A stretch of 64,000 nt of DNA from Deltaproteobacteria bacterium RIFOXYD12_FULL_56_24. Its GTDB lineage: Bacteria > Desulfobacterota > Desulfobulbia > Desulfobulbales > Desulfurivibrionaceae. The DNA is taken from contig MGTD01000047.1 of NCBI GenBank assembly GCA_001799285.1, positions 1-64,000 of the forward strand, given 5' to 3'. The stretch's first letter is position 1. The number at the start of each line of letters is the position of its first letter. The position numbers and the translations under genes were made by a program. Below, piece by piece: positions 1-64,000 of this stretch. The notes below the pieces were generated by a model that had not been told where the DNA came from, searched no databases, and saw only the letters and a list, made by a program, of their open reading frames with translations.

Positions 1-150
1 ATAACCTGCAATTCATAGTGATATAAATTGTCAATTTTATCAATAAAAATCAAACCGTTATGCGTTTTTCATGGCCGACTATTTAGCCACGTGTCAATCA
101 TCGGCAGCAGTGCCGATAAGCCCACGAAAGGACACGAAAACAAAAAAACC

Positions 151-256
151 GTAACTGTTCAGCAGTGCCGTAGCTGCTAGGAAGAGGCCTGCGAAGTGTG
201 CTGGTGCACACGAGCAGGCCGATGACAACGCAGATGCGGTGCTGCTGGACAGTTAC
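151..256 (+). repeat. Dispersed ~110-bp imperfect palindromic element, copy 1
   Basis: GTAACTGTTCAGCAG...CTGCTGGACAGTTAC arms; core matches copies at 41837 and 54403. Confidence 0.85.
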
Positions 257-257
257 G

Positions 258-2753
258 TCAGTCTACGGGGATTCCCCAGATATCCCGGGCATATTCCCGG
301 ATGGTCCGGTCGCTGGAAAATTTGCCCATCCGGGCCACATTGAGAATGGACTTGCGGATCCAGTTCGGCTGGTCAAGATACAGTTCACCCACTTCTTTCT
401 GGCAGCGGAGATAATCCTCCAGATCAAGCAGGAGCAGATAGGGGTCGTTCAGGTTGAGCAGCCCCTCGACAATGGAGGCAAACAAGTTGGTGTCACCCCT
501 GCTGAAATAGCCGTTACGGATGCTGTCCAGGGTACGTTTCACCTCCTGGTTGTCGCGATACACGTCAAAGGCGTTGCGCTGCGGATTCCGCTTGGCTGCC
601 TCTACCTCTTCCGTGGTCATGCCGAAGATGAACATATTCTCAGGCCCGACCTCCTCGCGGATCTCGATATTGGCGCCGTCAAGCGTGCCGATGGTAAGAG
701 CTCCATTTAGGGAAAATTTCATATTGCCGGTGCCGGAAGCCTCGGTGCCCGCTGTGGAGATCTGCTCGGAAAGATCGGAGGCCGGAAAAATCTTTTCCGC
801 TACCGACACCCCGTAGTTGGGAATAAACGCCACCTTGAGCCGGTCTCCCACTCGCGAATCCTGGTTAACCACCTCGGCCACCGAAGTAATCAGCTTGATA
901 ATCAGCTTTGCCTTGAAATAAGAGGGGGCGGCCTTGCCCCCGAAAATAATGGTCCTGGGCGGAGAAGCGGTGTCCTCCCCGTTGGCGATCCGGTGATACA
1001 GGGTGATGACATGCAGAACGTTAAGCAACTGCCGCTTGTACTCGTGAATCCGCTTCACCTGAACATCAAACATGGTGTCCGGGTTAACCACCACCCCGCA
1101 CTCCTGCTTGATGAAGGCGGCCAGACGCCTTTTGTTCTCCGTTTTCACCTTGGCCCATTCCTGCTGGAACCCCGGCTGGTCGGCATAAGATTCAAGGTTG
1201 CGCAGATAGTCGAGATTAGTGACCCATTCCCCACCGATGGTGTTGGTGATCAGCGCAGCCAGGCCGGGGTTGCATTTGAGCAGCCAGCGCCGCTGGGTAA
1301 TGCCGTTGGTTTTGCAATTGAAGCGGCCGGGGTAAAACTCGTGAAAATCCTTGAAAAGCCTGGTTTTCAGCAGATGAGTATGAAGCTCGGCCACCCCGTT
1401 TACCGAATGGCTGCCAACGATGGCCAGATAAGCCATGCGCACCCTTTGCACCGCCCCTTCCTCAATGATGGACATGGAGCGCAGCAGATCGTTGCGGCCC
1501 GGATAGCGTGCCGCAACCTCTTCAAGAAAGCGGCGGTTGATCTCGTAGATGATCTCAAGATGCCTCGGCAGCACCTTGCCCAGCATCTCCACGGACCAGC
1601 TTTCCAGCGCCTCCGGCATCAAGGTATGATTGGTGTAGCCAAAGGTGCCCACGCAGATCTGCCAGGCCTTATCCCAGGAAACCGCTTCCTCATCCATCAG
1701 GAGGCGCATGAACTCCGGGATGGCGATGGAGGGATGGGTATCGTTGAGCTGGACTGCAATCTCATCGGCGAATGAATCGAAATCATTGTGTTTTTTCTTG
1801 TGCCGCCTAAGGATGTCCTGAAAAGTGGCGGCCACAAAAAAATACTGCTGCTTGAGACGCAGTTCCTGGCCCTGCCGGATATCGTCCGAGGGATAGAGAA
1901 CCTTGGAAATTGTTTCCGACTGCACCTTCTCCTGCACGGCCGAGATGTAATCGCCCCGGTTAAACGAGCCAAGATCAAGATCACGGGACGCCTTGGCTGT
2001 CCAGAGGCGCATATTGATAACATTGTCATTATTAAAGCCGGGCACCAGAACATCACAGGCCATAGCCATGATCTCTTCCGTATCGACCCACTCGGTAACA
2101 AACTCGCCCCGGTTGTTTTTGTACCGCTGCACCCGCCCGTAATACCTCACCGGATAGAGATTCTGGGGCCGTTCATACTCCCAGGGGGTGCCGTAACGCA
2201 GCCAGTTGTCCGGATATTCCACCTGGAAGCCGTTAACGAGGTGCTGATAAAAAAGGCCGTATTCATAGCGGATGCCATACCCGTATGCCGGGATGCCCAA
2301 GGTTGCCAGGGAATCCATAAAACAGGCGGCCAGGCGGCCAAGGCCACCGTTGCCTAGAGCGGCGTCTTCCTCTTCCTCCCTGAGCTCTTCAAGGTCGTAG
2401 CCCATCTCCTGCATAACCCCGGCCATCTCATCATAAAAGCCGAGATTGATAAGGCTGTTGCCCAATGACCGTCCGATGAGAAACTCCAAAGACAGATAGT
2501 AGACCCGTTTCTTACCCTTTGCGTAATAACCCTTTTGCGTGGAAATCCAGCGCTCGACCAGAAAATCACGGATGGTGTAGGCTAGAGCCTTGTAAGCATC
2601 CCTGCTCCCGGCCCGCTGGGGATCACGGCCGAGAAAACTCAGGATGTGATGATCGATCGTATTCAGAAAATCCTTTTTGGTGAGCGATTTAAAGATGGCA
2701 CAGTATGGCCCTTGCGGGTTCTTGTCGTTCATGGTTACGCGTTCTGCCTCCAT
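258..2753 (-). CDS. glgP: Glycogen/starch phosphorylase (GT35)
   Basis: 831 aa ORF with phosphorylase motifs (EDAALGNGGLGRLAACFMDSLATL; VQVKRIHEYKRQLLN; EASGTGNMKFSLNGALTIGTLDGANIEI). Confidence 0.97.
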   Translation of the reverse strand: MEAERVTMNDKNPQGPYCAIFKSLTKKDFLNTIDHHILSFLGRDPQRAGSRDAYKALAYTIRDFLVERWISTQKGYYAKGKKRVYYLSLEFLIGRSLGNSLINLGFYDEMAGVMQEMGYDLEELREEEEDAALGNGGLGRLAACFMDSLATLGIPAYGYGIRYEYGLFYQHLVNGFQVEYPDNWLRYGTPWEYERPQNLYPVRYYGRVQRYKNNRGEFVTEWVDTEEIMAMACDVLVPGFNNDNVINMRLWTAKASRDLDLGSFNRGDYISAVQEKVQSETISKVLYPSDDIRQGQELRLKQQYFFVAATFQDILRRHKKKHNDFDSFADEIAVQLNDTHPSIAIPEFMRLLMDEEAVSWDKAWQICVGTFGYTNHTLMPEALESWSVEMLGKVLPRHLEIIYEINRRFLEEVAARYPGRNDLLRSMSIIEEGAVQRVRMAYLAIVGSHSVNGVAELHTHLLKTRLFKDFHEFYPGRFNCKTNGITQRRWLLKCNPGLAALITNTIGGEWVTNLDYLRNLESYADQPGFQQEWAKVKTENKRRLAAFIKQECGVVVNPDTMFDVQVKRIHEYKRQLLNVLHVITLYHRIANGEDTASPPRTIIFGGKAAPSYFKAKLIIKLITSVAEVVNQDSRVGDRLKVAFIPNYGVSVAEKIFPASDLSEQISTAGTEASGTGNMKFSLNGALTIGTLDGANIEIREEVGPENMFIFGMTTEEVEAAKRNPQRNAFDVYRDNQEVKRTLDSIRNGYFSRGDTNLFASIVEGLLNLNDPYLLLLDLEDYLRCQKEVGELYLDQPNWIRKSILNVARMGKFSSDRTIREYARDIWGIPVD

Positions 2754-2840
2754 GAGAGATTGGTCTGGTTAAAAAACGCACATCCCTGTTACAAATTCCG
2801 CCCCGTGCAAAGGACAACAAGGCTAAAGAAACAGGCAAAA

Positions 2841-4322
2841 TCATTCTACTGATACCCCGGATTCTGAGGTTAGGCCAGAAATAATCATCTTAACCCAGGT
2901 CAGGGCCTGTTCCCGGTCCTTTACCAGCCCCTCCACTTGCGCCGTCTCCAGACCGTCGAGAATCTCCTTGAAGAGCGGGCCGGGGACAAGGCCAAAAAGA
3001 CCGATAAGGTCATGTCCCGTAACCAGCGGCGGGCTTGACAATACCGGCTGGATATACTCCGCATACACCCCTTGCACCTCACGAAAAAGCGCAGCCAGGC
3101 TTACCTCCATCTCTGCCGGCTTTCCCACCCCCTGACCGGCAAGGCTGTCCGCCATGGCCAGCAGAAAAAGCCCGGCCAGATCATCGCCAACCGCCTTGAC
3201 CAGACGCAGACAGGCCTTGCGGCTTATCCCGGTGCGCAACCGGGCGTTGCTGAGATGAAAGGGCCACATATGCAGGGCAATGAGCCGAGCCACCCGATTG
3301 CGGTTATCCTTTGGCCAGTGCAGCCTTTCGGCGATGGTTTCAAAAATCACGGCTCCGGCCTGGTCGTGGTTATAAAAGGTTATCTTTTCTTCAATCAGCC
3401 GATGCGTCTCCGGTTTGCCCAGATCATGGAACAAGGCGGCCCATTTCAACAAAACCCCATTTTTCCCTTGGCCCGCCTCGCAAAACAGGTCGCCCTGCCC
3501 CGGGAAATACGCCTCCGTCTCCAACAGGATCTTCTCCAGACAACGCAAGGCCTCCAGGCTGTGCTCAAACACATCAAGGTGATGGCTGGCAGGCTGCGCC
3601 AGCCCGCAACCGGCAGCAAGCTCCGGGAAAACCACCCAGAGGAGACCGTTTTTCGCCATGCGGCTGATCGTCTGCCAGGCCCGGTCAGAACCGATGATCA
3701 AGCCGAGTTCATAGGCCACCCGCTCCATGGCCGGATCAGCCAGCAGATTAGCATGAACAGCAATGGCCGCTTCGGTCTCTGGTTCGATGCTAAAACCCAG
3801 GATAGCCGCAAAGCGATAGGCCCGCAGCAGCCTTAAGGGGTCGGCCAGCAGATTGGCCACGACCGGAACCCGGATACGTTTGTCGGCAAGGTCGGCCGCG
3901 CCGCCAAGGGGATCGATAACCGTGCGCGAGGCAAGGGTGCCGGTTTCAGGGGCAAGGGAAACGGCCATGGCATTGATGGTGAAATCCCGCTGGCCAAGGT
4001 CGTCTTCGATGGTAGTGGTATGATTTCTGAAACCGGAAAAATCAAGGGTCAAACCCTGCCAGACAACCCTGGCCACGTCTTCCCCCTCATCGAGGAGGAC
4101 AAAGGTGCCGCCCAACAGGGTGCCGACCTCGCGGGCGCAAGCCACGGCTCCGATCGGCACGGTAAAATCAAGATCCCTGGCCGCCACCCCCAGCAACCAG
4201 TCCCGCACCGGGCCGCCCGCCACATACAAAGGTCGGCCGCTGCGATGCGCAACCTGGCCCAGAGCCAGGCGCAGCTCCGCGGGGTAGGTTTGCAGCCAAT
4301 CCTGGGTTAAGAGTGTTGCCAT
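2841..4322 (-). CDS. CCA tRNA nucleotidyltransferase / poly(A) polymerase family with HD domain
   Basis: YVAGGPVRDWLLG, RDFTINAMAVSL, DPLRLLRAYRFAA and LFHDLGKPETH motifs. Confidence 0.9.
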   Translation of the reverse strand: MATLLTQDWLQTYPAELRLALGQVAHRSGRPLYVAGGPVRDWLLGVAARDLDFTVPIGAVACAREVGTLLGGTFVLLDEGEDVARVVWQGLTLDFSGFRNHTTTIEDDLGQRDFTINAMAVSLAPETGTLASRTVIDPLGGAADLADKRIRVPVVANLLADPLRLLRAYRFAAILGFSIEPETEAAIAVHANLLADPAMERVAYELGLIIGSDRAWQTISRMAKNGLLWVVFPELAAGCGLAQPASHHLDVFEHSLEALRCLEKILLETEAYFPGQGDLFCEAGQGKNGVLLKWAALFHDLGKPETHRLIEEKITFYNHDQAGAVIFETIAERLHWPKDNRNRVARLIALHMWPFHLSNARLRTGISRKACLRLVKAVGDDLAGLFLLAMADSLAGQGVGKPAEMEVSLAALFREVQGVYAEYIQPVLSSPPLVTGHDLIGLFGLVPGPLFKEILDGLETAQVEGLVKDREQALTWVKMIISGLTSESGVSVE

Positions 4323-4330
4323 GAGGCCCC

Positions 4331-5223
4331 TTACAAATGCCCGACGATTTCCGCCAGGGTGGTTTCCAGCCGGCAGCAGACATCGTGGATATGAATGCTC
4401 TCCAGGCTTAATGACTCGATCACCACCAGGGTTGCCGGCGGCAAAATCCCGCCGAATTTCTCCCCTGCCCGCCGGGCCACCTCCCGCACTGCGTCCTCGG
4501 CAAACTGCGGCAGAGTGTGCGAGGTGTAGACCAGTTGCGCTTCATCGCCCCTTTTCAGCAGATCCTGGGTCACGTGCAGGACCTCTTCCAGACAGGCCAA
4601 CAACTCGCCAATACTAGGAGAAAGCCCTGCCGACTGCAAGGAGAGGGTGGTCTTCGAGCGCTGCGAATGGGTGGGCAGAGGGCAGTCCTCAGCCACCTTG
4701 CGAAACAGAGCCTGGTTGTAGGCCTGGGTGCAGGGACAAGCGGTGATATGGGCCACGCCGACCCCGAGCATGGCCGTGCTTTCCAGCTTCTCCCCCTGCC
4801 CGGTCAGCTTCAGATCAAGACTGAGGTCAAGGGAATCAACCGACCGCCTGCCGCTGACCATGGCCGTGCTGATAAGCGGCAGCTGTCCGCTAAGCCGCAC
4901 CCTGCCGCAGCTCGCACCCTGCCGCGCCATCATCTCTCGACCAAGTTGCAGCCCGTACGCACGCAGATCGGCAAAATCATGATCATACAGCTCGGCGATC
5001 ACCTCTTCCATCCGGGACATATGGATGCCCCGGACCTCTGCGGCAAGATTGACCTCCAGCCTGGCCGCAAAAGGAATCAAACCCTCGGGCAGCCGGACCC
5101 AGACGGTTTTCCCGCAGATGCCGACCTCCGGCAGAGGCAGGGCAAAGGCGGGGGGCTGCCGGGGAATGTCAATCCCTTCCGCCAGCACCCTGGCATGATC
5201 CTCGCGGGATATGGCTGGTTTCA
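4331..5223 (-). CDS. folE2: GTP cyclohydrolase FolE2 (type IB)
   Basis: RGIHMSRMEEVI, VAHITACPCTQAYNQ and LPQFAEDAVREVAR motifs. The ORF track extends to 5365, but 5236-5344 is a palindromic repeat, so the start is probably TTG near 5223. Confidence 0.85.
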
Positions 5224-5235
5224 AATAAGCTCCTC

Positions 5236-5344
5236 GTAAGCGATCACAGGGCACGACATCTGCTTTGTTATCGGCCTGTTCGCATAGCATATGTATAACT
5301 CTCAGGCCTCTGTCGCGCATCTGCCGCACTCTGTAATCGCTTAC
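5236..5344. repeat. Dispersed palindromic element, copy 2 (diverged)
   Basis: GTAAGCGATCACAGG...CTGTAATCGCTTAC arms; CATCTGCTTTGTTATCGGCCTGTTC core. Confidence 0.65.
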
Positions 5345-5389
5345 AGTTGGGATACGGCGCTGCACTTGGTCGCCTACCCTGTGATTAAG

Positions 5390-6241
5390 TTACAGCCCCT
5401 CCTGTTTCAAGGCAATATACCACTGTTGGATGGTCTGCCAATCCCCTTGCCGCCTGGTCCAGTCGGCCAGCGCCTGAAAACGGCGGGTTTCCTCGCACGC
5501 AGCCCCGGCCTCCGCCAGAGCAAGGGAGACCGAGGTCAGCAGGGTCTCCAGCCGCTCGGCAAAGGCGCCGTTGCACAGGCTGCCGGAGTGGAGCTGGCGA
5601 AGGGTGATGGGCTCTTTTCCGCAAAAGCCGAAGGGAAACCATTGGGCAAGGCGGATAAAAAAAGACCAGTCCTCGCCCAGCTCCCCCGTGCCGAAACCAC
5701 CCACGGTAGCAAAGGCCTCTCTCGTAACGGCCATGGCCGAGGGAAGCAGAAAACACCAGCAGGCCAGCCCGGCGAGGCATTGCCCTTCCAGGGCCATGTC
5801 CGGCTCCGGGATAAAAAACTCCCCTCCCCCGACCCGATCGCAATTCTTCGTTACCCCATAGGCCACCGAATAGCCCCGGGCCAGAGTCCGCATCAGGCTT
5901 GCAACATGGCCCTCCAGCCAGAGATCGTCGGAATCAAGAAACATGACCACCTCGCCGCGAGCCGCAGCAACCCCGGCATTTCTCGCCAATCCTGGGCCAA
6001 GGCCGGAGCGATGCAGGAGCCGCACCTCGGGAAAACGCGCGGCCACGAGGGCAGCGGAGTGGTCCGTCGAGCCATCATCCACGACGATGATCTCACTTAC
6101 CGGAGTATCCTGCGCGACCACGCTGGCAATGGCCCGGCAAGTCATCTCCGGCCGGTCTTTCGTGGGGATTACACAACTGATTCGCATGGTCCGTGGCGGC
6201 TCCGTTTTTACTGCCTTTCTGCCCAGCCTCCAGCATAACAC
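5390..6241 (-). CDS. Family 2 glycosyltransferase
   Basis: ISCVIPTKDRPEMTCRAIASV, IIVVDDGSTDHSAA, FLDSDDLWLEGH. Confidence 0.88.
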   Translation of the reverse strand: MLCWRLGRKAVKTEPPRTMRISCVIPTKDRPEMTCRAIASVVAQDTPVSEIIVVDDGSTDHSAALVAARFPEVRLLHRSGLGPGLARNAGVAAARGEVVMFLDSDDLWLEGHVASLMRTLARGYSVAYGVTKNCDRVGGGEFFIPEPDMALEGQCLAGLACWCFLLPSAMAVTREAFATVGGFGTGELGEDWSFFIRLAQWFPFGFCGKEPITLRQLHSGSLCNGAFAERLETLLTSVSLALAEAGAACEETRRFQALADWTRRQGDWQTIQQWYIALKQEGL

Positions 6242-6300
6242 ATAAAAATGGGCTACTCCAAGAGGGATGACGCAAGAGTTGCAAAATGGAGCGCCGCAGG

Positions 6301-6991
6301 CTAGCGGACCCGGCTGCTGCCGCGGATGGTGGCGCAGGCCTTGCCATAGAGGGAGGCAAGCCAGTCCTCTTCATGCATGCGCCCCGAGGAGGCATGACCG
6401 CAGGTCGGGCAGGGGTGCATGGCCGCCAGCCGCCGCAGGATGCGCTGGGTGCTGGCGATGAAGGTGGCATGGCTCCAGGTGAGGGGGGAGACCGAAAGCG
6501 GCTCGCCGGTTTCCGGGTGCACCTGCTAGGCCAGCACCCCTGAGGGCAGGGCATGATCCGCCACCCATTCCAGCAGAGCCAGGGGCTCGGCCATCTCCTC
6601 GTCGTTTTTTGCCCGGCTGGCCAGGTAATCAGCCAGCCACAGGGTACAGAGAAACCAGGGGTTGCCCGAATAACCGCGGTTCTCCCGATGGTAGCCATCC
6701 CCTTCGTAGCGGGCCATGCCGCCCACCTCGGTGTTGAGCCATAATTTTTGCCGCAGCGCCGCCATGGTCGCCTCGACGCGCGGATCCTCCGGGGCATAGA
6801 GACCGAAGGCGAACAAGCCCCAGAGGCTGCTGTCGCAAGTCGCGTCCACCAGCAGACTGCCGTCCGCCTCGCGGGAGAGCATGCGACAGAAGCGGCCTAG
6901 CTCTTCTTGCCACAGATGTTTGCTCGCCGCATCGCGGATCTCGGCGGCAGCCCTTTGGTATTCCCCAGACTTCTCTTCCTCGCCGAAAACG
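6301..6991 (-). pseudogene. C-terminal fragment of a GH15 glucoamylase-like protein, with an in-frame TAG and a truncated 5' end
   Basis: Same-frame peptides ...WGLFAFGLYAPEDPRVEATM...GGMARYEGDGYHRENRGYSGNPWFLCTLWLADYLA...ALPSGVLA*QVHPETGEPLSVSPLTWSHATFI... TAG at 6526-6528. The 5' end abuts a CRISPR repeat fragment at 6992. Confidence 0.85.
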
Positions 6992-7122
6992 CAATTCGGT
7001 CTTCCGCAAAAATTGCCCTAACGGCACATGGGCCACGATGTCGTAATCCCTTCTGAGGTCAGGTCAATTCGGTCTTTGGGCCGCACACAAGAGCGAGCGG
7101 CAGCTGCACAGGTCGTAATCCC
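6992..7122 (-). CRISPR. Detached CRISPR relic: truncated repeat (6992-7001), 38-nt spacer, full repeat (7040-7074), 37-nt spacer, truncated repeat (7112-7122)
   Basis: CAATTCGGTC (repeat 3' end), an exact full 35-nt repeat, and GTCGTAATCCC (repeat 5' 11 nt), spaced as in the main array. Confidence 0.9.
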
Positions 7123-7385
7123 AGTAGGCAAAAATACGTGACATAAGTCCAATCCCGCCCGAAAATTATGTACGTAATAGGGCTTTCATCCGAAACTAAT
7201 TTACCCTACTTTCGTACACATGGAACATGCATGTCCGAAGCCGAACCTTTTCGGGCAGGGTTAAGTGCGGCCATATAAGGTAGATCTTCCGTAATCGAAA
7301 TGGCGGTTGGTGACATGAGTGTTGGTTCTACCCCTATAAGTTGAGATCGCTCCTCCCCATAGCTGTATCGTGCATCAAATACGGA

Positions 7386-7814
7386 TCAGCAATTATGCGT
7401 TTTCCCGTACCGATAGGCTGCCACTACCGCGCCACCGGCAGCGACCACAGCGCCGCCAACGGCAACCGGAATTGCCCACGCAGGCGCAGTGCCTATCCCA
7501 AAAAGAGCAAGCGCTGGTCCAGCCCACCCGCCAATAGCCGCACCCGCAGTGGCAAATGGCACGGTAGCTGCCATGCCGAAACCTCCGGTAACCAGACCAA
7601 AACCCGACCCAACCACGCCGCCGGTCAATCCGCCTATTGCCGCGCCGGCTGCGCTGATGGCCGCAGTTGATGAAGTTCCCGCCGCAATGGTGCCGGCAAT
7701 CGCCGCCGTGCTTCCGCCAACCACCGATGCGCCAAGGGCAACATTTTTGATGCTTCCCTTCTTGCCTGATTTCCGCTGATGATCAATTGACACAAGCGCT
7801 TTTGACATGTTCAT
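7386..7814 (-). CDS. Small glycine/alanine-rich hydrophobic (glycine-zipper-like) membrane protein of unknown function
   Basis: 142 aa ORF with long hydrophobic Gly/Ala stretches (GASVVGGSTAAIAGTIAAG...AAIGGLTGGVVGSGFG) and a C-terminal HNC. Confidence 0.7.
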   Translation of the reverse strand: MNMSKALVSIDHQRKSGKKGSIKNVALGASVVGGSTAAIAGTIAAGTSSTAAISAAGAAIGGLTGGVVGSGFGLVTGGFGMAATVPFATAGAAIGGWAGPALALFGIGTAPAWAIPVAVGGAVVAAGGAVVAAYRYGKTHNC

Positions 7815-8137
7815 CTCCGTCTCCTTCTTTTGTAAATGGCTGGTTGATAAAGTGGTTCTGCGTCTTGCCTGCCGATTGCTCCTGCCTTTATCAACGGAAG
7901 GCTTTCATAGCGTGGAAGGTCAGCACAAAGGCCGCGATGACCGCGACAAAAGCAACGCATTTCATTATCAGAGAAAAGATCACGATAAAAAGGATGCAGT
8001 TCGATATAGTTCTCTGTGCTCGTCGGCTAATCATTTTGTTCCCCTTCCCAGTCTATCCCCTTAGGTGTCCGCCCCCTGACTCTCTGCACAAGCAAACAAA
8101 TTGACTTGCCATATACCCAGCGGGAAAAATCAGAACA

Positions 8138-8635
8138 TCAATTGCAATGTTGCACAGGTATTTTTTTCTTCGCAAGGCGCTTGATTATTTTCTCGATAAT
8201 TCTCGCCTCAGTTTCAGTAAAGCGTGCTTCTTCTCCAGCAGGGGTGGTATTTATTTTTCTTCTAAGCATAAGCAAGCGGTAGCCTCCATAGCTGCAACCA
8301 AGGGCGGCGCCACCTACTGCGATTGGAATCCATACGGGCGTGGAAGAAATGATGCCTGCCGACATTAACACCCCTGTAATTCCTGATGCACCTATCGTGG
8401 TTCCGAATATTCCGGCGCTACCTATAATACTTGCTGCGGCTCCAGACAGGCACAACGCGCCCGCTCCAAGCACCGTTGATGCGGTTGCTATCAAGCCACT
8501 AATGGCCACCGTGCTGAGATATGTCCCGGCAATATACCCAGCGGCACTTGTAACGATCATACCTCCAGCAGCATGAGGCACCAGGGTTCCTCCGGCTGCG
8601 ATGGCAGCAATTACCGGAATCAATGGGAGTGGCAT
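8138..8635 (-). CDS. Second glycine-rich hydrophobic membrane protein of unknown function
   Basis: 165 aa ORF of similar composition (MPLPLIPVIAAIAAGGTLVPHAAGGMIV...SAGIISSTPVWIPIAVGGAALGCSYGG), a basic C-terminal tail and C-terminal HCN. Confidence 0.7.
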   Translation of the reverse strand: MPLPLIPVIAAIAAGGTLVPHAAGGMIVTSAAGYIAGTYLSTVAISGLIATASTVLGAGALCLSGAAASIIGSAGIFGTTIGASGITGVLMSAGIISSTPVWIPIAVGGAALGCSYGGYRLLMLRRKINTTPAGEEARFTETEARIIEKIIKRLAKKKIPVQHCN

Positions 8636-8707
8636 TCTTTAATCCTCCGAGATTTGATTTTGCATCCTTTCAAATAGTTAACTGGCTTCGGTTTGTTGAT
8701 CAGTACA

Positions 8708-11700
8708 GTCGTAATCCCTTCTGAGGTCAGGTCAATTCGGTCGGAGATTTTCTGGGCGGATGAATTGGCGGATTTCTGCGAGTCGTAATCCCTTCTGGAG
8801 TCAGGTCAGTCCGGTCACTGAAGAAATTTGTTTGGAGGCCGCCAAACAAGAGTCGTAATCCCTTCTGAGGTCAGGTCAATTCGGTCACCCTCCTGGTGCC
8901 CACCGGCTTGCCAGTCTCGAAATACGTCGTAATCCCTTCTGAGGTCAGGTCAATTCGGTCGCCGTGCCCGGTTAGGGAATAGCCCAGAAGAGTTTCGTCG
9001 TAATCCCTTCTGAGGTCAGGTCAATTCGGTCCGGGTCGGAATCAGGCGAGAGAATTGCGGCCACAAAAGTCGTAATCCCTTCTGAGGTCAGGTCAATTCG
9101 GTCACCGTGAACGCCAGGGATCTGCATGAGGCGCTGGAGGTCGTAATCCCTTCTGAGGTCAGGTCAATTCGGTCACCAGCAATTACCGAGAAAAAGAAAA
9201 CTGTCACCGACGTCGTAATCCCTTCTGAGGTCAGGTCAATTCGGTCCCCATGCCTGCGTGTACTGTTTCGCCCCATCCGCCACCTTGTCGTAATCCCTTC
9301 TGAGGTCAGGTCAATTCGGTCCAAACCCTGTAAGGAGGGAATGACCATGACGAAAAATGTCGTAATCCCTTCTGAGGTCAGGTCAATTCGGTCAGGAGGT
9401 CAAGCGGCTGCTCGGCAAGATGACCGGCCAGCAGTCGTAATCCCTTCTGAGGTCAGGTCAATTCGGTCGGGCATATCGCCCGAGCAATGCAGGGCAACTG
9501 TGTTGCGGTCGTAATCCCTTCTGAGGTCAGGTCAATTCGGTCACAATACGGAGAGATCATCAAACCCCAGCAGTTTCGTCGTAATCCCTTCTGAGGTCAG
9601 GTCAATTCGGTCGTTGTGGCTGTTTCGCTCCGTTGATAAGGTCGCGTCGTAATCCCTTCTGAGGTCAGGTCAATTCGGTCAAGCCGAAGAAGTCTGAAGA
9701 AGAAGCATGGCAGTGCTGTCGTAATCCCTTCTGAGGTCAGGTCAATTCGGTCTTGTCGGAGACGCGGACATCCGGGAAGCCCGGACGGTCGTAATCCCTT
9801 CTGAGGTCAGGTCAATTCGGTCTGCGGGAAGTTCTCGGGCCCGGGGAGCTGCTGCGGTGTCGTAATCCCTTCTGAGGTCAGGTCAATTCGGTCGTGGGGC
9901 GAACCTGCAAAGCCGGAGGACGCCCGTGTCGTAATCCCTTCTGAGGTCAGGTCAATTCGGTCACTGAGGTGCCGTTGGCATTGCCAGCGGCACTCCGTGG
10001 GTCGTAATCCCTTCTGAGGTCAGGTCAATTCGGTCGACGCCGGGTTCACGGAAATGGAGGGTGGTCCGATTAGGTCGTAATCCCTTCTGAGGTCAGGTCA
10101 ATTCGGTCGCTGGTACGCCAAGAGTGTCTGGCGTACCGGTATGGCGGTCGTAATCCCTTCTGAGGTCAGGTCAATTCGGTCGTTGGCCCAGATATACCCT
10201 GACTATTTGTTCGCCGTCGTAATCCCTTCTGAGGTCAGGTCAATTCGGTCAATGGTCCGCAGGAAGGGCATAGGCCAGAAATGGCTTGTCGTAATCCCTT
10301 CTGAGGTCAGGTCAATTCGGTCACCCCGGCCTTGTGGCCTATCTCCAGGAGATAGGCCGTCGTAATCCCTTCTGAGGTCAGGTCAATTCGGTCTGCTGCG
10401 GTGCGGCTGTTACCCCGGTGTATGATGTTGTCGTAATCCCTTCTGAGGTCAGGTCAATTCGGTCTGGCGGCACTCTCCCGAATCGCGGAGAGTGAAGGGG
10501 GTCGTAATCCCTTCTGAGGTCAGGTCAATTCGGTCCGTGCGGTAAGTTCTCTGGTCCGGGGGACTGCTGTGGAGGTCGTAATCCCTTCTGAGGTCAGGTC
10601 AATTCGGTCGCCTTGCCGATCGTTTTAAAAACGTCCGGCAAGGGTGACGTCGTAATCCCTTCTGAGGTCAGGTCAATTCGGTCCCCTTCGATGATGACGA
10701 ATGTGTGATCATCGGCTTTGAAGTCGTAATCCCTTCTGAGGTCAGGTCAATTCGGTCTGATAAACAGATTGCCATCGCACTGGCAACCGAAGCTACACCG
10801 TCGTAATCCCTTCTGAGGTCAGGTCAATTCGGTCCTACAGCAATGTTGAGGAAATGCGGGAACAGCAAGCGGTCGTAATCCCTTCTGAGGTCAGGTCAAT
10901 TCGGTCAATTATTACCCGCACCATATCAGTGACTTCAATAACGCTGTCGTAATCCCTTCTGAGGTCAGGTCAATTCGGTCTAACCACGGAGAACGGAAAT
11001 GGAAAAGAACTACAGTCGTAATCCCTTCTGAGGTCAGGTCAATTCGGTCAAAGTGAACCCCAGAGCCTCAAGGGCGGCTATATCCTCCCGTCGTAATCCC
11101 TTCTGAGGTCAGGTCAATTCGGTCGGCCAAATTTCAAGAAATAATCGAGGCCAGCGGCGGCACGTCGTAATCCCTTCTGAGGTCAGGTCAATTCGGTCGT
11201 TGAAACAACAGGTAAAACAACTGATTGAGAAGCGTCGTAATCCCTTCTGAGGTCAGGTCAATTCGGTCTCTTTATTGCTATTGCCAATGCAAAAGAGCCA
11301 ATCGACTCGTCGTAATCCCTTCTGAGGTCAGGTCAATTCGGTCCACAAGAAAAAGGAACGGTCTATTTCACCGCCGGGAGTCGTAATCCCTTCTGAGGTC
11401 AGGTCAATTCGGTCGCCATACCCTAGGGTAATATGATTAGGCCGGGATACAGTCGTAATCCCTTCTGAGGTCAGGTCAATTCGGTCAATTGCCTATGATC
11501 CAATCAAGGATTGTTATCTGTGTGTCGTAATCCCTTCTGAGGTCAGGTCAATTCGGTCATTATTGAAACGAATCAGATATGAAGAAAACGGTGGCGTCGT
11601 AATCCCTTCTGAGGTCAGGTCAATTCGGTCTCATATGGTACGCTATGAAATAATCCGCTGACCTGGCTGTCGTAATCCCTTCTGAGGTCAGGTCAATTCG

Positions 11701-14700
11701 GTCTCCTATTGAGACCGTCGATATGCTGATCATCTCAGTGTCGTAATCCCTTCTGAGGTCAGGTCAATTCGGTCAAGTTAGCCAAGATTTACAATAAATA
11801 ACTCCCAAAATGCGTCGTAATCCCTTCTGAGGTCAGGTCAATTCGGTCAGAATGTCTTTGCTGGCACCGATGGAGAGAAAGGAATCAACGTCGTAATCCC
11901 TTCTGAGGTCAGGTCAATTCGGTCACGCTACATTGTGGGATAAAGCTCTAGGTTACAGAGATGGTCGTAATCCCTTCTGAGGTCAGGTCAATTCGGTCGA
12001 ATTATCGATTGCTAAATGGATAAATGCTAAGGCGTCGTAATCCCTTCTGAGGTCAGGTCAATTCGGTCCTTTCCGCCCCCCGCATCATTACCCAAGACTG
12101 CCTCGCGTCGTAATCCCTTCTGAGGTCAGGTCAATTCGGTCCCTGGCTGTACGTGTAATCATCGATGAAGATGGTACGTCGTAATCCCTTCTGAGGTCAG
12201 GTCAATTCGGTCCGCAATGGAGGAAGTCGCCGTTCGACTCCGCAACGGGGTCGTAATCCCTTCTGAGGTCAGGTCAATTCGGTCTGTATAAATAGAAAAT
12301 CATTTGTATAAGGAATCATCGTCGTAATCCCTTCTGAGGTCAGGTCAATTCGGTCATGCAAGAACGCGCTCTTGCAATGAATCAAAAGTTTGGTCGTAAT
12401 CCCTTCTGAGGTCAGGTCAATTCGGTCTTTAAATCTGATTCTTGAAACGGTCCCGGACGGTATCAGTCGTAATCCCTTCTGAGGTCAGGTCAATTCGGTC
12501 ATCAGAAAATCGGGAAAGACGGTAAAAAGTACCGGATGTCGTAATCCCTTCTGAGGTCAGGTCAATTCGGTCTGTTTTGCATGGGTGGAGCAAAGAGTGT
12601 TGACAAAGTCGTAATCCCTTCTGAGGTCAGGTCAATTCGGTCGCCTCGGTTTCGGCTACAGTCCAGTGGTCGGGCGGCTCGGCGTCGTAATCCCTTCTGA
12701 GGTCAGGTCAATTCGGTCGTGTTCTATCTACTCTCAAAATAGCACCACGGGTAAGTCGTAATCCCTTCTGAGGTCAGGTCAATTCGGTCGCCAGAACGAT
12801 AACCGTATAGGCATTTTGTTGATTGCTGTCGTAATCCCTTCTGAGGTCAGGTCAATTCGGTCTACTGACCAGCATTTGTGATATCTCGACGATCTAAGGG
12901 AGTCGTAATCCCTTCTGAGGTCAGGTCAATTCGGTCCGCCCGGGTAAATTCCTCCGCAGGTATGCGCCGGAGGTCGTAATCCCTTCTGAGGTCAGGTCAA
13001 TTCGGTCGAAAAGAAATCATTGCGATAATGAACCGCAAATACAATTGTCGTAATCCCTTCTGAGGTCAGGTCAATTCGGTCGACGGAAATGGCAGAGGGA
13101 AGAAGAAAGAAGAGAAAGTCGTAATCCCTTCTGAGGTCAGGTCAATTCGGTCGACCGGGTGCGGAATAATAACTATCATCCTCCGGAAGGGAGTCGTAAT
13201 CCCTTCTGAGGTCAGGTCAATTCGGTCATTTGTGACGGGGGCAACCTTAGCGGATCAACGATATCGTCGTAATCCCTTCTGAGGTCAGGTCAATTCGGTC
13301 TACCTCACCCACCTGGCGGTTAAGCGCGCGGTGGCGGCGGGTCGTAATCCCTTCTGAGGTCAGGTCAATTCGGTCAGCGTCAGCCGCGCCGGGCATTGAC
13401 GAGAGTTTGGAAGTCGTAATCCCTTCTGAGGTCAGGTCAATTCGGTCCATTGACGAGAGTTTGGAAAACGGTGCTGTCCGGCGTCGTCGTAATCCCTTCT
13501 GAGGTCAGGTCAATTCGGTCTGCGGGTAACAGTGGGTCTAATGGCGGAGTGACCAGTTGTCGTAATCCCTTCTGAGGTCAGGTCAATTCGGTCGACGGCC
13601 ACGATCAGCCGCTGTCTGGGGTGTTGTCGAGGTCGTAATCCCTTCTGAGGTCAGGTCAATTCGGTCCTGCTGGAGGCCGAGAGTATTGGCAAGGCGTTGC
13701 GGGGAGTCGTAATCCCTTCTGAGGTCAGGTCAATTCGGTCAAAAACGCCAAAACTCAGGTTGACATGGATCGTATTTGGGTCGTAATCCCTTCTGAGGTC
13801 AGGTCAATTCGGTCATGTCTCGGAGACGACGGGCAGGGGAACGAACTGTGGTGTCGTAATCCCTTCTGAGGTCAGGTCAATTCGGTCCGTGGGTGTTCGC
13901 ACGGTCGAAAAATGGCGGCAAGTCGTAATCCCTTCTGAGGTCAGGTCAATTCGGTCTAACTGCGCCAGCTCACGGTTCGATCGACCTGCTTTGGTCGTAA
14001 TCCCTTCTGAGGTCAGGTCAATTCGGTCAGGGTGCTTTCCCCGGACTCAACAGTCGAGGTAATCTTGAGTCGTAATCCCTTCTGAGGTCAGGTCAATTCG
14101 GTCGATATTGGCAACGAATTGACTGAAAAAGCCGTTGCGTCGTAATCCCTTCTGAGGTCAGGTCAATTCGGTCGCTGTTATCTTTGATAATCGAATATCG
14201 TGGATGCCATTGGTCGTAATCCCTTCTGAGGTCAGGTCAATTCGGTCTCGTAGAAAATGCTCCCGTAAAACCTGAGATGACCGGTCGTAATCCCTTCTGA
14301 GGTCAGGTCAATTCGGTCAATATCAACGGGCGCAAAAGAAGTATAAGGCGGAGTCGTAATCCCTTCTGAGGTCAGGTCAATTCGGTCGAAAATGCCCCAG
14401 TAAAACCCGAGATGACCGCATCTGTCGTAATCCCTTCTGAGGTCAGGTCAATTCGGTCCGAAGCAAACTAAGCATAGACTGTGAAACCCACGGCGTCGTA
14501 ATCCCTTCTGAGGTCAGGTCAATTCGGTCGGCAATGTTATGGCAATCACCTATAACGGCCACCGTCGTAATCCCTTCTGAGGTCAGGTCAATTCGGTCAA
14601 CGGGCGCAAAAGGCATACAAGGCAAGTACCCTGTCGTAATCCCTTCTGAGGTCAGGTCAATTCGGTCCCTATAATGGCCACCGGCAATAAGGCATGGTGG

Positions 14701-17700
14701 CGCAGTCGTAATCCCTTCTGAGGTCAGGTCAATTCGGTCTATTTAGGTGGAATTATGAACGCTAAAAATATCGTGTCGTAATCCCTTCTGAGGTCAGGTC
14801 AATTCGGTCATTTCCATGACAAATCAATTGCCCTGCAGGCCAAGCTGGTCGTAATCCCTTCTGAGGTCAGGTCAATTCGGTCTATTTCTTGTGGGCGGCA
14901 GATGCATCCATATTTGCTTCAAGTCGTAATCCCTTCTGAGGTCAGGTCAATTCGGTCCGCAGAGAGGCGGAAAAAATAGCCGGTGATCCTCGTGTCGTAA
15001 TCCCTTCTGAGGTCAGGTCAATTCGGTCCATAAAAAAGAGGCAATAACGCCTCGTGCCAACAACGTCGTAATCCCTTCTGAGGTCAGGTCAATTCGGTCT
15101 ACGGCGGCACCATCAATGCACCCCAGGCGCACCTTGTCGTAATCCCTTCTGAGGTCAGGTCAATTCGGTCGTGCCGGGTTCGTGGTGTGGATGGCCAGCA
15201 ACACCGGATGTCGTAATCCCTTCTGAGGTCAGGTCAATTCGGTCGAGAGTGCCATGACCATCATTTACGAGCCCCGTGGAAAAGGTCGTAATCCCTTCTG
15301 AGGTCAGGTCAATTCGGTCAATAACGCTGCCCACAAACAGTCGGTTTTATCCGGTCGTAATCCCTTCTGAGGTCAGGTCAATTCGGTCTCGTGCCAACAA
15401 CAAGGAGAGTGCCATGACCATCATTGTCGTAATCCCTTCTGAGGTCAGGTCAATTCGGTCAGTACAACAACTCCTATAGCGACGCATACGATACCGTCGT
15501 AATCCCTTCTGAGGTCAGGTCAATTCGGTCGCACGGAAAACACCACCATCACCGTCGGGGATGAGGGTCGTAATCCCTTCTGAGGTCAGGTCAATTCGGT
15601 CTGCGATTGGAGTGGCGATGTTGGCGATGGGTTGGGGCTGTCGTAATCCCTTCTGAGGTCAGGTCAATTCGGTCGGCGGCAAACCTGTACAAAGGCTGCG
15701 CCCATGCCTGTCGTAATCCCTTCTGAGGTCAGGTCAATTCGGTCTGACTGGCACGGGAAAACAAATTACCTCCGGTGTTATACCGTCGTAATCCCTTCTG
15801 AGGTCAGGTCAATTCGGTCAGCTGCAGGAGGAGATCAAGCGGATCCGCGTCCAGCGTCGTAATCCCTTCTGAGGTCAGGTCAATTCGGTCACCGTGAATG
15901 GTCGCCTAAAGAAAAACTTGGCAGGTCGTAATCCCTTCTGAGGTCAGGTCAATTCGGTCCATGGTCACAAGCTGGACATCCAGCTTGCGAGACGCATGTC
16001 GTAATCCCTTCTGAGGTCAGGTCAATTCGGTCAAGGGGCTTGCCGCTAGGCTGGCAAGCGAAGCGGAGTCGTAATCCCTTCTGAGGTCAGGTCAATTCGG
16101 TCTTGCCCATGCTGATGATGCCTTGCGCAACCGTATGAGTAAGTCGTAATCCCTTCTGAGGTCAGGTCAATTCGGTCATGCTTCTCTCTACCCTGAAGGA
16201 CTGGTCGTGCGCAAGTCGTAATCCCTTCTGAGGTCAGGTCAATTCGGTCGGATGCCATGGGCGACATATCGCCCATGTTATGGCAATGTCGTAATCCCTT
16301 CTGAGGTCAGGTCAATTCGGTCCTCTCTACCCTGAAGGACTGGTCGTGCGCAAGTTGTCGTAATCCCTTCTGAGGTCAGGTCAATTCGGTCATGATGCCT
16401 TGCGCAACCGTATGAGTAAGCGCCGGAAAGGTCGTAATCCCTTCTGAGGTCAGGTCAATTCGGTCTTATCGAAGAGGACCTCAAGGCGCTTGACACGGCG
16501 CGGAGTCGTAATCCCTTCTGAGGTCAGGTCAATTCGGTCCAAGGTTGCCTACTCTCAATACCAGAAAGATCAAAAGAAGGTCGTAATCCCTTCTGAGGTC
16601 AGGTCAATTCGGTCACCAGAAAGATCAAAAGAAGTACAAGTCGGCCACCCTTGCGTCGTAATCCCTTCTGAGGTCAGGTCAATTCGGTCGGTCGAGTACA
16701 CGGAAAAGAACGCCGCAACCATTGCGGCGTCGTAATCCCTTCTGAGGTCAGGTCAATTCGGTCCAGGGTAGAGAGTGAGCTGGCCACACCGATGGAGTCG
16801 TCGTAATCCCTTCTGAGGTCAGGTCAATTCGGTCTTGAAACGTACAGGGCTGAATACAAGGCCTGGCAAGCTGAGTCGTAATCCCTTCTGAGGTCAGGTC
16901 AATTCGGTCTACAAGGCGGCGTACGCCGAGTACCAACGGGCACAAAAGGTCGTAATCCCTTCTGAGGTCAGGTCAATTCGGTCAATTTGCTCATTCACGG
17001 TATTCGGTTGCCAGCAACCTTGTCGTAATCCCTTCTGAGGTCAGGTCAATTCGGTCCGGGCAACCGGAGAGCGTTTGGCTGGCTCTGACGAAGTCGTAAT
17101 CCCTTCTGAGGTCAGGTCAATTCGGTCCAAATCAGGCGCGCCTGTTAGAGGCTCAGATACTTGAGTCGTAATCCCTTCTGAGGTCAGGTCAATTCGGTCA
17201 TGAGCCAGCTATTGCATACCGGTTGGCGTGTGATGTCGTAATCCCTTCTGAGGTCAGGTCAATTCGGTCTTACAATTTTCACCCGTCTATCAGCGAGATG
17301 GGCGGAAAGGGTCGTAATCCCTTCTGAGGTCAGGTCAATTCGGTCAGCTACGGAGTATACAAAAGAAATATTTCCAGGTGTCGTAATCCCTTCTGAGGTC
17401 AGGTCAATTCGGTCGAAATGCGCTTGAAACAATACAAGCACCTGCAAATTGGTCGTAATCCCTTCTGAGGTCAGGTCAATTCGGTCTTATATAAGGAGAA
17501 TCAAAATGAAAAATCAAATAAGGTCGTAATCCCTTCTGAGGTCAGGTCAATTCGGTCTATAATCAGGCCAGCAACAAAAGAGGACTTCAAGGAGGTCGTA
17601 ATCCCTTCTGAGGTCAGGTCAATTCGGTCATGAGCCAGCTATTGCATACCGGTTGGCGTGTGATTGTCGTAATCCCTTCTGAGGTCAGGTCAATTCGGTC

Positions 17701-18416
17701 TGCGCTTGAAACAATACAAGCACCTGCAAATTGACGAGTCGTAATCCCTTCTGAGGTCAGGTCAATTCGGTCACGGTAACCGATGGAAATTATCGGATTA
17801 TCGATACGGTCGTAATCCCTTCTGAGGTCAGGTCAATTCGGTCCGTTGAACTTACCACTTGTGATAAGGATTGGGGCGGCACTGTCGTAATCCCTTCTGA
17901 GGTCAGGTCAATTCGGTCTTCGTCTGTGATAATTATGACGAAGCATTGAAACGTCGTAATCCCTTCTGAGGTCAGGTCAATTCGGTCGTATTCACAAATT
18001 ATGGGATTGGGATTAGTGTCGTGGAGTCGTAATCCCTTCTGAGGTCAGGTCAATTCGGTCGTTTTGGGTGATCTTGTAATGTGCCAAAATGGTTTCGTCG
18101 TAATCCCTTCTGAGGTCAGGTCAATTCGGTCACCTTGAAACTTATTATAATGATGGGCCTAAATAGTCGTAATCCCTTCTGAGGTCAGGTCAATTCGGTC
18201 ATCGCTGCCAGAGCATCAACACCACGCCCGAGAGCGTGTCGTAATCCCTTCTGAGGTCAGGTCAATTCGGTCGGAGCCGGACCGGGGCCAAACGGCAATC
18301 CTATCATGTGTCGTAATCCCTTCTGAGGTCAGGTCAATTCGGTCCCCTTTGTGCTGGCAGCGATCAAAGAGTTTGATCGCTGTCGTAATCCCTTCTGAGG
18401 TCAGGTCAATTCGGTC
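8708..18416 (-). CRISPR. Large CRISPR array: about 135 repeats of GTCGTAATCCCTTCTGAGGTCAGGTCAATTCGGTC (35 nt) and about 134 spacers of 33-41 nt
   Basis: Repeat starts were hand-indexed from 8708 to 18382, mean period about 72.2 nt. Transcription is inferred leftward: leader next to cas2, degenerate repeat at the far end (8782-8816). crRNA-sense repeat is GACCGAATTGACCTGACCTCAGAAGGGATTACGAC. Confidence 0.99.
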
Positions 18417-18671
18417 CGCGGTTTTCGTTCGCCTTTGTCGCATCAGCGTTCAAACCGGTCAATCCGCAGACCTTCCGGTTATGTGTAATAAAAAATCGGC
18501 AAATCCTGATTTTCATGCTCATCACCATCCTTTTCTTGTTGAAATTACATAGTTTTCAGGTTTTCGCAGACCTTCGGCAACGACTTAGTGAAAAATATAA
18601 ACATTTCAGTCGGTTGTCAAAGAGCATCAAAACCGTCGACAAGGTCTGCGAAACATGGACAAACTGCCCAA
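18417..18671 (-). promoter_or_regulatory. CRISPR leader region
   Basis: About 255 bp AT-rich non-coding stretch between cas2 and the leader-proximal repeat, containing three copies of CGCAGACCTT. Confidence 0.65.
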
Positions 18672-18950
18672 TCACAGTAGCACATACTCATGATCCGGGT
18701 CAATATATTGGCCAAGACCGATAATCTCTATCTTGTGCAGGCAGCGTTCGCACAGGGGGATGTATTTAACTCCGTCTTCCTCAAAATCGATCTCCCCGGC
18801 AATCCTGGCCCGTAGTTCGGCAAAACTCCGTTCGGTAACGTCAAGCTCAAACTTTGATTTCTGCACCCGGTGCCCGTAATCCTTGAGCACCTTCGCCACC
18901 CGGTTGAGCCTGCGGGCATCGGCGATGTCGTAAACCGCGAGAACCCGCAT
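18672..18950 (-). CDS. cas2: CRISPR-associated endonuclease Cas2 (copy A, array-proximal)
   Basis: MRVLAVYDIADARRLNRVAKVLKDYGHRVQKSKFELDVTE... Cas2 fold signature; ATGA overlap with the upstream cas2. Confidence 0.92.
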   Translation of the reverse strand: MRVLAVYDIADARRLNRVAKVLKDYGHRVQKSKFELDVTERSFAELRARIAGEIDFEEDGVKYIPLCERCLHKIEIIGLGQYIDPDHEYVLL

Positions 18951-19225
18951 CAGAGCACCTCCCAATCCAGGCGGCTGAAGGAAACGCCCTGGCCCTGGAT
19001 GATGGCCTTGTCCATGCAGGTTGCGCAGATCCGGTAGATGCGGACTGCGTCCTCCTTGAGATTGAGGTTGTCCCGGCAATAGAATCGTATTTCCCGAATC
19101 TCCCGGCTGTCCAGACGGCACTCGAATACCGAGCGTTGGCTGCGAATACCCAGCTCCTTGAGAAACCCGTGAAATCTCTGCCGCCGTTTGTTGCTGACGA
19201 TGTCGTACACCACCACTGTGTTCAT
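18950..19225 (-). CDS. cas2: CRISPR-associated endonuclease Cas2 (copy B)
   Basis: MNTVVVYDIVSNKRRQRFHGFLKELGIRSQRSVFECRLDSRE... Cas2 signature. Confidence 0.92.
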   Translation of the reverse strand: MNTVVVYDIVSNKRRQRFHGFLKELGIRSQRSVFECRLDSREIREIRFYCRDNLNLKEDAVRIYRICATCMDKAIIQGQGVSFSRLDWEVL

Positions 19226-19231
19226 GGCGCT

Positions 19232-20395
19232 CTACTTCAGCAGCATGGGTTGGTAAACCTTGAGCGAGCCTTCGATCACCTTGCGGTACATGCCCGCCTG
19301 GGCGACAAGGGCATCGGCGTAGGTGATGCTTCTCTCCTCCGGCGGGTAATGGAATTCGGTGGTCATCTTGCGCTCGAAATTTTCCACCACCCGGCGGAAG
19401 GCATCGCCATTGAGCTTGACCGCTGGCTTACCGTCGGTGTCTTCCAGGTCGAGATCGTGCACGGTTTCGCCTCCCATGCGCTGAGTGGGCAGGTCAAACT
19501 GCTCCCGGCTGTCGAGATCGGCCATGTTGCCATAGGGATCAACCCCCACTATCGGGGCGGATTCCGACTGAGGCTCATCCGTCTGAGCCGGTTTAGGATA
19601 TTCAAGGCGGAAGTCATCCTGCTGAAGGATCTTGAGATTGAACAGAGAAAGACATAAGGTGTCGGCGATGATGACCCGGAACTCTTCCATCAGATCCATC
19701 ACCAGCGAGTGGCGGCCATAATCCGGCACATGCAAAAAGGCGGGGTGCGGGTCGAGATTCGCCTGGCGGATGGCGGCATAAACCCGGTTGAAGAGGAAGG
19801 TGTAAAGCAGCGAAAGCACCGCGTTCACCGGATCGGTCGGCGGTCGGCGCACCCGGCGGGCAAAGCCGTAATCCTGTTGCAGTCCCCAGCGCAGGGCGCC
19901 GAAATAGATGGCGCTGCCCCGCCCCTCGTAGCCGCGCAGGGACTCAATGGAACCTGCTTCGGAGATTTTGTCGTAAAGGGCGCGGATTTCGCGGGCTGCC
20001 AGTTTAGGCTCTTTCCGGTCTCTGGTGCGGCTGATCCGCATGAGCAAGGTGACCATGTTCATCAGCTTGCCGGTTACCAGTTGTCGGCAGAGCTCGATGC
20101 CGAAGGCCTGGTCGTCGAGCAGGGTAAACTGGCGCTTGCGGAGCATGACGTTTTTGGGTTCCGGGGTGGCGAAGCGGCCTTGGTAGCGGCCATCCTGCGA
20201 GCAGAAAACCGTGTCCACCCCATGCCGGAGCAAAACCGCCCTGGCAGCCGGGGTAAGATCAATATTGCCGAACAGCACCACCTGGCGGAGTTTTTCGACA
20301 AAGAGAGTGTGGTAGGTGTCCTCGCCTTTCTTGACCAGCAGGTGGCGGCCTTCGCGGACCACCTTGGCACCTTGGGTACGGATGTAGATGTGCAT
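19232..20395 (-). CDS. cas1: CRISPR-associated endonuclease Cas1
   Basis: MHIYIRTQGAKVVREGRHLLVKK; GNIDLTPAARAVLLRHGVDTVFCSQDGRYQGR; LRGYEGRGSAIYFGAL; DPVNAVLSLLYTFLFNRVYAAIRQANLDPHPAFLH; MDLMEEFRVIIAD. Confidence 0.96.
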   Translation of the reverse strand: MHIYIRTQGAKVVREGRHLLVKKGEDTYHTLFVEKLRQVVLFGNIDLTPAARAVLLRHGVDTVFCSQDGRYQGRFATPEPKNVMLRKRQFTLLDDQAFGIELCRQLVTGKLMNMVTLLMRISRTRDRKEPKLAAREIRALYDKISEAGSIESLRGYEGRGSAIYFGALRWGLQQDYGFARRVRRPPTDPVNAVLSLLYTFLFNRVYAAIRQANLDPHPAFLHVPDYGRHSLVMDLMEEFRVIIADTLCLSLFNLKILQQDDFRLEYPKPAQTDEPQSESAPIVGVDPYGNMADLDSREQFDLPTQRMGGETVHDLDLEDTDGKPAVKLNGDAFRRVVENFERKMTTEFHYPPEERSITYADALVAQAGMYRKVIEGSLKVYQPMLLK

Positions 20396-20471
20396 GGGCT
20401 TACCCCAACCTGGATTTTTTTCAGGAAACATGCCCGGTCGCCATTGAGCATCCGGGCATGTCAATCAGATA

Positions 20472-21086
20472 TCAGAACGAAAACCTGAGCCCCGCGAAAA
20501 GATTGTGGCTGCCATACTCCGCCTTGATCCCGGAAAAATCCGGATCAGCGGTGGCGAAATAACGGTAGGACAAATCAAGCACTGTGTTGTTGCTCACCCG
20601 GTAGCCAATGCCTGCCATCAACTGCCAAGCGAAGACAGTGTCGTCGGCATCGCCTATGGGAATGCCGACAATGGCAGCGTTGTCGACGTCAACCCTGGCC
20701 ATACCGAACCCAGCGCCGACAAAGGGAGACCATTGTTCCTTGGGGGTAAAATCGTAATAGACGTTGGCCATGAGGCTTTTGCTGGTCAAATCGCCGGAAC
20801 CGGGCACACTCACGCCCAGGGCGCTGAAGCTGTCGAGGTCGTTTTTCCGGTAGCCAAACTCCAGCTCGACCCTGGCGGCATCAAAGCTGTAACCGGCAGA
20901 AGCGATCAAGCCAAGGCCGTTGTCAAAGCCGACATCAATGGAACCGCTGGCATCACTCAAGGTCGAGTCATTCATTTTGACCAGACCAAGCCCGGCGCCA
21001 AAATACGGGGTGTTGGGCGCAGCCTGGGCCGCACCGGCGGCAAGAAACAAACTGCAACCCGCGACAATCGCCAATCTTTTCTTCAT
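20472..21086 (-). CDS. Outer-membrane beta-barrel protein (OmpW/OmpA-like barrel)
   Basis: Signal peptide MKKRLAIVAGCSLFLAAGAAQAA; alternating beta-barrel pattern; terminal F (NLFAGLRFSF). Confidence 0.85.
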   Translation of the reverse strand: MKKRLAIVAGCSLFLAAGAAQAAPNTPYFGAGLGLVKMNDSTLSDASGSIDVGFDNGLGLIASAGYSFDAARVELEFGYRKNDLDSFSALGVSVPGSGDLTSKSLMANVYYDFTPKEQWSPFVGAGFGMARVDVDNAAIVGIPIGDADDTVFAWQLMAGIGYRVSNNTVLDLSYRYFATADPDFSGIKAEYGSHNLFAGLRFSF

Positions 21087-21323
21087 CTCTTTTTCTCCTT
21101 TGCTTGTGGTTTAAGGCATGGACGGCCCCGGATAGGAACCGTCCTCTATTGCGCCCAGGAAACCACGAAGGGAGGAAAGGAGAAAGAATTGCAATGTTGC
21201 AGTTATGAGAGGATGAAAGACAGAAGAAAGGTGGAGAGGAGGGAAATGGTTGGATTACCAACTTGATCTTTCATCTTTCTTACCATATAGTAGACGTAAT
21301 ACGTTATTTAAAAAGTAATACTT

Positions 21324-21581
21324 TTGTGTGGAGGTAAGGAAATGCTTGCAACAGTAACAACTAAGGGCCAGGTTACGATCCCGGTTTCCATCAGGAACAA
21401 ATACGGGATTCATCCCAATGACCGGGTTGATTTTATCACGGAAGAGGAGCGAATCATTCTCTTGCCGGTGAAAACCCTTCGGGATTTTCGTGGGGCAGTT
21501 GCCGGTAGCGGTGACCCTGACAAGGAGCGGCAAGCGGCCAAGGAAGCGGTGGGACGCCGAAATGTCGAGGAAAGCATATGA
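21324..21581 (+). CDS. AbrB/MazE-type antitoxin
   Basis: MLATVTTKGQVTIPVSIRNKYGIHPNDRVDFI, SpoVT-AbrB signature. Confidence 0.88.
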   Translation: MCGGKEMLATVTTKGQVTIPVSIRNKYGIHPNDRVDFITEEERIILLPVKTLRDFRGAVAGSGDPDKERQAAKEAVGRRNVEESI

Positions 21582-21988
21582 GCGTCAGCTTCCTCGACGC
21601 AAATATCTTTATCCGCTACCTTACCAACGATGATCCTGTCAAGGCAGACCGGGTGGAAAGACTCCTGGAGCAGGCCTCCGGCGGCAAGATTCACCTGCTG
21701 ACTACGGAAATGGTCGTCGCGGAGGTGATCTGGGTGCTCGAATCCTTTTACAAATTGAACAATTCTGCCATCGGGCCGATGATTAAGGCCATTCTTGCCA
21801 CTCCCGGGCTTGAGGTCATTAACGGTGCCCTGGTAGAAAAAGCGGTTGAGTATTATATGGCCGAGAACATCGATTTCGTCGATGGCTACATTATTGCGGT
21901 CATGGAGCGTCATAAAGTCAGCGAGATATTTTCCTACGATAAAAAACACCTGAGCAGGTTCAAGGCCATTCAACGGGTAGAACCGTGA
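21578..21988 (+). CDS. PIN-domain toxin (VapC-like)
   Basis: VSFLDANIFIRYLTNDDPVKADRVERLLEQ; ATGA overlap with the antitoxin. Confidence 0.88.
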   Translation: MSVSFLDANIFIRYLTNDDPVKADRVERLLEQASGGKIHLLTTEMVVAEVIWVLESFYKLNNSAIGPMIKAILATPGLEVINGALVEKAVEYYMAENIDFVDGYIIAVMERHKVSEIFSYDKKHLSRFKAIQRVEP

Positions 21989-22016
21989 AAAGGGTCGGGT
22001 GAATCCTGAGCAAACT

Positions 22017-23138
22017 TCAGGCGAGCCACGCTTTGAGCCGCTCACCAAGCCGCAGAGCCTCCTTGCCATCCACCAGCTCGATTTTCATCTTCTTCGCTCG
22101 TTCCCGGTCTTCATCCCGCAGGTTGCGGGCGGAAACCAGCATCCCTCTGCCGAAAAGACCGCCGGCCCGATCTTTAAGGGAATCCAGTTCGTTCAAGGCC
22201 TCGGTGAACTTGCTGCCGCTGGCGGTCTGCCGTTCGGGGTTCGAGGCTTTGCAGGAAACAAGGTGCAACTGGTTGCGGTGGGTGAACAGGACATCGAATT
22301 CGTTTTCGGTTTGTTGCCTGCCCTTGCCATCCCACCGCACCTCGACATTCATCTCCAGGTCAAGCCCCTTGATTCCGAGCCGTCGCACCATTTCATAGGT
22401 GTATTCCTCCAGCCAGCCGCCGGCGCAGAAGAACATGTTTTCCTTATTGGCGATATTGAGGGAGTTGCCGCTGACCAAAGTGGCAACTCCGCACTGGCCG
22501 AGCAGACCGGCAAGGTTTTCGGCGCCCTCGCCAAGAGCATTCAGGGTGATGTTGGCGTAGCCTTGCTTTTCCTTGTTGAGGGAGCTGTTGAGCCTGGCCA
22601 GCAGACTGTCGTTTTCGATGAGCAATTTGGCCAAGGCGGTAAGATGGGGCCGGCGGATTTCCGCTCTGCTTGGCGGCTTGCCCTCGTTGCTGGGGGGGAT
22701 ACCATAGGCGGTGAGATAGTCGCGGATACCGAGCAGATTTTCAGTCAGGGGTTGCTCCCGGTGTTTCGGGGCCAGTTCCAGCAGGCGGTGATGTTCGGTG
22801 TCGCAATAGATGATCCGTTGGTTGGCGAAAAAGACCTGATAGGCGGCCAAGGCGGTGATCTTGGTACCGCCGGTGACATTGAGGGTCAGGGTGTTGTTGC
22901 CGTGGTGTTCGGCGACAAGTCCATCGCAGACCTCAGTCACCATCTCGAAGTCGTAGGCATCGATTGTCTGCATGCTCACCCTGATGCCTCTGGGCTGGGC
23001 AATTTTTCTCAACCGCTCCGCCTGGGGGAGCATCTCCTGCGAAACCAGGAAAATGACTTGCTCCGGCTTCTCGATCAGCAGCGGCAGCAGATTGGGGATG
23101 GGCTGGCCGGAGATCAGGCAGACATGAGTTTCAGGCAT
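22017..23138 (-). CDS. Can2/Card1-like CARF plus PD-(D/E)XK nuclease (DUF1887 family), putative cOA-activated effector
   Basis: LTLNVTGGTKITALAAYQVFF (CARF) and ENEFDVLFTHRNQLHLVSCKAS (PD-D/ExK nuclease core). Confidence 0.85.
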   Translation of the reverse strand: MPETHVCLISGQPIPNLLPLLIEKPEQVIFLVSQEMLPQAERLRKIAQPRGIRVSMQTIDAYDFEMVTEVCDGLVAEHHGNNTLTLNVTGGTKITALAAYQVFFANQRIIYCDTEHHRLLELAPKHREQPLTENLLGIRDYLTAYGIPPSNEGKPPSRAEIRRPHLTALAKLLIENDSLLARLNSSLNKEKQGYANITLNALGEGAENLAGLLGQCGVATLVSGNSLNIANKENMFFCAGGWLEEYTYEMVRRLGIKGLDLEMNVEVRWDGKGRQQTENEFDVLFTHRNQLHLVSCKASNPERQTASGSKFTEALNELDSLKDRAGGLFGRGMLVSARNLRDEDRERAKKMKIELVDGKEALRLGERLKAWLA

Positions 23139-23164
23139 AGGATTCCTTCATGAATGTGTCGTTG

Positions 23165-23575
23165 TCAAAGTTGCTCGATTTTTGCGGCAGCCTTGTTTAG
23201 TTCTTTGTCAAAGGAGAAAATCTGCAAGCCATCACCTCGACTTCTGGCCAACAAGAAGCAATCCACCGGATCGAGATTCCCTGCTCCAAAGCGTTGGAGG
23301 CCATCGGTCAGTACAGTCCTGTCAGGATTTGTAACCCCCTTGTACTGCAAAAGACCAACCAGTGCCTGAGCAGCCTCGCTCCGAGTTACTTTGTAGTGCT
23401 TGGTCAGCACATACAGACATTCCACAAGTACCCCTTCAAGAAAAATTACTCGTGCTCTGCCGTTTCGGACCTTTTCAAAAAATGTTTCGCTCTGGGCAAA
23501 CTGTTCCGGATCGTCCCGGAGAAAATAGCGCAGCACGACATTTGTGTCGGGCAGGAAATTAACTTTTTCGGTCAC
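23165..23575 (-). CDS. PIN-domain toxin (VapC-like)
   Basis: VNFLPDTNVVLRYFLRDDPEQFAQSETFFEKV; likely GTG start at 23575. Confidence 0.85.
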   Translation of the reverse strand: MTEKVNFLPDTNVVLRYFLRDDPEQFAQSETFFEKVRNGRARVIFLEGVLVECLYVLTKHYKVTRSEAAQALVGLLQYKGVTNPDRTVLTDGLQRFGAGNLDPVDCFLLARSRGDGLQIFSFDKELNKAAAKIEQL

Positions 23576-23795
23576 TGGCAACCTCCTCCCAGACCTTGTC
23601 GCGGATTTCGGACAGTGGTTCGACTTGTTTGCCCTCGGCATATTTAGCAAGGGCGCCTGCCACATTTCTGATTGGTCGGATCCTGACTTCACGGTTGACC
23701 ACTTCGATCTCAACTGTGCGGGAATCGAGGAAATTCCTGATTTCTCGTGGTATGGTAATCTGGCCCTTGGATGTTATTGTTGCGGTGAATGACAT
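23559..23795 (-). CDS. AbrB-family antitoxin
   Basis: MSFTATITSKGQITIPREIRNFLDSRTVEIEV. Confidence 0.87.
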   Translation of the reverse strand: MSFTATITSKGQITIPREIRNFLDSRTVEIEVVNREVRIRPIRNVAGALAKYAEGKQVEPLSEIRDKVWEEVASDRKS

Positions 23796-23968
23796 TGGCG
23801 TGCCTCCTTACTTTTTTGAATAGGATTACTTTATTGTAAGTTAATCCCGTTTGCGAGATGTGTCAATCGTGGTGTTTGGAGTATGACCCTGTTCTGCACC
23901 CAGGTGGAAGGCTGGACTGAGGCTCCACGGGCTCGCCTTGGTTCACAAAACAGGCAATGAGATCATTC

Positions 23969-24373
23969 TTATCCTTCATACCGCCGGAAGCGGACATGGC
24001 TGAAGGTATGGGTGATCTGAACCGAGCCATCTTCCAGATGTTGTTCTACGGCTTTGCGGTCGGTAGTTGAATAGATCGGAGTAAGCTCCAGCCGGAAGGC
24101 CTCGCTCACCATCCTGAAAGTGGCGCCGAACTCCCCCTGGATCAGAACGAAATCGCCTGGCTTGGCTACACCAGCAAGCCAGTCTGCCACCGGGGTCAGC
24201 CAGTCGGCAAGGTTGTCGGGATCGGACGGCACTTGGGACCAGATTGTTTGGATCTCCGGCGGCGGCTCGACAATCCGCTGCACCCCGAGGGAAGCGCGGG
24301 CATCGGCCTCCTGGGGCGCGGTGAGGCGGTGGTTGAAGAGGAGGATGAGGGAAGGTCCAACAAAAGCCATCAT
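23969..24373 (-). CDS. csx20: Csx20-like CRISPR-associated protein, putative ring nuclease
   Basis: LILLFNHRLTAPQEADARASLGVQRI...GDFVLIQGEFGATFRMV...TPIYSTTDRKAVEQHLEDGSVQITHTFSHVRFRRY resembles Csx20 from memory. ATGA overlap with the upstream CARF-HEPN gene. Confidence 0.72.
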   Translation of the reverse strand: MMAFVGPSLILLFNHRLTAPQEADARASLGVQRIVEPPPEIQTIWSQVPSDPDNLADWLTPVADWLAGVAKPGDFVLIQGEFGATFRMVSEAFRLELTPIYSTTDRKAVEQHLEDGSVQITHTFSHVRFRRYEG

Positions 24374-25608
24374 GCCATCCGGGGGAATCGCGGGGCCGCG
24401 TCCGTTACCATTGCACCCAGACCGACCACAAATTCCCGCAATTTTTCATAGGTTGTTTCTTTTGCAGACTGGAAACCATGGGCCAGATAGGAGTCATTCC
24501 GCGCCTTCTGGAGATCCAAAAACCTTCCTGCGCCTGTGGTAAAGGCCTTGCCAAGGGGATCGCCCAACTCCTGCAAAAGCCGGAAGGCCGGAGTCTGCGG
24601 CAGTTGAATCAAGCCATGGCGCTCATTCTTGTGCTTGGCAAGGTATTCTTCCCGCAGGGTTTCGGGGAGCTGCTCCGGCCGGACATCGGAAACATTGATG
24701 CTGTAACCGACCCGCAGCCGCTGCTGGGCCAGCATCTCCACCAACCGGTACAGACGAAGCACCGCATCGTCAACCTTGCCCTCGGCGAATCGTCGCTCCG
24801 CATTGGCGAAGAGGTCCAACACCAGTTCCGGACTCGGTATTTTCCCCCGCTCGGATGAAGTCACGATTTTCTCAAGTACCGGCTGCAACACAAGGCAAGC
24901 GCCGGCAAATCGGGCGATCCACTCTTCGTGATCCTCGGCCAGTTCCTGCAACCTGGATTTTTTGAACAATTCCTGGGCATCGACGTGCCGGAAAAGATCC
25001 CAGCAGTGAAAGGCATCGGCAATCAGGGCCAACTTGCGAAACACGTTCTTGCGGGTGCTGGCGTTTTCGGCAAGACCATTCAGAACATCCCGGCAGGCCT
25101 TGAACTGGCAGGAGTTGAAGAACTGCGCTGCCTGCCGCTTCTCCCGCACGGCCATGAAATCCCACGGGTTGACGTGGGTATGGATTTTCTCGTGGCCGCT
25201 TTCGACAATCCCTACCCCGCCCTTGTTGCGACGGGAGCCGCCGACATAGGAAAAAAAATATCCCTGTTCGATGGCGGCCAGGGCCAGGGCAACAGACATG
25301 TTTTTGGTGCCGCCGGTGTAATCGACCACCACCTGATCTTTTGCATAGCCGCCGGCATGGATACGTTTTACCGCATTTTCCGCTTTTTGGTGGCATTCGA
25401 GCAGGTCGTTTTCATTATCGACCAGCTCGGTGGCAAAGCGGATACCCCCTGCCGTATCCCCCAGCAGATCACATACCTTGACGCTGATATGGTTGGTTCC
25501 TTGGGAGGCAAAAAAACAGACAAATTCGGGTTGGTGGTGCTCGATGCTTTTCAGCAGCGGCTCCGGGGTGCCGCCCACGGAAATAAGCATGGCCTTGATG
25601 GTAGTCAT
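24370..25608 (-). CDS. TIGR02710/Csm6-like CARF-HEPN ribonuclease, putative cOA effector
   Basis: CARF motifs VVDYTGGTKNMSVALALAAIEQG; C-terminal HEPN R-x6-H motif RNDSYLAH. Confidence 0.85.
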   Translation of the reverse strand: MTTIKAMLISVGGTPEPLLKSIEHHQPEFVCFFASQGTNHISVKVCDLLGDTAGGIRFATELVDNENDLLECHQKAENAVKRIHAGGYAKDQVVVDYTGGTKNMSVALALAAIEQGYFFSYVGGSRRNKGGVGIVESGHEKIHTHVNPWDFMAVREKRQAAQFFNSCQFKACRDVLNGLAENASTRKNVFRKLALIADAFHCWDLFRHVDAQELFKKSRLQELAEDHEEWIARFAGACLVLQPVLEKIVTSSERGKIPSPELVLDLFANAERRFAEGKVDDAVLRLYRLVEMLAQQRLRVGYSINVSDVRPEQLPETLREEYLAKHKNERHGLIQLPQTPAFRLLQELGDPLGKAFTTGAGRFLDLQKARNDSYLAHGFQSAKETTYEKLREFVVGLGAMVTDAAPRFPRMA

Positions 25609-25640
25609 TGTTGCTCCTTAATCACACTGTGTACCTCTTC

Positions 25641-26126
25641 TCATTCTCCTGCCTGTGTTTTCAGAATCCGGATAATGTCTTCCGACATCCACAAACCAGA
25701 ATGGCGAAGTTTTTCAATGGCCTCGCCGACTGAGGCAATCAAGCCGCGCCGTTTGGCAAGGATCAACAGTCCGCCCGTGCCCAGTATGGGGATGCCAAGG
25801 GTTCGGGCGCAACGACGGGCATCCATGTCGTCGATCACCGCACGTAACGGCGGATTGGCTAAAGCATGGCTCAGAACCGCCGTCTCGCCTGCGCCGAGCA
25901 CCCAAGCGGCAACCCGAGGCGAATCGGTAACAGACATTCGCAGCGCCCACGGCTGGTTGCCCAGTTGCCGGGCGGCCTGGTCTTCCCACTTGTCCTGGAC
26001 AACCTCCTGCCACACCGCTTCCGGTACCACGATCCGCGCGAACAGAAGTGGCAGTAACTCGGCCTGACCACTGCGAAACAAGGTGATCAATGGCGAGGCA
26101 TTAATCACGACCCCTTCAATCATCAT
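25641..26126 (-). CDS. DUF3368 PIN-domain toxin
   Basis: VVINASPLITLFRSGQAELLPLLFARIVVPEAVWQEV...GAGETAVLSHA...DDMDARRCARTLGIPILGTGGLLILAKR. Confidence 0.85.
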   Translation of the reverse strand: MMIEGVVINASPLITLFRSGQAELLPLLFARIVVPEAVWQEVVQDKWEDQAARQLGNQPWALRMSVTDSPRVAAWVLGAGETAVLSHALANPPLRAVIDDMDARRCARTLGIPILGTGGLLILAKRRGLIASVGEAIEKLRHSGLWMSEDIIRILKTQAGE

Positions 26127-26370
26127 CGCGCAACTCCTCAACAATCTCTTCCTCGGTATACTGGAAGGGGCTGACGCGGTAGCGCGAGAGAGCATCGATG
26201 AATTCCGCCCGTGTCAGCCCCGCGACTTCGGCCGCGCGCCCTTGGGAGAAGCGGCCGAGCTCATACCACTTGACAGCGGCCGCGATGCGCATCTCCTGTG
26301 CGAATTCCCGAGGTTCCTTATGCAGGGAGGCAAAGGCCGATTCAGGCATTTCAAGTGTCAGTTGCGTCAT
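26116..26370 (-). CDS. UPF0175-family antitoxin
   Basis: AAVKWYELGRFSQGRAAEVAGLTRAEFIDALSRYRVSPFQYTEEEIVEEL. Confidence 0.85.
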   Translation of the reverse strand: MTQLTLEMPESAFASLHKEPREFAQEMRIAAAVKWYELGRFSQGRAAEVAGLTRAEFIDALSRYRVSPFQYTEEEIVEELRDDD

Positions 26371-26383
26371 GGATAAATCTCCT

Positions 26384-26647
26384 TTATGACCACGATGGTG
26401 TAGTTCTTTCCGCCTGCCACTTAGTGGCCTGGCGGTAGATTATATGATCTGCCCCATTAAGCAGCATAGTGACGACTTCTTGCAGATTTATTTTGAGCTC
26501 ATCCATGTTTTCGGCTTGGGAGTGCGCTCCCGGAAATTCGGGGATGAACCCCACATAAAATCCTGTATCCTGACAGCGTTTGACAATTGCCGTGCAATGC
26601 AAGAATGAGGCATTAATCACGATTTCCTCAAGCACATTTTCAGCCAT
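26384..26647 (-). CDS. HicB-like antitoxin-type protein
   Basis: IVKRCQDTGFYVGFIPEFPGAHSQAENMDELKINLQEVVTMLL resembles the HicB fold pattern. Confidence 0.7.
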   Translation of the reverse strand: MAENVLEEIVINASFLHCTAIVKRCQDTGFYVGFIPEFPGAHSQAENMDELKINLQEVVTMLLNGADHIIYRQATKWQAERTTPSWS

Positions 26648-26903
26648 TCTCCCGATCCTCGCGCAGGTATTGCTGGGCCATGCCGGTTGGGACGGCAAGC
26701 GGGAACTGCTGGTTGGTTTTCCGCTTTTTCGTTGCGCTGGTTTGTTGTCTTTCCAGCAATTCACGATGAACCTGTTGACAGTCATGCAGGGACAATTCGC
26801 CCCGCTGGTATTTTGCATACCTCCTGTCGAGCTCTTCTTTTTGCCATTCGGGAATGGGTGAGGGGTCAGGTACTCCGGTTTTGGTTTTTTCGCAGTGATT
26901 CAT
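26640..26903 (-). CDS. Small addiction-module-component-like protein
   Basis: IPEWQKEELDRRYAKYQRGELSLHDCQQVHREL; ATGA overlap with the csm5 stop. Confidence 0.5.
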   Translation of the reverse strand: MNHCEKTKTGVPDPSPIPEWQKEELDRRYAKYQRGELSLHDCQQVHRELLERQQTSATKKRKTNQQFPLAVPTGMAQQYLREDRENG

Positions 26904-28387
26904 GCTTCTCCGAGGATGGTCTTGATTTTCTGGACTTTTTCCCATTGCTTTTTGGAACATTGCTTCTTGCTCCATTTTTGCTGGTCCGTGATCCATCTTT
27001 CCTTAAAAGCCTGTGCCAAGTTTTTTTGCTCCTCCTGGGATGCTGTTTCTATTTTTCCCCAGCACGTTGCATCCGGGTCCTGTCCTGCCGCCTGCGACTT
27101 TGCAATAGAATCTCCGCGAATTATGGCAACGCACTGCTCGACTTCGCTCATTTTTCTCCAAGTTTCCAGTTCATTTTTTTGCTGCTGCCCCTGCTCGATC
27201 TTGATCTGGTGCGCTCGTTTTTCCTCCTGCACCTTGATGGCCTCGGCACGGCGCACTTCCTCTTTACTGGTAAACTTAAGCCGTATCCAGCCCATGGGGA
27301 GCGCGGCATCGCCTGTTACCGCAACGCGGCGGCTTTTGGGAAAAGGGAAGTTGAGGTATTTAGTCGCCAATTTGAGTTTGTTGCGCACCTCGCTGGTCAA
27401 CAACTTCGGGGCGATAAGTTCGCCGGTCATGCCTTTCCAGCCGCTGCCCCAGGCAAACTGCACGATGGCTTCATTCTCCTGTAGATTCTGGTGATCCTGC
27501 TTGAGTTTGGTATAAAAATTCCTCATGCCGTCAATGCCGTCTCCGGTTTTATCGCTGAGAAAATTAAGTTCGCTGTCCAGGGTTTTATCGGTTCTCTTTC
27601 GCAGCGCCTCCAATAGCCAAACAAGGGTGAGATCGGCCTTGAAATTGAAGGTTTCCTTCCCTCTAGCTTGGGCAATGAGAAAATCATCAAAGGAAATCTG
27701 TCCGGTGGCGGTTGCGCTCTGATTGAGTTTTTCAATCCAGATATTCCAAGGCTTGCGAACAAATCCCGTGTTGTTGGTCAGCCTTGTCACATAGGCGTTC
27801 TGCACCTGGATATCCTGCGGGGAAAAAGTAAAGTCGGCCACGGTAAGGGAACGCATCAGATTCATTTTCGCGTCTTTTCCCAGAAGATTAGCACACAGGG
27901 TGCTGTCGGCAAACTTGACGTTCACTTTTTCCTGCTTTTTTAGTTTTTCGAGAACCTGACTCACCGGATTGGTTTGATCGTCGTCGGCAAGCCGGGCAAG
28001 TATTGCCGTGCGAAATACCCCCTTAAGCGATGAGCCGGATATGATGGGTCGGCCGAAACCATCGCGGATATGTCTGTTGATGTCCCTCGGTTCATTATGG
28101 ACCGGAAAACTGAAGGAATGCACAACCGCCTCATTGATGTTGATGTTGTTGCTCCGTAGCCAGTGGGTGAGCTGCCCATCTTCCATGGCTGCCGCAAAGG
28201 ATTCAATATGGCTGCCGCCAAGCTGCTCAACCATGCCAAAGAGTCGTTTATGGTCGAAAACCCTAGCCCTGTTGCCCTCGCAGAGAAAGTCAAAATTATT
28301 GACGTACTTTTCTCCGTTGCCGATGTGGACTGGAGTGAGAATCTGCATCTCACAATGGAAGGCCGTTCGAATATTTTGAAAATTCAT
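26900..28387 (-). CDS. csm5: Type III-A RAMP protein Csm5
   Basis: EMQILTPVHIGNGEKY; GRPIISGSSLKGVFRTAILARL; 495 aa; position after csm4. Confidence 0.9.
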   Translation of the reverse strand: MNFQNIRTAFHCEMQILTPVHIGNGEKYVNNFDFLCEGNRARVFDHKRLFGMVEQLGGSHIESFAAAMEDGQLTHWLRSNNININEAVVHSFSFPVHNEPRDINRHIRDGFGRPIISGSSLKGVFRTAILARLADDDQTNPVSQVLEKLKKQEKVNVKFADSTLCANLLGKDAKMNLMRSLTVADFTFSPQDIQVQNAYVTRLTNNTGFVRKPWNIWIEKLNQSATATGQISFDDFLIAQARGKETFNFKADLTLVWLLEALRKRTDKTLDSELNFLSDKTGDGIDGMRNFYTKLKQDHQNLQENEAIVQFAWGSGWKGMTGELIAPKLLTSEVRNKLKLATKYLNFPFPKSRRVAVTGDAALPMGWIRLKFTSKEEVRRAEAIKVQEEKRAHQIKIEQGQQQKNELETWRKMSEVEQCVAIIRGDSIAKSQAAGQDPDATCWGKIETASQEEQKNLAQAFKERWITDQQKWSKKQCSKKQWEKVQKIKTILGEA

Positions 28388-29400
28388 GGGTTACCTCCTT
28401 CAGCCATCGGCAGACAAAAGGCTTTGCCGCACCGGTAGACATTATGAGGAATATAGGCGGAACGCTCCAGCACGAGGGGAATCTGTCCCTCTGGCGCAAA
28501 TGGCAGAAGCGAACCCTCAGCCAGCATCCAGCAGTCAGCCCGGCGGAATTGGTGCGCTCCGTGACTACCGGCATGACCGGATCGACGCGCCAGAGAGTAG
28601 GCGCTTTGTTCGCCGACCAAAACGCCTCGTTCAATTTCCTGTCTGGTGGGATGATAGAGTGAAAGAAGAACATAGGCAGCGGTGGTATCCGGCGATTGAA
28701 ATTCAAAAGGTGCAGCAGTGAAGGAGAAACAACCGCGACCGATGGAACGGTCTGCGCCCAACCCTGAGTCGCCAAGCAGTCTCAACGCCACCTCAAAGCG
28801 TTTCCGTATTTCTTGATTGTCAAAGGATGCCAGAAAGAACAGACCGGAGTTGTTGTCGAAAAACTGGTCCGTGCAGTAAAAAAATGCCCCTTCGCGCACA
28901 CCGCCGCAAATCTGATCCACTGCCACACGGGGACGTTGCGCAACCTTTAGAAAAATTTGGGTTTCTTTCTCTACTGCTTGTAATCTGGCCGGAGGCGGAA
29001 AGACTGACTCTTCCGTTATATCAGCAAGGATCAGTTCTGACCCAGCAGAAACCTTTCTAAACAACGGTTCGGATAAGAACCGAATTTTTTTCAGATCTTT
29101 CAGATCAAACGGCAGTTGTCCGGTATCCATGTGGGCGACTACGTCCATAATCCTGTCGAAAGAACCGATTGGGACCGGAAAATAGCGACACCCACCAATA
29201 ACAGGAAAACCGCTACTTACCGTAAAGCCTGGTTCTCGGCATAACCCCTCGGGTTCGTCATCATAGAGCAGCAGCAGTTTCTGCACAAGCGCGGCCCACA
29301 GGGTGTCGGAGCGTACCATTTGCTCAACTCGTTCCTGGCCGATACCTTCAAGGCCGAAGTGAACGGGTGTGAAAAAAGTGAGTTGATATGCCCACATCAC
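28384..29400 (-). CDS. csm4: Type III-A RAMP protein Csm4
   Basis: LTFFTPVHFGLEGIGQERVEQMVRSDTLWAALVQ; LGDSGLGADRSIGRGCFSF. Confidence 0.9.
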   Translation of the reverse strand: MMWAYQLTFFTPVHFGLEGIGQERVEQMVRSDTLWAALVQKLLLLYDDEPEGLCREPGFTVSSGFPVIGGCRYFPVPIGSFDRIMDVVAHMDTGQLPFDLKDLKKIRFLSEPLFRKVSAGSELILADITEESVFPPPARLQAVEKETQIFLKVAQRPRVAVDQICGGVREGAFFYCTDQFFDNNSGLFFLASFDNQEIRKRFEVALRLLGDSGLGADRSIGRGCFSFTAAPFEFQSPDTTAAYVLLSLYHPTRQEIERGVLVGEQSAYSLARRSGHAGSHGAHQFRRADCWMLAEGSLLPFAPEGQIPLVLERSAYIPHNVYRCGKAFCLPMAEGGNP

Positions 29401-30188
29401 GAGACCTCACCCGTAGATCTGAAGAACTGGCCGAATTTCCCTTTAAAACTGGAATTTCTTCGATCCTTGTTGGTGCAGTAATCTTCCGCAGTACGTTCAG
29501 TTACTGCTTTGAGATTAAATTGAACCTGGCCGTACCCCCTGGTTCCCTGTCCGCCAAGATAGTCATCCTCCACCAGCATCAATCCTTGATTGAGAAGATC
29601 AATAAAAGCATCTGCCCGTGTGGTACCTGCACCATTTTTCACATCGACATTGTAAATATCAAGAACCATATCGAGCTTGAACCGTGCCCCGGCTGGTACC
29701 CGTTCAAAATTTCGTGGATTTGCCTGGGAGGTCAACCTGTCGATGGAGACCTCGGTCTTGATCTCGGTGCAGTGCATGTCAGTGTTTTCCGAGTTAGCCA
29801 GCTCGTCCACATTGATTAGCGAACCATCCCGGACCGTGAGACGAGTGGGTGCGTAATCAAGGCTTGCTCCGCCCTTGTCGGCTGCGAAACCGAACAGTTG
29901 CACAACATCCTCTTCAGGATTTTCACAGAGTTTACCCTCCCAGTTACCTTTTTTGTCCTGTTCCGGTCTGATCAGACCAAGGCTTTTCTCCAGGAGCGAA
30001 CGCATTTTTCCTTTCAGGGATGAACCAGGGATATAGGGCAGGTTGGTCAGGGGGTTGCGGACAACCACCTTATCGGCACCGCCTATGGAAAGGCCAAGGG
30101 AGGAGCCGCCCACATGCATGCCGGTCAGGAGAACAATTTCACCCTCAATAAAAACTTTTTTCTCAAGTTTCAATATATGTTCAGTCAT
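29397..30188 (-). CDS. csm3: Type III-A backbone RAMP Csm3
   Basis: LLTGMHVGGSSLGLSIGGADKVVVRNPLTNLPYIPGSSLKGKMRSLLE; LGGQGTRGYGQVQF. The Asp in IGGAD matches the catalytic position. Confidence 0.95.
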   Translation of the reverse strand: MTEHILKLEKKVFIEGEIVLLTGMHVGGSSLGLSIGGADKVVVRNPLTNLPYIPGSSLKGKMRSLLEKSLGLIRPEQDKKGNWEGKLCENPEEDVVQLFGFAADKGGASLDYAPTRLTVRDGSLINVDELANSENTDMHCTEIKTEVSIDRLTSQANPRNFERVPAGARFKLDMVLDIYNVDVKNGAGTTRADAFIDLLNQGLMLVEDDYLGGQGTRGYGQVQFNLKAVTERTAEDYCTNKDRRNSSFKGKFGQFFRSTGEVS

Positions 30189-30199
30189 GATAATGCTCC

Positions 30200-30670
30200 T
30201 TATTTTCCGCCATGGGCGCGGTGATAGGCGAGAATTGCTTCAAAAAGCTTGCAGAAGTTATTGAACCGGACAGATTCTGTTTCCTTGTCACCAGCGCAGA
30301 CAGCGTCGATGGCCCACGTGAGCCGCTGTTTGAGTCTCTCCAATCCTGTTTTATTATGCCTTCCTGTTGCATATGCCAGAAATGGTTTCAGCATGAGAAA
30401 GTCAATTTGCTGTTTCTGCTCCTTGATTCCCCCTTTTGCTTCGATAATTTTCATCTTTGAAAAAACCTGCCGTATTTGTGAGGTCGTCACTGATTCATCC
30501 ACTGTTTTCCTCGGTGCGACTTCGACTTTTTTGAGCGTTTTGGCAATATATTCGCCAAATTTCTGAGCCTCTTCGATAGCTGCGTTGTCCGGGCCATGCG
30601 TTACCCATGATTCCACCTGCGCTTTTTTTAAAGCCTGGCTGTCTGCATATTCATGTCTTCCATCAAGCAT
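30200..30670 (-). CDS. csm2: Type III-A small subunit Csm2
   Basis: 156 aa; TTSQIRQVFSKMKIIEA...LKPFLAYATGRHNKTGLERLKQRL; position between csm3 and cas10. Confidence 0.88.
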   Translation of the reverse strand: MLDGRHEYADSQALKKAQVESWVTHGPDNAAIEEAQKFGEYIAKTLKKVEVAPRKTVDESVTTSQIRQVFSKMKIIEAKGGIKEQKQQIDFLMLKPFLAYATGRHNKTGLERLKQRLTWAIDAVCAGDKETESVRFNNFCKLFEAILAYHRAHGGK

Positions 30671-33221
30671 TTTTCTTCTCCTTTTTCTCTGTCCGAAGTC
30701 TCAACTCACACCACCTACCCAATAACCCGAGCAGCGTAATGCCGGTTCTATCGGTTTCTGCAACCTTACAGAGAATGAATTGCTGAATTGAAGCAATTTC
30801 ATCCTTGATCCCTTTGTTACGCTCCACAAATCTTGCCAAACTATAGACCATCTGCCAGCGCCACTTTTCAGCCTCCAGTTGCTTTTCAATGGCAGCCATG
30901 GTCATCCCTGATTGTTTTAGGCGCTCCCTGCTTCCCTGCCAGGATGCGGCAATATCAAGCAGCCGCCGTAGCAAAGGCGCGTTTGCCGGGTCTTCCAACA
31001 GGCTCATTAAGTTATTAAACTGATTCACAATATCCTTAAACTCCTTCCAGTGCATCGGTGTGTCGAGGAAGGTGAAAGAAGATTTACGCACCGGGGCATG
31101 TCCGTTCAACCGGGTTTCATGATGCTTTGCCCGGTGTTCCGCTTCACCGGCCATTTCGGCGCTCTTATAAATGGGGAACTTTCCGCCGGTTATGACCATG
31201 CCGCCGGAAAGAGAGAGCGACCTGTTATTGCAACAAAACTGCTCAAATCGATCATGGATGGTAAGGGCAAGTTCGGGGAGAGCATCCCAAGCGCCAAGAA
31301 GGAACAGGTCGTCGCCCCCGGCGTAGACCACCGTTACCCGCTCCGCTAAGTCCGGATCGTTGCGGATTATGCCAGGCAAGAGGCCGCTGAAAAAAAGGTT
31401 AAGCTGCCAACTGAGGGTGGTGATCCTGCCTAATGAGTGGAATCTTTGAGAATGCTCTGTTTCATGCCGGTAGTTTGTCAGCCCCTCGCTGAAAATCTTG
31501 CCAAGGTTGTCCACATCCATGCGCAATACGCCGAGCCGTTTAACACCCATGGAAAGATCGGCTATTTCATCGAAAGTACGGTCAGCAAAGGCGTGGGTTG
31601 CAGCTACGAGATATGGCGAGGAGTTGACGATGGCACTATTCATTTGCCGGGGAATGGAATGAAAATTTGGATCATTGAGGGACCAAAGTTGGGTCCTGGA
31701 ACCGGTTACGGACAAGGGTAGGTCCTTCATAAACCAGATGTGCCGGTTGATTTTCCTGTTCGGCAATTTGAGTTGCAGGCGGAAGGTGGGTCGCTCACCG
31801 CTCACCGTATCCGTATCAGCGATGAGGATATAGTGAGAATTTGCCAGCTTGCGTCCGGCTTCCTCCATCTGATTACATGCAACACAATGGCCCGTATCTC
31901 TGGGAACTGATCTGTGGCACACCTCGCAGGTCCCTGCATCGCCACTCTTTACTCCAAACAGCAGGTCATAATTTTCGCTTGCAAGATCGGCGTAGCGTTG
32001 CCTGTCCTGATAGACAAGCTGCCGGGTCAAATCATCCCATATCTGGTAAAGTGTGCGGCCGCTTTGCCGGGTAAGATCTTCTCCAGAAATCGGGATGTGC
32101 CCCATTCTCACAAAAATGTCGCCATTGAATGCTGAAAATAGCTCACTGTTAACTTTACCGGTCAGCTCCTCAAGGGTCTTGATTACATTCTCATGGTTGG
32201 GCAACAGAATGTAGAATTTTCCTCCGCTTGCATAGAGGATGTTGGCCGGGGTTAGACCAAAAATATCGACAAACTCTCTGGCAAGAAGATCTGCGAGTAG
32301 TTGGATGTAGAATGATCGCCCTTTCAGGGTTTTGTATGCTCCCTTTGACGAAATTTGATAAATGAAGTTCTGTATACCACTCAGGTCACCGCAGAAGAGA
32401 AGGTATTTCTGGGGACGCCTGTCTTCCACCTTCTCCAACGAAAGCGTGTTCGTAGTCGCATGGTAGAAATACATGCAGGCTGCCAAAGCTGCTGTGGCCT
32501 TTTGGTGGTCAAAGAGCGATACATCCGGCATTTCCTCTTTTCTTGTCGATGCTGGCAGGCACCATTGCCAGGCACGACAGATCTCAAGCAGAGTTGAAAA
32601 ATGATCCACAATGTCAAGACCGAGCTCTTGGTTTGGTCGAATCGCTTTGACAAAATTCACCCAGTGCTGCCGATAGTCGGCTTGTACCTGTTCCGCAACA
32701 TACTCATCCGCTGGGACCGGTGGAATGTGTTCTTGCACGTTCGTACCATAAAGACAACCTTCTTCCCTGATTCGGAAGCGCCAGTCTTCCACTGGGTCGT
32801 CGGAATATCTTTTGAGACAAACCCTGGACATGATACTGATAAGCGGGGTTTTGCTCTTTTTTTCTCTGCCGTGGGTATCATAGGCTGATGCATCATCTCC
32901 TTTAGCCCGTTCATGGCCGGAGGAAATCCGGTCAGCTTCGGCTATGATTGTTTCATAGATATTGCCTTTGCGGGGTTTGTGGTGCCTTGTGGCCATATTG
33001 AGAATCGTGCATTCGCGGTCACCCCCATAAGATTGGCTTAACCGTTCCTCCGCAAAAAGCTGCTTCAGGGCCAGCTCTGTGTGATGAGCATGAGCGTAAC
33101 GGTACTCTTGCTGCACCATATCCTGGTCGGCTGGTTCAACAGCGTATGCTCGTTCAGCAAACTTGCCGAGGTCATGAAACATTCCTGCAATTGATATGGC
33201 CTTCAGAATTTTTTCGTCCAT
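30663..33221 (-). CDS. cas10: Cas10/Csm1 with HD and Palm (GGDD) domains
   Basis: IAGMFHDLGKFAERAYA (HD), CEVCHRSVPRDTGHCVACNQMEEAG (Zn), VTVVYAGGDDLFLLGAWD (GGDD). Confidence 0.96.
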   Translation of the reverse strand: MDEKILKAISIAGMFHDLGKFAERAYAVEPADQDMVQQEYRYAHAHHTELALKQLFAEERLSQSYGGDRECTILNMATRHHKPRKGNIYETIIAEADRISSGHERAKGDDASAYDTHGREKKSKTPLISIMSRVCLKRYSDDPVEDWRFRIREEGCLYGTNVQEHIPPVPADEYVAEQVQADYRQHWVNFVKAIRPNQELGLDIVDHFSTLLEICRAWQWCLPASTRKEEMPDVSLFDHQKATAALAACMYFYHATTNTLSLEKVEDRRPQKYLLFCGDLSGIQNFIYQISSKGAYKTLKGRSFYIQLLADLLAREFVDIFGLTPANILYASGGKFYILLPNHENVIKTLEELTGKVNSELFSAFNGDIFVRMGHIPISGEDLTRQSGRTLYQIWDDLTRQLVYQDRQRYADLASENYDLLFGVKSGDAGTCEVCHRSVPRDTGHCVACNQMEEAGRKLANSHYILIADTDTVSGERPTFRLQLKLPNRKINRHIWFMKDLPLSVTGSRTQLWSLNDPNFHSIPRQMNSAIVNSSPYLVAATHAFADRTFDEIADLSMGVKRLGVLRMDVDNLGKIFSEGLTNYRHETEHSQRFHSLGRITTLSWQLNLFFSGLLPGIIRNDPDLAERVTVVYAGGDDLFLLGAWDALPELALTIHDRFEQFCCNNRSLSLSGGMVITGGKFPIYKSAEMAGEAEHRAKHHETRLNGHAPVRKSSFTFLDTPMHWKEFKDIVNQFNNLMSLLEDPANAPLLRRLLDIAASWQGSRERLKQSGMTMAAIEKQLEAEKWRWQMVYSLARFVERNKGIKDEIASIQQFILCKVAETDRTGITLLGLLGRWCELRLRTEKKEKKNA

Positions 33222-33269
33222 AACACTCCTTTCTGCCGGTTATACCCAAGCAAGCATTGCTTCAAACAA

Positions 33270-33359
33270 TTAAGAAATCGTGCGGCTATAATATAATGAA
33301 TTCTTCCCAACATCATGCAGCACCCCGGCCAGGGCGATTTTCAGGGTGGTTTCCTGCAT
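33270..33359 (-). pseudogene. Relic of a second cas10/csm1: N-terminal HD peptide followed by a stop
   Basis: Reverse-strand translation MQETTLKIALAGVLHDVGKNSLYYSRTIS*, matching the start of Csm1 HD domains. Confidence 0.6.
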
Positions 33360-33616
33360 GCAATGCACCTCCTTAACCTCTTGATTTTTCACCATCTCAG
33401 ACTCTACTCCTACCACACACTATCCCCAACTCTCAAACACGAAATAGGCAAAGCGCAATGAGGGGCGCATAAGCGCCAACGGATAACGCATCCGTGCTGT
33501 GTTGATCGTGCCTGCGTGTCTTCCCCATTCCTCTGGTTTTTGTTGCGATCAACAACTTATCGCATTATCATTGACATCAAATGCAACATCTTAAAAGCAT
33601 CACATGTGGAGAAAAT

Positions 33617-33895
33617 ATGACCCTCAATATCACTGAAGACATCCGCTCCATCACCGAACTGAAGCGAGACACCAGCGCCATTCTCAATCAATTGCACACC
33701 ACCGGTCGGCCGGTGGTGCTGACCGTGAACGGCAAGGCTGAAGCGGTGATTATGGGCGCAGTTGAATACGAAAAAAACACCCGTGCCTTGAATCTTCTGA
33801 AACTGCTTCTTCCTGCGGAGCAAGATGTCCGGGAAGGGCTGGTCCAGGAGGCGAAATCCTTTTTCGAGGAGTTCAGGCGTGCCAGAAACATATAA
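33617..33895 (+). CDS. Phd/YefM-type antitoxin
   Basis: IRSITELKRDTSAILNQLHTTGRPVVLTVNGKAEAVIMGAVEYE. Confidence 0.88.
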   Translation: MTLNITEDIRSITELKRDTSAILNQLHTTGRPVVLTVNGKAEAVIMGAVEYEKNTRALNLLKLLLPAEQDVREGLVQEAKSFFEEFRRARNI

Positions 33896-34178
33896 CCTCC
33901 TCATTACCAGGCACGCAGAAAACGATCTCGCTGAAATCTACGATTATATTGCCGCTGACAGACCGGCCGGGGCGGCTGTCTTTGTCCTTGAGCTTGAAGA
34001 GAAAATCTCCACTCTTGCCACCCTGCCGGAGTGCGCCTCTCTTATCCCTGAAAACAGCTTGCTGGGGATGGACTACCGCCACCTCATTCATGGCAGATAC
34101 AGGATTATCTTCAGGGTTTATGGAGATTCCGTGATCGTCCTCAGGGTCATTCATGGCAACAGGTTGTTGGACTTGTAA
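33879..34178 (+). CDS. ParE/RelE-type toxin
   Basis: YNLLITRHAENDLAEIYDYIAADRPAGAAVFVLELEEKISTLATLPE...YRIIFRVYGDSVIVLRVIHGNR; GTG start overlapping the antitoxin. Confidence 0.87.
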   Translation: MPETYNLLITRHAENDLAEIYDYIAADRPAGAAVFVLELEEKISTLATLPECASLIPENSLLGMDYRHLIHGRYRIIFRVYGDSVIVLRVIHGNRLLDL

Positions 34179-34216
34179 TCAGGCTGCTACGCCTCGAACC
34201 CATTTCCTCAGCGCCC

Positions 34217-34819
34217 CTACTGCCTCACCCTGGCCAGAGTCCGTTTCTGTTCCAGCATGATAATGGCGTTGTTCATCTGCTCTTTCGCCACCTTGGTCTG
34301 GGCCTCGCAATCCGGGGCCTCGCAGTTTTTAAGAATTGATTCCTCGGTGCGGCCGTGTTCTTCAAGCAGGCTCAACCGCCGCCGGTCAAAAAACTTGTCG
34401 CGGTTCTCGGCGGAGTCAAAGGCATCCGGGGTAAGCAATACGGTGACCAAGGGCGGATACTGATGCAAAGCGCCGCTCACCCCGTCAATGGCAACTCCGA
34501 TAATGCCCCCAAACAAAATATTGCCGAAGGTCATCCCCTGAATACTGGCTTCCATGGCAAGGGCAGACTCGAAATAGCCCTCTTTTTTACAGTTTACGGT
34601 AACGGTGTCCTTGTCCTTTTCCACCAGAAGCGTGCCAGGGGTCTGGGCGACTGCCCCGATCATTGCGCCTTCCCGACTCATGGTGCAGTTGGCCCCCGGC
34701 GGATCGGTGTTGATGGTGACCGATTGTGAACTTCCCTTGGTGATGGTGGCGCAACCAGTGGTAAAAGCGCCCAGCAGCAGGGCTGCGGCGATCAGTAAAA
34801 AGCTGTTTCTTCCTGGCAT
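34217..34819 (-). CDS. Putative lipoprotein with PEGA-like segment
   Basis: Lipobox LLLGAFTTGC; TITKGSSQSVTINTDPPGANCTMSREG. Confidence 0.75.
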   Translation of the reverse strand: MPGRNSFLLIAAALLLGAFTTGCATITKGSSQSVTINTDPPGANCTMSREGAMIGAVAQTPGTLLVEKDKDTVTVNCKKEGYFESALAMEASIQGMTFGNILFGGIIGVAIDGVSGALHQYPPLVTVLLTPDAFDSAENRDKFFDRRRLSLLEEHGRTEESILKNCEAPDCEAQTKVAKEQMNNAIIMLEQKRTLARVRQ

Positions 34820-34923
34820 CTCATTTCTCCTTTGTTGGGATTATCACGGACGATGCGCCCGTTCTTTCCCGGTCAGGAGACCATAGAAGCCTGAACACTA
34901 AAAGAACTGCAATGTTGCTATTC

Positions 34924-36042
34924 TTACCATTCCATTCTGATTCGATTGCGGTCGAGTAAAATACCGTATCTGGTGTCGGGCCTTGAGCCGCAGGAGGAAA
35001 TCTCAAGCTCAGCCAGACAGGACTGGCCAAAGGCGCTAAGCAGGTCTTTGCGGATCTTTGATTTGTAGGATTGAAAATTCTCCCGGTTAAGACCGCCGAT
35101 ACCGGAGTCGCTCATCTCCTCGATCAGGCGGCTACCGGGGATTTTTTCGTACATTCGGGCCAGGTCATCAGTGCCCAGCACCTGGGAAGCATCCAGAAAA
35201 CAGTCGGTGCAACCGGCGCAGGCGCATGTTTGGCGACATTCTTTTTTCTGGGCGGCAAAAAAAGCGTAAAGAGCCAGCCGGGTTGGATGCAGGTCACGCT
35301 CGGTTCTGCCAAAGATCAATTTCCCTTCGGCAAGATTAATCACCAGTATCTGCGGAGTGTCGCGGATGAGGGTTTGCATTAGTTCGGCCGGGGGCCGGGG
35401 CTGATCGAGAAAGTCCTGGCGCAGCTGGTCTCTCACCGAGACAAAGGGGATGGTGACCAGGTGGATGGAGGCGTAACGGGTTTCCTTCCAGTATGGCTGG
35501 CCCTTGTCGTCCTTAAGCTGCACCGGCACGGACTGACGGGGCGGAAACCAGAAATCCCGGCAGGATTCAAATTCCGGCGAAACCAGGACATGAAAGATGC
35601 GGTCTTGGGGGCGGCCGTAAAGCTGAGCCGCGAGGGTCAAGCAGGAGGTCATGGTTTTTCGCCCGCCAGCGACCAGAAAAAAAACCGCCAGTCCAGGATC
35701 GGCGGTAAAGCGGAAGGCAAGATCGAGGCAACTTTGCATCAGGAACTCGTTGTCTTCCGGCGTGATGATATCTTCAAGCTCCCGGCCCATGGGGTCACGC
35801 AGAACATGGACATTTTTGCCGCTGAAATCAATGGCGCCGACCGGGATGTCCTGGTCGGCGAGAAAGGCGGCGAAACGACCGCTGTCCGGCGCTAGAAGGT
35901 CTGCCAGGATACGCTCCCGTCCTTTCCGGGTGGTGATGCAGTGGATGGCATGGACTTCTCGGCCCTCGTGGCGCAGGGCGTAAAGCGCCTCGGTGATGAC
36001 TTGGGGCGAGAGACCGGAAACGGCCAAGAGGATGTTTCTCAC
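34924..36042 (-). CDS. NE0113-family (TIGR02584) CARF-domain CRISPR-associated protein
   Basis: GTG start RNILLAVSGLSPQVITEALYALRHEGREVHAIHCITTRKGRERI; VFFLVAGGRKTMTSCLTLAAQLYGRPQDRIFHVLVSPEFE. GTGA overlap with cas6. Confidence 0.85.
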   Translation of the reverse strand: MRNILLAVSGLSPQVITEALYALRHEGREVHAIHCITTRKGRERILADLLAPDSGRFAAFLADQDIPVGAIDFSGKNVHVLRDPMGRELEDIITPEDNEFLMQSCLDLAFRFTADPGLAVFFLVAGGRKTMTSCLTLAAQLYGRPQDRIFHVLVSPEFESCRDFWFPPRQSVPVQLKDDKGQPYWKETRYASIHLVTIPFVSVRDQLRQDFLDQPRPPAELMQTLIRDTPQILVINLAEGKLIFGRTERDLHPTRLALYAFFAAQKKECRQTCACAGCTDCFLDASQVLGTDDLARMYEKIPGSRLIEEMSDSGIGGLNRENFQSYKSKIRKDLLSAFGQSCLAELEISSCGSRPDTRYGILLDRNRIRMEW

Positions 36043-37019
36043 GCAATGGTCTCCACTTTGATCCGACCCAGGCCGAAGGAGGTTTGCTTGCCCAGATGAA
36101 CCGCTTCGCAATAACGAAGCAGAGGCAGAAATTCCCCAAGATTATTCCCTTCGTAAACAAGTTCCCCTGTTATTCCTCCCATGAGCATGGCGGCTTTCTG
36201 GCGATTGCTGTAGCGCTCGATTTCCTGCCACTCACAGTTTGCCGTCAGCGTGCGCACACTGGCGGCGCGCGCCGCCAGCCCCCGGTAGTCGAGAGTTGGC
36301 TCGCCATTGCCGTAAGCCGCTTCCAAAGAAGAAACACGGCGCAGAGCGGCCCGGACAAGCAGGTGGAAAGGCAGATCATCCTGGAAACGATTGTCTGATT
36401 TGATCCGTAATGGGGTCAGGCAGGCGAGGTTTATCCGAGAGATTGACGACTGCGAAGGTTCGGCGGCAAAGGACGGCTCTGCCAGATTGACCGCCGGCTT
36501 AAGGGTTTCACCCTCAAAGATGACGGTGTCACCCTGTTGAACCGAGTCGAGAAGAAAGCGGCCCCCATTGGTGGTGGAGGCATTTTTGCCGAGGCCGGCC
36601 TTGCCCATTTCTCCAACCCCGTATACCAGATGGGGAAGATATTCATTGGCCTTGCCGAACAGGGAAATGGAAAAGGAAAAGGGCGTGCCCTTCGGCCAGG
36701 CGCGTTGCTCAGTGTCAGGCGGGATAAGCACATAAGGATGCGGCCGGCGGCCCGCCTTTCCTGTTTCGATTTCAAAGAGGAAAGCGTAGGCGCAGTTGCT
36801 TGACAGCAGACAGCCTCCACATTCCTGACGCCTCAGGGCGCAGACAGTCCGCTTTAAGGCATGGCCCAGCCCTCCCCGGATAGTTGAACCCTTGAAGGCT
36901 GGGAGCAATGCCTCCGTCTCGAACCGGCAAAAAAACGTATAGGTTCCCATCCGCATGGCATCGTTCCTGTTTTTTAAAAAAGACAGCAGACTCCCGCCAC
37001 AAAATGCGGACCATGCCAT
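36039..37019 (-). CDS. cas6: CRISPR pre-crRNA endoribonuclease Cas6
   Basis: FKGSTIRGGLGHALKRTVCALRRQECGGCLLSSNCAYAFLFE; C-terminal HLGKQTSFGLGRI. True start is probably MRMGTYTFF, internal to the ORF. Confidence 0.9.
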   Translation of the reverse strand: MAWSAFCGGSLLSFLKNRNDAMRMGTYTFFCRFETEALLPAFKGSTIRGGLGHALKRTVCALRRQECGGCLLSSNCAYAFLFEIETGKAGRRPHPYVLIPPDTEQRAWPKGTPFSFSISLFGKANEYLPHLVYGVGEMGKAGLGKNASTTNGGRFLLDSVQQGDTVIFEGETLKPAVNLAEPSFAAEPSQSSISRINLACLTPLRIKSDNRFQDDLPFHLLVRAALRRVSSLEAAYGNGEPTLDYRGLAARAASVRTLTANCEWQEIERYSNRQKAAMLMGGITGELVYEGNNLGEFLPLLRYCEAVHLGKQTSFGLGRIKVETIA

Positions 37020-37236
37020 TCTAACTGAACGGAAAATTGGGGCACTTAATGCAACATTGCAAACACCAGCATTATTTTAGGAGCCGTTACGAAATACTCT
37101 CTGCCTACTCGACCATTTCGTTTACGGCTCTTTATGCCGTTAAGGTTACCCAAATGACGACCTTATTTTGTTACAACGGCTTACTATCATGCCTGACACG
37201 TTAAAGCACGTAAAATCTCCATTGATCGCTTCCCAA

Positions 37237-38664
37237 TCACCAACCATGCAGATCGTCATATCTCTCGATATCGTCCTCACCCAGATAGCTGCCGGTCTGG
37301 ACTTCGATGATTTCAAGGGGAATGGTGCCGGGATTTTCCAGCCGGTGTTTTGTGCCAAGCGGGATGTAGGTGGACTGATTTTCCGTTAAAATGATGGTCT
37401 GATCGCCATTGGTGATATGAGCCGTGCCTTTTACTACCACCCAATGCTCGGCCCGATGAAAATGACGTTGCAACGACAAGGTGGCGCCGGGATTAACTAT
37501 GATCCGTTTTACCTGGAACCGTTCCCCGCAATCTACGCCTTCGTAAGAGCCCCAGGGGCGAAAGACCTTCTTGTGCAACCGCACCTCCTTGCGTTTCTCC
37601 ATCTTCAGGCGGTTGACAATGGTCTTCACCTCCTGAGTCCGATCTCTTGCCGCAACCAGCAAGGCGTCTTTGGTCTCGACAATGATAAGATTGCTGAGAC
37701 CGATTGCCGCGACCAGACTGTCGCCGGCGTGGATATACGAACCAGTCACATCCTCGGCCAAAACGTTGCCGATAAAAATATTCCCCTGCTCATCATGTTT
37801 ACCGATCTCCCAGAGCGCCTCCCAGGAGCCCATATCACTCCATGGACAATCCAGGAGTACAACCACCGTATCCCGAACACGCTCCATCACCGCATAATCA
37901 ACAGAGTTAGCCGGGCTTGCCGAAAAGGCCGCCAAATCCAGGCGGGTAAAATCAAGATCATGGGTGCGGGCGGCATAGGCTCTGTTCACGCAATTGGCCA
38001 TGAGCGGCTCAAACTCCTGGAGAGTCGCCATAAATCCCGCCGCCTGAAAGAGAAACATGCCGCTGTTCCAGAGATAGCCCTCCTCCAGATACTGCCTGGC
38101 TTTTTCCAGGGATGGCTTTTCCACAAAGCAGTCCACCATGAAAACCGGCGGCGCCTCCCCACCAAAAGCCTCCCCCTTTTTGATGTAGCCATAGCCGGTA
38201 TGCGGGCTCTGCGGGACAATGCCAAAGGTGACAGGATGCCCATGATCAGCGCAGAAAGCCCCCCTGGTCACTGCCTCGGCAAAATTTCCCTCATTGCCTA
38301 TAACATGGTCTGCCGGCAGAACCAGGATCACCGCCTCTTCATCCTGCCGGATAGCCTCCAGGGCGGCAACGGCAACCGCCGGGGCCGTATCCCGCCCCAC
38401 CGGTTCGATGATGATCGTCGCTTCCCCGCCGATGGCGCGGACCTGCTCGGCCACCAGAAACCGGTGCTCCTCCGTGCAGACAACGATGGGCGCGGCGACC
38501 CCCTTCAGCCCCTGGACCCGCAGCAGTGTGTTCTGCAGCATAGTCTTATCGTTGACCAGGGGAAGAAGCTGCTTGGGATGGCACTCCCGGGACAACGGCC
38601 ACAAGCGGGTGCCGGATCCACCGGCAAGGATGACCGGGATAATGAGCAACTGTTTTCTCTGCAT
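37237..38664 (-). CDS. manC: Mannose-1-phosphate guanylyltransferase / mannose-6-phosphate isomerase
   Basis: IPVILAGGSGTRLWPLSRECHPKQLLPL; FRPWGSYEGVDCGERFQVKRIIVNPGATLSLQRHFHRAEHWVVVKGTA. Confidence 0.95.
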   Translation of the reverse strand: MQRKQLLIIPVILAGGSGTRLWPLSRECHPKQLLPLVNDKTMLQNTLLRVQGLKGVAAPIVVCTEEHRFLVAEQVRAIGGEATIIIEPVGRDTAPAVAVAALEAIRQDEEAVILVLPADHVIGNEGNFAEAVTRGAFCADHGHPVTFGIVPQSPHTGYGYIKKGEAFGGEAPPVFMVDCFVEKPSLEKARQYLEEGYLWNSGMFLFQAAGFMATLQEFEPLMANCVNRAYAARTHDLDFTRLDLAAFSASPANSVDYAVMERVRDTVVVLLDCPWSDMGSWEALWEIGKHDEQGNIFIGNVLAEDVTGSYIHAGDSLVAAIGLSNLIIVETKDALLVAARDRTQEVKTIVNRLKMEKRKEVRLHKKVFRPWGSYEGVDCGERFQVKRIIVNPGATLSLQRHFHRAEHWVVVKGTAHITNGDQTIILTENQSTYIPLGTKHRLENPGTIPLEIIEVQTGSYLGEDDIERYDDLHGW

Positions 38665-38949
38665 GAAATTATTTCCCCTTCAGGAGCTAATTGTTTGTGC
38701 AATGATTTTCTCGTGAATTTTTACTATGTTACACTCCATCATGTCAAGTAAGCATAAACATGGGTATTTTTAGTTTCCCCATAAAACTGGGCAAATACAA
38801 GAATCTTTGCAACGGCTTGATTATGGGCTATGCTCTTGAAGCACGGCGAGGCGACAAAAACAACGAACAGCGTAAGTGATTTGGTATTCACCCTTTCCGA
38901 CCTGCGTCACTGATCTTCATTCACCAGGGCCTGCCCTGCAACCAAAAAA

Positions 38950-40884
38950 ATGGCAGCTCTCATGGAAAACAATGCCCATCTGATCGCCCCTGAAGTGGCG
39001 ATCTCTTTTTTTAAAGGGATCATGCCCTTTAACAGTCTGGACGAGAAAACTCTGAGCTCTCTTGCCCGGCATTGCCGGATTGATTTTTTTCCCAAGGGGA
39101 CCAGAATCCTTACCGCCGATACCACCGAACTGACCCATCTCTATCTGATTCAGCGCGGCGGGATCAAGGCCTACCTGGAAGACGACAACGGCGAGGCGAT
39201 TCTCAAGGACTTCAGGGGGGAAGGGGCATCCATCGGTGCTCTGGCTATCATCCGCGGCACCCCGGCCAATCTCAATATCGAAACCGTAGAGGATACCTTC
39301 TGTTTCCTTCTCCCTCGGGAGGTCTTTCTTGAGCTCATTGAAAAACAGGCCTCTTTTGCCCATTTTTATCTTAAGAGCTTTTCCGAAAAAATTGTCACCT
39401 CCGCCTATAACGAGCTGCGCCATCATAAGGTGGCGCGACGCAGCAATGAGGATCTTTACCTTTTTTCCATCAGGGCGGGCGATCTGGTCAAGTCCTTGCG
39501 TAAGGTTGCGGTCGATGCCACCATCCAGGAAGCCGCGGCCCTGATGTCCGGGCATCGGGTGGGCTGCCTGCTGCTCCACGATTCGGCCGAGGCGGAAAAG
39601 ATTGTCGGCATTATCACCGACCGTGACCTAAGGGGCAAGGTGGTGGCTGCCGGCCTGGATCTTCAACTGCCGGTACGTACCATCATGAGCTCCCCGGTGC
39701 AAACCGTGCTCTCCCAAACGCTCTGTTTTGACGTACTGTTGAAGATGATGGACACCGGAATTCATCATCTGGCGGTGGAACGCGCCGGACAAATCATCGG
39801 GGTAATCACCTCCCACGACATCATGCTCCTCCAGGGCCATTCCCCTTACTATCTGTTCAAGGAAATCCGGGGCCAACAGCAGATTACCGGCTTGTATCCC
39901 CTGGCCAGAAAAATCCCGGAGGTAATCCGGGGCCTGATCGGCGAAGGGGCCAAGGCCGGCAATATCACCCAGATGATCGCCATCCTCAACGATCAAATCC
40001 TGTCCCGGATGCTGACCTTGCTGGAACAGGAGCTTGGGCCGCCGCCCCTCCCTTACTGCTGGCTGCTCTTGGGCAGCGAGGGGAGGCGGGAACAGACCTT
40101 TAAGACCGACCAGGACAATGCCATCCTCTATGCCGATCCAGAGGATGAGGCCGGCAAGCAGGCGGCGGAGGTCTATTTCAAAGCCTTTGCCGCCCAAGCC
40201 ATCAACCATCTGGTCAACTGCGGCTATCCCTTATGCCCCGGCGAGGTTATGGCCACCAACCCGCTTTGGTGCCAACCGCTTTCAGCCTGGAAACGCTATT
40301 TTGAACGATGGGTTGCCGAGCCTGATCCCCAGGAGCTGCGCTATGCCACAATCTTCTTTGATTTTCGCCCCGGTTTCGGCGAGGACCTGCTGGCCGAAAC
40401 CCTGCGAAACCACTTAAACCGGCAGATTAGGGGCCGGGATCTTTTTTTGTTCCATCTGGCCCGCCAGTCCATGGAAACCCGGGCGCCCCTCTCTTTTTTC
40501 AAGAATTTCATCGTGGAAAGAAATGGAGAGCACAAAAATCGTCTGGATATCAAGGGGCAGGGTCTGACCCCTTTTGTGAATTTTGCTCGGGTCCTGTCCT
40601 TGAAATTCGGGGTGAAAGATACCAATACCCTGGCCCGCCTCAAGGCCCTGGCTGAGGGCGAATGGATCCAGGGAGAGCTGTGGTCTTCGGCCAGCGAGGC
40701 ATATGAACTCCAGATGCAGCAACGTCTGGTGCATCAACTGCGACAGCTGGAGGGGGGGATCACCCCCGACAATTATCTCGACCCGGCGGATCTTTCCGAT
40801 CTGGAACGCAGGATGCTCAAGGACGCCTTCACAGTCATTGAAAGGCTGTATGGGGTGCTTGAGCAGATGTATCCGGTGGCATAA
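38950..40884 (+). CDS. Cyclic nucleotide-binding/CBS/DUF294 putative nucleotidyltransferase signalling protein
   Basis: cNMP-like N-terminus, CBS pair (TIQEAAALMSGHRVGCLLL...), LLGSEGRREQTFKTDQDNAILY (DUF294). Confidence 0.88.
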   Translation: MAALMENNAHLIAPEVAISFFKGIMPFNSLDEKTLSSLARHCRIDFFPKGTRILTADTTELTHLYLIQRGGIKAYLEDDNGEAILKDFRGEGASIGALAIIRGTPANLNIETVEDTFCFLLPREVFLELIEKQASFAHFYLKSFSEKIVTSAYNELRHHKVARRSNEDLYLFSIRAGDLVKSLRKVAVDATIQEAAALMSGHRVGCLLLHDSAEAEKIVGIITDRDLRGKVVAAGLDLQLPVRTIMSSPVQTVLSQTLCFDVLLKMMDTGIHHLAVERAGQIIGVITSHDIMLLQGHSPYYLFKEIRGQQQITGLYPLARKIPEVIRGLIGEGAKAGNITQMIAILNDQILSRMLTLLEQELGPPPLPYCWLLLGSEGRREQTFKTDQDNAILYADPEDEAGKQAAEVYFKAFAAQAINHLVNCGYPLCPGEVMATNPLWCQPLSAWKRYFERWVAEPDPQELRYATIFFDFRPGFGEDLLAETLRNHLNRQIRGRDLFLFHLARQSMETRAPLSFFKNFIVERNGEHKNRLDIKGQGLTPFVNFARVLSLKFGVKDTNTLARLKALAEGEWIQGELWSSASEAYELQMQQRLVHQLRQLEGGITPDNYLDPADLSDLERRMLKDAFTVIERLYGVLEQMYPVA

Positions 40885-41597
40885 TGATACATCTGCTCAA
40901 GCCCGGCTCCTGGTTTGCCCCGCCGCATCCCCTGATAGCAAAAAACCGGGAGGCCTTTGCCCGTTTTGACCAATCCCTACCCCTTGCCGAGTATACCTTT
41001 GTGGTCTGCGATACCGAACTGACCGGGCTTGACCGGAAACACGACGAGATCATCTCCATCGGCGCTGTTTTGATTCGTGATTTGCAGATCGATCTTGGCG
41101 CCACCTTTCATCGCTATATCAGGCCGAAAAATGTCGCACATACCGAGGCCACTTTGGTCCACCGGATTACTCCCCAGCAGTTGCTGGCGGCACCGCCCCT
41201 GGAAGAGGTGCTGCCCGCTTTTGTCGAATTTGCCGGGACCAGCCTCATGGTGGGGCATTGTCTTGCCTTGGATATGGATTTCCTGAACAGGGCTGCCCGC
41301 AAGGTTCTCGGCGGAACCCTCGCCAACCCGGGGATTGACACCATTCGCATGGCCCACGGCTATCAAAGAGTGCTGTCGGGACATTTCAATAAAGAGGAAG
41401 ACCGACCGCACAGCTACGCCCTGGAAGCTCTGGCCAAAGAATACCAGCTCCCCAGATTCAAGCCCCATGATGCCCTTGAGGATGCCCTGCAAACCGCCTA
41501 CCTTTTTCTTTTTCTTCTGAAAAAATTCCGAAAAGGCGGGCTGACAACCCTTAAGGACATCTATCGGGCAGGAAGAGTCGGGACCTTCTGGCTCTAA
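40884..41597 (+). CDS. DnaQ-like 3'-5' exonuclease
   Basis: FVVCDTELTGLDRKHDEIISIGAVLI; LMVGHCLALDMDFLNR; PHDALEDALQTAYLF. Confidence 0.9.
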   Translation: MIHLLKPGSWFAPPHPLIAKNREAFARFDQSLPLAEYTFVVCDTELTGLDRKHDEIISIGAVLIRDLQIDLGATFHRYIRPKNVAHTEATLVHRITPQQLLAAPPLEEVLPAFVEFAGTSLMVGHCLALDMDFLNRAARKVLGGTLANPGIDTIRMAHGYQRVLSGHFNKEEDRPHSYALEALAKEYQLPRFKPHDALEDALQTAYLFLFLLKKFRKGGLTTLKDIYRAGRVGTFWL

Positions 41598-41836
41598 GCA
41601 GGCTATAGCAAAACAGGATTTTCAACTCACCGTCAAATTACTTTTTTTCACCCATTCATTTTTTTTCAAAAATTTCGTTGACTCCCCTTTTCTCTATCAG
41701 TATATATACCCATTCGATGCTCCACCGGTGGGTATATATACCCATCGACCGCATCCACGCAACTGCCTTGCAAAAGGCAAATACGAATCAACACTATCCA
41801 GCTTAAGGCCGGAAACGAACAAAAACAACCCAAACC

Positions 41837-41942
41837 GTAACTATCCAGAAGTTCCGTAGCTGCTAGGCAGAAGCCTGCGAAGTGTGCTGGTGCCCATGAG
41901 CAGGCTGATAACAACGCAGATGCGGTGCTGCTGGATAGTTAC
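41837..41942 (+). repeat. Dispersed palindromic element, copy 3
   Basis: GTAACTATCCAGAAG...CTGCTGGATAGTTAC; nearly identical to the reverse complement of 54403-54508. Confidence 0.9.
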
Positions 41943-41972
41943 TAAGAATCAACACAAGAGAGGGGGGAACGC

Positions 41973-42224
41973 ATGAACAATGCACAGAGGTACTGGCAGG
42001 CAAACATCAGGCTTGTTATCGGCTGCCTGTTTGTCTGGTTTTTTGTCTCGTTCGGGTGCGGTATTTTGTTCGTCGATCAATTAAACGTCTTCCGGTTGGG
42101 CGGCTATCAGCTTGGCTTCTGGTTCGCCCAGCAGGGATCGATCTATATCTTTGTGGCGCTGATCTTTTTCTACGCCTGGCGTATGAATCAGCTCGACCGT
42201 AAATTCAACGTCGAAGAAGCGTAA
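41973..42224 (+). CDS. DUF4212 small subunit of a sodium/substrate symporter
   Basis: YWQANIRLVIGCLFVWFFVSFGCGILFVDQLN, directly upstream of an SSS permease. Confidence 0.88.
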   Translation: MNNAQRYWQANIRLVIGCLFVWFFVSFGCGILFVDQLNVFRLGGYQLGFWFAQQGSIYIFVALIFFYAWRMNQLDRKFNVEEA

Positions 42225-42236
42225 GGAGAGCCGCCA

Positions 42237-44111
42237 ATGTCGAATTTAATGATTACCACCTACCTCGTGGTCGGAGCAACCTTTGCCCTCTACCTCTACA
42301 TTGCCCTGAAATCCAGGGCCAAAAACACCGGCGAGTTCTATGTGGCCGGCAAGGGCATTCATCCGGTCCTAAACGGCATGGCCACCGGTGCCGACTGGAT
42401 GTCAGCCGCATCCTTCATTTCCATGGCCGGCATGCTCGCCATGGGCGGCTATGACGCCTCCGCCTACCTGATGGGCTGGACCGGCGGCTACTGCCTGCTG
42501 GCCATGCTCCTTGCCCCTTATCTGCGCAAATACGGCAAGTTCACGGTTCCGGAGTTCATCGGCGACCGTTTTTATTCCCAGACCGCCCGACTGGTCGCCA
42601 TCATCTGCCTGATCGTGGCATCGCTGACCTATGTTATCGGCCAGATGAAGGGTATCGGCGTGGCCTTCTCCCGCTTCCTGGAGCTTCCCTTCGAAGTCGG
42701 CCTGCTGGTCGGCATGGCTATCGTCTTTGTTTATGCGGTTCTCGGCGGCATGAAGGGCGTCACCTACACCCAGATTGCCCAGTATGTGGTGCTGATCTTT
42801 GCCTACACCGTCCCCGCCGTGTTTATCTCCATCCAGCTCACCGGCAATCCCATTCCTCAACTGGGGTTGGGCTCAACCCTAAGCGGCACGGATGGGGTCT
42901 ATCTCCTCGACAAGCTTGACAAGGTCGTGGTCGATCTTGGCTTCACCGCCTATACCTCCCAAAAGGGCAGTACCCTGGATATCTTCCTGCTGACCATGTC
43001 CCTGATGATTGGCACCGCCGGACTGCCCCATGTAATCACCCGTTTCTTCACCGTACCCAAGGTCAAGGATGCCCGATCTTCCGCGGGCTGGGCTCTGGTT
43101 TTCATCGCCATCCTCTACACCACCGCCCCGGCAGTCGGCGCCATGGCCCGGCTGAACCTAACCAAGACCATTCAACCCGGAGAAATCGGCGCCCCCGAAG
43201 GAAACCTCGTGGCCGAGGAACGGCCGCAGTGGATGAAGAACTGGGAAAAGACCGGATTGCTGGGCTTTGAAGACAAAAATGGCGACGGCAGAATCCAGTA
43301 TTACAGCGATAGTGGCCTGAGTGCGGCAGAGGCCGCCTTGGCCAAAGCCCTGAAAGAAGGTGGCGACTCGACCGCAGCCCAGGCCAAACTGGATACGGCC
43401 GCCGCGAAGCACGCGGAAAGCAAGTTCGCCGGTTTTGGCTGGCAGGGCAATGAGATGACCAAGGTTGACAACGACATCATGGTACTCGCCAACCCCGAGA
43501 TCGCCAGGCTGCCCAACTGGGTCATCGCCCTGGTGGCAGCGGGCGGCATCGCCGCAGCCCTTTCCACCGCCGCGGGCCTGCTGCTGGCCATCTCTTCCTC
43601 CATCTCCCATGACCTGCTCAAAGGGATGCTCGCCAAAAATATCGACGACAAGACCGAGTTGCTCTACGGCCGGGTCGCCATGGGCGGCGCCATCATCGTG
43701 GCCGGTTATCTTGGCCTCAATCCTCCGGGCTTTGCTGCCCAGGTTGTGGCCTTGGCCTTCGGCCTCGCCGCCTCGTCAATCTTCCCGGCCATCATGATGG
43801 GGATCTTTGTCAAGCGGATGAACAGCGCCGGCGCCATCTGCGGCATGCTTGCCGGCCTTGGTTCCACCCTGCTCTATATCTTCTGGTATAAGGGTTTCAT
43901 GTTTATCGCCTCTACCGCCATGGCCCCGGATAATGCTGCAAACTGGCTGCTCGGCATCTCCCCCGGCTCTTTCGGGGCAGTGGGCGCCCTGATCAATTTT
44001 ATCGTCGCCTTTGCCGTTTCCAGTATTACCAAGGCGCCGCCCGAGCACATCCAGCATCTGGTCGAGGACATTCGGGTGCCGATGGGTGCGGGCGCGGCCC
44101 AGAGTCACTGA
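42237..44111 (+). CDS. Sodium:solute symporter family (acetate/ActP-like, VC_2705 type)
   Basis: FYVAGKGIHPVLNGMATGADWMSAASFISMAG; multiple TM segments. Confidence 0.9.
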   Translation: MSNLMITTYLVVGATFALYLYIALKSRAKNTGEFYVAGKGIHPVLNGMATGADWMSAASFISMAGMLAMGGYDASAYLMGWTGGYCLLAMLLAPYLRKYGKFTVPEFIGDRFYSQTARLVAIICLIVASLTYVIGQMKGIGVAFSRFLELPFEVGLLVGMAIVFVYAVLGGMKGVTYTQIAQYVVLIFAYTVPAVFISIQLTGNPIPQLGLGSTLSGTDGVYLLDKLDKVVVDLGFTAYTSQKGSTLDIFLLTMSLMIGTAGLPHVITRFFTVPKVKDARSSAGWALVFIAILYTTAPAVGAMARLNLTKTIQPGEIGAPEGNLVAEERPQWMKNWEKTGLLGFEDKNGDGRIQYYSDSGLSAAEAALAKALKEGGDSTAAQAKLDTAAAKHAESKFAGFGWQGNEMTKVDNDIMVLANPEIARLPNWVIALVAAGGIAAALSTAAGLLLAISSSISHDLLKGMLAKNIDDKTELLYGRVAMGGAIIVAGYLGLNPPGFAAQVVALAFGLAASSIFPAIMMGIFVKRMNSAGAICGMLAGLGSTLLYIFWYKGFMFIASTAMAPDNAANWLLGISPGSFGAVGALINFIVAFAVSSITKAPPEHIQHLVEDIRVPMGAGAAQSH

Positions 44112-44191
44112 TTCCGGCAGGGTGTCTGTTCCGTAACAGCCGGACAAAGAGTATCCGGATGGCTACCGCTGTTTTTTAGCCTTACAGCAAT

Positions 44192-44243
44192 AACAACAAA
44201 AAACGCGCAGGGCTTGCTAGCCCCTGCGCGTTTTTTGTTGTTT
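44192..44243. terminator. Strong bidirectional intrinsic terminator
   Basis: Inverted repeat AACAACAAAAAACGCGCAGGG-CTTGCTAG-CCCCTGCGCGTTTTTTGTTGTT. Confidence 0.9.
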
Positions 44244-44317
44244 CAGAGGAGATCTTTTCTGTTAAGATAAATTCGCTTATACATCCTTAAAAAACACTCC
44301 AGCCTTGAGCACGAAAG

Positions 44318-45694
<1,377 letters not shown>

Positions 45695-45772
45695 GTTCCG
45701 TGGATATTTGACTTCCATGCCACTCCCTCTTGATCGGTTACGAGAACAAGCCCATTTTCCAGAAGGCCGCAT

Positions 45773-47428
45773 ATGAAACTTTCCGCCCTCTGCCCGCATA
45801 GCGGCTCGTTTGCCGCCAATGATCACCTCAAGAAACAGATCCAGTGGCTGCTGTTTTTAAGGGTGCTTTTTCTTTCCCTGATGCTGGGGATCAGCGTTCT
45901 TCTCCAGACCAAAAATTCTCCCATCTTTCTCCCGCCGCTCCACTATCTTGCCTATTTCATTGCCGGGCTTTACCTGTTCACCATCCTTTCCGCCCTTGTT
46001 TTAAGGGTGATCCATTGCTATTCCCGCTTCGGCTACCTGCAGATCACCCTTGACACCCTGGTGGTGACTCTCCTGGTTTTTTTCACCGGCGCCAGTCAGT
46101 CTGTTTTTACGGTGGTATATTTTTTCCCCATCGTCATGGGGGCCTTCATGCTTTTCCGGCGGGGAAGCCTGCTTTTTGCCGCGCTGAGCACCATGCTGTT
46201 TGGGGCACTGCTTATTGTCGAACATGACGGCTATGCTGCCCGCTTTGTTCCTGCCTACCCGGACCAGCTAACCAACTTACAGATGCTGCTCCATTATTTC
46301 ACCATTTACACCCTCACCTTTTTCCTGGTTGCCATCCTGAGTTCCATGCTCTCTACCAGACTCCAGAAAACCGAAGCGGAACTGTTCCAGACCATAAGCG
46401 ACTATGGCCGGCTTTCCCTTCTATACAAACAAATATTCGATGACATCAATACCGGCATTATCACCGTTAACGCCGACCGCCGGGTGACCTCCATCAACCG
46501 GGCGGCGGAATACATAACCGGCTACAACGCCAGCGAGGTTCTCGGCCGAAAAATTTCCCAGGTATTTCCCGCTCTGGAAACGGCCCGACTTTATGAGGAG
46601 CGGCGGCACCTGGCCGTCATTTCCCGCAAAAACGGGGAGACAATCCCGGTGGGCTATGCCTGCTCCAGGCTCAATGCCCCGGACGACAACGAAAGCGGCT
46701 CCTTGTATACCCTGCAGGATCTCAGTCAGATAAAAAAAATGGAAGCCCAGGTGCAGCAGGCCGAAAAAATGGCGACCATCGGGGAAATGGCCGCCGGCAT
46801 TGCCCACGAACTAAGAAATCCCCTGGCCGCCATCTCCGGGGCCGTGCAGCTGCTGGATGGAGAAACTCGGGAAAGCTCGATCAACAAACGATTGTTTAGC
46901 ATCATCATGCGGGAATCAGATCGTCTTGATGCCACAATCCATGAATTCCTCCTCTTCTCCAAACCGGTCAACCCGGAAAAAGAATGGTTTTCCTTGCGGG
47001 CGCTGGCCCAAGAAGCATTGGAAACCCTAAGCCAGGATCCAGCCTGGGACTCCACGCTGACCCTTGACCTGGAAATCCTAACTGATCTTGACTGCTGGGG
47101 TGATCCGCAGCTGATCCGACAGGTGCTTCTCAACCTGATTGCCAACAGCGCCAATGCCTGCCGGAATATGGAAAAGGGGAGGATAGTACTCCGGGCCAAG
47201 GAAACGCCGGGAGCCGCAGTTCTCCTGGAGATCGAAGACAACGGCCACGGCATCCCGGAAGCTATTCAGGAAAGAATATTCGAGCCTTTTTTCACTACCA
47301 GGGAAACAGGGACCGGGCTGGGCCTGGCCATTGTCCGGCAGATCGTGCAAAGCCATGGCGGCGAGATTTCCCTGCGCGATAGTCAGCCCCAGGGCACGAT
47401 TTTTTCCGTCAGCCTGCCTTTGCCGTAA
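45773..47428 (+). CDS. Membrane PAS sensor histidine kinase (NtrB/PilS-like)
   Basis: N-terminal TM helices, PAS, GIAHELRNPLAAISGAVQLL (H box), RETGTGLGLAIVRQIVQSHGGEI. Confidence 0.93.
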   Translation: MKLSALCPHSGSFAANDHLKKQIQWLLFLRVLFLSLMLGISVLLQTKNSPIFLPPLHYLAYFIAGLYLFTILSALVLRVIHCYSRFGYLQITLDTLVVTLLVFFTGASQSVFTVVYFFPIVMGAFMLFRRGSLLFAALSTMLFGALLIVEHDGYAARFVPAYPDQLTNLQMLLHYFTIYTLTFFLVAILSSMLSTRLQKTEAELFQTISDYGRLSLLYKQIFDDINTGIITVNADRRVTSINRAAEYITGYNASEVLGRKISQVFPALETARLYEERRHLAVISRKNGETIPVGYACSRLNAPDDNESGSLYTLQDLSQIKKMEAQVQQAEKMATIGEMAAGIAHELRNPLAAISGAVQLLDGETRESSINKRLFSIIMRESDRLDATIHEFLLFSKPVNPEKEWFSLRALAQEALETLSQDPAWDSTLTLDLEILTDLDCWGDPQLIRQVLLNLIANSANACRNMEKGRIVLRAKETPGAAVLLEIEDNGHGIPEAIQERIFEPFFTTRETGTGLGLAIVRQIVQSHGGEISLRDSQPQGTIFSVSLPLP

Positions 47429-47468
47429 AAGTGCTGAGTGCTGTGTGCTAAGTGCTGAGGGCTGAGCC

Positions 47469-48350
47469 CTATCTTAAAGCGGCAATCACGGAGAGGAGGA
47501 AATAGACGGCGAGCCAGCCCGCGATGAAGAGCAGCGCTCTCCGCCGTGCCGGATCCTCTCTGCCCACCCAGGCCAGGGCGACAACCACGGTGCTCGGGAA
47601 GATCACCCCGGCCCAAAAGGGCGGGATGTAGCGCAGCAGCTCCTGCAAGCCGAGGAGAAACCATGGGCCCTGAATATGAAACAGTCCGAGACGGGCCGGT
47701 TCCAGGGGCGCTGCCAGCGAAAGACTGCCCAGCACCATGAGCAAGAGCAGCCGGCGATGCTGAGCAAAACCAACCCGGTAGCGGCGCAGATGATCCCAGC
47801 AACAGACACCCCAGACAAGCCCTAGGCCGACAAGATGGTTGGCGTAGATCCGTTTCATCCCCTCGGCCTCGATGGAAAAAAGCAACGAGTTCAACGGCGC
47901 ACCGAGATAGGGCATGGAGAGGAGAATATTTTCGGCAATAACGCCCGCCGCCTCGCCGGTTGCATCCGCCCGCAGGACATATCCGGTAAAAAGCAGCAAC
48001 AGCGCGGCAGGGACGGAAGCGATCAACAGGAGCCATTTAGCAAAGCGCAACTGCTGCTCACCCTTTGCCAGGATAACCGCCGCCATATGGCACAGCGAGA
48101 AGAGAAAAAACAACTGACTGGAATAATAATGACAGGCCCGGAAGAATTGCCCGAACGGCACCAGCAGATCAAGGGAGCTGGCGGAAAAAAAAGGCGTGGC
48201 TGGATCGTACTGGAGGGCCACCACCATCCCGGATAAAACCGAAAGATAGAGGGAGACCAGGCTCATGCCCCCCCATTTTGTCTCCAGGAAAAGATTGCGG
48301 ATATTAATACCCTTATAGACTAACAAGATACCCTTTTCCGTCCTTGCCAT
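47469..48350 (-). CDS. Cytochrome b (bc complex-type)
   Basis: FFRACHYYSSQLFFLFSLCHMAAVI; ENILLSMPYLGAPL; LRRYRVGFAQHRRLLLL. Confidence 0.82.
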   Translation of the reverse strand: MARTEKGILLVYKGINIRNLFLETKWGGMSLVSLYLSVLSGMVVALQYDPATPFFSASSLDLLVPFGQFFRACHYYSSQLFFLFSLCHMAAVILAKGEQQLRFAKWLLLIASVPAALLLLFTGYVLRADATGEAAGVIAENILLSMPYLGAPLNSLLFSIEAEGMKRIYANHLVGLGLVWGVCCWDHLRRYRVGFAQHRRLLLLMVLGSLSLAAPLEPARLGLFHIQGPWFLLGLQELLRYIPPFWAGVIFPSTVVVALAWVGREDPARRRALLFIAGWLAVYFLLSVIAALR

Positions 48351-48750
48351 CCCGCTGCATCGTCACCTGAAAACGGGGGAGATTTTTCTTGGCCGGACCG
48401 CTGAGCCGTAGACCTTCCTTGCTGAATCGGCTGTGATGACATGGGCAGAGAAGTATCCCCTCTTTTTCCTGAAAATTAAGCCTGCAGCCCAAATGAGTGC
48501 ATTTTCTGGAGACTGCCCACGGCCCTGTTTTCCCGACAAAAAGGATAAAATCGTGCTCAAGCGCAAACCCGTCCACCGGTATGATCTTGTCCACTTTCAC
48601 AATGCGGGGCTGTTTGGGGGTACGATAGTCAAGAAAGCGGAAAAGCGGATACAAAAGCAGGGCGCCACCACCCCAGCGCAGCCAGGACCAGGAACCAGCC
48701 AGGAATGTCCGCCTGGTCAAGGGTGCCTCTTTTCCGGTCGTCTCAACCAT
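48313..48750 (-). CDS. Rieske 2Fe-2S protein
   Basis: CTHLGCRLNFQEKEGILLCPCHHSRFSKEG; TRRTFLAGS Tat-like N-terminus. Confidence 0.92.
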   Translation of the reverse strand: MVETTGKEAPLTRRTFLAGSWSWLRWGGGALLLYPLFRFLDYRTPKQPRIVKVDKIIPVDGFALEHDFILFVGKTGPWAVSRKCTHLGCRLNFQEKEGILLCPCHHSRFSKEGLRLSGPAKKNLPRFQVTMQRDGKDGKGYLVSL

Positions 48751-49274
48751 TATATCTGCAGATACCGAGCACGCAGCTTCTCGCAGACATGATCCGGCAC
48801 CAGACCGCTCACATCCCCGCCATACCTGGCCGCGTCCTTGATGATGCTGGAGCTGATAAAGATCCAGCGGAAGCCGGTCATCAGAAAAACCGTTTCCACC
48901 TCCCGCTCAATCCGACGATTCATCAGGGCCAGCTGAAACTCGTAATCAAAATCAGACACGGCCCGCAAGCCGCGGATTATCGCCTTGGCCCCGCGCTTGT
49001 AGGCAAAATCAACGAGCAGCCCGGAAACATCCTCGACCGTAACCCTGGTTTCTTCACCGGGAAAACAGTCCTCTATCATCTTGCGTCTTTCTTCCAGGGA
49101 AAAAAGCGGCTGTTTGGCGGGATTGCTGGCAACGGCGATAATGATCCGGTCAAAGAGATGCAACCCCCGATGCACGATATCAAGATGGCCGTTGGTTATG
49201 GGATCAAAGGTGCCGGGATAGACGGCGACTGCTTCGGATGTTTTTTCGGAGACAAACGGTTCATAGTCAGTCAT
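48750..49274 (-). CDS. coaD: Phosphopantetheine adenylyltransferase
   Basis: AVYPGTFDPITNGHLDIVHRGLHLFD; ISSSIIKDAARYGGDVSGLVP. Confidence 0.96.
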   Translation of the reverse strand: MTDYEPFVSEKTSEAVAVYPGTFDPITNGHLDIVHRGLHLFDRIIIAVASNPAKQPLFSLEERRKMIEDCFPGEETRVTVEDVSGLLVDFAYKRGAKAIIRGLRAVSDFDYEFQLALMNRRIEREVETVFLMTGFRWIFISSSIIKDAARYGGDVSGLVPDHVCEKLRARYLQI

Positions 49275-49285
49275 GGCACCCTGCC

Positions 49286-49852
49286 TTAATTGTGCTGGTA
49301 GAGCCAGAACCCGGCCTCTCCGTAGCGGCGGCGGTCAAAACAGGCCAGCGGTCCCATGATTTCCGGGTATTGTGTTTCCACTGCGTCTTCAAGAACAACA
49401 ATGGCCTTGGCTGCAAGAAGGTTTCCGCCAGTCAAAGACTCAAGGCTTTGTAAGGCAAGTTTGCCCCCATAGGGCGGATCAAGAAAGGCCAGGTCAAATC
49501 CGCCAGCTGGCTGCTTCGATGGCAAAAACGCAAGCCCCATGGACAAATCCCTGTGCAGTACCGTGGCGCGCCCGGCAAAACCGCAAAGTCCGATATTATG
49601 GGCAATAAGCTCGGTCACAGAGCGCTGGCCATCGACGAAAACCGCCAACTCCGCCCCCCGGCTCAAGGCCTCAAGTCCCAGCGCGCCGGTACCGGCAAAA
49701 AGATCCAGCACCCTGGCACCGATAACCTTGGCGGCGAGAATGCTGAATATCGCTTCCCTGGCCCGGTCGGAGGTGGGACGAATTGAATCGCCAAAACGCC
49801 GACCCGGCGCCAGCAGCTTGCGCCCCCGGGCGCTGCCGCTGATGATCCGCAA
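49286..49852 (-). CDS. rsmD: 16S rRNA (guanine(966)-N(2))-methyltransferase RsmD
   Basis: MRIISGSARGRKL; RPTSDRAREAIFSIL; LDLFAGTGALGLEALSRGA; FLDPPYG. Confidence 0.95.
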   Translation of the reverse strand: MRIISGSARGRKLLAPGRRFGDSIRPTSDRAREAIFSILAAKVIGARVLDLFAGTGALGLEALSRGAELAVFVDGQRSVTELIAHNIGLCGFAGRATVLHRDLSMGLAFLPSKQPAGGFDLAFLDPPYGGKLALQSLESLTGGNLLAAKAIVVLEDAVETQYPEIMGPLACFDRRRYGEAGFWLYQHN

Positions 49853-50881
49853 TTACAGGTAATCCCGGATCAGTTCCTCAGCGATCTGCACCGCATTAAG
49901 CGCCGCGCCCTTGAGGATATTGTCGGACACCACCCAAAGATTGATCCCGTTGGCGATGGACTCATCCTCACGAATCCGGCCCACCAGGGTCTCAAACTGG
50001 CCGGCGCAATCAATGGCCATGGGATACTGACCTAGAGTCGGCTCATCAATCAGCTTTACGCCAGGGGCATTTTTCAGCAGGGCCTTGACCTCGGCCGCGG
50101 TGATCTTCTTTTCGGTCTCGATATTGACTGACTCAGAATGGCCATAGAAAACCGGGACCCGCACCGTGGTGGCGGTGACGCCGATGGTGTCGTCCTCAAA
50201 CATCTTACGGGTTTCGTTGACCATCTTCATTTCTTCCTTAGTGTAGCCGTTCTCCAGGAAGCTGTCGATCTGAGGCAGACAGTTGAAGGCAATCTGGTGT
50301 GGATATACGCTATGGGTCATGGGCTTGCCCGCAGCATAATCGAGTATCTGCTGCCTGAGTTCCTCAATGGCCTTGGCCCCGGTGCCGGAAACCGCCTGAT
50401 AGGTGGAAACCACGATCCGCTTGATCCGCACCTTGTCGTGGATGGGTTTTAAGGCCACCAGCATCTGGATCGTGGAACAGTTGGGATTGGCGATGATCCC
50501 CCGTTTTTTGTACCTGGCAATGGCATGGGCATTCACCTCGGGCACCACCAGGGGGATTTCCGGATCCATGCGGTAGGCACTGGAGTTGTCGATCACCACC
50601 GCCCCTGCCGCCGCGGCAGCTGGAGCAAAATCGAAGGAGCGGGTCGCGCCCGCGGAAAAAAGTGCGATATCGATCCCGGCAAAGGCTTCCTTGCTCAACA
50701 GCTGGACAGGAATCTCCTTGCCCTTGAAAGTAAGGGTTTTCCCCACGGAGCGTTCCGAGGCAAGCAGCCGCAGTTCATCCAGAGGAAAGCACCTCCGCGC
50801 CAAAACATCAAGCATGGCCCCGCCCACAGCGCCGGTGGCGCCGGCAACAGCAACATTGAATTTCTTTTTTGCAGAAGTCAT
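49853..50881 (-). CDS. asd: Aspartate-semialdehyde dehydrogenase
   Basis: VAVAGATGAVGGAMLDVLARRCFPLDELRLLASERSVGKTL; NPNCSTIQMLVAL. Confidence 0.96.
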   Translation of the reverse strand: MTSAKKKFNVAVAGATGAVGGAMLDVLARRCFPLDELRLLASERSVGKTLTFKGKEIPVQLLSKEAFAGIDIALFSAGATRSFDFAPAAAAAGAVVIDNSSAYRMDPEIPLVVPEVNAHAIARYKKRGIIANPNCSTIQMLVALKPIHDKVRIKRIVVSTYQAVSGTGAKAIEELRQQILDYAAGKPMTHSVYPHQIAFNCLPQIDSFLENGYTKEEMKMVNETRKMFEDDTIGVTATTVRVPVFYGHSESVNIETEKKITAAEVKALLKNAPGVKLIDEPTLGQYPMAIDCAGQFETLVGRIREDESIANGINLWVVSDNILKGAALNAVQIAEELIRDYL

Positions 50882-50969
50882 TATTTCAATTCCTTACAGA
50901 CAGCAGCCAGGCAGACAATGCCAGGCAATGGTATAAAATATCAGCAGGTTAGAAAAAACCTACAAAGCG

Positions 50970-52502
50970 TTAACTTCCCTGCCGCGTTGTTTCCCTTTTC
51001 AAAAACCCCAACCGGTTCAGGCCGTTGAGATATGCCTTGGCCGCCGCAGTGATGATATCCGGGTCAGCTCCCTGCCCCACTACCACCTTGCCCTCGTCTT
51101 CAATGCGGACCAGCACCTCGCCCTGGGCATCGGTGCCGCCGGTGATGGAGCTGACCGAAAAATAGAGGAGCTTGCTTTTGGTCTTGGTCAACTCGGCAAT
51201 GGCCCTAAAACAGGCGTCGATGGGACCGATGCCGATACAGGCCTGCTCCTGCTCCTTGCCGTCGATGAGCAGGCGCACCGCTGCGGTGGGCAGGCTCTTG
51301 TTGCCGCTCATCGCCCCCAGATGCACCAGGGAGAAGGTCTCGGTGATCCGCAATACCTCATCCATAAGGATGGCTTCAAGGTCCTCGTCAAACATCTCCT
51401 TCTTGACATCGGCCACTTCCTTAAACCGAGAAAAAACCCGATCCAGCTCATCGTCCTTGAGGCTGTAGCCCATGACCGCAATCCGGTCCTTAAGGGCATG
51501 GCGACCGGAATGCTTGCCCAGGACGATGTTGCCTGTGGAGATGCCGATATCCACCGGATTCATGATCTCGTAGGTGGTCCGCTCCTTGAGTACCCCGTCC
51601 TGGTGAATCCCGGATTCGTGAGCAAAGGCATTGGCCCCGACAATGGCCTTGTTAGCCTGCACCGCCATGCCGGTGATGGTGGAGACCAGCCGGCTGGTAG
51701 GATAGATGTGCTCGGTGACGATATCGGTATGCACCTGCATCTGGTCGGCACGGGTGCGGATGACCATGACCAGCTCTTCCATGGCCGTGTTGCCGGCCCT
51801 TTCCCCCAGGCCATTGATGGTTGACTCCACCTGCCTGGCTCCATGGTTGATCGCGGCCAGGGAATTGGCCACGGCCAGACCAAGATCATTATGGCAATGG
51901 ACGCTGAGGACCGCCTTGTGAATATTGGGGATGTTCTCGATCAGATAACCGATCTTGCGGCCGAATTCGTCGGGCAGGGCATAACCGGTGGTATCCGGAA
52001 AGTTCAGGGTCGTGGCTCCGGCTTCGATTACCGCGGCAAAGACCTGGCAGACAAAATCAAGGTCGCTACGCGAGGCATCCTCGGCAGAGAACTCCACGTT
52101 GCTTGTGTATTTGGCGGCATGCCTCACCGAGGCCACGGCCAGTTCCAACACTTGCTCCCGGCTCATCTTCAGCTTGTGCTTCAGATGGATGTCCGAGGTG
52201 GCCAGGAAGGTATGAATTCTGGGATTCTCCCCGCATTTGAGCGCCTCCCAGGCCCGGTCGATATCCTTAATGCCGCAACGGGCAAGGGCCGCAATCTGTG
52301 CGCCACGGATATGTTCGGCGATGTTGCGCACGCACTCGAAATCCCCGGGCGAGGCCACGGGAAACCCGGCTTCAATCACGTCCACCTTCAGCTTGACCAA
52401 TTGCTGGGCCAGGCGGAATTTTTCCTGCATATTCATGCTTGCGCCGGGCGACTGCTCGCCATCACGCAAGGTGGTATCAAAAATAACTATTTTATCCGAC
52501 AT
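50970..52502 (-). CDS. leuA: 2-isopropylmalate synthase
   Basis: [53 protein letters not shown]. Confidence 0.95.
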
Positions 52503-52560
52503 GTTATCGCCACTCCTCTCGGCCCGGACAGCACAAGAAGAATGCCGTCCCCAACCAAGT

Positions 52561-53334
52561 TTATACCGAATTTTCTTGTTCTTCCTCGGCAGGAATTCTG
52601 CCCTTCACCACCAACCGATACCCCGCCGCCAGCGGTCCGGATAGAACGTAAGCCGCTCCCAAGATAAAAAGAGTAACCTGGGGTTCGGTGGCAAGCAGGG
52701 TAATGAGCAGGACCATTCCGACCAAAACCTGAAATTTTTTGGCCCGATCGGTTTGCGCATGCTTGAAACTCAGATATTTCACGGAACTGACCATGAGATA
52801 GGAAAGACCGTAGACGGTTCCCAGCATGATAAAATTTCTCAAGGTGCCGGTGATCTCAAAAAAATTGCAGAATAACACGGAGGCGGCGATCATGCCTCCA
52901 GCCGCGGGACACGGCAGCCCGGTGAATTCGTTTTTGGCCGAAGTGGTGTCCTGACTATTGAATCTGGCCAGACGCAAAGCGGTGGTCGCCACATAAAGAA
53001 AAGCCGCGAGCCAGCCATAACGGCCATAAGGCCGCAGCACCCATTCATAGGCCAAAAGGGCCGGGGCCACGCCAAAGGCCACCAAATCGCAAAGGGAATC
53101 GTATTCCATGCCGAATTTACTGGTCGTGCCGGTAAGACGGGCCACCCTGCCATCCAGACCATCAAAAATTCCGGAGATAATAATCGCCACGGCCGCATGG
53201 AAATATTGGCCGTTAATTGCCGCAACGATAGCATAAAAACCGCTGAAAAGACTTGCCGTGGTGATGACGCTCGGCAACAGACAGATCTTTCCCTTTGCGG
53301 AAATTATATCCTTGGTCCGATGATGCTTGGTCAT
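52561..53334 (-). CDS. pssA: CDP-diacylglycerol-serine O-phosphatidyltransferase
   Basis: FDGLDGRVARLTGTTSKFGMEYDSLCDLVAFGVAPA (CDP-alcohol phosphatidyltransferase motif). Confidence 0.95.
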   Translation of the reverse strand: MTKHHRTKDIISAKGKICLLPSVITTASLFSGFYAIVAAINGQYFHAAVAIIISGIFDGLDGRVARLTGTTSKFGMEYDSLCDLVAFGVAPALLAYEWVLRPYGRYGWLAAFLYVATTALRLARFNSQDTTSAKNEFTGLPCPAAGGMIAASVLFCNFFEITGTLRNFIMLGTVYGLSYLMVSSVKYLSFKHAQTDRAKKFQVLVGMVLLITLLATEPQVTLFILGAAYVLSGPLAAGYRLVVKGRIPAEEEQENSV

Positions 53335-53389
53335 GTGCGCCTCCTCCGATCTTGTTTGCTACCAGCACAAAGTTCGCACTCTTATCTTG

Positions 53390-53520
53390 TAAACGTTCAG
53401 CAGCACCGCATCTGCTTTGTCATCGGCCTGCTCATGTGCACCAGCACACTTCGCAGACCACTTGGTCGGCACTGCTGCCGACGATTGACACGCGCATCTG
53501 CGGCCCTGCTAAACGTTTAC
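53390..53520. repeat. Dispersed palindromic element, copy 4 (longer, composite)
   Basis: GTAAACGTTCAGCAGCACCGCATCTGC...GCATCTGCGGCCCTGCTAAACGTTTAC; carries TCGGCACTGCTGCCGACGATTGACACG, also found inverted near 88-117. Confidence 0.8.
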
Positions 53521-53652
53521 AGCCCAGAAGTTTAGCCACGTTTTTTTTTGTTCCTGGTGTAACTATTCAGCTCAATACAGGGAATGGTCAAAAAAAACCG
53601 AACCGTAACTATCCGGCAGTATATTTAAAAAATGCGTTTCTGCATAGGAGTA

Positions 53653-54378
53653 TCAGGAAAGATAGCCCAAAACCGTCTCCCCGGCTCTCACTTTCTGGCC
53701 GACCGTAACTTCCAGTTGAATCTGCTGCGGAAGATACAGATCAACTCGTGACCCAAAACGAATCAGGCCAAAGCGCTCCCCCCGCAGCAATCTATCCCCC
53801 TTCTCTGCCCAACAGACAATCCGCCGGGCTATGAGACCAGCCACCTGCACCACCGCAATTTTGCGGTTGCCCATTGTTTCAATGGTAAGCCCACAGGCTT
53901 CGTTTTCCAAGGCTCCACGTTCGGTATCGGCCGAAAAGAACATCCCCGAAAAATACCGCACCTGGGTCACGGTGCCCGGGCAGGGAGCCCGGTTCACATG
54001 CACATTAAAGACATTCATGAAAATGCTCACCTTGTAGACGTGCTCATTCACAAATTTATCGTCAAATATTTTTTCGATGAGAATTACCTTGCCGTCTGCC
54101 GGCGAAACCAGCACATCTTCATCATCAGGGCATATCCGCTCGGGGTCCCGAAAAAAGTACAGGACAAAAGCGGTAACGAACAAGTTTAGCAACGCGCTGA
54201 AATCATAGCCCAAAATGGCAAGAACCAAGGTAACCAAAGCCGCGAAACCGATAAACGGATATCCTTCAAGAGCCACTGGAACTTGTGGTTTTTTCATGCG
54301 TTTTCTGTCTCGCTGTAAAATACTTTTGCCAGGGCCGAATTGTTCCGGCCCATATAAAAATGAACTGACGAACCGCAC
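53653..54378 (-). CDS. psd: Phosphatidylserine decarboxylase
   Basis: VLVSPADGKVILIEKI; NVFNVHVNRAPCPGTV; RFGLIRFGSRVDLYLP. Start probably MKKPQVPVALEG, internal. Confidence 0.94.
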   Translation of the reverse strand: MRFVSSFLYGPEQFGPGKSILQRDRKRMKKPQVPVALEGYPFIGFAALVTLVLAILGYDFSALLNLFVTAFVLYFFRDPERICPDDEDVLVSPADGKVILIEKIFDDKFVNEHVYKVSIFMNVFNVHVNRAPCPGTVTQVRYFSGMFFSADTERGALENEACGLTIETMGNRKIAVVQVAGLIARRIVCWAEKGDRLLRGERFGLIRFGSRVDLYLPQQIQLEVTVGQKVRAGETVLGYLS

Positions 54379-54402
54379 CTGCAGTCTGTCAGTTCATCTG
54401 CG

Positions 54403-54508
54403 GTAACTATCCAGCAGCACCGCATCTGCGTTGTTATCAGCCTGCTCATGGGCACCAGCACACTTCGCAGGCTTCTGCCTAGCAGCTACGGCACTGCTGG
54501 ATAGTTAC
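54403..54508 (-). repeat. Dispersed palindromic element, copy 5
   Basis: GTAACTATCCAGCAGCACCGCATCTGCG...GCACTGCTGGATAGTTAC; homology with copy 3 continues to about 54555. Confidence 0.9.
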
Positions 54509-54586
54509 GGTTTGGGTTGTTTTTGTTCGTTTCCGGCCTTGAACTGGATAGTTACCATCTGTGAACCACGCCTGCCCAAACAATGC

Positions 54587-55069
54587 TTACAATTTGTGGG
54601 ATCTGGTCATGGCGATGGTCCCAGAACGGACAATTTCCTGAATGCCGATGGGCCGCAGGATGTCAATCACCGCCTGGAGCTTGCTGGCCTTGCCGGTAAC
54701 CTCCACCACATAACTTTTTGGCCCGACGTCAATAACCTTGCCCCGGAAGATATCGATTATCCGCAAAACCTCGGCCCTGGTGTGCGCCTCGGCCTTTACC
54801 CGAATCAGGGCCATCTCCCGCTCCACATTATCATGCTCACACATATCAGTGACCTTGATAACGTCAATGAGCTTATGAAGCTGCTTGGTGATCTGCTCAA
54901 TGATAGTATCCTCGCCGGAAGTCACCAGGGTCAGGCAGGAAACATCCTGCTCAAGGGTCTGGGCCACGGAGAGGCTTTCAATGTTGAAGCCCCGGCCGCT
55001 GAAAAGGCCTGTTACCCGGGAAAGAACTCCGGGTTTATTCTGCAACAGTACGGAAATGGTATGTTTCAT
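54587..55069 (-). CDS. ilvN: Acetolactate synthase small subunit
   Basis: MKHTISVLLQNKPGVLSRVTGLFSGRGFNIESLSV. Confidence 0.96.
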   Translation of the reverse strand: MKHTISVLLQNKPGVLSRVTGLFSGRGFNIESLSVAQTLEQDVSCLTLVTSGEDTIIEQITKQLHKLIDVIKVTDMCEHDNVEREMALIRVKAEAHTRAEVLRIIDIFRGKVIDVGPKSYVVEVTGKASKLQAVIDILRPIGIQEIVRSGTIAMTRSHKL

Positions 55070-55188
55070 CGCGCTATCCTTATTAAGCCATGGTAAGCAA
55101 AGACGATGGCCAACTGAACAACCAAAACGGCATAAGGAGCCGTAAAGAAATGGCCAATAATGATTATTAAGTTATTCTCTAACCGCCC

Positions 55189-56889
55189 CTAAACCAGCAG
55201 CATCTCGGTTGTCGCCTTACCCGCAGGAACCATAGGGTACACCCCTTCTTCCCTGGCGATGACAAAGTCCATGAACACTGTATTGTTGATCTTCAAGGCC
55301 TCCCGGATAACCGGCTCAACCTCGCTGGGCTTGGTTGCCCGTAGTCCCACTGCGCCATAGGCCTCGGCCACCTTAACGAAATCAGGGGCAACCTCCATGA
55401 CGGTGGAAGAATATTGCTTGTTATAAAAGAGTTCCTGCCACTGGCGAACCATGCCCAGGTAGCCGTTATTCAGGATAGCAACCTTGACCGGTAATTTTTC
55501 CTGCCGGCAGGTGGCCAGTTCCTGAATGTTCATCTGGATAGAGCCATCCCCGGCAATGTCGATCACGATCTTGTCCGGCGCGGCCATCTGGGCGCCGATG
55601 GCTGCAGGAAAGCCGTAACCCATGACGCCGAGGCCGCCGGAGGTGGCAAACTGACGGGGCTTGTTAAAATGATAGAACTGGGCGGTCCACATCTGGTGCT
55701 GGCCGACCTCGGTGGTGATGATCGCATCGCCGCCGGTCAGTTCATGCAGCTTCTGAATAACAAACTGGGGCTTGATGATATCGGTTTCCTCGACATAGCC
55801 CAGGGGGTGCATGTTTTGCCACTCCCGGATCTGTTCATGCCATGGCCTGTTTTTTTCCATACATTCCTTAGCGTTGAACTCCGTGCTCCTGGCAAACCAG
55901 GCATTTATGGCGCCGAGCGCATTTTTGCAGTCGGCCACAATGGGAATGTCCACCCGGACGTTCTTGCTAATTGAGGAGGGATCGATATCAATATGAATGA
56001 TCTCGGCGTGGGGAGCAAAGGCATCGATCCGGCCGGTCACCCGGTCATCGAAACGGGCCCCTACCGCAATCAGCAAGTCACAGTTGGCCACGGCCATGTT
56101 GGCAAAGTAGGTGCCGTGCATGCCCAGCATGCCCATGGACAAAGGATCAGTCCCAGGAAAACCGCCCAGTCCCATGAGGGTCATGGTAACGGGAATGTTA
56201 AGCCTTCTCGCAAGTTCGGTCAGCCCCTCGTTGGAATCGGAGAGGATAACCCCGCCCCCCGCGTAGATCACCGGCCTTTTCGCCTTGAGCATTGCCTGGC
56301 ATGCCTTCTCGACCTGACCGGGATGCGGCTCGTAGGTGGGCTTGTAAGTTCGCATGCTGATTGGCTTAAGCTCGGGATAGGTTATCCTGGTGGTCAGAAC
56401 ATCCTTGGGCATGTCAATAAGAATGGGACCGGGACGACCGGTTTTGGCCAGATGAAAAGCTTCCCTGATGATCGGCACCAGCTCATCGGCATCCTTAACC
56501 AGATAGTTATGCTTGGTGATCGGCCTGGTAATCCCGACAATATCGACCTCCTGAAAGGCATCGTTGCCGATCAGCTTGGTCGGCACCTGGCCGGTAAAAA
56601 CGATCAGGGGGATTGAGTCCAGATAGGCCGAGGCAATACCGGTAACCGCATTGGTAGCGCCGGGTCCCGAGGTCACCAGGGCAACCCCAACTTCTCCCTT
56701 GATCCGTCCATACGCATCGGCGGCATGGACTGCGGCCTGCTCATGCCGGGTCAAAACGTGATGGATTTTGTCGTTTTTCATCAACTCGTCGTAGACATCG
56801 ATGAGTGCCCCGCCGGGATAGCCGAAGATAACCTCTACGCCATGCTCTTCCAGGCACTTGAGGAATGCCTGTGCTCCTGTCAGTTTCAT
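55189..56889 (-). CDS. ilvB: Acetolactate synthase large subunit
   Basis: [32 protein letters not shown]; ThDP-binding [29 protein letters not shown]. Confidence 0.97.
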
Positions 56890-56925
56890 GCTCTATTCCT
56901 TACCTTTAAATTCAACTCGTCTTCC

Positions 56926-57034
56926 GTAAGCGGTCACATGGCACCACATCTTGCGCCGATCGGTCCGGCTCACGTACCTGAGGTACGCTTCGCCGTCCCG
57001 CTTGCCGCAACCTGCGGCACCCTGTGACCGCTTG
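56926..57034. repeat. Dispersed palindromic element, copy 6 (diverged)
   Basis: GTAAGCGGTCACATGG...CCCTGTGACCGCTTG arms upstream of ilvB. Confidence 0.55.
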
Positions 57035-57278
57035 TCCGGTGGTTATTTAACCTTCGGGGTTCCACCCCGTGAGTAATTACCATCTTCCGATAACGATCGG
57101 ATGTAATATCAGAAATATCCCGAAGGCAAAGCCACACACTGGCTAAAACCTTACAAAACAGAGAATTTCGAAATATATTCTGAATAAATTTCTTGTCAAG
57201 TACGTTTCTGGTTTACGACCTAAAGAGGCCGACAAAAAAAGGAACTCCCCCTGGCCGTTTACCGGCAGGTTAACGGCA

Positions 57279-58154
57279 TCATAATTCCTTGCTGGTTAAT
57301 GGCAAAGCGGCAAAAACTCGCGGAAAAACCCCAAGCTGCCGGCCCCGCACCAGAAATTCCCGCACTGCGGCAAGCCCTTCCTCGCCCAGATCAAGGGAAA
57401 ACTGATTCACATAGAGTCCGATGTGCTCCCGGATAACCTTGTCGTCAAGCTCCTGGGCGTGCTGCCGGATATAGGGCATGGATGCCTCCGGGCAGGCAAA
57501 GGCGGCAACAACACTTGCCCGGATGCTCCGATCAATGGCTAAAATCCTCTCCTTGCCCAAAGATCGTTTTGCCACGATGCCGCCCAAGGGGATGGGTAAA
57601 CCGGTCTCCTGCTCCCACCAGGCGCCGAGGTCCTGAAGCAGCAACAGGCCATGCGCCTGAAAGGTAAAACGGCTCTCGTGGATGATCACCCCGGCATCGA
57701 CCTCGCCTGCCACAATGGCGGGCATAATCTGGTCAAAACGCATCACCCTGGTCGTCAGGGGGGCCGGGGAATACATCCGCAGCAGCAGAGCCGCCGTGGT
57801 GTATCTGCCCGGAATGCCGATGGTCAGCCGGGGCAGCTTTGCCGCGGAAAAATTCTCCCTCGCAACCAGCAGGGGGCCACAGCCGCGACCGAGAGCGCTT
57901 CCGGCCATAAGCAGAACATATTGCTCAAGGACCTGACCCAAGGCGTGAAAAGAAAGCTTGCTTACATCAAGCCGCCCGGCAAGCGCCCACTCATTCAGGG
58001 TTTCGACATCGGCCAGCGATGCGGCGCCAAAGTCCGGCAACCAGGCACCCGCCTGCCCAAGCTGCTTATGGACCAAGGCATGAAAAATAAAGGTATCGTT
58101 GGGACAAGGGGAGAACCCCAGGGAAAGACTGTTTTTTTCGTAAAGAAGTTGCAC
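57279..58154 (-). CDS. mqnD: 1,4-dihydroxy-6-naphthoate synthase (futalosine pathway)
   Basis: LSLGFSPCPNDTFIFHALVH; LTIGIPGRYTTAALLLRMYSP. Confidence 0.92.
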   Translation of the reverse strand: MQLLYEKNSLSLGFSPCPNDTFIFHALVHKQLGQAGAWLPDFGAASLADVETLNEWALAGRLDVSKLSFHALGQVLEQYVLLMAGSALGRGCGPLLVARENFSAAKLPRLTIGIPGRYTTAALLLRMYSPAPLTTRVMRFDQIMPAIVAGEVDAGVIIHESRFTFQAHGLLLLQDLGAWWEQETGLPIPLGGIVAKRSLGKERILAIDRSIRASVVAAFACPEASMPYIRQHAQELDDKVIREHIGLYVNQFSLDLGEEGLAAVREFLVRGRQLGVFPRVFAALPLTSKEL

Positions 58155-58170
58155 TGGTCTTCTGCCTGGT

Positions 58171-58824
58171 TCAGATAAGAACTATGTGGTCGAGGAGCAG
58201 GGAAACAGCTTGGCCACATTTTTGCACGGCCGCAGCAAGCTGCCAGTTTGCAAGATTGCGGTCTTCCACCATATTACTGATACAGCGAACCTCAAGACAA
58301 GGAACGACAAATTCCGCGCAAACCCGGGCTACGGCACCGCCTTCCATGTTCTCGCACAGGCCGTTATGAGCCGCATGCAACATGGCGCCACGCTTTGCCG
58401 TGGCACTGGCGCCATTGACCGTAACAAACACGCCTTTTTTGCAGCGGTAATCCTGTTGCCTGAGGATTTCCCCGGCCTGGGCAACATAGCGGGGCTCCGA
58501 AAAAAAGCCTTGCCTGCTTGCCAATTGCCCGTCAAATGGCTCGATGCTTTTTTCATGGCAGATTCCGAAATCGCCCATAACTTCGCTTTCGGCCAGACAA
58601 ATATCAAGCAATCCCGCCCCGGAGCCGGCATAGGCTCCGGCCACGCCAAAATTAAGAACCAGAGCGATCTCCCCCCTCACCTCGCACAGCCGCCGGGTGA
58701 GGCGAACCGCCGCTTCAAGGGGGCCAACCCCAGTAACGAAAAGCTCCGATGGATAGCCGCTCTTTTCTCCCATCAAGGGCAAGGCTTCCATCTCTGTGGC
58801 GGCGGCGAGAAGAATCATGGCCAT
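58171..58824 (-). CDS. mqnB: Futalosine hydrolase
   Basis: Nucleosidase fold: FVTGVGPLEAAVRLTRRL, ENMEGGAVARVCAEFVVPCLEVRCISNMVEDR; adjacent to mqnD. Confidence 0.9.
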   Translation of the reverse strand: MAMILLAAATEMEALPLMGEKSGYPSELFVTGVGPLEAAVRLTRRLCEVRGEIALVLNFGVAGAYAGSGAGLLDICLAESEVMGDFGICHEKSIEPFDGQLASRQGFFSEPRYVAQAGEILRQQDYRCKKGVFVTVNGASATAKRGAMLHAAHNGLCENMEGGAVARVCAEFVVPCLEVRCISNMVEDRNLANWQLAAAVQKCGQAVSLLLDHIVLI

Positions 58825-58892
58825 CTAATCAAAAGAAAAATGGGATGATACGACCCAACAATAGATGCCAGGATAGCCTCCCGCCGGGGACA

Positions 58893-59306
58893 CTATCCGC
58901 GATAAGGATGTTGCGCTTCCTCGACATGCATCACCTTCTTGATCTGGTTGCCCTTGTCGAGCACCACGATCCTGGGCTTGTATCCGGCCAGCTCTTCCGG
59001 GGAATACAAGGCGTAGCTGACAATGATCACCAGATCGCCGACCATCCCCTTGCGGGCCGCCGCGCCGTTTAAACCGATCATCCCGGAACCGGCCGCCCCT
59101 TCGATCACATAGGTATCAAACCGCTCGCCGTTATTGATGTTATAGATGTTCACCCGCTCATAGGGGTACAGACCAACGGCGTCCATCAAATCCCTGTCCA
59201 CCGTGAGACTGCCCTCATAATTCAGATCAGCCTCGATCACCGTGGCCCGGTGAATCTTGGATTTCAACATGTATTGTAACATTGTCGTTCTCTCAGTTTT
59301 CCTCAA
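58893..59306 (-). CDS. panD: Aspartate 1-decarboxylase
   Basis: MLKSKIHRATVIEADLNYEGSLTVDRDLMDAVGLYPYERVNIYNINNGERF. Confidence 0.97.
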   Translation of the reverse strand: MRKTERTTMLQYMLKSKIHRATVIEADLNYEGSLTVDRDLMDAVGLYPYERVNIYNINNGERFDTYVIEGAAGSGMIGLNGAAARKGMVGDLVIIVSYALYSPEELAGYKPRIVVLDKGNQIKKVMHVEEAQHPYRG

Positions 59307-60141
59307 AAAGATTATCGTTGTCGATCAAACGGGTTGCGCCTACCTTAATGGCCATGGCCAACACCACGCCTTTTCGCAGCACGGCTTGCGGTTGCAAAGT
59401 AGCCTGATCAACAAGGCTTGCATATTCGATGGTCACGCCCTCAGAGTGCAACACCCCCTCCACCTCACCAAGCAGAACCTGTGCCTCTACAAGCCCGTCC
59501 CGCACCCTTCTTCTCGCATGACCAATAGCCCGAAAAAGACAAAGCGCCGCCTGCCGCTCCGGGGCGGAAAGATAGGTGTTCCTGGAGCTCATTGCCAGAC
59601 CGTCCGTTTCCCGAACGATGGGATGGCCGATGATCTCCACCTCAAAGTTGAGATCAGCCACCATTCTCTCGATCACCGCCAGCTGCTGGAAATCCTTTCT
59701 GCCAAAAACAGCGCAATGCGGCTTGATGATGTGGAAAAGCTTGGCAACCACCGTGGTCACCCCGGCAAAATGGCCCGGTCGGCTCTTGCCGCACAAGCCG
59801 TCCGTCAAGCCGGAGACAATCACTCTGGTGTGAGCCTCCGGCAGATACATCTCCTGTGGTTCCGGGGCAAAAATGACATCCACCCCTTCTGCCTCAGCAA
59901 GCTGACAATCACGGGGAAAATCACGGGGATACCGACAAAGGTCTTCGTCGACGCCAAACTGAATAGGATTAACAAACAGACTCACTACCGTGCGGTTGGC
60001 TTTCTCCCCGACCTTGCGCATTAAACGCAGATGCCCCTCATGGAAAAACCCCATGGTTGGCACCAGCCCGATTGTCTCACCGGCGGCAATAACCCTGTTT
60101 GCCCAAGCCGTCATCTCGGCCGACGTACGGATGATTTCCAT
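59293..60141 (-). CDS. panC: Pantothenate synthetase
   Basis: GLVPTMGFFHEGHLRLMRK; PIVRETDGLAMSSRNTYLS. Confidence 0.97.
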   Translation of the reverse strand: MEIIRTSAEMTAWANRVIAAGETIGLVPTMGFFHEGHLRLMRKVGEKANRTVVSLFVNPIQFGVDEDLCRYPRDFPRDCQLAEAEGVDVIFAPEPQEMYLPEAHTRVIVSGLTDGLCGKSRPGHFAGVTTVVAKLFHIIKPHCAVFGRKDFQQLAVIERMVADLNFEVEIIGHPIVRETDGLAMSSRNTYLSAPERQAALCLFRAIGHARRRVRDGLVEAQVLLGEVEGVLHSEGVTIEYASLVDQATLQPQAVLRKGVVLAMAIKVGATRLIDNDNLFEEN

Positions 60142-60183
60142 TGCTCTCGACTGCTTGTCCCCGCCTATCCCGCAAAAAACAAC

Positions 60184-60906
60184 TTAGAGCCGGTCCAGCT
60201 TGGCCTGCACCTTTTCCTTGAGCGCAGGAGAAACGGATTCCTCGGCCAGGGTCTTGGCATACATCTCTTTTGCCTTGGGCAGGTCCTTCTGCAACTCATG
60301 GATTCTGCCCATGGCCAGATAAGCTTCCCCGGCAAACCCCTTTATTTGCGCCAAACGCTGATAAGCTGCGAGAGCCTCGGGAAATGCATTTTTATTTTCA
60401 TAGCTCTGGGCCAGATTCAATTGCACCAAAGGGAAAACCGGGCTGGATTTGGCCAGATCATCCCGCACCTCAAGATAAACCCGGATGGCCTCATCATACT
60501 GTTGCGCATCAAAGGCAAGATGCCCCAGCTCAACCTTTGCCCACATGGCAGAGCCGGTACGGCCGTAATCAGCAATAATTCCCTGGAGACCGGCCTTGCG
60601 TTCAACCTCCCCTTGCCCAAGCGCCTCGGCCAGCAGGGCGGCAGCCCGATCATTCTGCCTGTCGAGGTAATAGCTGAGCGAGGACCAGCCCACAATTGCC
60701 AGCACACAACACACCAGACCGATTATTATATTCCTTTTGTTACGCCGGATAAACTTGATTGCCTTGGGGGGCAGATTTAGCTCTTCGAGCAATCCATGTT
60801 TTTGTAAAGGCTTGTTCAGTATCTCTTGCTGGAAAAAGGTATTTTGTTCAGACATGCCGCCGTCCCTCGCCGTTGCACTGCTTACGTTTTTTTGGTGAAA
60901 CAACAA
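60184..60906 (-). CDS. Membrane-anchored tetratricopeptide protein (YfgM-like)
   Basis: Single TM (NIIIGLVCCVLAIVGWSSLSYYL) followed by TPR-like repeats. Confidence 0.75.
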   Translation of the reverse strand: MLFHQKNVSSATARDGGMSEQNTFFQQEILNKPLQKHGLLEELNLPPKAIKFIRRNKRNIIIGLVCCVLAIVGWSSLSYYLDRQNDRAAALLAEALGQGEVERKAGLQGIIADYGRTGSAMWAKVELGHLAFDAQQYDEAIRVYLEVRDDLAKSSPVFPLVQLNLAQSYENKNAFPEALAAYQRLAQIKGFAGEAYLAMGRIHELQKDLPKAKEMYAKTLAEESVSPALKEKVQAKLDRL

Positions 60907-60967
60907 AATTTGCCGACACTATACCTTTCCCGACCGAAAAAAGCATCCGCATTTGTAACTATCCAAC

Positions 60968-62371
60968 TTGGCGCCGCAAGAGAATAAAATACTTGTTCGT
61001 GCCATGTTGCTCATGATAGGTAGGAACATGCACAGTATGGCCAGCGAACAAATCCAGACCGTCAGCGAACTTACCCAGTCAATCCGGGGAGTGCTTGAGA
61101 TTTCTTTTCCCTTTGTCACCGTGATGGGCGAGATCTCCAACCTGCGTTGTCCTTATTCCGGCCATCTCTATTTCACCCTCAAGGATGACACCGCCCAGAT
61201 AAAAGCGGTCCTATTCAAGCCCCAGCAGCGTTATCTCGCCTGCACTCCCAAGGATGGCATGAAGGTGGTTTGCCGGGGCCGGATCTCACTGTATGAAGCC
61301 CGAGGCGAATACCAACTCATCGTGGATTCCCTTGCGGAAAAAGGTGCCGGCGCACTGCAGCTCGCTTTCGACCTTCTCAAGCGCAAATTGGCAGCCGAAG
61401 GGTTTTTTGGCGAAGAACGCAAAAGACCCCTGCCGTTGCTGCCCGAAAAAATAGCCCTTATCACCTCGCCAAGCGGAGCGGCGGTACATGATTTTCTTTC
61501 CATGGCGGAAAAAAGATTTGCCGCTGTTCCCATAGAAATTATTCCGGTCAGGGTCCAAGGAAGCGGGGCCATGGAGGATATCATCGAGGCCATCACCCTT
61601 TGCAACGACAGAGGGCAGAACGATGTGATCGTAATCTGCCGTGGGGGCGGCTCCCTGGAAGACCTGTGGACCTTTAACGAAGAAAGGCTCGCCAGGGCCA
61701 TTGCCGGCTCACAGATTCCCATTGTCTCGGCAATCGGCCATGAAATTGACTTCACCATTGCCGATCTGGTCGCGGACTACCGGGCGCCAACCCCTACCGC
61801 CGCAGCTGAGGCGGTTGTCCCCAGCCGCGTGCAACTGCATGCCCAGCTGCACAATCTTAGAAACCGTCTGAGCAAAACATTTTCGGACAGACTGGCCTTT
61901 TTCCGCCATACCATCGCGAACCACAAAAAAATACTGGGCGACCCCACCTCGCTGCTTGACCAGTTTCGCCTGACAACAGACCATGCCCTGGCCTCCCTGC
62001 AATTCGCCTTTTCCCGCACCATCCATCGACGCCAGCTCACTCTAGCCGGGCTCAGTCAGGTACTTGCCGGCCACAACCCGGAACAGCGTCTGGTATATCA
62101 ACGGCAAAGGGTTCATGGGCTGGGCAGAAGACTGGGCCAGGCCATGTTTCTCCATCAGGAGCGCAAGCAGACAGCCTTTGAAAAAAACGCCGGCCTCCTG
62201 CACGCCATCAGTCCCCTGGCGGTTCTTGGCCGAGGATACAGCATTGTTCAGCAAAAAAATGGAGCTATCATTCGGAGCTGCACCGAAGTACAGCCGGGGG
62301 AAAATATCAGCATCACCCTTGCCCTGGGGGGGATTGAATGCGAGGTAAAAAAAACGATCCCGCAAGGGTGA
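60968..62371 (+). CDS. xseA: Exodeoxyribonuclease VII large subunit
   Basis: VMGEISNLRCPYSGHLYFTLKDDTAQIKAVLFK; LITSPSGAAVHDFL; RGGGSLEDLWTFNEE; SAIGHEIDFTIADLVADYRAPTPTAAAE. Confidence 0.96.
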   Translation: MAPQENKILVRAMLLMIGRNMHSMASEQIQTVSELTQSIRGVLEISFPFVTVMGEISNLRCPYSGHLYFTLKDDTAQIKAVLFKPQQRYLACTPKDGMKVVCRGRISLYEARGEYQLIVDSLAEKGAGALQLAFDLLKRKLAAEGFFGEERKRPLPLLPEKIALITSPSGAAVHDFLSMAEKRFAAVPIEIIPVRVQGSGAMEDIIEAITLCNDRGQNDVIVICRGGGSLEDLWTFNEERLARAIAGSQIPIVSAIGHEIDFTIADLVADYRAPTPTAAAEAVVPSRVQLHAQLHNLRNRLSKTFSDRLAFFRHTIANHKKILGDPTSLLDQFRLTTDHALASLQFAFSRTIHRRQLTLAGLSQVLAGHNPEQRLVYQRQRVHGLGRRLGQAMFLHQERKQTAFEKNAGLLHAISPLAVLGRGYSIVQQKNGAIIRSCTEVQPGENISITLALGGIECEVKKTIPQG

Positions 62372-62446
62372 GCTTGCTTGGCCAGGAGTCATCTCTTAAC
62401 CATCTGGAACAATTAAGCAATCGGCGATTGCACGAACTTCACATAT

Positions 62447-62839
62447 ATGCTATCTAACAGGAATAATAAGAAAAAAATCAGCAACATCCCCGGCTCAACC
62501 GGGAAAAACCTTTTGCAATGGGCTGCCATGCCGGCGAACCTTTCAGAGACTGACCGCAAGAAAATGCTGCTGTACAGCGTGCTTATTGTCGCAGTTGTCG
62601 GCGCCTGGTCTGTTTTTGGGCCATACGGAGCATTAAAATACTTTCGAGTTGCAAGGCAACTCAACGAGATCCTTGCCCGCAACGAGCAGCTGCGCGAAGC
62701 CAATACCGCCCTGCGGCAGGAAATCAGCAAACTGAAAAAAGACCCGGTCTATCTGGAGGAAGTGGCGCGGCGGCAATTCGGCCTCATTAAAAAGAATGAG
62801 GTTATCTACGAATTTCCGAAGAAAAAGAAACGGCACTAG
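62447..62839 (+). CDS. Septum formation initiator family (FtsB/DivIC-like)
   Basis: TM segment plus coiled coil (NEILARNEQLREANTALRQEISKLKKDPVYLEEVARRQFGLIKKNEVIYEF). Confidence 0.82.
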   Translation: MLSNRNNKKKISNIPGSTGKNLLQWAAMPANLSETDRKKMLLYSVLIVAVVGAWSVFGPYGALKYFRVARQLNEILARNEQLREANTALRQEISKLKKDPVYLEEVARRQFGLIKKNEVIYEFPKKKKRH

Positions 62840-62869
62840 CAGGCACGTCCCCCTCCCCTCTCCAAGATT

Positions 62870-63529
62870 TCACCCCACCATATCCTGGACAATCCACTGC
62901 ACCGCCGCATAGAGATCATCCGCGACATAACTCGGTTGCACGGACTGAACCGGGCCGATGTACTCGTAATCCCCCCGGCCATAGCCGGTAAGAACCAGAA
63001 TCCCTTTGGCCTGCACCGCCGCCGCCGCCTTGAGATCAGACCAGCGGTCACCCACCACGTAGGAGCGGGCAAGATCAAGGCCGAAATCAGCCGCCGCCTG
63101 GAGAAAAAGCCCCGGCTTTGGTTTCCGACAGTCACAAGCAAGACGGAAGCGCTCCTCCTTGGCCTCGGGGTGATGGGGGCAGACATAAATTCCATCGACA
63201 TGGGCTCCGGCCTCGGCCAGCGCCAAGTTCATCTTGGCGTGTACCTCCGCAAGCAGGCTCTCGGGAAAATAACCTCGGGCCAGACCGGACTGATTACTGA
63301 CCACCACAACAGGAATCACCTGCTCGTTTAACAGCCGGATGGCAGCCGCAGCCTTGGGCAGCATGACAAAACGGGAGATGTGGTTGATATAACCCATCTG
63401 CTCGTTTATGGTTCCATCCCTGTCGAGAAACACGGCCGGTCGCATGCTATCTTTCCTCACTTTCCAGAAGTCTACAGATTGCCGCGTACACCTCGTCCAC
63501 CCCGATCTCCAGCATGCAGGCAAGATCAT
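62870..63529 (-). CDS. gmhB: D-glycero-beta-D-manno-heptose 1,7-bisphosphate 7-phosphatase
   Basis: RPAVFLDRDGTINEQMGYI; VVSNQSGLARGYF; CPHHPEA; CRKPKPGLFLQAA. True start probably MRPAVFLDRDG. Confidence 0.93.
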   Translation of the reverse strand: MILPACWRSGWTRCTRQSVDFWKVRKDSMRPAVFLDRDGTINEQMGYINHISRFVMLPKAAAAIRLLNEQVIPVVVVSNQSGLARGYFPESLLAEVHAKMNLALAEAGAHVDGIYVCPHHPEAKEERFRLACDCRKPKPGLFLQAAADFGLDLARSYVVGDRWSDLKAAAAVQAKGILVLTGYGRGDYEYIGPVQSVQPSYVADDLYAAVQWIVQDMVG

Positions 63530-64000
63530 TCCGGGGGCAATGAGTTTCCAGGCAAGGGCTGCAGGGCATATTTTTATTCACCACCTCCACCTTGGAAGCA
63601 AACGGCCCGGTGGCCACGGCATCGGTGGAGCCGAAAATCGCGACCAGCGGGGTTTTCTGGGCAGCCGCCACATGCATCAGGCCCGAATCGTTTGTGACAA
63701 AGGCATCACACCGGCCGATCAGGGCCATGGCCTCGGCCAGGGTGGTTTTGCCAGTCAGGTCAAGCACCTGCCCCGGCGCTGCCGCGCCGATCTCCGCCGC
63801 AGCTTCGGTATCGCTCGCCGTGCCGAAAACCAGCAGGGTAGCGCCCTGCTCCTCAGCCAGGCGCTTGGCCAGCCCGGCATATCTCTCTACCGGCCAACAC
63901 TTGGCTGGACCATAGGCCGCGCCGGGATTAAGGCCGACCACCGGCCTTTTTGCATTAGCGGCAAGAAAATCCTCGGCCCAGACAGTGGCGGAATCCGGCA
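63447..64000 (-). CDS. waaF: Lipopolysaccharide heptosyltransferase II, C-terminal part (runs off the window)
   Basis: VVGLNPGAAYGPAKCWPVERYAGLAKRL; TNDSGLMHVAAAQKTPLVAIFGSTD; frame is open to the window edge. Confidence 0.9.
   Translation of the reverse strand, partial: PDSATVWAEDFLAANAKRPVVGLNPGAAYGPAKCWPVERYAGLAKRLAEEQGATLLVFGTASDTEAAAEIGAAAPGQVLDLTGKTTLAEAMALIGRCDAFVTNDSGLMHVAAAQKTPLVAIFGSTDAVATGPFASKVEVVNKNMPCSPCLETHCPRNDLACMLEIGVDEVYAAICRLLESEER

Follow-up and report, generated by a model that had tools for sequence, protein, structure and literature searches.

Evidence for repeated sampling of related mobile elements by a type III-A CRISPR array

The long CRISPR array of Deltaproteobacteria bacterium RIFOXYD12_FULL_56_24 belongs to a type III-A system and is very probably the product of repeated sampling of related mobile elements, in the course of which guides matching mRNA were selected. 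The array lies in a window of 64,000 nucleotides, the whole stretch of DNA that was analysed (contig MGTD01000047.1, positions 1 to 64,000). The evidence comes from a peptide family encoded by several of its spacers, from the orientation and clustering of homologous spacers, and from a comparison with a type I-C system of the same genome.

The type III-A locus and its array

The locus is a complete type III-A system, in which Cas10/Csm1, Csm2, Csm3, Csm4 and Csm5 are encoded in one operon, and the array is accompanied by Cas6 and by the adaptation genes, those of Cas1 and two Cas2 (Table 1). The two cas2 genes are different from each other and stand in tandem (18672-19225) beside the single cas1. 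Judging from the genes present, cyclic oligoadenylates would signal to the CARF effectors. Two PIN-domain proteins and one DUF3368/PDC-S70 protein are also encoded among the type III accessory genes (21578-21988, 23165-23557 and 25641-26117).

Table 1. Features of the type III-A locus and the six spacers of the peptide family (window coordinates)
Feature	Position	Strand	Remarks
CRISPR array	8708..18416	-	134 identical 35-nt repeats, GACCGAATTGACCTGACCTCAGAAGGGATTACGAC in crRNA sense
Spacer 77	14319..14352	+	YQRAQKKYKA; + read as sense of target mRNA
Spacer 81	14599..14632	+	RAQKAYKAST
Spacer 108	16540..16579	+	KVAYSQYQKDQKK
Spacer 109	16615..16654	+	QKDQKKYKSATL; exact 20-nt overlap with spacer 108
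Spacer 112	16835..16874	+	ETYRAEYKAWQA
Spacer 113	16910..16948	+	YKAAYAEYQRAQK
Leader	18417..18671	-	promoter-like TTGACA-17-TATTTT at 18620-18592, - strand
Cas2, first copy	18672..18950	-	E 5e-24
Cas2, second tandem copy	18950..19225	-	E 1e-21
Cas1, without reverse transcriptase domain	19232..20404	-	E 7e-80
CARF-PDDEXK nuclease, accessory effector	22017..23138	-	E 8e-93
Csx20	23969..24373	-	E 5e-47
Csx1-type CARF-HEPN RNase	24370..25608	-	E 5e-112
Csm5	26900..28387	-	
Csm4	28384..29400	-	
Csm3	29397..30188	-	
Csm2	30200..30670	-	
Cas10/Csm1	30663..33221	-	E 3e-136
CARF protein, CARF5 group	34924..36111	-	matches CARF+WYL model, E 2e-93
Cas6 crRNA-processing endoribonuclease	36039..37019	-	E 4e-92

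The repeats are separated by 133 intervals of 33-42 nt each, with the exception of one 109-nt interval that contains a decayed repeat. At the right end of the array the leader and its promoter-like site adjoin cas2 and cas1; the decayed repeat and an interrupted stretch are found at the left end. The position of the leader and the promoter-like site on the right, and of the decayed repeat on the far left, indicates transcription from the - strand, running from right to left. As a consequence, the crRNAs are the reverse complement of the spacers as read on the + strand, and would hence be antisense to the coding sequence. The repeat-derived 5' tag of the crRNA is expected to be AUUACGAC. Of 57 related genomes just one contains the array repeat, in one copy that has 3 mismatches.

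The region 7040-8742 contains a solo repeat, together with a spacer-like 37-mer and a repeat fragment of 11 nt, set apart from the main array by about 1.6 kb. This gap holds two glycine-rich, membrane-like ORFs on the - strand (7386-7814 and 8138-8635), for which no match was found in Pfam or PADLOC, and it resembles an insertion, with GTCGTAATCCC at its flanks.

A peptide family and the strand of the type III spacers

Spacers 77, 81, 108, 109, 112 and 113 encode a single peptide family, Y[KR]xxYxx[YW]QxxQKxYK[AS]. The family had been recognized in the sequence-only reading, whose coordinates and translations proved correct throughout; all six spacers agree in both strand and frame, and a six-frame scan of the array spacers detected the motif in six of them, always on the + strand. 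In dinucleotide shuffles of all spacers (n=300) the motif was found 0.03 times on average and once at most, a comparison that somewhat overstates the significance because the motif was defined after the peptides had been seen. Of the spacers, which had been described as nucleotide-distinct, 108 and 109 share exactly 20 nt and represent the same locus, not independent variants.

Spacers 77 and 113 have TAY CAA CGG GCR CAA AAG in common, and both of their differences are synonymous (2/2). The same pattern is found at other loci, where synonymous differences amount to 3/3 in s76/s78, 4/6 in s15/s25 and 1/1 in s110/c39 (s and c denote type III and type I-C spacers, respectively). Since the differences between the copies are partly synonymous in the frame of the motif, it is homologous coding sequence that has been sampled, and the earlier suggestion of repeated sampling of homologous genes is to this extent borne out. 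A seventh member of the family is the type I-C spacer c60 of contig C34, which encodes VESYKMAYTEY.

The six spacers might instead have sampled different repeat units of one gene of one element, if that gene contains internal coiled-coil repeats. The peptide family is coiled-coil-like, and several of the spacers align over part of the motif only, as this explanation would have it. Divergent homologous pairs are, however, found elsewhere (s76/s78, s15/s25, s99/c62 and c26/c66), which means that several related elements were sampled anyway. Internal repeats could account for part of the pattern but are an unlikely source of the family as a whole, and the sampling of a gene from several related elements is the preferred reading.

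In the array as a whole, homologous or overlapping pairs of type III spacers with E up to 0.02 have the same orientation in 17 of 17 cases, a few of which (s9/s98, s107/s122 and s80/s104) are weak. Eight exact overlaps of at least 13 nt are unambiguous, and no match to the opposite strand reaches 13 nt. The + strand is purine-rich in 96 of the type III spacers and purine-poor in 28 (p 6.5e-10), which by itself is no proof of sense, because the sense strand of the host's own genes is not rich in purines. A codon model trained on host genes takes + as the sense strand in 85 of the 132 type III spacers (p 0.001); after calibration on host genes, this corresponds to about 77% of the spacers being sense on +. 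A ribosome site with ATG is found in five spacers on the + strand and in none on the - strand. Counts of open frames per strand were uninformative. The evidence from orientation, strand and codons agrees, and points to type III crRNAs that would be antisense to the target transcripts.

A near-uniform strand of homologous spacers would also result if a reverse transcriptase had produced the spacers from RNA templates, since they would then be sense by origin. The Cas1 of this locus, however, lacks a reverse transcriptase domain and so is not an RT-Cas1. The sole reverse transcriptase match in the genome, a short fragment, lies on another contig close to its start, and the 6 kb inspected there showed no cas genes. 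According to a review (PMC9048733), moreover, type III systems with an active reverse transcriptase are unbiased in strand outside rRNA genes. An origin of the spacers from RNA is extremely improbable.

The co-resident type I-C system and the search for the target

The same genome encodes a type I-C system with Cas3, Cas5, Cas8c/Csd1, Cas7, Cas4 and Cas1. Its repeats, 76 on contig C34 and 61 on contig C25, enclose 132 distinct spacers, in which no strand bias was detected either by purine content (58 spacers with a purine-rich + strand vs 67) or by the codon model (+ as sense in 69 of 132). Six of these spacers, c60, c62, c16, c39, c42 and c54, fall on loci of type III spacers: c62 matches s99 at 26 of 28 nt, c16 matches s119 at 24 of 24 nt on the opposite strand, and c39, c42 and c54 pair with s110, s83 and s13, respectively. 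Unlike the pairs within the type III array, the III/I-C and I-C/I-C pairs are of mixed orientation. The I-C spacers, several of which hit the same loci, are unbiased, and the strand bias therefore belongs to the type III array rather than to the targets.

The I-C arrays contain exact duplicate spacers (c5/c9, c26/c29, c33/c57 and c47/c58; L028, 12415-17500, and L038, on contigs C34 and C25) and, between the two contigs, one near-duplicate (c72/d6). On both contigs the array ends break inside a repeat next to unrelated sequence.

Bias of a type III array towards the strand that matches mRNA, in a genome that also encodes a type I system, has been described before (PMC8482600, 2021). The I-C system of Moraxella is biased, whereas that of the present genome has no detectable bias, and cas1-cas2 genes of its own accompany the III-A system studied here. 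DNA- and RNA-targeting systems occur in one genome also in Marinomonas mediterranea, where type I/III redundancy has been described (PMC5576922) and the pair is I-F plus III-B; here it is III-A and I-C, both arrays fall on the same loci, and the two repeats differ.

The type III array gave no protospacer among phages and plasmids (blastn against INPHARED and PLSDB), nor did a 20-aa peptide in tblastn or exact and codon-degenerate patterns in IMG/VR; the I-C array of C34 gave weak hits only against phages. The target gene was not found in the 97 genomes, the bacterium's own and its relatives, that were searched with the peptide. The joined peptide, which is a chimera built for searching and not a real sequence, found nothing in PHROGs or Pfam. 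A phage origin, which the sequence-only reading had suggested alongside mobile elements, and a position of the protospacers in one orthologous gene consequently gained no support from the viral, plasmid and genome collections searched.

Several candidates were rejected. Hits in IMG/VR (L012-L014 and L039-L043) were chance matches, and six hits from a scan of GTDB genomes were TPR and other unrelated proteins. The single strand and the hairpins had prompted the idea of an RNA phage as the target, which was discarded because the DNA-targeting I-C system hits the same loci.

As a general rule, CRISPR spacers come from phages. On the basis of this rule and of the two systems that recorded them, rather than of a sequence match, the target elements are probably phages. 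In the spacer chain 87/92/90 a ribosome site precedes MTIIYEPRGK, a sequence that may resemble the start of SplB-like radical SAM proteins, which some phages carry.

Focal sampling, hairpins and the origin of the strand bias

The spacers of the eight exact type III overlaps are on average 3.1 array positions apart, vs 44 expected by chance, and the overlaps cluster within six array positions. Overlaps within six positions correspond to an effective target of about 4.8 kb on one strand per episode; with a target of 40 kb, 0.95 overlaps would be expected (P of 8 or more, 7e-6). The clustering fits bursts of acquisition from a narrow region, and a small element equally well. The overlapping pairs, located at 13376-17737, are 64/65, 76/78, 80/82, 87/92, 102/106, 103/105, 108/109 and 120/124. 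The newer spacer is shifted downstream in the sense strand in 8 of 9 shifted pairs, a small sample in which 90/92 is the exception; one further pair is unshifted.

Perfect stems of at least 8 bp are present in 7 of 132 type III spacers, vs about 0.4% of random host and viral segments (p ~1e-6), an enrichment that was found after the fact; the host segments are from the window, and the viral ones from a small background, 44 kb of unrelated viral contigs (seven loci). The I-C spacers contain such stems in 2 of 132 cases. Eleven spacers (19, 22, 24, 26, 27, 50, 100, 101, 104, 110 and 133; 10109-18381) have perfect inverted repeats of 7-10 bp, which is several-fold above the host and viral background; the I-C arrays show less. 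The enrichment agrees with the published uptake of hairpin-rich DNA by III-A systems, the adaptation of which, according to the review (PMC9048733), favours structured coding-strand DNA.

The excess of hairpins over the I-C spacers and the preference described in the review argue for a bias in uptake. In this view the III-A Cas1-Cas2 would prefer, within transcribed regions, coding-strand DNA that is displaced or forms hairpins, and little would be added by selection. Long hairpins are, however, absent from most spacers here, and in Thermus the spacers acquired without selection come from both strands, selection having been shown to be the cause of the strand bias (PMC7515739). Uptake bias as the main cause is rather doubtful, and we infer that selection makes most of the strand bias, part of which could be set at uptake. 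A reading in which the III-A array is a record of biased uptake, favouring transcribed coding-strand DNA that forms hairpins and coming back repeatedly to the same few kilobases during an episode, possibly in a primed-like manner, is quite improbable.

According to the preferred explanation, repeated sampling with selection of mRNA-matching guides, the cells would have repeatedly encountered a group of mobile elements that are related to one another and most likely phages. Cas1-Cas2 would have taken up fragments of their DNA, and a single episode would often have yielded several from the same few kilobases. Because Csm/Cas10 recognises RNA, the surviving cells would have been those in which the new spacer produced a crRNA antisense to a transcript, so that the array would have kept spacers with the coding strand on +. 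The same gene (YK-AY--YQ--QK-YKA) would have been recorded from several variants.

The coding-strand bias of type III spacers has been published across many genomes (PMC8482600). The type III system of Thermus thermophilus challenged by phage phiFa (Artamonova 2020, PMC7515739) resembles the present one in its adaptation free of reverse transcriptase, its transcript-complementary spacers and its narrow phage region; the record described here is, in contrast, long and natural. For type III, earlier publications describe both the coding-strand bias and focal sampling; the array adds no new phenomenon but is a well-resolved example from nature of ordinary type III immunity. Whether type III adaptation has a substrate preference of its own or involves priming is an open question, to which the overlap clusters and the hairpin enrichment are relevant. 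One cell has kept two CRISPR memories of the same elements, of which the RNA-targeting one is biased and the DNA-targeting one is not, and the I-C arrays serve as an internal control for the published view that a filter for complementarity to mRNA acts on type III spacers.
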